NCBI GenBank assembly: GCA_949292525.1
Contig: CASEZJ010000005.1
Location: forward strand, 1 to 38,453
Origin: an uncultured bacterium
Lineage (GTDB): Bacteria; Bacillota_I; Bacilli_A; Acholeplasmatales; Anaeroplasmataceae
Direction of reading: 5' to 3'
Length of the DNA: 38,453 nucleotides
The notes below the pieces were generated by a model. That model was not told the origin of the DNA and ran no database searches. It was given only the letters and a program-made list of their open reading frames with translations. This document shows positions 1 through 38,453 of the stretch, one piece after another (position 1 is the stretch's first letter; each line of letters starts with the position of its first letter). Made by a program: the position numbers and the translations under genes.

Positions 1-1205
1 AAATTAGATGTAATATCGTTTCCTTCTGTATCAACAACTTTAACTGAGCTAACAGTTGCAATTTCAGCAATAGTTTTAACTTCAATTGTGAATGAACCTT
101 CAGGAATTTCTCTTAGATAATATGCACTACCCGATTCGCTATAATGTACTTCTTCTCCTAAACTATCTAAGATAGTTAATGATTGCATTACAAAACCTTC
201 ATCAACAACAACATCAAAGTAGAAATACTCATCTCCAGGAATTAAAACAGCCAAGTCATCATCAGTATTTTGTCCAAATACTTTATCAGTCATAGGATCA
301 TTGCTTGAAGAACCTATTCTTAAATTAGAAATTGAAGAATGAGCATCAGTTTTAATGCCAACTTGAACTTTATTACTTTCAAATAAAGCTTCAACAGTAA
401 CTTCACTTGCAGGCATTCTAAATGAATAATAATTACTTGATTCATTATAGGTTACTTCGATTTCTTCATCTGTATCGTCATTAGTAACTTTAACTCCAGT
501 TATATAATATCCTTTATATGCAACAGGTCTTAATGAAACTGAATCACCTTCTTCAGCAGCTTCTACCATATCAAAAAATTCATAAGCATCATTACTACGA
601 TAATTGATATCATATTTAACATCTGTTAAAGAAATGGTTGTATTAACATTTCCTACTGGCATTACATAGCCTTTATAAACTTTACAATATTTACTTTCAA
701 TTGAGTTATATCTTTCACCACTTAAATCAAGCCATTCAACCCTTCTAGAATCTCCTTCTCCGACTTCAACACGCAATCTATCAGGAGTTCTAGTTGCATC
801 AGTTCCTGTTCCAGTAACCCAAATATCAATTTCTTGTCCTGGAATGGCACTAGTTATATATTCAGTTGGTGACTCATATTCACTTGTAGCAACAGCATAT
901 TTAACGCTATATCCAGATGTTCCTTCAGCTTCTCCATCTACTAATTGATATGTTTTTAAGGTTGGATCTTCAATAGCATTAACTGTAATTGTTACATTAC
1001 TTTTTGGCATAGTGAATGTATAAGTAAAAGTATTTGTTTCAGTATTACTTGTTGTATAAGTTAAAACAATATCATTAGCTTTAACTTCAACTTTTTTCTT
1101 AGGTAGTTTAATTAATAATAAAATTAATCCGGCCATAAAAAGGACAAAAATTAATATTAAATAAATTAATATAGCTCTACGATCTGTAAATATACTTAAT
1201 ATCAT
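1..1205 (-). CDS. Membrane-anchored surface protein with Flg_new/InlB-like repeats (partial, C-terminus off the window)
   Basis: The frame is open from an ATG at 1205 to the window edge, about 401 codons with no stop. The start is set by a GGGGG ribosome-binding site that overlaps the stop codon of the upstream gene. Residues about 10-35 form one hydrophobic segment (IYLILIFVLFMAGLILLLI) followed by PKKK, which suggests a type II anchor with the rest outside. The outer part repeats a beta-rich unit ending in phrases such as FTMPKSNVTITVNA, YVMPVGNVNTTISL and FRMPASEVTVEALF. That is the signature of the bacterial repeat domains seen in Gram-positive surface proteins. The gene is 11 bp behind the GH3-derived membrane protein and almost certainly co-transcribed. 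An adhesive or glycan-contacting role is inference; no catalytic motif is visible in the part present. Confidence 0.75.
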   Translation of the reverse strand, partial: MILSIFTDRRAILIYLILIFVLFMAGLILLLIKLPKKKVEVKANDIVLTYTTSNTETNTFTYTFTMPKSNVTITVNAIEDPTLKTYQLVDGEAEGTSGYSVKYAVATSEYESPTEYITSAIPGQEIDIWVTGTGTDATRTPDRLRVEVGEGDSRRVEWLDLSGERYNSIESKYCKVYKGYVMPVGNVNTTISLTDVKYDINYRSNDAYEFFDMVEAAEEGDSVSLRPVAYKGYYITGVKVTNDDTDEEIEVTYNESSNYYSFRMPASEVTVEALFESNKVQVGIKTDAHSSISNLRIGSSSNDPMTDKVFGQNTDDDLAVLIPGDEYFYFDVVVDEGFVMQSLTILDSLGEEVHYSESGSAYYLREIPEGSFTIEVKTIAEIATVSSVKVVDTEGNDITSN

Positions 1206-1216
1206 AATTATCCCCC

Positions 1217-4078
1217 TTAATTTAATATTCTTAAAGTGTGTTCTAAATTGGTTTCCTTAAAGCATAAGTCTAACATTTCTTTTAATTTAGATTTAGTATT
1301 ATCATCACTAAAATATGGTAATGTCTTTAATAAAGGAATTAATTTATTAGCTAATAATAAATCTAGTGTTTCATCTTCATCGTTATTAAGTTCATGATAA
1401 ACAGCTGTATATGCTTCAATATTCAGAATTAAACTATTATTAAATACATAATTTGTTTTTTCTTTAACATAGGCAAAAAAACTATCTAGTTTATGCCATG
1501 AATTTTCAGATAAATAACTATTATTACGAGCAATTCTAACTTCAGATCTAAATGCATTGATATTTTTTGGTGTAGCTAAAACATGGTTTTCTTTAGCTAA
1601 ACCTTCTTCTAATATTGGATTTAATAGAATACCTTTTTCGATTAAATCTATGTCTAAATTATCAGTTATGATAAAATACCAAATATTTTTAGGTAATAAA
1701 ATTTGTTCATAATCTGCTAATTGTAAATAGAACTTATCATTACTTTGACTATTAGCTAATTCTACTTGAAAACTTGTAATAAAACTTTTATCAGTTGCTT
1801 CAATTACACTTACAAACATTTGTTGTTGATTATTTTTAGCTTTTAACAAGTTTTTAGCAACATCAGTCATTACATATTCATTATGTTCAATATCTAATTT
1901 TTTATATAATAGATGATTGTTTTCATCATAATTAATATAATTACGTTCAACTCCTAAAAACTCTTGCAAACAAGTTAAAAAGCGATAAACTAAAGTTGAT
2001 TTTGGTAAAATAATTAATTTTGTCATTGCTAAACTAGCTAACAAACTTCTAATCGTTAAATAATTAGTAACAATACCATTATTTTGTAAATATTCCATAA
2101 AATCAGTTACAAAGTTTGTAAAATTAACATTAGTTGTATTTTTTATTTCATCTGTCTCAATACTATAAACTGCTTCTTTAGGTTTAACTATTTCTTGTTT
2201 TTCTACTTCTTCTACTGTTGTTTCTTCTTTAGTTACTGGTTTAGTAAAAGAAACTCTAACTTCATCAACAAATTCTTTAAATTCTCTTAAATCGATAGTT
2301 TTTTCTTTAATTTTTAAATTTTTAATTAATCCAATAGTTGATAATGTAAAAAATAATATTCCCAAAACAATACATAAGATTGTTAAAACTAAAGAAATAT
2401 AGCAAAATGGTATGCGTTCATCATTACGATACATTGTACCAAATAAAAGGGCTAAACAAATAGTACTTGCTATAATTATTATAATCTTTAGGATATATGG
2501 TAAAATAAAATTATTATTTTGTTTAGTTTCAATATGACCAACAAATTCTTCTTCTTCATATTCAGATTTTTTAATTGTTTTATTTGTTAATGTACCTTCT
2601 AGTAATAGTTTAGTCCCATCACTAATTAAAACATTATAATTAGGTCCTATTAAAGGGGTTTTAATTTTTAAATAAACCATATCGCTTTGATTAGCAGAAA
2701 TATTAATATTTGATGTTAACAACATTATGGTTTTTTCATTTTCTTTTACTTGAGCATAATAAGTCATATTAGCGGCTAAATTGCCTTTGTTAGCCACAAC
2801 AAAAGCTATTTCATTATTTACTATTGTTAAACGATCATAATTAAAATTATTATAATTTAAACCTGTAAAAGTTTGATATTTAGCTAATTTTTTAACTAAA
2901 TGACCACAAGGGTTATATTTAGCTGTTATAATTTCTGATAAATATATTTTTGTGTCATGATATATTTCTGGTAAATACAAAATGGCATTAAAACCTTCAA
3001 GATATGTAAAATCAAAATCTTTATTAGTATTTAAAATAACTATAACTTTAGCTCTTGTATTTCTTAATACATCAGTGACTTTTTTTTGACCAATATTAAG
3101 TTTATCTAACGCTTCACAATCTAAGCCTAAGATAACTAGATCACAATTTGCTACTTCATCGGTAATTTTTTCAAGCGTTAGGGAATCAATATAGCCATCT
3201 TGTTCCCACGCTTTTTCAATTTTAATTAAATCATATAAATCAGATTCAAATTCATTAGCTAGATCTAGAGCTAAGTTGCCAATTAAACATATTTTTTGTC
3301 CGGTAACTAAAGGTAAAATATTATCATTTTTTAGCAAAACAATGCTATCTCTTGCAAGGCGCAATTTTAAATTTTCTTCATTATATACATTAGTAGAAAC
3401 TTGATTAGCATCTAATTCTTCTCTTACACATGTAATATCTAGTATATTTAAAACTCTATTAACTGCTAAATTAAGATTAAATAATGAAATACCATTATGT
3501 TCATTAACCCATTCATTATAATCTTCTTTAGTTATTTCTTTACGTTTTAAAGCTTGGTCTTTACCTTCTAGATCACTATATAGTTTAAAAATGGTTTCCT
3601 TTACTTCATTATCAGTAAAAACAAAAGTAACACCTTTATTTATACCTGTAATTATATTATTATAATCTAAGCTAGATAAAGCTATATAGTCATGTGCTTC
3701 AGTTATTTCATCTACAAAAGAATAAATGACATTTCTAAAATCATATTTACAATTAGAGACTAAAACAAAGTTATCCTTAGTCAATTCTTTTAATATAGAT
3801 TCATAAATTAAATCATTGTAAAAAGAATTATCACTATACATATTCTTATAATTTAAAGTATAGATAATATTAGAATTATTTTTATAGACGTTTGCATAAT
3901 TTTCTACAACCTTTAAATCACTAACATATGCTAAACTACTAGGTATCGTAAATTCTTTAAAAATAGCACTTGGTATATTTAAATCATCTATACCTTTTAG
4001 GTCTTCAGATATTAAAAAAATCAAATCTATTTTCTCTTTTAGAGTAAGTCTATTAATTATGTTTGTGTATGTCTTCAC
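1217..4078 (-). CDS. Membrane protein derived from a GH3 glycosidase, catalytic motifs lost, fused to a novel C-terminal region
   Basis: The N-terminus (RLTLKEKIDLIF) and residues 241-257 (LARDSIVLLKNDNILPL) match conserved GH3 beta-glucosidase blocks, also present in the intact GH3 gene at 6268-8697. Residues about 362-400 (LYLP ... YNPCGHL) correspond to the GH3 LPGEAGGE ... SPSGRL region. The barrel is cut to about 230 residues. The KHF motif is absent and the TDWGG nucleophile block seems replaced by VSNCKYD, so hydrolase activity is unlikely. A fibronectin-like stretch follows (about 410-500), then two transmembrane helices (about 525-548 and 558-585). A charged linker leads to a helical C-terminal domain of about 290 residues that I do not recognise. 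The start is GTG with AAGGAG upstream. It forms an operon with the repeat protein downstream. Scaffold or sugar sensing are possible roles; both are inference. Confidence 0.75.
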   Translation of the reverse strand: MKTYTNIINRLTLKEKIDLIFLISEDLKGIDDLNIPSAIFKEFTIPSSLAYVSDLKVVENYANVYKNNSNIIYTLNYKNMYSDNSFYNDLIYESILKELTKDNFVLVSNCKYDFRNVIYSFVDEITEAHDYIALSSLDYNNIITGINKGVTFVFTDNEVKETIFKLYSDLEGKDQALKRKEITKEDYNEWVNEHNGISLFNLNLAVNRVLNILDITCVREELDANQVSTNVYNEENLKLRLARDSIVLLKNDNILPLVTGQKICLIGNLALDLANEFESDLYDLIKIEKAWEQDGYIDSLTLEKITDEVANCDLVILGLDCEALDKLNIGQKKVTDVLRNTRAKVIVILNTNKDFDFTYLEGFNAILYLPEIYHDTKIYLSEIITAKYNPCGHLVKKLAKYQTFTGLNYNNFNYDRLTIVNNEIAFVVANKGNLAANMTYYAQVKENEKTIMLLTSNINISANQSDMVYLKIKTPLIGPNYNVLISDGTKLLLEGTLTNKTIKKSEYEEEEFVGHIETKQNNNFILPYILKIIIIIASTICLALLFGTMYRNDERIPFCYISLVLTILCIVLGILFFTLSTIGLIKNLKIKEKTIDLREFKEFVDEVRVSFTKPVTKEETTVEEVEKQEIVKPKEAVYSIETDEIKNTTNVNFTNFVTDFMEYLQNNGIVTNYLTIRSLLASLAMTKLIILPKSTLVYRFLTCLQEFLGVERNYINYDENNHLLYKKLDIEHNEYVMTDVAKNLLKAKNNQQQMFVSVIEATDKSFITSFQVELANSQSNDKFYLQLADYEQILLPKNIWYFIITDNLDIDLIEKGILLNPILEEGLAKENHVLATPKNINAFRSEVRIARNNSYLSENSWHKLDSFFAYVKEKTNYVFNNSLILNIEAYTAVYHELNNDEDETLDLLLANKLIPLLKTLPYFSDDNTKSKLKEMLDLCFKETNLEHTLRILN

Positions 4079-4109
4079 TGCTCCCCAACTCCTTAAATCA
4101 ATTATTTAA

Positions 4110-4115
4110 ATTATA
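4110..4115 (-). promoter_or_regulatory. Extended -10 of the GH3-like membrane protein operon
   Basis: Minus-strand TATAAT preceded by TGT gives an extended -10 about 30 bp upstream of the GTG start. The -35 is poor. There is no other likely start point in the 140 bp upstream. Confidence 0.5.
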
Positions 4116-4216
4116 ACATTTATTTTGTTTATATACCATAAAAGATTACAAATTCACTAAAAAATCACTTTTACAATTAACTTTTTTTAAATTAATTAAA
4201 AAAAATATTTTTTTTG

Positions 4217-4244
4217 TTGACAATAGCTTGGATTATGGTATAAT
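4217..4244 (+). promoter_or_regulatory. tRNA-Glu promoter
   Basis: Perfect TTGACA (4217-4222) and TATAAT (4239-4244) hexamers with a 16-bp spacer lie about 40 bp upstream of the mature tRNA 5' end. This is the best consensus promoter in the window, as expected for a stable RNA. Confidence 0.85.
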
Positions 4245-4285
4245 ACTACATGCGCGCTTAGGTTGTTGCGCTTAATCTTATATAT

Positions 4286-4361
4286 GGCCCGTTGGTGAAA
4301 CGGTTAACACACATGCCTTTCACGCATGCACTTGTGGGTTCGAACCCCGCACGGGTCACCA
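4286..4361 (+). tRNA. tRNA-Glu (anticodon TTC)
   Basis: The 76-nt cloverleaf has acceptor arms GGCCCGT / ACGGGTC with one G-T wobble, a T-loop GTTCGAA, and an anticodon stem CATGC/GCATG around the loop CTTTCAC (anticodon TTC at 4319-4321). The terminal CCA is encoded. The gene has its own promoter and stands alone. No copy of its 3' end is seen elsewhere in the window, so it is not flagged as an attachment site. Confidence 0.95.
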
Positions 4362-4362
4362 T

Positions 4363-4447
4363 AGTAAATTCAACTTTATTACTAAAAATTAAAATTATAT
4401 TAGAAAAATGGTAATAAAGAATATATAAAATTTCATTTTTATGGTTT
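4363..4447 (+). other. Structured RNA tail behind the tRNA, able to pair with the downstream terminator
   Basis: Immediately after the tRNA CCA, CTTTATTAC (4374-4382) pairs perfectly with GTAATAAAG (4411-4419). In addition AGTAAATTCAAC (4363-4374) can pair with GTTGGAATTTACT (4473-4485), one arm of the terminator at 4448-4498, with a single bulged G. TTACTAAA (4379-4386) can also pair with TTTAGTA (4445-4451). The segment therefore has mutually exclusive folds, like an attenuator, but no known riboswitch or T-box sequence is recognised. Confidence 0.45.
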
Positions 4448-4498
4448 AGTAGTGAATTTTCAACAAATGACAGTTGGAATTTACTACTATTTTTTTTA
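4448..4498 (+). terminator. Intrinsic terminator downstream of tRNA-Glu
   Basis: A stem of about 16 bp (AGTAGTGAATTTTCAAC with GTTGGAATTTACTACT, loop AAATGACA) is followed by ATTTTTTTT. It ends the tRNA transcript, or attenuates read-through toward the small broken gene at 4534. Confidence 0.8.
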
Positions 4499-4533
4499 TA
4501 AAAATCAAAAAAATAAATATGGAGGAATAGTAA

Positions 4534-4736
4534 ATGATAAATTATGAAGAAAAATTTTATACAACGAAAAAGGATTTTGTACGAATTTTATGTATAAAGG
4601 AAGTTATGTAAAATTAAAAGGAATTACAAAAGATGAACTGATTTTAAAACAAAATAAAAAAATCCTAGAATTTAATCTAAGATTTATATCATTCATCAAA
4701 TATACATTGGTTTTAGTGGGATATATCAATTTATAA
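4534..4736 (+). pseudogene. Small frameshifted gene, unknown family
   Basis: A good ribosome-binding site (GGAGG, 8 bp spacing) precedes an ATG at 4534 that opens a frame of only 25 codons (MINYEEKFYTTKKDFVRI ...). From 4590 a different frame continues for 48 codons (MYKGSYVKLKGITKDELILK ... YINL, stop at 4734-4736). The two pieces join naturally into one charged N-terminal region plus a hydrophobic end (FIKYTLVLVGYI), which suggests a single small membrane protein with a frameshift near 4575-4590. I do not recognise the family. Alternatively only the second frame is a gene. Confidence 0.4.
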
Positions 4737-4837
4737 ACGCTATATTTATTAGCTCTAATATGAATTAAGTTAAGTATAGCATAAATTATTAAAGATAGTT
4801 GTTAATATTTTCTATAAATAAAGTAATAAAACATATA

Positions 4838-5191
4838 TTAAGCCAAATTTATAGATATATAAAAAATGTGAGCTAAAATAAGAATAATTAGCAATATAAC
4901 TGATGTATAGTATGTACATTTAACTGCAAAATCACTCGGCTCATTATCTATATCATCTGTATTTTTTCTACGTATGTATGATTGTATTGAATTCGATAGA
5001 TATGCAACCTGGTAAGGTAAAAAAGCACAAATTAATTCTATTATCCCTAGAAGTGCTAAGAGAATAATAGTAATTATTACACTTACATTTAATTTTAGAA
5101 AGATGAGTTCTAAAATCATGATGGTTATTATAGTTAAAAATAAAGCTATAAATACTAATATTTTAACTAGCGTTTTTGTCTCGCTTTTCAT
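4838..5191 (-). CDS. Small three-helix membrane protein, unknown function
   Basis: The 117-residue protein beginning MKSETKTLVKILVF has three hydrophobic segments (about residues 8-30, 36-58 and 92-114) and a charged loop (RRKNTDDIDNEPSD) between the second and third. A longer reading from 5263 is unlikely: a promoter (TTGCTA-17-TATAAT) sits inside that extension at 5232-5260, and GGAG stands 9 bp before the ATG at 5191. No family is recognised. It stands alone between the small broken gene and the permease remains; no clear terminator is visible in 4737-4837. Confidence 0.55.
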   Translation of the reverse strand: MKSETKTLVKILVFIALFLTIITIMILELIFLKLNVSVIITIILLALLGIIELICAFLPYQVAYLSNSIQSYIRRKNTDDIDNEPSDFAVKCTYYTSVILLIILILAHIFYISINLA

Positions 5192-5231
5192 ATGACTAAT
5201 CTCCATTTTAGTTTGATAAATTCCTAAATAT

Positions 5232-5260
5232 ATTATACGATACGCTAAATGTTTTAGCAA
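5232..5260 (-). promoter_or_regulatory. Promoter of the small membrane protein
   Basis: Minus-strand TTGCTA (5255-5260) and TATAAT (5232-5237) are separated by 17 bp. This fixes the translation start downstream at 5191. Confidence 0.55.
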
Positions 5261-5341
5261 CACTTTGTTTATTGAATTTGGCTTTTTAAAAATCGCACAA
5301 CAAAAAGGAAATATTATTGTTTAGTAACTTAAAAATGGGTT

Positions 5342-6266
5342 TTATATACTATACCAAATCTTTAAATGATTATATTTAGCTTTATTTAATATTTGAGTTA
5401 TACCATCTTGATATGTACCTAAGACATAATTACAGTAATATGGTAAAGCTAAATATTTTAATTGTGATGTTAAAGTATATAATAAGAAATAACCTAAAAG
5501 CAATAACATATATTTATCGGTGAAAATGACCTTTAATTGTAAAATAAAGGGAACTTTTTTTCTTCGATACCATTACTTTCAGCTGTAACTCTTTCTTTAG
5601 TATAATAATATTCAAGTAAGACAAGTGGTAAAGATATACAAGATAAAATTGACATAACTATTATCCACATTCGTTTACTTGCACCTAAAGTAGGCATTAT
5701 AGCCATCGGAAAAATTAAAGTTACAAAAATACCAGTCATCATGATTGTAGATACATTATTAAATACTGCTAGTACTCCTCTTTGAGCAGTATTTCTAGTT
5801 GATAAAGATACCATTAAATTATGACTCATATTATAAATTGTGAAAGCTAATGAATAATATAAATTATATGAAATCATTACCCATATTATTTGTAACACTT
5901 CATTATTACTAGGAACAACAAATAATAAAATACACTAACACAAAGAAATGGTGCCGATAATAATAACCATGGTCTAGCTTTACCTTATTTAGTATGAGTT
6001 CTATCGATTATAGCTCCCATAATGACATTAGTAATTGCATCTAAAATTTTTGATAAGATTGGGAAATAACTAAAATCATTCCTTTCCATAATTCCACCAA
6101 GTTTTAAAACATCAGTATAATAGACATTTATTTAAGTAGCCATGACTGCATTAAATAATAAAACACCACATGGTCCAAGTAAATAGCCGATCCATTTTTC
6201 TTTATTAGTTACATTTTGTGATTTTAATTTTTAATTAAATATCGGCTTATTTAAAACATTTTCCAT
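5342..6266 (-). pseudogene. GPH-family sugar:cation symporter, inactivated
   Basis: Conceptual translation in pieces gives a clear GPH (melibiose permease-like) transporter: [57 protein letters not shown], then YMLLLLGYFLLYTL and YYCNYVLGTYQDGITQ. It is broken by three in-frame TAA codons (after KPIFN, NAVMAT and DRTHTK), by a 1-nt frameshift near 5925 and by another near 5545. It stops after about half of the usual 12 helices, so the C-terminal half is deleted. The ATG at 6266 follows the GH3 stop codon by one base with GAGGAG upstream, so it was the second gene of a GH3-permease operon. It would have imported the glycoside cleaved by that enzyme. Confidence 0.85.
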
Positions 6267-6267
6267 G

Positions 6268-8697
6268 TTATTGCTCCTCAATATTAGGCAATTCTGGTGC
6301 CATTATTTTGGTAAGTATTTTCTTAATTCCTTTTAACAAATGACCATTTGCAAGATCTACAAAACCACAGGCAAAATTGTAAGGAAATGTATTACCAGCA
6401 CACATTGACATTGATATTATTGAATTACTTTCTAAGACTCTTCTTAAAAATATAGCTCCTTTAATTTTATTATCTCTAATTGGTCCTTCTGGTAATTTTA
6501 GAGCTTTTCTATATTGTTTATTTGCTACACTTAAAACAGCTTTATATAAAATATTACCAATAAAAGTTTCTTTTAAATAGGTGAATCTACTGTCTATATT
6601 TAAAGGCTTTTTCGTTACTTTAGGTGGTATATTTAGCTTAAAATGACTACCATATTTTAAATCATCTATTTTTTCTAATTTGGCATTTTGATAATAATCA
6701 TTAATTTCATCTAATTCTGTTTTTTCTTCTTTACCAACAATAATAGAATCTTCTAAAATTACACTTTGAGAATTTTTACATATGCTAAATATATATTTAC
6801 CTTCATCTAATATATATTTATTTTCTTCTATATTAAAATATTTTAACTCATTTAAATTAATAATAAATTCTGCAGTCTTAATTTCTGAAGGTTCTAAATA
6901 TAATTTACTAAATCCTTTTAATTCTCTTTTAGCTTTAAAAATTTTATTTATAGGACTACTTACATATAACTCTACTACTTCAGCACCCTTAATTTCTCCT
7001 ATATTTTTTATATCTACATTAATGATTATCTTGTCATTTTCTTTTTTTATTTTTAAATTATCATATTTAAATTTTGTATAACTTAAACCATAACCAAAAG
7101 GAAATAATACTTCTTTATTTTTATTTAAATAATATCGATATCCTACTAAGATACTTTCTTTATAAATTGATCTTTCTTCTTTTCCAAATTCATCATGATA
7201 AGCAACATCTTCATATTTGATAGGCCATGTTTCACTAAGTCTTCCCGAAGGTGATACTTTACCAAATAATAGTTTATAAACTGCTTCACCACCAGCTTCA
7301 CCTGGTAAATACATATTGATTATTCCTTTTACTTTATCTACAAATGGTAATTCAATTGGTGAACCTCCAAATAAAACCACAATTATATTTTTATTTAATT
7401 TAATAAGCTCATTTACTAATTCTAATTGATTTGTTGGCAACTGCATATTAACTCTATCTTGGCCTTCACTTTCAATTAAATCTGTTAAGCCTAGAAATAA
7501 TATTATATCTTCATAATCATTAGCTTTTTTAATTGCTTCAGCAATTAAATTTAAGTTTGTTTCTGCATTTACTTCTTTATAACCACATACAAATTCATAA
7601 TTAATACTATGATCATTAAAGGCCGTTTCTGCATCTTTTAACATAACTGGATTTATCATTGAACTACCAGCACCTTGATAACGCATATGATTAAATAAAT
7701 CACCAATTATTAAATATTTCTTGTTTTCTTTAAGTGGTAATATATTATCATTTTTTAATAACACAGCACTATCACAAGCTATATCTAAAGCTATTTGGTA
7801 ATGTTTATTAAAATCAACTATATTTTCCTTAACATTTTCATGTTTATAAACTAAATTTAAAACATTTAAAACGGCTTTATCTAATACATCTTCAGCTAAT
7901 GTTTTATTTTTAATCGCATCATATATTTGTTTTTTACATATTGCAGTATCACCAGGCATTTCTAAATCTAAGCCAGCTTCTATCATTTTATCTCGATTAT
8001 GACTTCCTCCCCAATCAGTCATAACTAAACCATTAAATCCCCATTCTTTTCTTAATATGTCACTTAATAACCACTTATTTTCTGAGGCATAAATACCATT
8101 AATTTTGTTATATGATGACATAACAGTTTCAGCATAACCATCTTTAATAACCATTTCAAATGGTTTTAAATAGATTTCGCGCATAGCTCGCATATCACAA
8201 ATACTATCACCCATAAAACGATAGTTTTCACTATTGTTTAAAGCAAAATGCTTAACCGCCACCGCAACACCATTTTCTTCAATCCCTCTAACAACATCTT
8301 TGGCCATTACACCTGTTAAATATGGATCTTCTGAAAAATATTCGAAATTTCTTCCTGCTAAAGGATTACGTTTAATATTTACACCTGGTCCTAAAACAAC
8401 ACTAACACCGTAATGCTTAGCTTCCTTAGCTAAACATACCCCCATCTTATAAGCATTATCTTTATTCCAACTAGAAGCTAATGTGGCCGCTGTCGGAAAA
8501 GCTGTAGCTTTTTCTGATTCACTGATTCCGTTATCTCTTTTATCGGTTTGAACTCTTAAACCATGAGGTCCATCAGCCATCTTAATGCTTTTTATATTTA
8601 ATCTTTTAATAGCATTCGTGTTCATAAAATTTGTGCCTGAAACTAAGGCTATCTTTTCTTCTAATGTTAATTTTTTTAATATTTCTAACGTATTCAC
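6268..8697 (-). CDS. GH3 family beta-glucosidase (intracellular)
   Basis: This 809-residue protein has the full GH3 layout. The N-terminal barrel carries the substrate motif KHF (149-151) and the nucleophile block VMTDWGG with Asp228. The C-terminal alpha/beta sandwich carries the likely acid/base region ESEGQDR (about 412), LPGEAGGEA and SPSGRLSETWP, then a fibronectin-like domain, and about 110 extra residues typical of cytosolic Bacillota enzymes. There is no signal peptide, so it acts on imported beta-glucosides; exact sugar specificity cannot be read. The start is GTG with AGGAGG at 9 bp. It is transcribed divergently from an AraC pseudogene, and its partner permease just downstream is dead, so its substrate supply is doubtful. 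Compare the degenerate paralogue at 1217-4078. Confidence 0.93.
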   Translation of the reverse strand: MNTLEILKKLTLEEKIALVSGTNFMNTNAIKRLNIKSIKMADGPHGLRVQTDKRDNGISESEKATAFPTAATLASSWNKDNAYKMGVCLAKEAKHYGVSVVLGPGVNIKRNPLAGRNFEYFSEDPYLTGVMAKDVVRGIEENGVAVAVKHFALNNSENYRFMGDSICDMRAMREIYLKPFEMVIKDGYAETVMSSYNKINGIYASENKWLLSDILRKEWGFNGLVMTDWGGSHNRDKMIEAGLDLEMPGDTAICKKQIYDAIKNKTLAEDVLDKAVLNVLNLVYKHENVKENIVDFNKHYQIALDIACDSAVLLKNDNILPLKENKKYLIIGDLFNHMRYQGAGSSMINPVMLKDAETAFNDHSINYEFVCGYKEVNAETNLNLIAEAIKKANDYEDIILFLGLTDLIESEGQDRVNMQLPTNQLELVNELIKLNKNIIVVLFGGSPIELPFVDKVKGIINMYLPGEAGGEAVYKLLFGKVSPSGRLSETWPIKYEDVAYHDEFGKEERSIYKESILVGYRYYLNKNKEVLFPFGYGLSYTKFKYDNLKIKKENDKIIINVDIKNIGEIKGAEVVELYVSSPINKIFKAKRELKGFSKLYLEPSEIKTAEFIINLNELKYFNIEENKYILDEGKYIFSICKNSQSVILEDSIIVGKEEKTELDEINDYYQNAKLEKIDDLKYGSHFKLNIPPKVTKKPLNIDSRFTYLKETFIGNILYKAVLSVANKQYRKALKLPEGPIRDNKIKGAIFLRRVLESNSIISMSMCAGNTFPYNFACGFVDLANGHLLKGIKKILTKIMAPELPNIEEQ

Positions 8698-8728
8698 AGT
8701 TTTCGCCTCCTACTATATTATAATATAT

Positions 8729-8742
8729 ATAAGCGCTTTTAT
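8729..8742. promoter_or_regulatory. AAGCGCTT operator-like palindrome upstream of the GH3 gene
   Basis: ATAAGCGCTTTTAT lies just upstream of the likely minus-strand -10 (TATAAT, about 8718-8723). The AAGCGCTT core resembles CcpA cre or other LacI-family sites, but the full cre consensus is not met. The same core recurs upstream of uxuA. Confidence 0.4.
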
Positions 8743-8751
8743 CTTGCATAA

Positions 8752-9592
8752 TTGTATTTTTTTTATAATTGTATTGAATGTGAGAATGTGAGAAACGTTG
8801 ATATGCAATATATCTCAACAACTATAGCTAATCTAGCAAGTATACCAATTAGAATCTATGAGAATAATAAACAAACTTTTTATTATTCAACCATTAACTT
8901 ACCTATTGACCCAATTACGATCAATTTAGTAGATATTCTTAATATTAACGAACACATTGGCTATTATATTACAGATGACTTTTTATATTATGGCATAGTT
9001 AATTCTAATAGTACTAAAATTATTATCGGTCCTTCCTATACTAATATAACTGATCAAACAATTAAAAAACACCTTTATAGTTACCATAACTTTAGTAGCT
9101 AGGGCAGCTATAAAAGGAGGATTAAATGTTGAAGAAAGCTTAGCTTTATCTGATTCATATATCCAAAAATGTGAAGTTTTAAATTCAATAGAAAACAAAA
9201 CTAATCTTCAATACCATATGTTAATAGATTACACTGCTAGTGTTGAAAAGCAAAAGTTTTCCAATATTAAATCAAAACTTATAGTAGATGTTATTAACTA
9301 TATTAAGCATAAATTACATGAACCAGTAAATATTACAAAACTAGCTAAATCAGTTTTTGTTTCTAGAACTTATTTAGCTAGTAAATTTAAAGCTGAAACA
9401 GGGTTATCTCTATCTGAATTCTATATAGAACAAAAAATCGAAGAAGCTAAATCTCTTCTTCGATATACTAATAAAAGTTTAAGTGTAATTGCCACATACT
9501 TAGGGTTTTCTTCGCAAAGTCATTTTACAAACACATTTAAAAAATATGTTAAAATGTAACCAAATGAATATCGTAAATATAACGAAAAATAG
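8752..9592 (+). pseudogene. AraC-family transcriptional regulator, frameshifted and truncated
   Basis: Two plus-strand pieces form one AraC protein. The first (to 9102, probably starting at ATG 8803, MQYISTTIANL) is the sensory N-terminus. The second contains ITLVARAAIKGGLNVEESL, then the double HTH (VNITKLAKSVFVSRTYLASK and SLSVIATYLGFSSQSHFTNTFK). A 1-nt frameshift near 9071-9090 separates them; the second frame is open upstream of 9218 across the junction. A TAA at 9557-9559 interrupts KYVKM-PNEYRKYNEK, the usual end of the domain, whose original stop is TAG at 9590-9592. It is divergent from the GH3 gene, which it presumably once activated. The loss matches the dead permease in the same locus. 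Confidence 0.8.
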
Positions 9593-9652
9593 CTAAAAAT
9601 AAGGAGAATTTACACTTTCTTAAATTGCTTGTGTTCTTATAAAGAATATACA

Positions 9653-10159
9653 CTATTCTACAACGCCATATGAATCCAGTAAATCAGCAAGTGCATTTGC
9701 TATGTCTTCTAATGTCTGACATTTTTTAAATCTTTCATCAATTATTTCTAATCCACCTCTTACGTATGAATCAAAGTTTTGTTCATCTTCTTTACTATGT
9801 TCTAACTCAAAGGCTTTTTTAACTTTTTGATCGATGTTTAACCAATCATATCTAGTAAAAACCATATGTTTAAAAATTCTTTCAAGATTATTTTTACCTT
9901 TGATAACTTTCTCAGCGAAGATGTTTGCCGGAGTAGTTTGTGTTCTATCTATTTCAGCTTTTCTATCATTTATTATGCCTAACATTGCAGATACCATATA
10001 GCATTCAAACATATCACTAAAAATGTATGTATAATCAGTGTCATCGTTATACGAATTTCCAACTCTAAAATAATTAGTTTCAGAGGCTTGTTTATCCGGA
10101 GAATATTTTTTTATAATGTTGGCATGTTTACCATATATTCTAATTTGATCATTAAACAT
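9653..10159 (-). CDS. Small phosphorothioation-associated protein, last gene of the ssp operon
   Basis: A 168-residue soluble protein whose start overlaps the stop of the DndD-like ATPase by one base (TAATG), so the two are translationally coupled. The centre (YIFSDMFECYMVSAMLGIINDRKAEI) resembles the small dnd-system-associated proteins found beside DndD homologues, in which a similar phrase precedes a basic turn. That resemblance is from memory and weak. The C-terminal half is helical and acidic. By position it should be one component of the restriction module, probably binding the ATPase. No nuclease motif is visible. Only a weak hairpin (GAATA/TATTC, about 9644-9659) follows it. Confidence 0.6.
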   Translation of the reverse strand: MFNDQIRIYGKHANIIKKYSPDKQASETNYFRVGNSYNDDTDYTYIFSDMFECYMVSAMLGIINDRKAEIDRTQTTPANIFAEKVIKGKNNLERIFKHMVFTRYDWLNIDQKVKKAFELEHSKEDEQNFDSYVRGGLEIIDERFKKCQTLEDIANALADLLDSYGVVE

Positions 10160-12144
10160 TAGATTTCTACCTCCACTATTTTAGTATAACTTTCACTTAT
10201 TTTTTCAAATCTATATGCTTTACCTATTAATCCATTAACACTTGATATTGCAGTTTTAAAATCCTTTTCCATAACAGCTATAATCACTTGATTGCAATAT
10301 CTAGTTAATGCTTTACATATATTTGCTATATGAGTTTCATCTAGTGATGAGAATGGTGCATCCATTACTAATGGATATATATTATCAATATCGTCACTTT
10401 CTATTCCATCAGTTACTTCTTGTTTTTTATCTCTTATTAATTTAATTAAACCTATAACAAATGCATAATTCACCACTGTACTAAGTCCTGTTGATTGGTC
10501 TAATTCTTTTCCACTACTTAATTTAGTATCAACATTATAATTTTCATCAATTGAAATTGTACGATTTCCATGATACATATCCTTAAATATATCATTAACC
10601 AATTTGTTTAAATCGGTTTTTGTTTTGCTATACTCATCATTTATGTGTTTCTCAACAAGATGATAAATGGTATCAGCATATTTAATGCAAAGATCGTATA
10701 AATCATTTTCCTGATTATCAGCTGCTATTTTTGATAATTGACTTTCATCTCGCTGCAATTCAGATTGATAATTCTTAATTTTAATAACATTTGCCTCTAT
10801 AATTGACTCTTTTTCTTTAATTTGTCCATCTATTCGATCAACTTTAGTCTGATATATTGCAACATTAGGCTTATCTTTGATTTGTTTCTTAATATCCTTA
10901 ATTTCTTCTTTTGTATAATTAATATTTTCTATTAACTCAATAAAATCATTAATTGATTCGAGAACATCTGATAATAAAGTGGGAGCCATACTTCTTTCTT
11001 CATATTTTAAAAAATCTTCTACATATTTATCATAGTTATGTGGCGCCATGTGCTGTTTTGCATCTATCAAATGCTTATAAGCGTCATTACTATCTTCAAT
11101 TTTAGCACCACATAAGCAATATCCTCTGTCAATTAATTGATCAATTGCGGCTTCTTCAATGTTGGATAATGAATCATTATTGTTAAATGTAGAGCTTTTA
11201 AGTTCTTCAACTAATTTATTATTTCTAAAATTATAATAAAATAATACTTTTAATAATGCGTTATTAGAATTCACACTTCTTTGTATTTGAGAAAAGCGAG
11301 TACTTCCGTTAGCTATATTACTTTTTAATTTCATTTGTTTGTCTGTTAATTTAATTTGAAGTTCACTTGTTTCTTTATTTTCTTCAATTATCTTTTTATA
11401 TTCATTTTGCTGGTCTTTTAAGTTGCTAATTTCATTTTTAATTTTAGTATTTTCTCTAGTTAACTCATCAATTCTGTTTTGAACATCACTAATATTGGAT
11501 TTTAACAACTCTTCTTTGACCAAATTTGTTGTTGTTTTTTTGTTTTTAAATCTTGATGCAACACCATCACTTTTAAAATATGATTTAAGTGCTTCAATTT
11601 TGCCTATTCCTAACATCTTCGAGATTGCTTCTTTTAAATTTTTCTTAGTACTAGCGCTTTCAATAGTATTGTTTTCACCTTCAAAGAAAAAATAATTTTT
11701 CAATTCTTCACTTAAAATATCATTTATCTTTTCTTTTACTAGTTTAGAATTAGTAGTGGGAATTGATCCTTTTTCATTGTTATATTCTAATATTGTAGTA
11801 GTGGCCCTTGTATCAACACGAACTGTTCCTAATTGATCCCTATAATAAGTTTCTCTAGTAGTAATTGTATATTTAGTATTATCGTGCACCAACTCTACTA
11901 TAATTTTAGCTTCCTTTTTGTCCCCATATTCTAATTCTTCTAAAACATCATTATTTAATAAAATTTTAGTTCCGAATGTATTTTCTTGATATAAACACCA
12001 TAGAAATGCTTTAACTAAAGTGGTTTTTCCTGTAGTATTATCACCCAAAAGAACTGTTAATTTTTTATTTTCATCCATTGAAAATAAAATCTCTCCATAT
12101 TTAAATTGTCTGAAATTAATCATTTTTATGCTCTTTAATATCAT
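10159..12144 (-). CDS. DndD-like SMC/RecN-type ATPase of the phosphorothioation island
   Basis: A 661-residue ABC-type ATPase. It has an N-terminal Walker A (GDNTTGKTT, 34-42) directly after a DndD-like opening (KSIKMINFRQFKYG). Long coiled coils (about 200-290 and 395-480) flank a hinge holding a Cys-x-Cys (343-345) that recalls the Rad50/DndD zinc hook. A signature-like stretch (STGLSTVVNYAF, about 551-562) precedes Walker B (LVMDAPFSSLD, 592-602). DndD proteins hydrolyse ATP on DNA; in Ssp islands such ATPases belong to the accessory restriction module (SspFGH type). The start at 12144 has GGAGG 11 bp upstream inside the 56-residue gene. Exact one-to-one naming with SspF, G or H is not claimed. 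Confidence 0.8.
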   Translation of the reverse strand: MILKSIKMINFRQFKYGEILFSMDENKKLTVLLGDNTTGKTTLVKAFLWCLYQENTFGTKILLNNDVLEELEYGDKKEAKIIVELVHDNTKYTITTRETYYRDQLGTVRVDTRATTTILEYNNEKGSIPTTNSKLVKEKINDILSEELKNYFFFEGENNTIESASTKKNLKEAISKMLGIGKIEALKSYFKSDGVASRFKNKKTTTNLVKEELLKSNISDVQNRIDELTRENTKIKNEISNLKDQQNEYKKIIEENKETSELQIKLTDKQMKLKSNIANGSTRFSQIQRSVNSNNALLKVLFYYNFRNNKLVEELKSSTFNNNDSLSNIEEAAIDQLIDRGYCLCGAKIEDSNDAYKHLIDAKQHMAPHNYDKYVEDFLKYEERSMAPTLLSDVLESINDFIELIENINYTKEEIKDIKKQIKDKPNVAIYQTKVDRIDGQIKEKESIIEANVIKIKNYQSELQRDESQLSKIAADNQENDLYDLCIKYADTIYHLVEKHINDEYSKTKTDLNKLVNDIFKDMYHGNRTISIDENYNVDTKLSSGKELDQSTGLSTVVNYAFVIGLIKLIRDKKQEVTDGIESDDIDNIYPLVMDAPFSSLDETHIANICKALTRYCNQVIIAVMEKDFKTAISSVNGLIGKAYRFEKISESYTKIVEVEI

Positions 12145-12286
12145 TTCTGATCAAGTCCTCCATCTTATTAACTAATTCACCAATAGCTTGACTTCTTGTT
12201 AGCTCATTTGCGTTTTGTTTTCTTACTAGTTTATACCCTTCTTGAATTATTTTTCTAATAACTTCTTTATTTATTTCCTTATTCAT
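12116..12286 (-). CDS. 56-residue charged protein embedded between helicase and ATPase genes
   Basis: ATG at 12286 opens a 56-codon frame ending in TAA at 12116-12118. It overlaps the helicase gene by 8 bp and the ATPase gene by 29 bp, a tight coupling typical of a real operon member. The protein (MNKEINKEVIRKIIQEGYKL ... ELVNKMEDLIRND) is predicted to be two amphipathic helices rich in Lys and Glu. Its coding sequence carries the GGAGG that serves the ATPase start. No family is recognised. It may be an assembly factor or simply a coupling peptide. It would be missed by a 60-residue length cut-off. Confidence 0.6.
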   Translation of the reverse strand: MNKEINKEVIRKIIQEGYKLVRKQNANELTRSQAIGELVNKMEDLIRNDIKEHKND

Positions 12287-14438
12287 TTTCATCATACTCC
12301 ATTTTAATTTTGTTTAATTCAAAAGCATCTTCAATTTTGTTTATAATCTCATTAGATTCAGAAGAATTTATAGCTGAATTTGAAAAATCAATAAGTCTTT
12401 CGAACTCACGCTTAATAAGCCCATATACATGTTTTTTTTCGTGATAGGAAATTTCTATTGCTTTATCTAAACTATATGGTAAAGTTATGAAATCATATAT
12501 TTCAGCATACTGTTTTCCTTCAAATTTACGTAAAACTCTTCCCCTTCTTTGAATATATTCCTTAGGGTTTGTACTACTTGCTAAAATAAAAGCAGTTTTG
12601 ATTGACGGAACGTTTAATCCTTCATCTAAACATTTAATAGCAACTAATGCTTGAATATCACCATTTGAAAAAGCATCTATAATACTTAATCTCTCATCCG
12701 TGTTTTCCTCAGAAGTAAATTCTGTTGCCTTAAAATCATACTTTTCATTTAAATCCGCAACTATTCGTTTAATTTGCTTTAATTCATCGTTTGATGAACT
12801 ATCTATATTTTCTTTACCATATTTAATAGCGCCACAATATATTAAGATATTTTTAGAGTTTTTATATTTTAAAATTAATTCATACAATTTATTTATTTTA
12901 TTTTCTGTTTTAGCTATTAGTCGAGATCTTTTAATCAATAACATCTTATATGTCTGATTATCTTCAAAATCAGCATATGAAGCATATTTAGATATTCGTC
13001 TTGTAAGATTTATATATTCTTCTAATTCATTTTCAGAAAAAGTGACTAGTATTGGATAATAATAATATTTTGTTAAAAAACCATCAATAATTGCTTGTTC
13101 TAACGTATATACAATACATTTTTCTCCAAAAAAATTTAAAATTTTACTGTTACCGATAGAATCACCTTTTCTTTCTATCGTAGCCGACAATGCTAATCTA
13201 TATTTACATTTATATTCTAACATTTTACTTATACTAGTTGCTCCAAAATTATGTGCTTCATCAGCAATTAAAAGAATTTCATTTAGGTTATCAAGATAAA
13301 TACTTTTTAAATGTTCAGTCGTAAATGTAGCATTTGTCGTCACTATACATAGAAAGTCCTTGCGTTTCCTCTTAAAATTACCAATTTCTCTTTTCAGTTT
13401 TTCAGAATATTTATTATAAGAACCATAGCATTTAAGTGCATCAATATTAAAGTTTTGTAACTCTTTATACCATTGCTCAACTAAATGAGAAAATGGGCAA
13501 CAAACTATTACTAATAATCGTTTTTTATCTTGATATAATTTAGTTATTGCACCTGCTGCAGTATATGTTTTACCAGTTCCTGTAGCCATATCAAATATTC
13601 CTATATAATTATGTTCTTTCCAATTATCTATTGCGTTAATTTGATATTCTCTTAAAATTTCATTTATCTTCAGGTTAGGAATCTTAATTCTTTTCTCACG
13701 TTCTTTTTTTTGAATGTATTTCTCGACAAATATTTCATCTAATTTAAATGTTTTATCAGTAACTTTGTAATTTAATATTTTATTCTTTATAACATCTGGA
13801 AATGGGATAGAAATAACACCTATTTCAGAATCATTCCATATTGCATCAAATCTATCTTTTTTTAAATTACATCTTGTTAAGTTGTCCTCGTTTCGCCAGG
13901 AGCAATAGACATCAAGATTCTCATAATTTAAATTAAATGCGTTATACGTTTCATTAGCTGAGCCAGAAAAACAAATCATATTATCATATTCATCTAGCAT
14001 TATTCCTGTTTTTTCATGATATAAAGCATGATCATTATTTTCTTTTAGTGCTACAACTTTAATTTCTAAAATATTTTTAGATATCATATATGCTAGTAAG
14101 CCATACCTATCTTCTCTATCTTTATAATCAACAAATTCATCGAAGGAATTTACAATTTTATCAGTTACAATTTCCCTAAGAGAATATCCTTTTTTAATAG
14201 CTTCATAATCTTTTTCATCTAGTTGAGGCGAAATCAAAAGTTTCATAACGCCACCATTTTTAGAAAAATTTGCTAATCCTTCAGTTAATTGTAGTAATAT
14301 TGATGAGGAAAAATAGGCTACAGCGCGATAATATTTTTTAGCTATAGATAAACAAGGTATATAAAAGTTATTGACTACATCATCATATAAAGTTCTATAT
14401 TCAACATAAATTTTTGAGTTAATATCTTTAAATCCCAT
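12279..14438 (-). CDS. PLD-nuclease-like domain fused to SF2 DEAH helicase, ssp restriction module
   Basis: A 719-residue protein. Residues about 1-215 form a phospholipase D-like domain with HEK (141-143) and GSANET (159-164), matching one HxK...GS-N half-motif; PLD-type nucleases usually act as dimers of such halves. A SF2 helicase follows: Q-region REYQ, Walker A ATGTGKT (285-291), DEAH (393-396), SATIE, and a C-terminal RecA fold with GLNVPS and the QRRGRVLR arginine-finger motif. PLD-helicase fusions recur in defence islands. It lies 2 bp after the sspA stop with AAGGGG as ribosome-binding site, so it is co-expressed with the modification genes. It is the best candidate for the DNA-damaging effector, with strand specificity unknown. 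Confidence 0.85.
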   Translation of the reverse strand: MGFKDINSKIYVEYRTLYDDVVNNFYIPCLSIAKKYYRAVAYFSSSILLQLTEGLANFSKNGGVMKLLISPQLDEKDYEAIKKGYSLREIVTDKIVNSFDEFVDYKDREDRYGLLAYMISKNILEIKVVALKENNDHALYHEKTGIMLDEYDNMICFSGSANETYNAFNLNYENLDVYCSWRNEDNLTRCNLKKDRFDAIWNDSEIGVISIPFPDVIKNKILNYKVTDKTFKLDEIFVEKYIQKKEREKRIKIPNLKINEILREYQINAIDNWKEHNYIGIFDMATGTGKTYTAAGAITKLYQDKKRLLVIVCCPFSHLVEQWYKELQNFNIDALKCYGSYNKYSEKLKREIGNFKRKRKDFLCIVTTNATFTTEHLKSIYLDNLNEILLIADEAHNFGATSISKMLEYKCKYRLALSATIERKGDSIGNSKILNFFGEKCIVYTLEQAIIDGFLTKYYYYPILVTFSENELEEYINLTRRISKYASYADFEDNQTYKMLLIKRSRLIAKTENKINKLYELILKYKNSKNILIYCGAIKYGKENIDSSSNDELKQIKRIVADLNEKYDFKATEFTSEENTDERLSIIDAFSNGDIQALVAIKCLDEGLNVPSIKTAFILASSTNPKEYIQRRGRVLRKFEGKQYAEIYDFITLPYSLDKAIEISYHEKKHVYGLIKREFERLIDFSNSAINSSESNEIINKIEDAFELNKIKMEYDENE

Positions 14439-14440
14439 CT

Positions 14441-15550
14441 TTACATCCCCTTTAATGCCTCAATTAGCACATCTATTTCGGCTTCAGTATTGAACATTCC
14501 AAAACTCACCCTAACAGTTCCATTATGTTCATCTAAATTTAGAAATTCATTTATTAATGGGGCACAATGATAGCCAGTTCTTACACATATATCATAGTCA
14601 TCTGCTAATATTTCACCAATATCAGAAGCCTTATAATTTTTCAAATTAAATGAAACTATGCCACATGAAATATAATTGTCTGGTAAATATATTTTAACCC
14701 CATCAATATGTTTAATTCTTTCTAATAAATATCGAGTTAACGCCTTTTTTTTGCCTTCTATATCTATATTCTCTATAATATCTAAAGATTTATTTAGCGT
14801 ATATATTGCTATAGAATTACTAGTGCCTGCTTCATAACGACTTGGGCCTTCATTTGGCATATCTAAATTAAGAGAATCGCTACCAGTTCCACCTACTTTT
14901 ACTGTTTTTAATACTATATTTGCTAAATTGAAATATCCTGCACATCCAAATGTAGCATATAAAGTCTTGTGACCTGCAAATACTACAAAATCTATATTGC
15001 TAGTATTGATTTTACATTCTCCTAAACTTTGGGCAGCATCTAAAATATTAATTGTATTAATGTTTTTACCTAAAGAAAATATTTTTTCATAAGGTAACAT
15101 ATAACCTGTTACATTGCTTATATGTGAGATGATGATTGCTTTAGGTTGTTTTATCACGAGTTCATCATAAAATTTATTTTCATCTAATAAAAAAGTTTTA
15201 TTATCAAAAGGAATTAGATTAATTTTAGCCTTAATATTATGCAATGTTCTAATTACTGCATTATGCTCAAATGGTGAAACAAAAACTACATCACCTTCAT
15301 TAACTAGACCATAAATAATATTATTTAATGCTTCTGTAGCTGATGATGTAAACACAACATTATCAGGTTTAGTATTTATTAAGCTAGTTAACTTTCTTCT
15401 TGTATTTTCAATCATTTTAAAAGTATCATTGGCCTCTTTATAACTACCTCGACCAGCGTTAAAAGCATAATTTTTAGCCGCAAATTCTAATGCTTCATAG
15501 ACTTCTTTTGGCTTAGGGAATGTTGTAGCAGCGTTATCAAAATAAATCAT
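14441..15550 (-). CDS. sspA: Cysteine desulfurase SspA/DndA-type
   Basis: A 369-residue class V aminotransferase fold, the size of NifS/IscS-type desulfurases. The PLP-binding lysine is in FAGHK (Lys195). The sulfur-accepting cysteine is Cys329 in VRTGYHCAP, a short tight loop as in group II-like and Ssp/Dnd desulfurases. N-terminal FDNAATTFPKP and SSATEALN are standard PLP-fold motifs. It takes sulfur from L-cysteine and would pass it to the SspD PP-loop protein for insertion into the DNA backbone. The start is chosen from AGGAGG 4 bp before ATG. It overlaps the sspC stop as ATGA. A role in general Fe-S assembly is possible, but its place inside the island makes dedicated phosphorothioation far more likely. 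Confidence 0.85.
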   Translation of the reverse strand: MIYFDNAATTFPKPKEVYEALEFAAKNYAFNAGRGSYKEANDTFKMIENTRRKLTSLINTKPDNVVFTSSATEALNNIIYGLVNEGDVVFVSPFEHNAVIRTLHNIKAKINLIPFDNKTFLLDENKFYDELVIKQPKAIIISHISNVTGYMLPYEKIFSLGKNINTINILDAAQSLGECKINTSNIDFVVFAGHKTLYATFGCAGYFNLANIVLKTVKVGGTGSDSLNLDMPNEGPSRYEAGTSNSIAIYTLNKSLDIIENIDIEGKKKALTRYLLERIKHIDGVKIYLPDNYISCGIVSFNLKNYKASDIGEILADDYDICVRTGYHCAPLINEFLNLDEHNGTVRVSFGMFNTEAEIDVLIEALKGM

Positions 15551-18500
15551 ACTACCTCCTTAATAAGTGCATTAAGAATTTTAATTTTCTCTTCTTTATT
15601 TATAGAATCACCATACTCATTTAAAACATCCTCTAGACTACTTAACAACGTTTCAGCAAGCGGACTTAACGAAACATTACTTTCTATAACATCATTGTTA
15701 TTATTATAATTTTCTAAATATTTAACAAATTCTATTAATGTTTCTTTATACAATTCATCTTTTTGAACATTAAAATTAGTTAGATTAGATTTTGTTATAA
15801 CTATAGCTAATTGCTTTATGACAATATTATCATCATGATTTGCTTTATTTAACGTTTCATATATTTGATTATATTTGTTAGGCAATACTATGTTGTTCAA
15901 GTTATTCATACTTAGCAAATTAATAAACCCATTTTTAATATCGTCAGTAGTCTTAAATGTTTTCTTTGTAAAATCAATTAAATTATTATAATAATTATCA
16001 GCTTTTCTAGTCATACTTTGTCTAATATCTAATATTATTTTAGGCAAGTTATTAATATTATTTTTAAATAAAGCCGGCAATTCTTCAAATAACACTGTAA
16101 AGCTATTTAAATCATTATTTCTAATCAATTCTTTATATTTAAGCTCTATATCTGATAGCTCTATAAGATTATCTCTTTTAGTTGTTTGTGAAATTATTTG
16201 ATCAAAACTATAAAAATCATTTCGTAAATATTCAATTAAATTCTTAACCATTTCCGCTAGATTATCACTCTTTTTAATTTCTAAATATGTACATAGCGAT
16301 CCTATAGCATTGTATGAATCCCTCGTATATTCTAAAAAAGAAAATTCGTACTTATCATCAGTTAATGCTAAATCAATATTAGCTGTGTTTACCGGAATTT
16401 CTAAATTCTTGTTAAATAGAACAACAGCTCTATCACTAGTATTAATATTAGCAATCACTTTAGCTATAAATAACGGCATAATGCCTCTTCTCATACCATA
16501 AGGTTTGTTTTTTAGATAATTATATATATCATGTACTTTAATTCTATTATTTACTTGATTATTAAAAATATATGCAGTTATCTCAGTAATTATATTTGCA
16601 TTTATTTCTAATGATTTTTCAAGGCTTTTAAATATTGTCATTTCTGGTGATGTATCACTATAATTATTATTATTAATACCAAGTATAATATCTCCTACGC
16701 TATTTCTAGATCGTTTTGATGTTGAAGAAATATTATTTTTATTAACTTGTTCATTAACAAAAATCACTGTTTTATCATATGTTTCACTAAATGAACTATA
16801 TATATTATCACTTAATGGCCCATCAACTTTTGTGTTACTTATCAATATAGGTTTAGAATATATACATTCTAGATATTTGTTAATATCGCTAGTTAAATCC
16901 ATATAATATAGTTTTAAAGTTTCTTTTTCGACTTCATTTAGATGTTTATCTTCTAATAAACAATTAATAGATAAAGCTCTTCTTCCTTTTTCAATAATAT
17001 TATCAGCAATTTCTTTATTTATTAATCTTATAATCAAATTTGAACAATTAAAATTACTCAACTTAGCTGATATATCATCTGAAGTATATTTATTATCGTT
17101 AATTAAATTTATTAATACACCATCACCATTATTATAATTTTCTAATGATGAAATATCTTTTAATTCCATAAATTTTGAAGCTCTAAAATAGATCATCGTA
17201 AAATATCTAATCATTTCAAATTCATAATTATATCTATTAGAAATAAAATATTTATGTGTATCTACATTAAATAATAATTCTTCTAACTTTGTACTTAGAA
17301 ATTTATTATTAGCAATTTGTTCTATTTTTGTATTTAGATTTTCATCAATAATCATTGAAAAATCAATGTTATTAGTTATAGAATCTTGTTTAAAATAATT
17401 ATTAGTAATTAAAATTGCTACAATTTTACTAACCACAACCTCATCTAAATTAAGAGCTAATGAAATATTTTTAATGCTTGCGGGAAATTTATTTTCATCA
17501 TTAATAATTTTAAAAATTGCTAATGCTTTAATTATTTTTTTATATTCTTCTTCCTTAACAACATTATTTATAGCTTCTACTTTTTGACCTAAAGCTTTAT
17601 AATTCTCATCATTTTTAATTATATCGGCAAAATAGTCATAAATATAATCAACATTTAATAGGCCTTTACTATTATGATTAACAAAATGTTTAAAAGTTTT
17701 TTCACTAGTATCAGTTAAAAATGTAAATAATGTACGTTCATTTTGACCTAAAAGTTCGGAAATATTTACTAATGCATAAACACTTAAAGGATTAAAAGGA
17801 AATGCATTTTCAAGAATATCAGTAATATTTTTTTCACTTAAAACACTAGTTTCTAATAATTTTTCCTTAAAATCAGTATTTACCTTTATAAATTTACCAA
17901 CTAAATCTACATATCCATCTTTTTTATTCAACGCATCACATAAAATTTCATAATTTTCTTCTAGACTACGATTAAACTTAATTGTTTTAAATCTTCCCGC
18001 TATTTTAGCAAAAGAATTTATACTTTCTTTCTTCTTACTATATAAAACAAAATCTTTGTGGGTAATACAACATAAATGCATTTGTTCTAATTGACTAGAA
18101 CTATTACATTTTTCAGCTAAATTTTGTAATTTATTTAACTTAGTATTAAAATCAACATCTTGATTTTCTAAAAATAGGCCAAATTCATCATATATTATGA
18201 ACAAACCTGAATATCCATATTTCTTTATTTTGTTAGCTACATCAGCATATAATGCAGCTATATCATTTGAAATATATGACATAAAAGATGCACCATGTGA
18301 AACATCTTTAAAAATCTTTCTAAATGTTTGTAATGCATTTGCTTTATATTCTTTTAACTCTTTTTCTAAGTTCTGAATAGTTGTATTATATTCTTTAAAA
18401 TATAAATCTAAATTAAAATCACTTTTAGAATTTTCTTTTTTCCATTTTTTGATAATATTGACTGCTTCATCAAATGTAGAATCTGGCATCAACTTATCTA

Positions 18501-18933
18501 ATTTAGCATCCTTTAAAGAGTTAAATAACGAAATCATAAATGAATTATTAAAATCATCAGTAGAATTATTATTAATAATTATTGGCAACAATGATAAGTT
18601 TTCTGAATCTATCTTTATTAGCATATTTGCCAAATAAGAATTTATTTTTTTTATCTTATCTACCACTATATTAAATAATGCTTTATTTTCTCTTTTGCCA
18701 AGTAAATAAGTTATCATCAGCATTAGATATGATTTACCTTTACCATAGGGACCTACAAGTAATGTTGAACGTAGATTTTTATTGTTTAAAGCTGATGAAA
18801 TATAATATTCTAACACGTCACATAAATCGGATGTAGGAATATATTCTTTAATTTTTTCTTCATTCTTTAAATCATATTCCAAATTAACAGAGGATTTAAA
18901 TTTTTTGTTTACATCAATATATCTACTATACAT
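15547..18933 (-). CDS. sspC: Large P-loop ATPase SspC-like
   Basis: A 1128-residue protein from the ATG at 18933, which has AGGAGG 6 bp upstream overlapping the sspB stop. An upstream ATG at 18960 is in frame but has no comparable site. Numbering from the upstream ATG, Walker A is GPYGKGKS (70-77) and Walker B-like IIYDEFG is at about 255-261, the arrangement of STAND/ORC-type AAA ATPases. The remaining 800 residues are helical and of unknown fold. In studied Ssp systems SspC supplies the ATPase needed for sulfur insertion together with SspB and SspD. The assignment rests on gene order between DUF4007 and the desulfurase as well as on the P-loop. It is long for an ATPase of this role. Confidence 0.75.
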   Translation of the reverse strand: MYSRYIDVNKKFKSSVNLEYDLKNEEKIKEYIPTSDLCDVLEYYISSALNNKNLRSTLLVGPYGKGKSYLMLMITYLLGKRENKALFNIVVDKIKKINSYLANMLIKIDSENLSLLPIIINNNSTDDFNNSFMISLFNSLKDAKLDKLMPDSTFDEAVNIIKKWKKENSKSDFNLDLYFKEYNTTIQNLEKELKEYKANALQTFRKIFKDVSHGASFMSYISNDIAALYADVANKIKKYGYSGLFIIYDEFGLFLENQDVDFNTKLNKLQNLAEKCNSSSQLEQMHLCCITHKDFVLYSKKKESINSFAKIAGRFKTIKFNRSLEENYEILCDALNKKDGYVDLVGKFIKVNTDFKEKLLETSVLSEKNITDILENAFPFNPLSVYALVNISELLGQNERTLFTFLTDTSEKTFKHFVNHNSKGLLNVDYIYDYFADIIKNDENYKALGQKVEAINNVVKEEEYKKIIKALAIFKIINDENKFPASIKNISLALNLDEVVVSKIVAILITNNYFKQDSITNNIDFSMIIDENLNTKIEQIANNKFLSTKLEELLFNVDTHKYFISNRYNYEFEMIRYFTMIYFRASKFMELKDISSLENYNNGDGVLINLINDNKYTSDDISAKLSNFNCSNLIIRLINKEIADNIIEKGRRALSINCLLEDKHLNEVEKETLKLYYMDLTSDINKYLECIYSKPILISNTKVDGPLSDNIYSSFSETYDKTVIFVNEQVNKNNISSTSKRSRNSVGDIILGINNNNYSDTSPEMTIFKSLEKSLEINANIITEITAYIFNNQVNNRIKVHDIYNYLKNKPYGMRRGIMPLFIAKVIANINTSDRAVVLFNKNLEIPVNTANIDLALTDDKYEFSFLEYTRDSYNAIGSLCTYLEIKKSDNLAEMVKNLIEYLRNDFYSFDQIISQTTKRDNLIELSDIELKYKELIRNNDLNSFTVLFEELPALFKNNINNLPKIILDIRQSMTRKADNYYNNLIDFTKKTFKTTDDIKNGFINLLSMNNLNNIVLPNKYNQIYETLNKANHDDNIVIKQLAIVITKSNLTNFNVQKDELYKETLIEFVKYLENYNNNNDVIESNVSLSPLAETLLSSLEDVLNEYGDSINKEEKIKILNALIKEVV

Positions 18934-18943
18934 ATAAACCCTC

Positions 18944-19810
18944 CTAGTCATATACTTCATTAACGTTAATTGGTTTAACTAAAATTAGAGTGTTTAACCC
19001 AGCTGTCCTTACTAAATTTATCATTTTTTTATTTCTTAATTCATCTAAATATGAAAATATACTAGAACGTGTTAAATTAAAAATTAGTATTGGACTATAT
19101 TTAGAATTTAAAAAATCATCTAGATTAAACTCTTTTTGATAATTTTCTTGTAAATTATTTTCTTTTGCTAAAGCTTCTGAATAGCGTGATAAAACAAACA
19201 AAATTACATTACTATTTAAAGAATCATATAACGGATGTTCTTTTACAAATTGTTTATTTTTTTCATTCATTAAACCAAGTCTTGAAAGTGGTGAATTCAT
19301 ATTATTTTCCGGATCATCTATATAAGTTTTTACATATGTTTTAAATAAAACTAAAACATCGTTTTCAATTGATGATTTATTTATATTTTCATAACTTGAA
19401 ATATAATAATCATATAAATAATTAGTATAACTATCTTTTTGAAAAGCTTGTTGTGATGAATGAAAAGTTTGATAAAAAACAGGGTTTTCAATTTCATTCA
19501 TAACTAAATTATAATGAATTAACCACCATGATATATGGTTTTCTAAATATCTATCTTTTTCAAGTAACACCTTACCAAAATCAGTTAAACTTGCTCCTTT
19601 TTGATTACTAAATGTGCAAATTTGCGAAACATTAATCCAAAATTTTAAGGCTTTTACCATATTTGAACCAATACCAAATATAATAGTACCTTCATTATTT
19701 AAAAAACATCTATTATTATCATTAACTTTATTTATTGCTTTTTCTAACCAACCTTCTCTTATAGAAAATGTTTCATTTCTTTTAAATTTAGGAGCATTTT
19801 TATTATTCAT
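18944..19810 (-). CDS. sspB: DUF4007 protein SspB-like (candidate nickase of phosphorothioation)
   Basis: A 288-residue protein of DUF4007 type. The opening FKRNETFSIREGWLEKA, FGIGSNMVKALKFWI and LTDFGKVLLEKDRYLE are the family's hallmark blocks, here in residues about 9-95. The N-terminal part reads like a winged-helix DNA-binding fold. Known Ssp systems use the DUF4007 protein SspB to nick DNA before sulfur is placed on one strand. No textbook nuclease motif can be pointed out here, so the nickase role is taken from family knowledge. It lies 4 bp downstream of sspD and its stop overlaps the sspC ribosome-binding site. Confidence 0.78.
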   Translation of the reverse strand: MNNKNAPKFKRNETFSIREGWLEKAINKVNDNNRCFLNNEGTIIFGIGSNMVKALKFWINVSQICTFSNQKGASLTDFGKVLLEKDRYLENHISWWLIHYNLVMNEIENPVFYQTFHSSQQAFQKDSYTNYLYDYYISSYENINKSSIENDVLVLFKTYVKTYIDDPENNMNSPLSRLGLMNEKNKQFVKEHPLYDSLNSNVILFVLSRYSEALAKENNLQENYQKEFNLDDFLNSKYSPILIFNLTRSSIFSYLDELRNKKMINLVRTAGLNTLILVKPINVNEVYD

Positions 19811-19814
19811 AAGA

Positions 19815-21551
19815 TCATTCCTTTTTTGTCTTTAATACTTTATTTAAATAGCACCCATTAGGAAAATGAGTTACACACTCTAAACAACCAACGCATTTAT
19901 TTTCATCAATTTTATAACATATTGTATCTTGTGATACATTTCCCTTTTCTTTGTTAAAAACTGTGAGGGCACCATGTGTACAAACTGCTTCACAATATGT
20001 GCAGCCTAAACAGGTTTGAAATTTATTTATTTGATTTTTAATATTTGATTCAGCAGTTTTTATATTTGTAAAATAATCAACATTTAAAATGGATATTTTA
20101 ACTTCATCTTTATTTAATCTGCCTTGTATTTTAAGTAAAGGTTGATTATTATATCTATCGAGAATATAAACCTCATTTAGCAATTTGTTTCCAATATCAA
20201 AATTGAGTTTGCCAAAAGGCTTAAAAAATGTATAAAAATCACTATTTAAAGGCTTAGTTAAGCTAAAATTTATTGTATTTTCTTCTAAGGCACAAGGTTT
20301 AAATGTAACTATAGACTTTTTACTAATTTCAAGTCCATTCCCACCTTGTCTTTTTTTCCATTGACCAGTATTTACATATTCTATATAATCTGGTTTACCA
20401 ATGCTTTTAGCAAATTTATATAAAATGTTTCTAAAAGTTTTAAACTCATTACTCATATAGATAGCTGATAAAAATTCTGACCAACTACTATTGTTAGGAC
20501 AACACCAACAGCCAACTCTCGAAAAACCAAGTCTATATGCATCATTAAAATCTATATTATTAGTCAATATATATAACCAAACGTCAAAATCTAACCAATC
20601 AATTATTGGATTCACAGATTTTTGTTTCTTAATTTTTGATTCATTTGAATCTCTATCATATTTACTTCTAGCTGCTGACTCAATTCTTCTTAATCCTTGG
20701 AAAGCTAAAACTTGTTTAGAATTTTTAAATGTTGATTCAATTTTTTTAGTTATAGCACCTGTCTTAAATACTGTGCAGCACCAACGAAGCATTCTTGCTG
20801 GTGGTCCTATAACTTCACATAAATTATTAAAATCTTGATCTTTATTTTTAGCTACTAAAATAGGAATATTACGATGTTCCTCTTTAAACCTTTTCAAATA
20901 AACTAGAGATGATGGGTATTCTAATGTAGTATCACCATAAATGTGGATAACATTTTTAGATAATGCATTTAAGACTAAATGACTGACAACTGTACTATCT
21001 TTCCCACCTGAAAAAGAAACAAACATTTCAGCTTCTGTATATCCTTGGGCCTTATTTTTTATATATTCTAAAGCTTCTAATGTGATATAGTTTAATCTTT
21101 TCTTATTACAGTTTATAAAATCCTTAATAGTTTTAGATTCAAAAAATGTATCAATATATTTTCTATTCATTTCGCTAAATTCTGCAATTTTTTTAGAAAC
21201 AAGATCCGGATCATTTTTTTCACGTAATCCTTTATAAGATATTAGGGTCTTTTTCCCATCAATCAAATATCTATTGCTACCTAAATTCCATATACTTGAA
21301 TTTGCATATTTAAAAGGTGAATCTAGTAATACTTCAAGTAATAATCTTTCTTCAGGGAATACCGGACGCAAATCACTTCCAACTTCAATACACTCATTAT
21401 CACAGCATGGACATTTTGCAAAGAAAGTTGGTGCCTGACATTTATCACACCAATATATCTTACTCTCTAAAATTCTAGTTTTCTTATGACAAATAGGACA
21501 AACACTCGTTTCGCATTCAATATTACAATTATCACATGTATACTTAACCAT
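19815..21551 (-). CDS. sspD: PP-loop sulfur-transfer protein SspD/DndC-like with zinc ribbons and ferredoxin tail
   Basis: A 578-residue protein. Residues 1-55 hold zinc-ribbon CxxC pairs (CDNC, CPIC, CDKC, CPCC). Residues about 170-380 are a PAPS-reductase/ATP-pyrophosphatase domain with the PP-loop SGGKDS (181-186), ARMLRWCC and RVGCWCCPN cysteines for Fe-S binding. Residues about 511-578 are a 2[4Fe-4S] ferredoxin-like tail (CLGCTYCEAVC and CVGCLECVTHFPNGC). DndC/SspD proteins activate the DNA phosphate with ATP and transfer sulfur from the desulfurase; the fused ferredoxin suggests built-in electron supply. It is first in the operon, with AAGG 9 bp before the ATG. Cys-rich PP-loop proteins also serve in assimilatory sulfate reduction, but the neighbours exclude that. 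Confidence 0.85.
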   Translation of the reverse strand: MVKYTCDNCNIECETSVCPICHKKTRILESKIYWCDKCQAPTFFAKCPCCDNECIEVGSDLRPVFPEERLLLEVLLDSPFKYANSSIWNLGSNRYLIDGKKTLISYKGLREKNDPDLVSKKIAEFSEMNRKYIDTFFESKTIKDFINCNKKRLNYITLEALEYIKNKAQGYTEAEMFVSFSGGKDSTVVSHLVLNALSKNVIHIYGDTTLEYPSSLVYLKRFKEEHRNIPILVAKNKDQDFNNLCEVIGPPARMLRWCCTVFKTGAITKKIESTFKNSKQVLAFQGLRRIESAARSKYDRDSNESKIKKQKSVNPIIDWLDFDVWLYILTNNIDFNDAYRLGFSRVGCWCCPNNSSWSEFLSAIYMSNEFKTFRNILYKFAKSIGKPDYIEYVNTGQWKKRQGGNGLEISKKSIVTFKPCALEENTINFSLTKPLNSDFYTFFKPFGKLNFDIGNKLLNEVYILDRYNNQPLLKIQGRLNKDEVKISILNVDYFTNIKTAESNIKNQINKFQTCLGCTYCEAVCTHGALTVFNKEKGNVSQDTICYKIDENKCVGCLECVTHFPNGCYLNKVLKTKKE

Positions 21552-21608
21552 TATTAAAAGCCTTAAATTTTATTATTAGTGAAAACATAATTTTTGCCCC
21601 TTCGTCAT

Positions 21609-21660
21609 AGGCCACAAGATTGACTAGGAATAGTACGCCTAATACAATAATAGGTGGCCT
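21609..21660 (-). other. Leader hairpin in the ssp 5' untranslated region
   Basis: In the minus-strand transcript AGGCCAC (21654-21660) pairs with GTGGCCT (21609-21615). An inner stem ATTAGG/CCTAGT with one G-T wobble forms inside the loop. The structure overlaps the left recombination site, so inversion would also change the leader. There is no U-run, so it is not a terminator. Confidence 0.4.
21635..21657 (-). repeat. Left 23-bp recombination-like site (inverted copy)
   Basis: Read on the minus strand it is CCACCT-ATTATTGTATT-AGGCGT. It matches the right site at 21772-21794 in the first 15 bases and in 19 of 23 overall. Arms in inverted orientation around an 11-bp centre are the usual design of tyrosine-recombinase crossover sites. 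Confidence 0.75.
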
Positions 21661-21682
21661 TGTTTAATTTAATACATCAATT

Positions 21683-21711
21683 ATTATACCAAATTTGTAT
21701 ACATAAGTCGA
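21683..21711 (-). promoter_or_regulatory. ssp operon promoter inside the invertible segment
   Basis: Minus-strand TGGTATAAT (extended -10; hexamer at 21683-21688) has TCGACT (21706-21711, 4 of 6 matches to TTGACA) at 17 bp spacing. The predicted start near 21676 gives a leader of about 125 nt before sspD. No equally good promoter lies between it and the sspD start. Confidence 0.65.
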
Positions 21712-21771
21712 ATGCAAATACTTAAAAAAACAGATAAATTATTTTTTAAGTCAAAAAGTGAGCTAAATTAA

Positions 21772-21794
21772 CCACCTATTATTGTAAAAGGTGG
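21772..21794 (+). repeat. Right 23-bp recombination-like site
   Basis: CCACCT-ATTATTGTAAA-AGGTGG has perfect 6-bp inverted arms around an 11-bp centre. CCACCTATTATTGTA is repeated exactly, inverted, at 21643-21657. The outer GGCC also matches the context of the left copy. Confidence 0.75.
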
Positions 21795-21882
21795 CCATAT
21801 TTACTTGATTTGTGAAAAATAAATATTATTTTATATAAAAATCTCATTTTTTTGACTATATAATATATGAGGTAAATTTAAA

Positions 21883-22815
21883 ATGATACTTAAACTATGG
21901 TTAAATGAATGGCTTAATAAATACATGAAGCCTTCAATTAAATTAAAAACATTTATTAAATATGATTATATTATAAATAAACATATTATTCCTATTTTAG
22001 GTGAATATGATATAGATGAACTTACACCATCTATCCTACAAGAATTTTTCTATAATAAAATTGAAAAAGGAAATTTAACTACCAGCAAAAGTCTAAGTAT
22101 AAATACCGTTCTTGGTATATATTCAATCTTAAAAATAGCTACTACTGATGCAATTCGAATAGGTATTACAGTAAATAATTCAATAAGAAAAGTTAAATTA
22201 CCTAGTAAAAAAGAAAAAGAAATAGAGGTCTTCAATCTAGACGAACAAAAAAAGATAGTTAATTATTGTCTTAAAAGTAACAAAAACAACTATCTTGGCA
22301 TTTTAATTTGTTTATTTACAGGAATCCGCTTAGGTGAACTTTTAGCACTTGAATGGTCTGATATAGATTTTATAAATTACACGCTTAAAATATCTAAAAC
22401 TGCTTTTACAATTACTAAATACGGAAAAGATTTAGCATATATTAATAGTCCAAAAACTAATACTTCTAAACGTATAATTCCTATTCCAATTAAATTAATT
22501 AGCTTATTAATAAATTCACGTAAAATAAGTAATAGTTTATATGTTATTTCAACTAAAGATGGTAGTATAGTTGAAAATCGTTCCTATCAAAGAACTTTTA
22601 AAAGTATATTAAAAAAATGTAATATTAAGCCTCGTAACTTTCACACTCTAAGGCATACATTTGCAACTAGAGCATTAGAATGTGGGATGGACGTTAAAAC
22701 ATTAGCAGAAATTTTAGGTCACAAGTCTGCTATAACGACTTTAAATCGTTATTCACACTCTTTATTAAATTATAAAATTGATATGATGAACAAAACTAGT
22801 GAACTGCTTTTCTAA
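21883..22815 (+). CDS. Tyrosine recombinase, candidate invertase of the ssp promoter
   Basis: A 310-residue integrase-fold enzyme. The N-terminal SAM-like core-binding domain (1-100) is followed by a catalytic domain with all key residues: Arg149 (TGIRLGE), a likely beta-hairpin Lys near 191-197, His254-x-x-Arg257 (HTLRH), His280 (LGHKS) and nucleophile Tyr290 (LNRYSH). The start is ATG with GAGG at 10 bp and a TATAAT about 25 bp upstream. It is the only plus-strand gene in the island and ends convergently on the methyltransferase gene, the stops overlapping. No excisionase, phage genes or duplicated attachment site are seen, and it lies next to paired inverted sites. This favours a local DNA invertase over a mobile-element integrase, though relic integrase remains possible. 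Confidence 0.92.
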   Translation: MILKLWLNEWLNKYMKPSIKLKTFIKYDYIINKHIIPILGEYDIDELTPSILQEFFYNKIEKGNLTTSKSLSINTVLGIYSILKIATTDAIRIGITVNNSIRKVKLPSKKEKEIEVFNLDEQKKIVNYCLKSNKNNYLGILICLFTGIRLGELLALEWSDIDFINYTLKISKTAFTITKYGKDLAYINSPKTNTSKRIIPIPIKLISLLINSRKISNSLYVISTKDGSIVENRSYQRTFKSILKKCNIKPRNFHTLRHTFATRALECGMDVKTLAEILGHKSAITTLNRYSHSLLNYKIDMMNKTSELLF

Positions 22816-23399
22816 TTTTTTTGTAAAATTATATTCAACCACTTTTCATCTTCCCTATCTTTTCGTACATCATAACTAATTTTATATTCAATAATGTTAA
22901 AAAGCTTGGTATCAATATATTTTTCCATTTCTAGTTCGTTTAAATATGTAAAATATCTCCCATTTCTTTCACCATAAAAATCCCCATATTTAAATGACGC
23001 ATATAATATACCTTTTCCCTTTAACGCTTTATAACACTTATTAAAGGCAAGCTTTAAAACATTTGGCTTGATATGAAGCAAAGATGCACATGCCCAAATT
23101 CCATCGAACATATTAATAAAATTCATATCTTCTACTTTCATTTCATAAATATTATTAAGTCCAAGTTTTTTAGCATGTTCACAAAATATTTTATTAGGAT
23201 CAATACCATAAACCTCATAGCCTAATGATTTAAAATATAGTATATCTCTTGCACTACCAAAACCTAAATCTAATAATGTGGTAGCTTTTTTAGATAAATA
23301 TCTTAAAAACAAATTATATTGTTCTTGCATATCACATTCAATGGTACTTTCTATAAATAATTTTGCATTTTTAGTGTAATATAAATTGTTTATATCCAT
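22812..23399 (-). CDS. Class I SAM-dependent methyltransferase, TehB-like
   Basis: A 195-residue Rossmann-fold methyltransferase. Motif I LLDLGFGSARDILYF is at about 42-57, the acidic end of strand 2 is GIDPN (about 65-69), motif II is VEDMNF, and motif IV-like IWACASLLHI resembles small-molecule (TehB/Methyltransf_11) enzymes rather than the NPPY or DPPY of DNA adenine methylases. The ATG at 23399 has GGAGG at 8 bp; a GTG one codon upstream is less likely. It overlaps the helicase-nuclease gene by 29 bp, so the pair is coupled. It may protect host nucleic acid from that nuclease or modify a nucleotide signal; the substrate cannot be read from sequence. Confidence 0.85.
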   Translation of the reverse strand: MDINNLYYTKNAKLFIESTIECDMQEQYNLFLRYLSKKATTLLDLGFGSARDILYFKSLGYEVYGIDPNKIFCEHAKKLGLNNIYEMKVEDMNFINMFDGIWACASLLHIKPNVLKLAFNKCYKALKGKGILYASFKYGDFYGERNGRYFTYLNELEMEKYIDTKLFNIIEYKISYDVRKDREDEKWLNIILQKN

Positions 23400-25917
23400 C
23401 ACCTAAGCCTCCATATTTTTCATAATATTCTTCTAAATACTTTAATTCTTTAACAATTATTTCATTTATTAGTTCTTTAGTTAATTTAGACCATAAAATA
23501 GAATTAAATGATATGATATTAAGATCACTTTTTTTAACCTGATTATGTTTTGATTCTTCCTTATCTGATAAATATAAATACATAAATCTTTTACGTTCAT
23601 ATTTTTCGAAAGGATTATCTAACATATTTGTCTTAATTTTACTGAAGTTATTTAAATATTCTTTATCATAAATACAATTTGGTCGTTCAACCGGTAAATT
23701 TTGATTTAGCCTATTTAAATAAAATTTACGATATTCATTAGTTAAATCATTTAAATTAATATCTCCTTCATTATTTGCTAGTTTAAAAGCAGATAAGATA
23801 AATATTAATTTAAAAGAAAATGTTAAATCATTTTTATCGATAAAATCAATAAAATCTTGTAATATAGTTTCATCATTATGTATTGTTAATCCCTTGTCTT
23901 GCCTTATTCTAATAATGTCATCATTATTAAAATATGGTTCTAATCTATTACCAATTGGTAAATATAAACTAGCATATTTTTTAGACTTATTCCAGCTAGA
24001 TAATGTTTTAGTGTCTATATAAAGTTCTCTTGCTGCCTGTTCTAAAGATAAATAATTCCCATATTTTTCTTCAAATGTAAATATATCAACTTCTTCCATT
24101 TTGATTTCTTTTTCACTTAAGCCAACTATTTCTAAATAATCTTTATTACTTAAGAGACCACCAAAAGGAACATAATTAGATATTTGCATTAATGAATGGA
24201 ATGACCATGGTGTTAATTTAGCAGCATAATTATCAACTACATCAATTAAATATAAACATTTTTTATTTTCATAATGTCTTAAACCTCTGCCGATTTGTTG
24301 TAAATATAGCACTTTAGATAAAGTTGGACGTGCCATAACTATTATTTCTGTTTGTGGAGAATCCCAACCTTCACTTATTAATTGACAAGAACACAAGAAC
24401 TGAATTTTTTTAAATGTATATTCAGAAAAATATTCATCATTTTTACTATTACCACCATAAACAGCTCTAGCTGTTAAACCTACTTCATTTAATAGTTTTG
24501 CCATTTTAGAGCAATGTTGTTTATTTACGCAAAAAACAATTCCTTGTTTAAACGGCTTATTTTTGCAATAAAAATATTTCTTTAGTGTATTTGCTATTAA
24601 GATATTTCGTGAATCAACAACAACCGTATTTTCTAAATCAGCATAATTGTAATCTTTACCATTATACCTAATGTGTTCTAAATTAATATCACTTTTTAGC
24701 CTAAAACAACTAATATCGGTAACAACCCCTTTTTTGATAGCTTCTTTTAATGACATATCTACTTCATAATGTCCAAATACATCATCTAATTTTTCTTTTG
24801 GAGTAGCTGTAAGTCCAATTAAATATTTTGGATTAAAATATTGAATTGTTTTTCTTAAATTGGCTGCTAAAGCATGATGTGCTTCGTCAACAATTATATA
24901 ATCATAATATGTCCTTTTTTTATTTAATCTAGTTGCAAAAATATAATTATAACATGAAATATCTATATTATACTTTAAATATTCAAGTTCTTTAATCCTC
25001 TTAAACCAATCAGTTTTTATTTTTATACTTGGCACCATAATTAAAACATTACGAACTGATTTTTTTATATATTCTTTTTTTAGATCTTCTAGACAAATTT
25101 GTGATTTACCAGTACCAGTTGGAATAACAATTAAAGCTGTAGTTTTGCCATTTTTTCTATCTTCATCAAGCCTATTTAATATGTTTTCTTGATGTTCATA
25201 CAAGCATATTTTTCTTTCACTTTTAAAATAGTTTTTAGGAATCAATTCTTCTTTATTCGTAATATATTTTTTTAAATTATCAACAACTTGATCTTTAAAT
25301 TTTAATGTGTTACTCGCAAATCTGTAAACTTTTATGCCAAATAAAACCAAAGTGTTTTGTCTTTCTAGTTGTACCTCGTATCTTTCTTTACCTACTATTA
25401 AGGGATCGTGAAATTCAATTCCATTAGCTTCAAAACTATAGTTATGCGTTTTAGTTTCAACATAAAAATCCAAAGATGCAGTTTTATTATTGCCTATTGA
25501 AATTTGAACTTCTTTTTGTAAACAATCTAAGATATCCTTACCAAATGTATCAATAAAAGCATCTTCTAATAATTTTTCAGCAGGTGTATTATCAAAATGA
25601 CTTTTATCTAGGTGACCGCCATTATCAGTTAGCTCTATTTCTTCTACTGAACATTTAATTAAATCTAATATTTTTTTGTATGTGTTTTCATCATCGTTAA
25701 GATTATTAAATCTTAAAACCCGATCGTATTGATACATATAACGGTTTTGCATTTCACAATATGTCGAATACAAAAAATGTTCATTACTTTTATCAAAATT
25801 ATCGTCAATAATTATAATATCATTATTATATTCATAGACATATGATGAAAATCTATGATTAAATTTATATATTTCAATAAGCTTAAATCCTCTATTTTCA
25901 AAATAACAATAGTTCAT
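23371..25917 (-). CDS. Vsr/MTES_1575-like nuclease fused to SF2 DEAH helicase
   Basis: An 848-residue protein (ATG 25917 with AAGGTG at 6 bp; a GTG at 25926 is in frame). Residues about 110-215 look like a PD-(D/E)xK fold of the Vsr/MTES_1575 type: PAEKLLEDAF, then SLDFYV (Asp150) and SFEANG (Glu163) followed by H, and ERYEVQLERQN ... GIKVYRF. Residues about 240-580 are a COG1061-type helicase with PTGTGKS, VDEAHHA, GLTATP and QQIGRGLRHY. The C-terminus carries an HTH-like stretch (SLEQAARELYIDTKTLSSW) that may read DNA, then an unassigned region. Nuclease-helicase plus methyltransferase next to a phosphorothioation island suggests a second restriction-like system. Cleavage activity is inference. 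Confidence 0.82.
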   Translation of the reverse strand: MNYCYFENRGFKLIEIYKFNHRFSSYVYEYNNDIIIIDDNFDKSNEHFLYSTYCEMQNRYMYQYDRVLRFNNLNDDENTYKKILDLIKCSVEEIELTDNGGHLDKSHFDNTPAEKLLEDAFIDTFGKDILDCLQKEVQISIGNNKTASLDFYVETKTHNYSFEANGIEFHDPLIVGKERYEVQLERQNTLVLFGIKVYRFASNTLKFKDQVVDNLKKYITNKEELIPKNYFKSERKICLYEHQENILNRLDEDRKNGKTTALIVIPTGTGKSQICLEDLKKEYIKKSVRNVLIMVPSIKIKTDWFKRIKELEYLKYNIDISCYNYIFATRLNKKRTYYDYIIVDEAHHALAANLRKTIQYFNPKYLIGLTATPKEKLDDVFGHYEVDMSLKEAIKKGVVTDISCFRLKSDINLEHIRYNGKDYNYADLENTVVVDSRNILIANTLKKYFYCKNKPFKQGIVFCVNKQHCSKMAKLLNEVGLTARAVYGGNSKNDEYFSEYTFKKIQFLCSCQLISEGWDSPQTEIIVMARPTLSKVLYLQQIGRGLRHYENKKCLYLIDVVDNYAAKLTPWSFHSLMQISNYVPFGGLLSNKDYLEIVGLSEKEIKMEEVDIFTFEEKYGNYLSLEQAARELYIDTKTLSSWNKSKKYASLYLPIGNRLEPYFNNDDIIRIRQDKGLTIHNDETILQDFIDFIDKNDLTFSFKLIFILSAFKLANNEGDINLNDLTNEYRKFYLNRLNQNLPVERPNCIYDKEYLNNFSKIKTNMLDNPFEKYERKRFMYLYLSDKEESKHNQVKKSDLNIISFNSILWSKLTKELINEIIVKELKYLEEYYEKYGGLGDGYKQFILH

Positions 25918-25940
25918 CTTAATCACCTTTAATTATATAC

Positions 25941-25967
25941 ATTATACAACAATTAAGTGATTAACAA
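25941..25967 (-). promoter_or_regulatory. Promoter of the nuclease-helicase/methyltransferase pair
   Basis: Minus-strand TATAAT (25941-25946), with TTGTTA (25962-25967) at 15 bp or TTTTGT at 17 bp, lies about 25 bp upstream of the ribosome-binding site. Confidence 0.45.
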
Positions 25968-26009
25968 AATATAATTTTGGATATATAACATATCCAATAT
26001 TTAATTTAT

Positions 26010-26030
26010 TAAAAAAGGACCTAAGTCCTT
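26010..26030 (-). terminator. Terminator of the hydrolase-SIMPL operon
   Basis: AAGGACTTAGGTCCTT followed by TTTT on the minus strand forms a short GC-rich stem that contains the SIMPL gene's own TAG stop. Confidence 0.75.
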
Positions 26031-26674
26031 ATTTCATATATTAATGTTACAAAATCATTTACAGTTATATCATTAGGTTCAAAGTCTAATTGTTTATTTT
26101 GCATCATTAATGGTCTTATATCATTGGTACTAGGTCTAGTTACTAAATTTAAATTACTATTATTATCATAATTTATACTAATAATATCACCTAATATTAT
26201 ACCTACTGCCTTAGCTAATATTTTAGCTTTGTTTTTTGCGTCTTTTACAGCTTCATTTACTAGTTTTGCCTTAAGTCTATTTTCTGCTTTAAGACTATAT
26301 TCAATATTAATTTGCGGATTAAGTTTAGTTTTAGCAACTTCATTTAATATATTAGTTAATAATTTATGATTTTTATTGAAACTGATATTTATAGTTTCAG
26401 TATATTTATAACCAACTAATTTATTTATATATTTACCATCATTATCTTTAATTTGTTCATAATTAGGTTCAATTATAAAGTTTTTAGTTTTAACATCAGT
26501 TCTTATAAAACCTAAATTAACTAATATATCTTTTAATAAATTTGTATCATTATCTACTTCAGCTATTAATTCTTCATAATTTGTTTTAGTTTTTGCTAAA
26601 GTAAATTTTATGCTTGTTAAATCAGGTTTAATACTTAAACTTGCTTTCCCTATTACTTTTAGTGTTTTGTCCAA
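26021..26674 (-). CDS. SIMPL-domain (DUF541) protein
   Basis: A 217-residue SIMPL protein: it opens LKVIGKASLSIKPDLTSIKF, with Asn-Tyr-Glu and helical repeats, and carries the central AVKDAKNKAKILAKAVGIILG helix that is the family's most conserved segment (about 140-160). There is no signal peptide or lipobox, so this copy is cytosolic, unlike many SIMPL proteins. The start is TTG at 26674 with GGAGAGG upstream, which makes a 47-bp overlap with the ADP-ribosylglycohydrolase gene and implies translational coupling. The biochemical role of the family is poorly known. Confidence 0.8.
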   Translation of the reverse strand: MDKTLKVIGKASLSIKPDLTSIKFTLAKTKTNYEELIAEVDNDTNLLKDILVNLGFIRTDVKTKNFIIEPNYEQIKDNDGKYINKLVGYKYTETINISFNKNHKLLTNILNEVAKTKLNPQINIEYSLKAENRLKAKLVNEAVKDAKNKAKILAKAVGIILGDIISINYDNNSNLNLVTRPSTNDIRPLMMQNKQLDFEPNDITVNDFVTLIYEIRT

Positions 26675-27488
26675 AATATCCTCTCCTTATCTTTTTATAA
26701 AATTGAATTAATATTTTTTTAAATTCATTAGGTAAAAAATTATTATAAATATTTTTAGATATAAAATCTTGATTTACATCATAATAAGCACTAGCTATAG
26801 CTCCACCTATGCTAGCTATAGTGTCACTATCCCCACCTATAGAAATAGCTGTTCTAATTGTATCTAGAAAACTATTACTAATTAAAAAACAATATATAGC
26901 TTGAGGAATAGAATTCATACATGATGAATCAAAGCTATAGTTTTTAACTAAGTCTAAATAATTAAAATTAAGCTCATAATACTTAGATGCAAATTCTTTA
27001 ATAAATGCCTTAGTATAGCCACATTTAGCATAATAAATACACATAGCAACAACTAAAGCGCCTTTTATTCCTTCTTCATGATTGTGGGTAATCTTAGTGA
27101 TTTTCATTGTTAAATCTTTAACTTCAGCTTCACTCTTAGCGTAAAACGCAACCGGAGAAATCCGCATAGCACTACCATTACCATAACTATTATAAGGCTT
27201 AGGTTTTTTATTATGTAACCATTTATCAAATAAATTACCATAAGCTACATTATATTTATTACCATAATATTTAATTCTTTCGATTATTTTACCTTCTGTT
27301 AATGATTCAGTTAATAATATATCACATACAGCAATAGTTAAAACAGTATCGTCAGTATAATGGTATCCTAACTTTTGGTCTTCTTTCTTTTGGGGAATTA
27401 AAAAATCCTTGCCTTTGTAATTATTAAATTCAAATCGTGAACCACATATATCACCAACTATAGCTCCTAAAATATTTAAAAATTTCAT
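26628..27488 (-). CDS. ADP-ribosylglycohydrolase (DraG/ARH family)
   Basis: A 286-residue protein with the dinuclear-metal motifs of the family: GAIVGDICGSRFE (8-20), YTDDTVLT (44-51) and, near the C-terminus, GGDSDTIASIGGAIASAYY. It removes ADP-ribose from proteins, nucleic acids or small metabolites; the target is unknown. It starts directly after the alpha/beta hydrolase stop. The final residues overlap the next gene. ADP-ribosyl hydrolases can reverse toxin or defence ADP-ribosylation, but no partner ADP-ribosyltransferase is visible in the window. Confidence 0.9.
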   Translation of the reverse strand: MKFLNILGAIVGDICGSRFEFNNYKGKDFLIPQKKEDQKLGYHYTDDTVLTIAVCDILLTESLTEGKIIERIKYYGNKYNVAYGNLFDKWLHNKKPKPYNSYGNGSAMRISPVAFYAKSEAEVKDLTMKITKITHNHEEGIKGALVVAMCIYYAKCGYTKAFIKEFASKYYELNFNYLDLVKNYSFDSSCMNSIPQAIYCFLISNSFLDTIRTAISIGGDSDTIASIGGAIASAYYDVNQDFISKNIYNNFLPNEFKKILIQFYKKIRRGYFGQNTKSNRESKFKY

Positions 27489-28202
27489 TTATTCACCTAG
27501 ATTCTTAATATCATTAATAAATTTATTAATTTCCATTAACATATTTAATCTTTCTTCTTGGTCATATTTATTATGACTAGATTTTTCATATACTAAATAT
27601 TTAATGTTATTCATTAAATATTTATCTATTTTATAGCTGACCATTTCATCTGCTTTAGAATTGATAATTAAAATAGGTGTAGATATTTTTTTAATATATT
27701 TTTTAGCTAAATGACTTAATTTAAATAATTCAATATAGCGAAGTGGCCATTTATAATAAGAAAAGATATTTTTAGTTGGCTTTAGTGCATAATATGTGCT
27801 ATATTCTAATAATTTTACATTGTTTTTACTATATAAATTTAAACCAACTAGGCATGATCTAATCATAGCTTTTATTTTTGGCCTAATTTTTAATGGTAAG
27901 GCTAAACAAATAAGTTTTTTTATAATATTAGGATTATTATAAATGAAATCAATTAACAACAATCCACCCATAGAATGACCTATAGCATATATTTCATTAC
28001 CTTCATTATGGAATTTATATATTAAATCTACTAATGCTTTACGCCAATCTTTTAAACCATGTTTACCAAAATTTAATGCTGTACTATCATGACCTGGTAA
28101 AGTTATAACCTGACATTTGATATCTTTAAAATATTTTATTATATCATTAAATTGCTTAGTTGATTCTACTATTCCGTGAACACAAATTAAGACTTTATTC
28201 AT
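27489..28202 (-). CDS. Alpha/beta hydrolase, serine esterase/lipase type
   Basis: A soluble alpha/beta hydrolase of about 237 residues: oxyanion region VHGIVES, nucleophile elbow GHSMGG (Ser77 from this start), catalytic Asp in NSKADEMV and His in SSHNKYDQEE. It resembles monoacylglycerol lipase and carboxylesterase relatives of Bacilli. The start at 28202 is preferred to the ATG at 28214 because GGTGA lies 6 bp upstream and the promoter predicts transcription from about 28211. First gene of a three-gene operon with the ADP-ribosylglycohydrolase and SIMPL genes. Confidence 0.85.
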   Translation of the reverse strand: MNKVLICVHGIVESTKQFNDIIKYFKDIKCQVITLPGHDSTALNFGKHGLKDWRKALVDLIYKFHNEGNEIYAIGHSMGGLLLIDFIYNNPNIIKKLICLALPLKIRPKIKAMIRSCLVGLNLYSKNNVKLLEYSTYYALKPTKNIFSYYKWPLRYIELFKLSHLAKKYIKKISTPILIINSKADEMVSYKIDKYLMNNIKYLVYEKSSHNKYDQEERLNMLMEINKFINDIKNLGE

Positions 28203-28217
28203 TTTTTTCACCATGTT

Positions 28218-28246
28218 ATTTTAACATGCTAAAAAATAAAAGTAAA
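28218..28246 (-). promoter_or_regulatory. Promoter of the hydrolase operon
   Basis: TTTACT (28241-28246) and TGTTAAAAT (hexamer 28218-28223) are spaced 17 bp. The short distance to the gene implies a leader of only about ten bases. Confidence 0.5.
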
Positions 28247-28255
28247 ATAATGCTT

Positions 28256-28283
28256 TAAAAAAACAGCTGAAATGTTCAGCTGT
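28256..28283 (-). terminator. Terminator of the tetR-mscS operon
   Basis: AACAGCTGAA-CAT-TTCAGCTGTT followed by TTTTT on the minus strand, directly behind the mscS stop. A 10-bp perfect stem. Confidence 0.9.
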
Positions 28284-28288
28284 TTTGC

Positions 28289-29104
28289 TTATTCGTTTTC
28301 TTCTTCTAAGCCTTGAGCTTGTTCTTTTTGTTCATTAACGAACTCTTTAGCGCCTTCAATCATTTTCTTAGTAGTTTTAACATTTGATTTAACAGGCTCA
28401 TTAATAACAATTTGTGGGAATGGAATATTAACATTATGTTTATCAAACAATAATTTAAATTCTCTATTTAAATCCCGTTGAACTTGATAAATATCTTCTT
28501 CCTTACATGTAGCTACTAAAAGTAAATCTACACTTGAAGCATTTAAAGCTTCAACACCTTTATGGTAAGGACCTTCTATAATTGAAGGAATATTAGCCTT
28601 AATAGTTTCTAAATTATCTCTAATTAAAACTTCAACTCTTGGTAATGATTCACTATATTCAATTCCGATCACACATTTAGCTAGTGATACATCTTTAGTT
28701 TGGTTAACAATAGTAGTAATTTCACTGTTGTTAACAATATTAACATTACCTGATGCATCAACTAATTTAGTTGTTCTAATTCCAATTTGAGAAACTGTAC
28801 CACGCCAACCATTTACAATGACGATATCTCCAATTTGAAATTCACCTTCAAATACCATGAATATACCAGCTACTATATTTGCAACTAAGCTTTGAGCACC
28901 AAGACCAACAACTAAGGTTAAAATACCAGCGCTTGCAAGTAATGTTGCTGTATCAACACCCCAAGCATTAAGTACTACGAAAACACATACAATAGCTATT
29001 ACCCAACGAACAATGCTTTCTAATAGTTTTACTATTGTTAAGCTACGATTGTTTTTAGCAAAACCTACTCGCATTATCAAGCGAAGTAAAAATGATAAAA
29101 CCAT
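28289..29104 (-). CDS. MscS-family mechanosensitive channel (5' end probably frameshifted)
   Basis: The sequence from the first in-frame ATG encodes 271 residues. TM2 is ESIVRWVIAIVCVFVVL. The pore-lining TM3 is TLLASAGILTLVVGLGAQSLVANIVAGIF. The beta domain (FQIGDIVIVNGWRGTVSQIGIRTTKL) and the cytoplasmic cage follow. It releases solutes on hypo-osmotic shock. Starting at 29104 would cut TM1 in half: the same frame stays open 41 codons further (IFGEESIFNKS ... YQKIPAVIRTVQIIII) without any ATG, GTG or TTG. An ATG at 29235 (MFENIK) joins it only if one base is added in the AAAATTTTT run near 29218-29226. The real gene is therefore probably 28289-29235 with a 1-nt indel. Confidence 0.88.
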   Translation of the reverse strand: MVLSFLLRLIMRVGFAKNNRSLTIVKLLESIVRWVIAIVCVFVVLNAWGVDTATLLASAGILTLVVGLGAQSLVANIVAGIFMVFEGEFQIGDIVIVNGWRGTVSQIGIRTTKLVDASGNVNIVNNSEITTIVNQTKDVSLAKCVIGIEYSESLPRVEVLIRDNLETIKANIPSIIEGPYHKGVEALNASSVDLLLVATCKEEDIYQVQRDLNREFKLLFDKHNVNIPFPQIVINEPVKSNVKTTKKMIEGAKEFVNEQKEQAQGLEEENE

Positions 29105-29227
29105 TCCAATTATAATTATTTGGACTGTTCTAATTACTGCTGGTATTTTTTGATAAATTAGATCTACAAAGTTGTTTTGTGAAACACTTTTATTGAATAT
29201 TGATTCTTCACCAAAAATTTTATATTT

Positions 29228-30821
29228 TCAAACATTTCCTTCTTTATAAAATTGAATTACATTATTGTTATTTGATTTAAATGTAAGACCATCAGTTAAA
29301 TATTGTCCGCTAATTAAATCGGTAGCATTACCTATTTGACCAGCATTATAAGAAATGTTAGAGTTTTTAATACTTACATTTTGATTCACTTTATTAACTT
29401 TAAATTGTCCAGCTAATACATTATTAAAAGTATAATTTGAAGTAGCTGTAGATGTTACATATACTTTAACATTACCATTTGCATCTGGTTCTGATAATGT
29501 ATAAGTAAATTCATTATTATTAAATTTATAACCATTATAAGTTAATGAAAAATTATTTGGTAATTTTAAATTATTTTTATTAGCACCATATGTTAATGAT
29601 TGTGTATAATTGCCTAAATTAGTACTAATACCACTATTTATATTAGTTTTATTAATTGTTATGGTTTTAGTAATAGTAGCACTATTATAGTTATTACTTC
29701 CAACTGCAGTAATAGTTAAAGTTATTGTACCTGCCTTAGTTGGTATTAAAGTATTACCACTAATAGTTGCACTACCAGTTCCAGCATTAACACTATATGT
29801 AATATTACCAGATTGATTACCTGCCGTGCTTGAAGTAGATAGTGTTAAATTAGAACCAAAATTAACAGACGTATTGCCTTTATATGTTAATGTTTGATTT
29901 GCTTTATTAATTTTCCAAGTAAAAGTTTTGGCAGCTTTACTACCAGTACTATCCCAAGTATATTTCATTCTTGGCTCTAAAGTTATAGAATAACTACCTG
30001 CATCAGTAGCACTTTGCGTTCCACCAACTACTTTAACATATTCTGATAAATTAGCTATAGCATTTTTAACATTACCATCATAGGTAAAATTTTGTAATTG
30101 TTCATTTACATATTGATTTAATGTTTTACCACCAACACTATTATTAGCAGCAACAACTGTAAAACGACAAATATAAAGAAAATTACCATCTAAATCTGGA
30201 TGAAGTGTATCATTTTCATCAACTTTTTTATTAGCTGTATGCATAGTTGAATTATCACGAGCTGTAAGTGCATAAGTCCCAGGTTTTGAAGGAATAACTA
30301 AGTCTGATTCCTTTCCCGTATATGTAGAAGGTACTTGATAACCTTGACCAGCTTCATCAGTAATTCTAAGTAGCATAAATTTATTAAATCTTGGAGGTGT
30401 TATTTAACTCTCATCAAACAATGTACAAACAATTTTAACTTTATCACCAGCATATAAAGGATTATCTAAAGTTGTAATAGCCGCATGCCCTCTATCTGTA
30501 TACTTATAACTATTACCTTCATCCGGGAAAAAATAATTATTTCCAAAGCTTTCTACAGTATAAGAATCACCATAGACCATACGTTTGACCACTAATAAAT
30601 TGATTTTCACTATTTTTTAAATAAATAGCGTAAGAAGCCATCTCAGGACCTGTTGGATATGTCTCAACTTCATCATCATAATTAGTTGAAGATAAAGCTG
30701 ATGTAGCTTCTTCTACTATGTCTTCACTCTTAGCTTCTACTTTATTATTAGTATTAAATAATATTAATGAAATAGAAGTAATAACTAATAGTGCAAATAA
30801 TAATTTAATTGTTCTTTTCAT
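29228..30821 (-). pseudogene. Secreted MBG/Ig-like repeat surface protein, disrupted
   Basis: Starts at 30821 (AGGAGG upstream) with a signal peptide (MKRTIKLLFALLVITSISLILF ... VEA). The frame breaks near 30570-30580 (1-nt shift), resumes to an in-frame TAA at 30404-30406 after LFDES, then continues open (ITPPRFNKFMLLRITDE) to TGA at 29228. The main body has two MBG-like units (NQTLTYKGNTSVNFGSNLTL and NYTQSLTYGANKNNLKLP) and an Ig-like block with SATISGNTLIPTKAGTITL. No sorting motif or C-terminal membrane helix is seen. Second gene after tetR; its end overlaps the likely mscS ATG by 8 bp. Either a decayed surface protein or one carrying assembly errors. Confidence 0.7.
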
Positions 30822-30831
30822 AAATAACCTC

Positions 30832-31425
30832 CTAATTAGTATAGCTTAATATAGCTTCTAATATTTTACCTATTATTTTTTTAGCATTTTCAGCAATTTC
30901 CTTATTAGAAACATCATGAACTTTAGCCATAGAAATAGCACTTTCAATAATGATAGACCATATAAAGGCAAATACGCCTTCACTAGTATTTCTTTCTAGA
31001 TTCCCCATTAATCTACCAAATACACTAGAAAAGAAAATATATGATGCATTATCTGTAGTCCATATTTCTTTTGTAATGTAATGGGAATGAATATAAGAAT
31101 CATAGAATGCTCGTTTATTAGGGTTATCACGCCAATAACCATAATAAAGTAGCCATGTTTCAAGACAAATATTAGCTTTATCGTCATCTAAGACTAAGCC
31201 CTTAGACATAAAATAATTCTTAAATATTGCATCTATTTCTTTATGAATATTTAAGAAGGCTTGTTTATATATGTCTTGTTTGTTTTTATAATGATAATAT
31301 ATCATTGCTTCAGAAGCTTTTATTTCTTCAGCTATACGTTTAGTAGTAATGTTTTCTAAACCTAATTTAGCTGAAATGCTATAAACAGCTTCTAAAGTTT
31401 CTTCTTTTACTTCTCTTCTTGCCAT
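30832..31425 (-). CDS. TetR/AcrR-family repressor
   Basis: A 197-residue regulator with an N-terminal HTH (GLENITTKRIAEEIKASEAMIYYHYKNK; recognition helix about 31-50) and a helical ligand domain of unknown specificity. It heads an operon with the surface protein and mscS genes, so it may govern envelope or osmotic genes. Its own promoter contains a 13-bp palindrome between -35 and -10, consistent with autorepression. The start is ATG 31425 with AAGGAGG. Confidence 0.9.
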   Translation of the reverse strand: MARREVKEETLEAVYSISAKLGLENITTKRIAEEIKASEAMIYYHYKNKQDIYKQAFLNIHKEIDAIFKNYFMSKGLVLDDDKANICLETWLLYYGYWRDNPNKRAFYDSYIHSHYITKEIWTTDNASYIFFSSVFGRLMGNLERNTSEGVFAFIWSIIIESAISMAKVHDVSNKEIAENAKKIIGKILEAILSYTN

Positions 31426-31454
31426 TTTTACCCTCCTTGAGTAAACACTACTAA

Positions 31455-31483
31455 ATTATAGTTGTTACAACTAATAAAGTTAA
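31455..31483 (-). promoter_or_regulatory. tetR promoter with embedded operator
   Basis: TTAACT (31478-31483) and TATAAT (31455-31460) are 17 bp apart. AGTTGTTACAACT (31460-31472), a perfect palindrome about a central base, lies between them and is a natural TetR dimer site. Confidence 0.6.
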
Positions 31484-31542
31484 TTAAAATTACTATGTAA
31501 ACGCTATATTTTTAGGTTAAAATTAATGTTTTTTAGTATACG

Positions 31543-31575
31543 AAAAAAGGAAGTGATTTTTTAATTTTCACTTCC
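31543..31575 (-). terminator. Terminator behind manA
   Basis: GGAAGTGA ... TCACTTCC with an AT loop, then TTTTTT on the minus strand. A T-run on the plus side also makes it potentially bidirectional. Confidence 0.85.
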
Positions 31576-31586
31576 ATTTTTTTCAT

Positions 31587-32552
31587 TTATCTAGCTTCTG
31601 TAATTAGGCCCACAAATGTGCCTTTTATTTCATATTCTAAAGTCTCTGCTGGAATAAATATACTATCGCCTTTACGATAATTTATCTTTCCACCAGCAAA
31701 TATGACTTCACCTTGACCATCATAACAAAGTAAATGACTAAAACTAGCTTTTGAGGCTTCTAATTTGGCTGAGTTTGTAACATCTAACCTTGTTACATCG
31801 AAATATTTAGAAGTCACAACATGTTGTTTAGTGTAACCATCACATTTTATTTTAGGTCCTTGTTCTATGAAAGGATTTACTAATTTGTGGTAATTTAATA
31901 CATCTAAAGCCTTTTTTATTTGGAATCCACGGTGTCCTGGTTTTTCACCAAAATTCCAAATATTATAAGTTGTATTAGAATTCTGTTGAATTTCAATGCA
32001 GAAAGTACCAGCAGCTAAAGCATGAATTGTACCAGCAGGAACTAATATAGCATCACCAGGGTGAACTTTTACCTTATTAACTAGGTCTAACACTTCGCCA
32101 GCAACGAGTTTGTTTAAAAATTCTTCTTCGGTGACATCTTTATTAAATCCTACATATATATGGGCATTATCATCTGCTTCAAAGAAATAATACATTTCCA
32201 TTTTTCCAGGTTCATGTTCAACTCTAAATGCATATTCATCATCAGGATGAACTTGAATAAATAGATTTTTTTTATTATCTAAGAATTTTATTAATAATGG
32301 AAAACGGTCATATTTTTCAGAATATGTACCAAGTATTTCTTTACCATTTTTAGCAACATAATCTCCTAATTTTATTCCTTTATCAGGACCGCTATCAATT
32401 AGGGATTGGCCAAATTCATGGGCAGATAATTCCCAACTTTGAGCTATAGTTTCTGAATCTAATTCTTTATTAAATTCTTCTTTTAATTTTGTACCACCTA
32501 AGGGCCAATAGGGTAGGCCCATTAAAGCGGCTTTTAATTTTACAGGTTCCAT
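31587..32552 (-). CDS. manA: Mannose-6-phosphate isomerase, class I
   Basis: A 321-residue cupin enzyme of the short Bacillota type that interconverts mannose-6-phosphate and fructose-6-phosphate. The zinc site is visible: IQVHPDDEYA (Gln100, His102), the Glu of EMYYFF (about 119) and the His of GTIHALAAGT (about 177). The start overlaps the upstream HExxH gene by one base (TAATG). Last gene of the transporter-hydantoinase-HExxH-manA operon and followed by a strong terminator. Confidence 0.95.
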   Translation of the reverse strand: MEPVKLKAALMGLPYWPLGGTKLKEEFNKELDSETIAQSWELSAHEFGQSLIDSGPDKGIKLGDYVAKNGKEILGTYSEKYDRFPLLIKFLDNKKNLFIQVHPDDEYAFRVEHEPGKMEMYYFFEADDNAHIYVGFNKDVTEEEFLNKLVAGEVLDLVNKVKVHPGDAILVPAGTIHALAAGTFCIEIQQNSNTTYNIWNFGEKPGHRGFQIKKALDVLNYHKLVNPFIEQGPKIKCDGYTKQHVVTSKYFDVTRLDVTNSAKLEASKASFSHLLCYDGQGEVIFAGGKINYRKGDSIFIPAETLEYEIKGTFVGLITEAR

Positions 32553-33172
32553 TAAAATAATTGCTTCTTTCCTAAGACAAATACTTTATCATATAACAAA
32601 GGTGAATGTCTTAATTTTGTTACTAGTTTAGCAAAATGCATTGCTGCAATTTCACCTGCGGCTAATAGTTGAGATTTTGTCTTAAATAAGCCAAATATCT
32701 TACCATCAATTATTTTTTGATTAGAATATAATTCGGGATTTACTAATTCAAGATAATGGAATAATTCGTGAGCAGTAACTGTATTTTTTAATGAATCTAT
32801 ATCAACTAAGTCACAAATATTATATTGATTAGCTAAATCTTTAACAAAGTCTATTGTTTCAATATTTAAAGTTATAGTTTGATTTTTTTCAGTAAAGAGA
32901 CCTAAATAAGCATAATATTTAGTTGGTTTCTCTTTTACATAAACAATGGGAACGTTTAGTTTAATAGCGTATTTTATTGGTGTTAGTTCACCATAGTCTT
33001 TGACTAATTTTTCATAACACTCTATTGCCTCTGCCATTGAGTTTTTAACTATTTCTTCTTTTTTAGCTTTATCTAATTTATGAGCTGATATATCTCTATC
33101 TAATTTTTCCATATAAATATCAAAATCAGATTTTTTGCTTAATGCAATTAATGTCTCACGAATATTTTCCAT
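32552..33172 (-). CDS. Putative zinc metallopeptidase-like protein (HExxH)
   Basis: A 206-residue soluble protein of no recognised family. HELFHYLE (His135, Glu136, His139) fits a gluzincin or IrrE-like zinc motif, and the Glu in AAGEIAAMHFAKLV about 30 residues later could be the third ligand. There is no signal peptide or membrane segment. The N-terminal 60 residues are a charged helical region. It sits between the hydantoinase gene (13 bp gap) and manA (1-base overlap), so it is an operon member, but no link to sugar or hydantoin metabolism is known to me. Confidence 0.65.
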   Translation of the reverse strand: MENIRETLIALSKKSDFDIYMEKLDRDISAHKLDKAKKEEIVKNSMAEAIECYEKLVKDYGELTPIKYAIKLNVPIVYVKEKPTKYYAYLGLFTEKNQTITLNIETIDFVKDLANQYNICDLVDIDSLKNTVTAHELFHYLELVNPELYSNQKIIDGKIFGLFKTKSQLLAAGEIAAMHFAKLVTKLRHSPLLYDKVFVLGKKQLF

Positions 33173-33185
33173 AAATTACCTCTTT

Positions 33186-35309
33186 TTAGTACATACCATT
33201 TTTCGCAGCTACAATACCGATTTCTGCAGCTTCATCTAAATCAATTAATTCTGTTTTTGCAAGACCGATAACTTGTTCTACTGTGCTTAAACCTGAATAG
33301 TCAATTACACGTCCACCGACGATAACATACATATCAGGATTAATTCTAACTTCGCTAGAATAGTTACTTGTATCATGCCATAATTTCTTTAGAACATCTT
33401 CAATATCGCCAAATGGAGTTTTTACAACTTTACCATCAGCACGTTGAACTTTAACGAAGCCTTTATTATCGATAATACGAACGTTATCATGGGTTTTATT
33501 CTTACCTGTAACAACAAATGTATTGCCGTTTGAGTATGCAACTTTAATATCAGTTGTATCTGCAGCAAATGTTTCTTTAGAAATTTCTAATGCTTCTGCA
33601 TCATCAACTTTCTTAGATAAGTCTGTTGTTTTAACTTCTGTAGAACCCATTGCGATTGCTGTAACTTTTTGAGTAGTTTCATCAATTTCTAGAAATACTT
33701 CTACAGTGTCAGGTACCGCACCACTACGAACTGCTCTATCTTTTGCTTCACGTTTAATCTTAGCTATATCTTCAACAGTTGGGTTTGGAATAGTTCTTTC
33801 AACCATTTCACGAACCATCGCTAAAGCAACACCAATTGATGAAATAACTTCAGCATTTTCAGGAATTTGATATTTGAACTTCATCATATTACCTGTATAA
33901 GCAAGTAATACACCAGCACCACCACCGGCACCAACTAAGACGATTTGATCACGTTCAACTTTATATTTAGCAATTAATTCTTCAATAACAGGAATAATCT
34001 TATTTCCTGATGTTGTTAAAATTTGGTTTGCTGTTTCTTCAACAGTTTTACCAATATAGTCAGCTAACAATTTAACTGCTTTATAACTTGCTTCATAACT
34101 ACCTTTAGCAAAATCATCATCAGCTAATAATTTTAAAGCATTTGCAGCACAAGTGTTAGTAATAGTAATACATTTACCGCTCTTACATCTAATAGCCACA
34201 TAATCAAATGGATCATTTGGTTTAGGTTGAACGAAGTATAATTCTGCACCATCTAATTCTTTTGGATCAGTAAATGCTGCATATTCCAAATCAGCAATGT
34301 GAGCAGAACGTGGGCCTACGTCAACGATACCATCTTTATTAGCTCTTACCATTGAACCACCGGCAACACCAAGTACACGAACATCAAGTGAGTTAACATA
34401 TGTACGGTGACCACCTAAGATTGTATAGTCAACGGCAGGACGACCATTTTTAATAACACCAATATTTGTTGTTGTACCACCAACTTCAAAATAGATACCA
34501 TTTGAAGCACGTAGATACATTAAAGCACCGATAACTGAAGCAGCAGGTCCTGATAACATTGTTAAAATAGGACGTTTCTTCATTTCAGTAACTTCCATAA
34601 CACCACCATCACCACGCATGATCATTAGTGGAACAGTGATACCAGCTTGACGAACACTTTGTTCAGTACTATTAGCTGTTTCTAGCATTTTTGGAAGAAT
34701 ACTAGCATTAATTACTGCTGTTTGAGTTCTAATAGCTAAACCATAAAGTTTAGTGATTTCAGAAGCTGCAGTGCTTAAGATACCTCTTCTTTGACAAATA
34801 TCAGAGATAACTTTTTCTTCTGTCATATCATCAACACCAAAAGCTTTTGATGCGACGATAACTTGAGCGCCTTGTTTAATTAAATCATCAATTACTTCTT
34901 CAGCTTTCTTTTCGCTGAACTCTTTTAATTTGATATAGGCGCTAATAACTTCAATTTTTTTACCATTACCTAAATCAATGCTTTGGATAGTAGTTTGTTT
35001 TTTAACTAACCAACCACCTAGACCGCCACCGCCTAAGCCGATTACACCAACTTTAGCAACGTCACCTTCAATTAAAGCGTTTGTAGCTTGAGTTGTTGAA
35101 TGTGCTACGAATACAACTTCTTCAGGTTTAATATTGTTATCAGCCACACATTTTTGGAAGGCTTTAACTACACCGGCAGCAACACCTTGTTTGTCGTCAT
35201 GTGTAGTTTTACAAGAGCCTTTACCAACTATTTGATTAGTAGCGTTATCAATGGCAACAGCTTTAGTATGTGTACCACCAACGTCGATACCAATTCTTAT
35301 ATTTCTCAT
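33186..35309 (-). CDS. Hydantoinase/oxoprolinase family protein (HyuA-like)
   Basis: A 707-residue ASKHA-fold ATPase of the N-methylhydantoinase A/oxoprolinase type. N-terminal IRIGIDVGGTHTKAVAID is the phosphate-1 loop. STTQATNALIEGD, FEVGGTTTNIGVI (about 275) and LVGAGGGAGVLL (about 455) are the other nucleotide and hinge motifs. Family members open five-membered imide rings at the cost of ATP, usually with a HyuB partner; none is present, so this is the HyuB-free single-subunit kind and the substrate is unknown. The transporter 44 bp upstream probably imports that substrate. Codon use looks tidier (more GC) than in the island genes, as for a well-expressed gene. Confidence 0.88.
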   Translation of the reverse strand: MRNIRIGIDVGGTHTKAVAIDNATNQIVGKGSCKTTHDDKQGVAAGVVKAFQKCVADNNIKPEEVVFVAHSTTQATNALIEGDVAKVGVIGLGGGGLGGWLVKKQTTIQSIDLGNGKKIEVISAYIKLKEFSEKKAEEVIDDLIKQGAQVIVASKAFGVDDMTEEKVISDICQRRGILSTAASEITKLYGLAIRTQTAVINASILPKMLETANSTEQSVRQAGITVPLMIMRGDGGVMEVTEMKKRPILTMLSGPAASVIGALMYLRASNGIYFEVGGTTTNIGVIKNGRPAVDYTILGGHRTYVNSLDVRVLGVAGGSMVRANKDGIVDVGPRSAHIADLEYAAFTDPKELDGAELYFVQPKPNDPFDYVAIRCKSGKCITITNTCAANALKLLADDDFAKGSYEASYKAVKLLADYIGKTVEETANQILTTSGNKIIPVIEELIAKYKVERDQIVLVGAGGGAGVLLAYTGNMMKFKYQIPENAEVISSIGVALAMVREMVERTIPNPTVEDIAKIKREAKDRAVRSGAVPDTVEVFLEIDETTQKVTAIAMGSTEVKTTDLSKKVDDAEALEISKETFAADTTDIKVAYSNGNTFVVTGKNKTHDNVRIIDNKGFVKVQRADGKVVKTPFGDIEDVLKKLWHDTSNYSSEVRINPDMYVIVGGRVIDYSGLSTVEQVIGLAKTELIDLDEAAEIGIVAAKNGMY

Positions 35310-35353
35310 TTTTACACTCCTTTTGAGTTTAAAGTTTTATTATTTCTTTTTTA

Positions 35354-36781
35354 TTACATTAAGATTAAGTATGCTAATAAAATGTTAATTGCACAACATA
35401 CCCAGCCCCATGGAAGGTCTGTTTTAATGTATGTGTTAGGTTCATATTTAGCATATGATAATGCCCACATACCCCAAGATTGAGTAGGACAAGAATCAGC
35501 TGTAATTGCAACTGGTTGAACATAGAATAATACTAATAATAATGGACTAGTTGCAGGAATAACTGCAGATAATACTGAAGCTAAAGCAATACCAGAACCC
35601 CAAATCATGAATGGTCCACGGAATAATGCTAAAGGTGCTAATACGATTGCAGCTACAACAACGATCCATGCTTTATCATTTACCCAATCTAAAGCTCCAC
35701 CTAATGCAGATTGGAAAATAGGTGCTGCTAAGTTAGAAGCTGCAGTTGAGAACATGTTCATTACTAATAACATACCAATTAATAATGCAACGTCAGAAAT
35801 ACCATTAAATAAGGTCTTTTGAGTAGATTCAAGAGCTTTCTTATAAGTTTTTAAATTACCTGTTAGTAATAAACCAAAGAAAATAGCTACAACGAATAAT
35901 AAAATTGGTGCGAATGTTGTTAATTTTAATTCTGGCGCAAATAAGTTAATTAATGCAATGATTAATGCGAATACGATAGGAATGAAAGGAACAATGAATG
36001 ACCAATTAGAAACTTCTTGTGTTTCACCATCATCTTCCATAGCCCAAGCTTTAACTTTACCTTTTGCCATCCAATAGTTGAATAAAATGAAACCAACCAT
36101 AATAACAACATGTACTAAGAAAGCTAACCAAGAGAATAATAAGAAATCATTTTCGAAGCCTTCAACACCCCATAATACTTCAAATAAGCCATGGCCGCTA
36201 AATTGAGTGTAATAACCACTATTTACATACATACCAGCAGCAACACTGAATAGGAATGAACCAACAGCTATTTTCTTGCTAACACCAATAGATAATAAGA
36301 TAGGAAGAATAATAGCACCGATAGCCATAACACTACCAGGACCGAATACTGATGTGAAGATTAATGCAGAAACGATTGATACAGCTAAAACTGTAATTAA
36401 TTGTTTGTTACCAGATAATTCAACAACTTTTCTAATTAAAGCTTTTGCGATACCTGTATCAACAATAACACGACCAAACCAGCTAGCGAAAATAATAATT
36501 GTTGTAGTTTGACCATAACCAATAGGGCCATCACTATATACTTTATTTAAAGTACCAACAATTAAATTCCAAACATCTCTTCCGCCTTCAATTGTGCCGC
36601 TAGCACCAGCGTTCCATAATACATAAACGATACCAATTAGTACCCAGAATGTAGTAGTGATGATTAAACCTATAATTAGGTTACCACCCTTCATACAATA
36701 ATAAACGAATGCAATTAATGCAAGTAATAATAAGATTGAAGCTATTATTGAAAATACTTCAAGACCAGTCATTAAAAACAT
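35354..36781 (-). CDS. Ion-transporter (IT) superfamily permease, citrate/gluconate-like
   Basis: A 475-residue integral membrane protein with about 12 helices and no signal peptide. Two similar halves each carry a re-entrant motif region (FASWFGRVIVDTG ... VFGPGSVMAIGAIILPIL, and ALFRGPFMIWGSGIALASVL ... PVAITADSCPTQSWGMWA). This is typical of CitMHS/GntP/DctM-type carboxylate carriers. The substrate cannot be fixed. Pairing with the hydantoinase suggests an imide or a carboxylated product; uxuA upstream suggests a sugar acid. Start at 36781 with AAGGGG about 11 bp upstream. Confidence 0.8.
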   Translation of the reverse strand: MFLMTGLEVFSIIASILLLLALIAFVYYCMKGGNLIIGLIITTTFWVLIGIVYVLWNAGASGTIEGGRDVWNLIVGTLNKVYSDGPIGYGQTTTIIIFASWFGRVIVDTGIAKALIRKVVELSGNKQLITVLAVSIVSALIFTSVFGPGSVMAIGAIILPILLSIGVSKKIAVGSFLFSVAAGMYVNSGYYTQFSGHGLFEVLWGVEGFENDFLLFSWLAFLVHVVIMVGFILFNYWMAKGKVKAWAMEDDGETQEVSNWSFIVPFIPIVFALIIALINLFAPELKLTTFAPILLFVVAIFFGLLLTGNLKTYKKALESTQKTLFNGISDVALLIGMLLVMNMFSTAASNLAAPIFQSALGGALDWVNDKAWIVVVAAIVLAPLALFRGPFMIWGSGIALASVLSAVIPATSPLLLVLFYVQPVAITADSCPTQSWGMWALSYAKYEPNTYIKTDLPWGWVCCAINILLAYLILM

Positions 36782-37073
36782 AATTTTTTTTACCCCTTTT
36801 TATAATTTCGTCTTTATTCAAAACATATTATATAGCCTTTGCTATATTATATAATAACGGTTTATCCCGTTATTAAGCCTTTTTTCATTTAAATTAACAT
36901 CTTACTATTGGCTTTTAATATCGTAGCACTAATATTTAAAACCAATATTTGTGAAGTGCATATTCTTTGTGGCTAATAAGAACATTTAGTATGATGAATT
37001 TGTTTATGTGGCTGATTCATCAAACTTCACAACATCTATGTTCTAAAGGTTTAACCTTTGAACGCAAAATAAT
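36782..37073. other. Gap between uxuA and the transporter with nested inverted repeats
   Basis: No gene is seen. Perfect inverted pairs occur as follows: TTGTGAAGT (36949-36957) with ACTTCACAA (37024-37032); AGAACAT (36979-36985) with ATGTTCT (37038-37044); TGATGAAT (36992-36999) with ATTCATCA (37015-37022). The order A-B-C-C'-A'-B' is pseudoknot-like. A palindrome AAAGGTTTAACCTTT lies at 37045-37059. Nearer the transporter are hairpins ATATAGC/GCTATAT (about 36830-36847) and AATAACGG/CCGTTATT (36853-36874). It may be an untranslated regulatory RNA or an intercistronic processing region. Confidence 0.5.
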
Positions 37074-38150
37074 TTATCTTTTTTCTTCTTTAGAAATTGC
37101 TTCCCAAAGTCCGTTTATATAACATGCGCCAAGTGCTCTATCATATAAGCCATAACCTGGCATACCTACTTCTCCCCAAATCATACGACCATGATCAGGA
37201 CGAATATAACCATCAAAGCCAGTTTGATATAATGCTTGAACGATTTTGAACATATCCATAGAACCATCACTTGATAAGTGAGCTGCTTCTTCAAAATCGC
37301 GTGGTGTGTTATATTTTAAATTTCTAACATGCGCAAATGGTATTCTACCTTTTGCAGCATGAATAATTTCAACTATATCATTTTTAGGATTTGTACCTAA
37401 TGAACCTGTACATAAATTTAAGCAGTTATAAGGTTCATCGACTGCTTTTAATAATTTTACGATTTGATCTTTACCTGTGATAATTCTTGGTAAATTAAAT
37501 ACTGGCCATGCAGGATCATCTGGATGGATAGCCATTTTAATATTGTATTTTTTACATACAGGGCCTAATTTCTTTAAGAAATAAACTAAATTGTCAAATA
37601 ATTTATCTGCAGTAACATCCTTATACATATCAAATAATTCTTGTAATTTAGCTAATCTATCAGGTTCCCACCCTGGCATAACAAAGCCATTTGAATTATC
37701 GTTAACTGAATCGAACATTTTAGTAGGATCAATCGTATCAATAATATCTTGATTATACGCTAAAACAGTTGAACCATCTGGTCTTACACGGGCTAAATCA
37801 GTTCTGGTCCAATCAAAAACAGGCATAAAGTTATAAATAACCAAATGAATGTCTTCTTTACCAAGATTTTCTAGAGTTTGAATGTAGTTATCAATATACA
37901 TATCGCGATCAGGTGTACCTACTTTAATCGCATCGCATACATTAACACTTTCAATTCCCGCAATTTTTAAACCGGCTGTTTCAACTTCTTCTTTAAGTTT
38001 ATGAATATCAGCTTGTGACCAAACTTCACCAGGTTTAGTATTATATAATGTTGTTATAACACCTGTAACGCCTGGGATTTGTCTAATTTGTTGTAAGGTA
38101 ACGCTGTCATAGCCTGTACCAAACCAACGAAATGTCATTTCCATAGACAT
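37074..38150 (-). CDS. uxuA: Mannonate dehydratase
   Basis: A 358-residue TIM-barrel enzyme that dehydrates D-mannonate to 2-keto-3-deoxygluconate in hexuronate breakdown. Family blocks are intact: MTFRWFGTGYDSVTLQQIRQ, TTLYNTKPGEVW, MAIHPDDPAWPVF, LCTGSLGTNPKNDI, FAHVRNLKY and YIRPDHGRMIWGE, with the metal ligands in His, Cys and Asp of these blocks. AGGAGG lies 4 bp before the ATG at 38150 and 10 bp before the ATG at 38144; the second (MEMTFRW) may be the true start. No other uxu/kdg genes are in the window. Regulated by the cre site and palindromic operators upstream. Confidence 0.96.
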   Translation of the reverse strand: MSMEMTFRWFGTGYDSVTLQQIRQIPGVTGVITTLYNTKPGEVWSQADIHKLKEEVETAGLKIAGIESVNVCDAIKVGTPDRDMYIDNYIQTLENLGKEDIHLVIYNFMPVFDWTRTDLARVRPDGSTVLAYNQDIIDTIDPTKMFDSVNDNSNGFVMPGWEPDRLAKLQELFDMYKDVTADKLFDNLVYFLKKLGPVCKKYNIKMAIHPDDPAWPVFNLPRIITGKDQIVKLLKAVDEPYNCLNLCTGSLGTNPKNDIVEIIHAAKGRIPFAHVRNLKYNTPRDFEEAAHLSSDGSMDMFKIVQALYQTGFDGYIRPDHGRMIWGEVGMPGYGLYDRALGACYINGLWEAISKEEKR

Positions 38151-38177
38151 TAAACCTCCTTTTTTGTCTATATTTCA

Positions 38178-38189
38178 AAAAGCGCTTTT
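38178..38189. promoter_or_regulatory. Proximal AAAAGCGCTTTT operator of uxuA
   Basis: A perfect 12-bp palindrome in the uxuA leader, about 30 bp before the start codon. It has the same core as the site at 38218-38237. Confidence 0.6.
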
Positions 38190-38217
38190 CCGTTTTGGTT
38201 TTAATAAAACAGGTAGC

Positions 38218-38237
38218 CACAAAAAGCGCTTTTTGTG
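38218..38237. promoter_or_regulatory. Distal 20-bp palindromic operator of uxuA
   Basis: CACAAAAAGCGCTTTTTGTG is a perfect 20-bp palindrome placed just after the predicted transcription start, an ideal repressor position. A LacI- or GntR-type hexuronate regulator is likely; none is encoded in the window. Confidence 0.7.
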
Positions 38238-38246
38238 TACAATGGT

Positions 38247-38283
38247 ATTATACTAAAAAAATAATATCTTGCAAGCGTTTTCT
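38247..38283 (-). promoter_or_regulatory. uxuA promoter with cre site over the -35
   Basis: Minus-strand TTGCAA (38269-38274) and TATAAT (38247-38252) have a 16-bp spacer. TTGCAAGCGTTTTCT at 38269-38283 fits the CcpA cre consensus WTGNAANCGNWNNCW at every position, so carbon catabolite repression is expected. Confidence 0.7.
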
Positions 38284-38357
38284 AGTAAAAAGCATAAAAA
38301 AAGATAAAAAAAGCATTTTCATTAAATTTTCATTTTATTAAAAATACTATTTTAATA

Positions 38358-38453
38358 ATAGGGTAGAGAAAATATAATAATTATTTTCCCTCCCATTGCA
38401 CCGTACGTACGGGTCCGTATACGGCGCTACATTTATATTGAACACAAATTATC
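38358..38453 (-). mobile_element. Group II intron, 3' end (domains V and VI); body beyond the right edge
   Basis: On the minus strand 38427-38398 folds as a 30-nt domain V: an 8-bp lower stem GCGCCGTA/TACGGTGC, a 2-nt CG bulge, an upper stem TACG/CGTA and a 4-nt loop. Directly after it, GGGAGGGAAAATA pairs with TATTTTCTCTACCC over 13 bp with a single bulged A (38364), the domain VI branch point. CCCTAT then gives a 3' end near 38358. The catalytic AGC begins domain V. The intron-encoded protein and 5' parts would lie to the right; the 26 bases left of domain V in transcript order show nothing recognisable. The tetraloop is GACC rather than GNRA, so activity is uncertain. Confidence 0.82.

Follow-up and report, generated by a model that had tools for sequence, protein, structure and literature searches.

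Introduction

McrB-type rings are restriction motors. One kind of McrB-like system, CoCoPALM, was named in an eLife survey of 2024 (PMC11090510): its McrB-like GTPases carry an NxD motif and an FtsB-like membrane/coiled-coil part and have signal peptidase partners. Within the limited collection of literature that we searched, no paper is dedicated to CoCoPALM and none deals with GH3 pseudoenzymes of the kind presented here.

We have analysed a gene that combines ancestry from both protein groups. It lies in the window, the whole stretch of 38,453 nucleotides under study, which is contig C5 (CASEZJ010000005.1, assembly GCA_949292525.1) of an uncultured bacterium of the Anaeroplasmataceae. Profile comparisons and motif alignments show its product to be a predicted double pseudoenzyme, in which two inactive units, one from GH3 and one a McrB-like AAA+ domain, are joined by a two-helix membrane hairpin.

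The gene and its GH3-derived half

The open reading frame at 1217-4078 of the reverse strand runs for 953 codons without interruption, from a GTG start with AAGGAG ahead of it. Full-length homologues are found in two congeners, a sister species (G002, 88% identity) and G005 (37%), and further ones in more distant genomes; a related-loci search returned one relative only. Comparison of the window species with the sister gives a dN/dS of 0.19 over the whole gene; the value is about 0.2 in the two GH3 domains and 0.11 in the final 300 residues, which form the pseudo-McrB part. As the ratio is low in both halves, the frame is a maintained gene, and purifying selection acts on both dead halves. Above cut-off, Pfam calls only GH3_C on the 953-residue protein, with no call for GH3_N. 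AlphaFold, run on a four-row alignment, gave a model too poor for a fold search (pLDDT 35.6, pTM 0.27). A tRNA is located at 4286-4358 (+).

The first 230 residues (3389-4078, -) correspond to a shrunken remnant of the GH3 TIM barrel, which has kept the N-terminal LTLKEKI block and is missing DGP, KHF and TDWGG. They are followed by the GH3 C-terminal sandwich domain (residues 246-403; 2870-3343, -; Pfam PF01915, E 8.1e-8), with LLKNDNILPL kept and the acid/base loop deleted, and by an Fn3-like third GH3 domain (residues ~411-510; 2549-2848, -) marked by a GLNYNNFNY block and a profile match to 7ms2 through position 591. Pfam calls the Fn3-like domain in the homologues of G054, G019, G052, G059 and G038. 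When compared with GH3 structures, a family profile of the N-terminal half (8 sequences) matched 7ms2, a thermostable beta-glucosidase, over its full length at 2e-64. A profile restricted to the first 230 residues (A4) also matches a GH3 structure (2x40, 7e-14), and the shrunken barrel is therefore considered a true GH3 remnant. The similarity to GH3, which the earlier note on this sequence had allowed might disappear in profile comparisons, thus stays.

Ten fusion homologues were aligned jointly with seven GH3 enzymes of related genomes. The Asp of the DGP loop, the KH pair, the S/T-D-W/Y nucleophile and the acid/base loop are missing in all ten fusions: the catalytic Asp of the barrel is present in 0/10, and the sandwich loop of the acid/base Glu is shortened in 10/10. 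LLKN, the P of PSG and most of the GLxY block are still present. By eye, an FTDN in the window protein resembles the nucleophile motif, but its Asp is not conserved, since the sister has FTNN and G005 has FISN. Judged by this alignment, the GH3 half is a pseudoenzyme from which the catalytic landmarks have all been lost. The absence of KHF and TDWGG, already remarked in the earlier note, is confirmed and extends to the DGP Asp and the acid/base loop, and the profiles, the lost landmarks and the two helices described below bear out its reading of a GH3-derived pseudoenzyme that is also a membrane protein.

Descent from an enzyme like the one encoded 2 kb away had also been proposed. In a tree whose reading is limited by several long branches, a 100/100 branch separates the pseudo-GH3s from the active GH3s, among them this neighbour (6268-8697, -), and the neighbour was consequently rejected as the source. 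The neighbouring active gene shows a dS of 0.006 to its counterpart in the sister, compared with 0.02-0.32 in the other genes examined, which suggests recent transfer or recombination. Beside it lies an MFS/GPH sugar transporter pseudogene (5250-6275, -); several of its in-frame stops are common with the sister, so that its decay is older than the species split or was shared by transfer.

The membrane hairpin and the C-terminal half

The two membrane helices noticed previously are found at residues 529-547 (2438-2494, -; hydropathy 2.62) and 561-579 (2342-2398, -; hydropathy 2.88), with a 13-residue loop between them. Two helices separated by 7-15 residues occur in all copies compared, namely 12 fusions and 5 others; these fusions include that of G426, whose GH3 part is strongly decayed, and exclude one that is split between contigs (G017). 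No N-terminal signal peptide was visible by eye in any of these copies. Lys and Arg are usually richer outside the hairpin than in the loop (in the window protein, 5 in the 20 residues after helix 2 versus 2 in the loop), the exception being the N-flank of the window and sister proteins, with one each. A tight hairpin places both ends of the protein on one side of the membrane, and positive charges outside it place them inside (N-in/C-in); hydropathy and charge counting thus predict that the GH3 half and the pseudo-McrB half are both cytoplasmic.

The C-terminal ~290-300 residues have no Pfam assignment, as had been stated. They are not the new domain that they had been taken for: residues 650-953 (1220-2131, -) are recognizable in profile comparisons as a degenerate McrB-like AAA+ domain. 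A family profile of the degenerate set (A1) aligned with the active paralogues in hhalign over 323 columns (P 99.9, E 8.7e-34). By itself A1 reached E. coli McrB (6hz4) at 0.0018. The active paralogues match Pfam AAA_5, and their profile (A2) matched the GTPase domain of E. coli McrB at 2.3e-6. Some members of the family are stand-alone proteins, and GMSGTGKTS, LDEMN and TANNDD occur in relatives of these. All 19 active copies retain Walker A, Walker B and NxD; the three motifs have been lost from each of the 18 readable pseudo copies, and one further copy (G021a) is unaligned over the first two. Conservation in the pseudo copies is lowest in the nucleotide-binding core, where that of the active copies is highest, and a lid signature, W-K-K-x-D, is private to the pseudo copies.

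Operon organization and distribution

In loci that offer enough sequence, the pseudo-McrB gene, with or without the pseudo-GH3 part, is followed in order by genes for ATPase 1, a DUF2357-type protein, ATPase 2 and one or more surface proteins. This order is conserved in eleven loci (L035, L036, L042, L046, L047, L050, L090, L094, L112, L115 and L116). Both ATPases are membrane McrB-like proteins with intact motifs; ATPase 1 has as a rule one transmembrane helix and ATPase 2 has two. The DUF2357 candidate of the window-type operon receives no Pfam call and aligns in hhalign at 2e-35 with proteins that Pfam assigns to DUF2357 (4e-12), a McrC-N-like type. It has a long charged helical tail, a putative coiled coil, and an SMC-like match; when the DUF2357 profile was compared with structures, McrC was not matched and coiled-coil noise only was returned. 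The surface proteins are large and membrane-anchored, with transglutaminase core, YDG, MBG or adhesin-like matches. On the evidence of gene content and order, the pseudo-McrB gene is the conserved first gene of this operon across several families of gut-type bacteria, and the operon itself is a putative, undescribed membrane machine of McrBC-like parts.

A search for homologues with the same fusion, which the earlier note had advised, was carried out. The GH3 fusion is present in twelve genomes (G000, G002, G005, G010, G017, G019, G038, G052, G054, G059, G216 and G415) and the fusions span four families; a further decayed one occurs in G426 (profile E 2e-17 without filters). The G017 fusion is split over two contig ends and was joined by inference from a shared EPTEEKVEE repeat. 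Unfused pseudo-McrB copies occur in G009, G011, G022, G036, G086, G089, G150, G199, G208 and others, and the GH3 half is therefore dispensable in some species. In the ATPase tree, on which a single origin of the fusion was examined, the branches concerned are long.

In 8/12 operons, from several families, a single stretch of 929-1173 bases is identical between the ATPase 1 and ATPase 2 genes (L035, L036, L042, L046, L090, L094, L112 and L115), and in one further operon 1055 bases are identical between them, in exact blocks. The sequences differ between genomes, and the membrane anchors of ATPase 1 and ATPase 2 are different. This pattern suggests recurrent gene conversion between the two ATPase genes.

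Other arrangements of such ATPases were seen in related genomes. In a congener, a membrane McrB-like ATPase is found among several GFTLVELLVVIAILAIL prepilin-like proteins (L099, G001:C7:18000-34000), a context that would fit a pilus-linked role for this ATPase type. Two McrB-like ATPases of ~900 residues are fused to at least 8 membrane helices (L091, 5749-8460; L092, 1868-4537), each with a short DUF2357-like gene adjoining.

The left end of the window and other features

As the ATPase genes share identical DNA, many contigs, the window among them, stop within ATPase 1; in assemblies from short reads, such near-identical pairs can lead to breaks or false joins, as seems to have happened here. 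Positions 1065-1205 (-) hold the opening 47 codons of the gene that truly follows, that of the membrane-anchored McrB-like ATPase 1 (one transmembrane helix): the same 47 residues open an ORF in the sister, where it runs on into the ATPase. In the window these codons are joined in frame to a divergent coding sequence of InlB repeats at the contig end (1-1064, -; Pfam Flg_new_2). This piece has a GC content of 31% versus 23%, and among 160 genomes of the order none but the window's own contains a match to it. The ATPase 1 tail, the DUF2357-type gene and ATPase 2 are located on contig C56 (3239 bases) of the same genome. A repeat protein as a true operon member is thus rejected by the sister sequence, GC content, contig C56 and the lack of relatives. 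The simplest and most likely reading of these comparisons is a chimeric join at the contig end, with a real rearrangement as a possible alternative. The membrane-anchored repeat protein that had been named as operon partner gives way to a membrane McrB-like ATPase, the repeat being probably a misassembly. Because the operon is split over C5 and C56, its intactness in the window's own genome is judged from relatives.

The other contig end carries a group II intron domain (Rfam RF00029, 45.5 bits; 38358-38429, -). The window also includes a defence island of the phosphorothioation type at 9653-26000 (-), with genes for a PbeC/DndD-like protein (10159-12144, -), PbeA (12279-14438, -), a class V aminotransferase (14441-15550, -), an SspC-like protein (15547-18960, -), a DUF4007 protein (18944-19810, -) and a helicase (23371-25926, -).

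Possible functions

The joining of two dead enzymes in the product of a conserved first operon gene makes a scaffold or regulator more probable than a sugar receptor. We tentatively favour, with a confidence that falls somewhat short of even, a catalytically dead membrane scaffold or regulator of a McrB-type ring acting on the co-encoded surface proteins. The membrane-embedded protein would exert this role at the inner membrane face. Its pseudo-McrB half would take a place in, or dock on, the ring of ATPases 1 and 2, mainly via the lid half; the McrC-N-like (DUF2357) protein would switch the ring on, and the cytoplasmic pseudo-GH3 half could be a docking or sensing module. Driven by NTP, the ring might in turn act across the membrane on the surface proteins with YDG, MBG or transglutaminase domains, for instance by exporting, assembling or crosslinking them. 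These ideas of scaffold, sensing, ring and surface output are drawn from the conservation of the operon and the known architecture of McrBC. The existence of unfused pseudo-McrB copies and the split of the operon over two contigs in the window's own genome weigh against this reading. A more specific version, in which the two gene-converted membrane NTPases and the dead McrB would assemble into a hetero-ring for building or crosslinking surface proteins, with the dead GH3 as a cytoplasmic ligand sensor, we consider doubtful.

Pseudo-glycosidases can turn into glycan binders, and the GH3-derived half, kept in twelve fusions of four families, could accordingly be a cytoplasmic sugar-binding sensor that gates the ATPase ring. 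This general precedent has to be set against the alignment, in which the landmarks of subsite -1 are all gone, the remaining invariant residues look structural and a conserved pocket was not identified, and we regard such a sensor as unlikely. Still less probable is the related proposal made from the first reading, in which the protein is a sugar receptor outside the cell that has a new C-terminal domain and a repeat adhesin as its partner. The two membrane helices and the GH3 ancestry are real, but the hairpin topology, the lack of a visible signal peptide, the degenerate-McrB C-terminus and the probably chimeric nature of the repeat partner make it highly improbable. Of the "sugar-binding receptor or scaffold" of the earlier note, then, the outside receptor fares badly, with its sugar contacts also gone, and the scaffold is possible and preferred.

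A role in defence was also considered. The operon could protect against phages in the manner of Type IV restriction, the pseudo-GH3/pseudo-McrB protein being its membrane sensor; this possibility is raised by PADLOC, which lists a similar candidate, PDC-M26A, matched by the active paralogues at ~1e-43. McrB and DUF2357 form the core of McrBC and CoCoNuT systems (PMC11090510), and the gene is ~5.6 kb from Pbe/Ssp/Dnd-like phosphorothioation defence genes in the window. However, the operon proteins yielded no nuclease domain, and the partners that are conserved are surface proteins instead of effectors. The island adjoins the operon in the window species and its sister; the view of the other operon neighbourhoods, where PADLOC covered the ATPases only, is partly inference. 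Taken together, we think defence decidedly unlikely as the function. That the gene is decaying, or an assembly product without function, is scarcely credible: both active sites are lost, a real transporter pseudogene is near and an assembly artefact adjoins, but dN/dS is low, full-length copies have an open frame and the same place in the operon is held across families.

An orphan GH3-like pseudoenzyme is now tied to a concrete operon, and two unassigned halves become testable parts. In this setting the McrB-type components are membrane-bound and accompanied by surface proteins, and selection maintains one subunit that is dead.

Comparison with known systems

The N-terminal half shares with GH3 enzymes (7ms2, 2x40) the three-domain order of barrel (here a remnant), sandwich and Fn3-like domain. 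It differs in a barrel of ~230 residues instead of ~300, in the loss of the DGP Asp, KH, the TDW nucleophile and the EGxDR acid/base loop, and in being joined to membrane helices and a pseudo-McrB. The C-terminal half is related to the AAA+ domain of McrB (E. coli McrB, 6hz4, 6ut6) via the active paralogues, and a DUF2357 protein accompanies it in the operon. In contrast to McrB, this half has no Walker A, Walker B or NxD and has a membrane hairpin, and neither the DNA-binding ADAM domain nor the nuclease of McrBC is seen here.

With CoCoNuT the operon shares an NxD McrB-like NTPase and a McrC homologue with a coiled coil, putative in our case, whereas the HEPN, PD-(D/E)xK nuclease and RNA-binding domains of CoCoNuT were not found; Pfam scans of the operon proteins revealed no nuclease. 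The likeness to CoCoPALM is closer. ATPases 1 and 2, for which the window-species sequence was taken from contig C56, have the NxD followed by a second D (TANNDD) and are membrane-anchored with 1 or 2 transmembrane helices, and the DUF2357 protein carries the putative coiled coil. Single-ATPase loci linked to SipW in related genomes fit the CoCoPALM description (L048, L049, L053 and L117). Unlike these, the present operon encodes two near-identical membrane NTPases and one dead one, YDG/MBG/transglutaminase surface proteins and the pseudo-GH3 fusion, and SipW had no match in the triple-ATPase operons examined. Owing to this absence we file the triple-ATPase operon not as CoCoPALM but as CoCoPALM-like; by its motifs and predicted membrane parts, CoCoPALM is the described kind to which it stands nearest.
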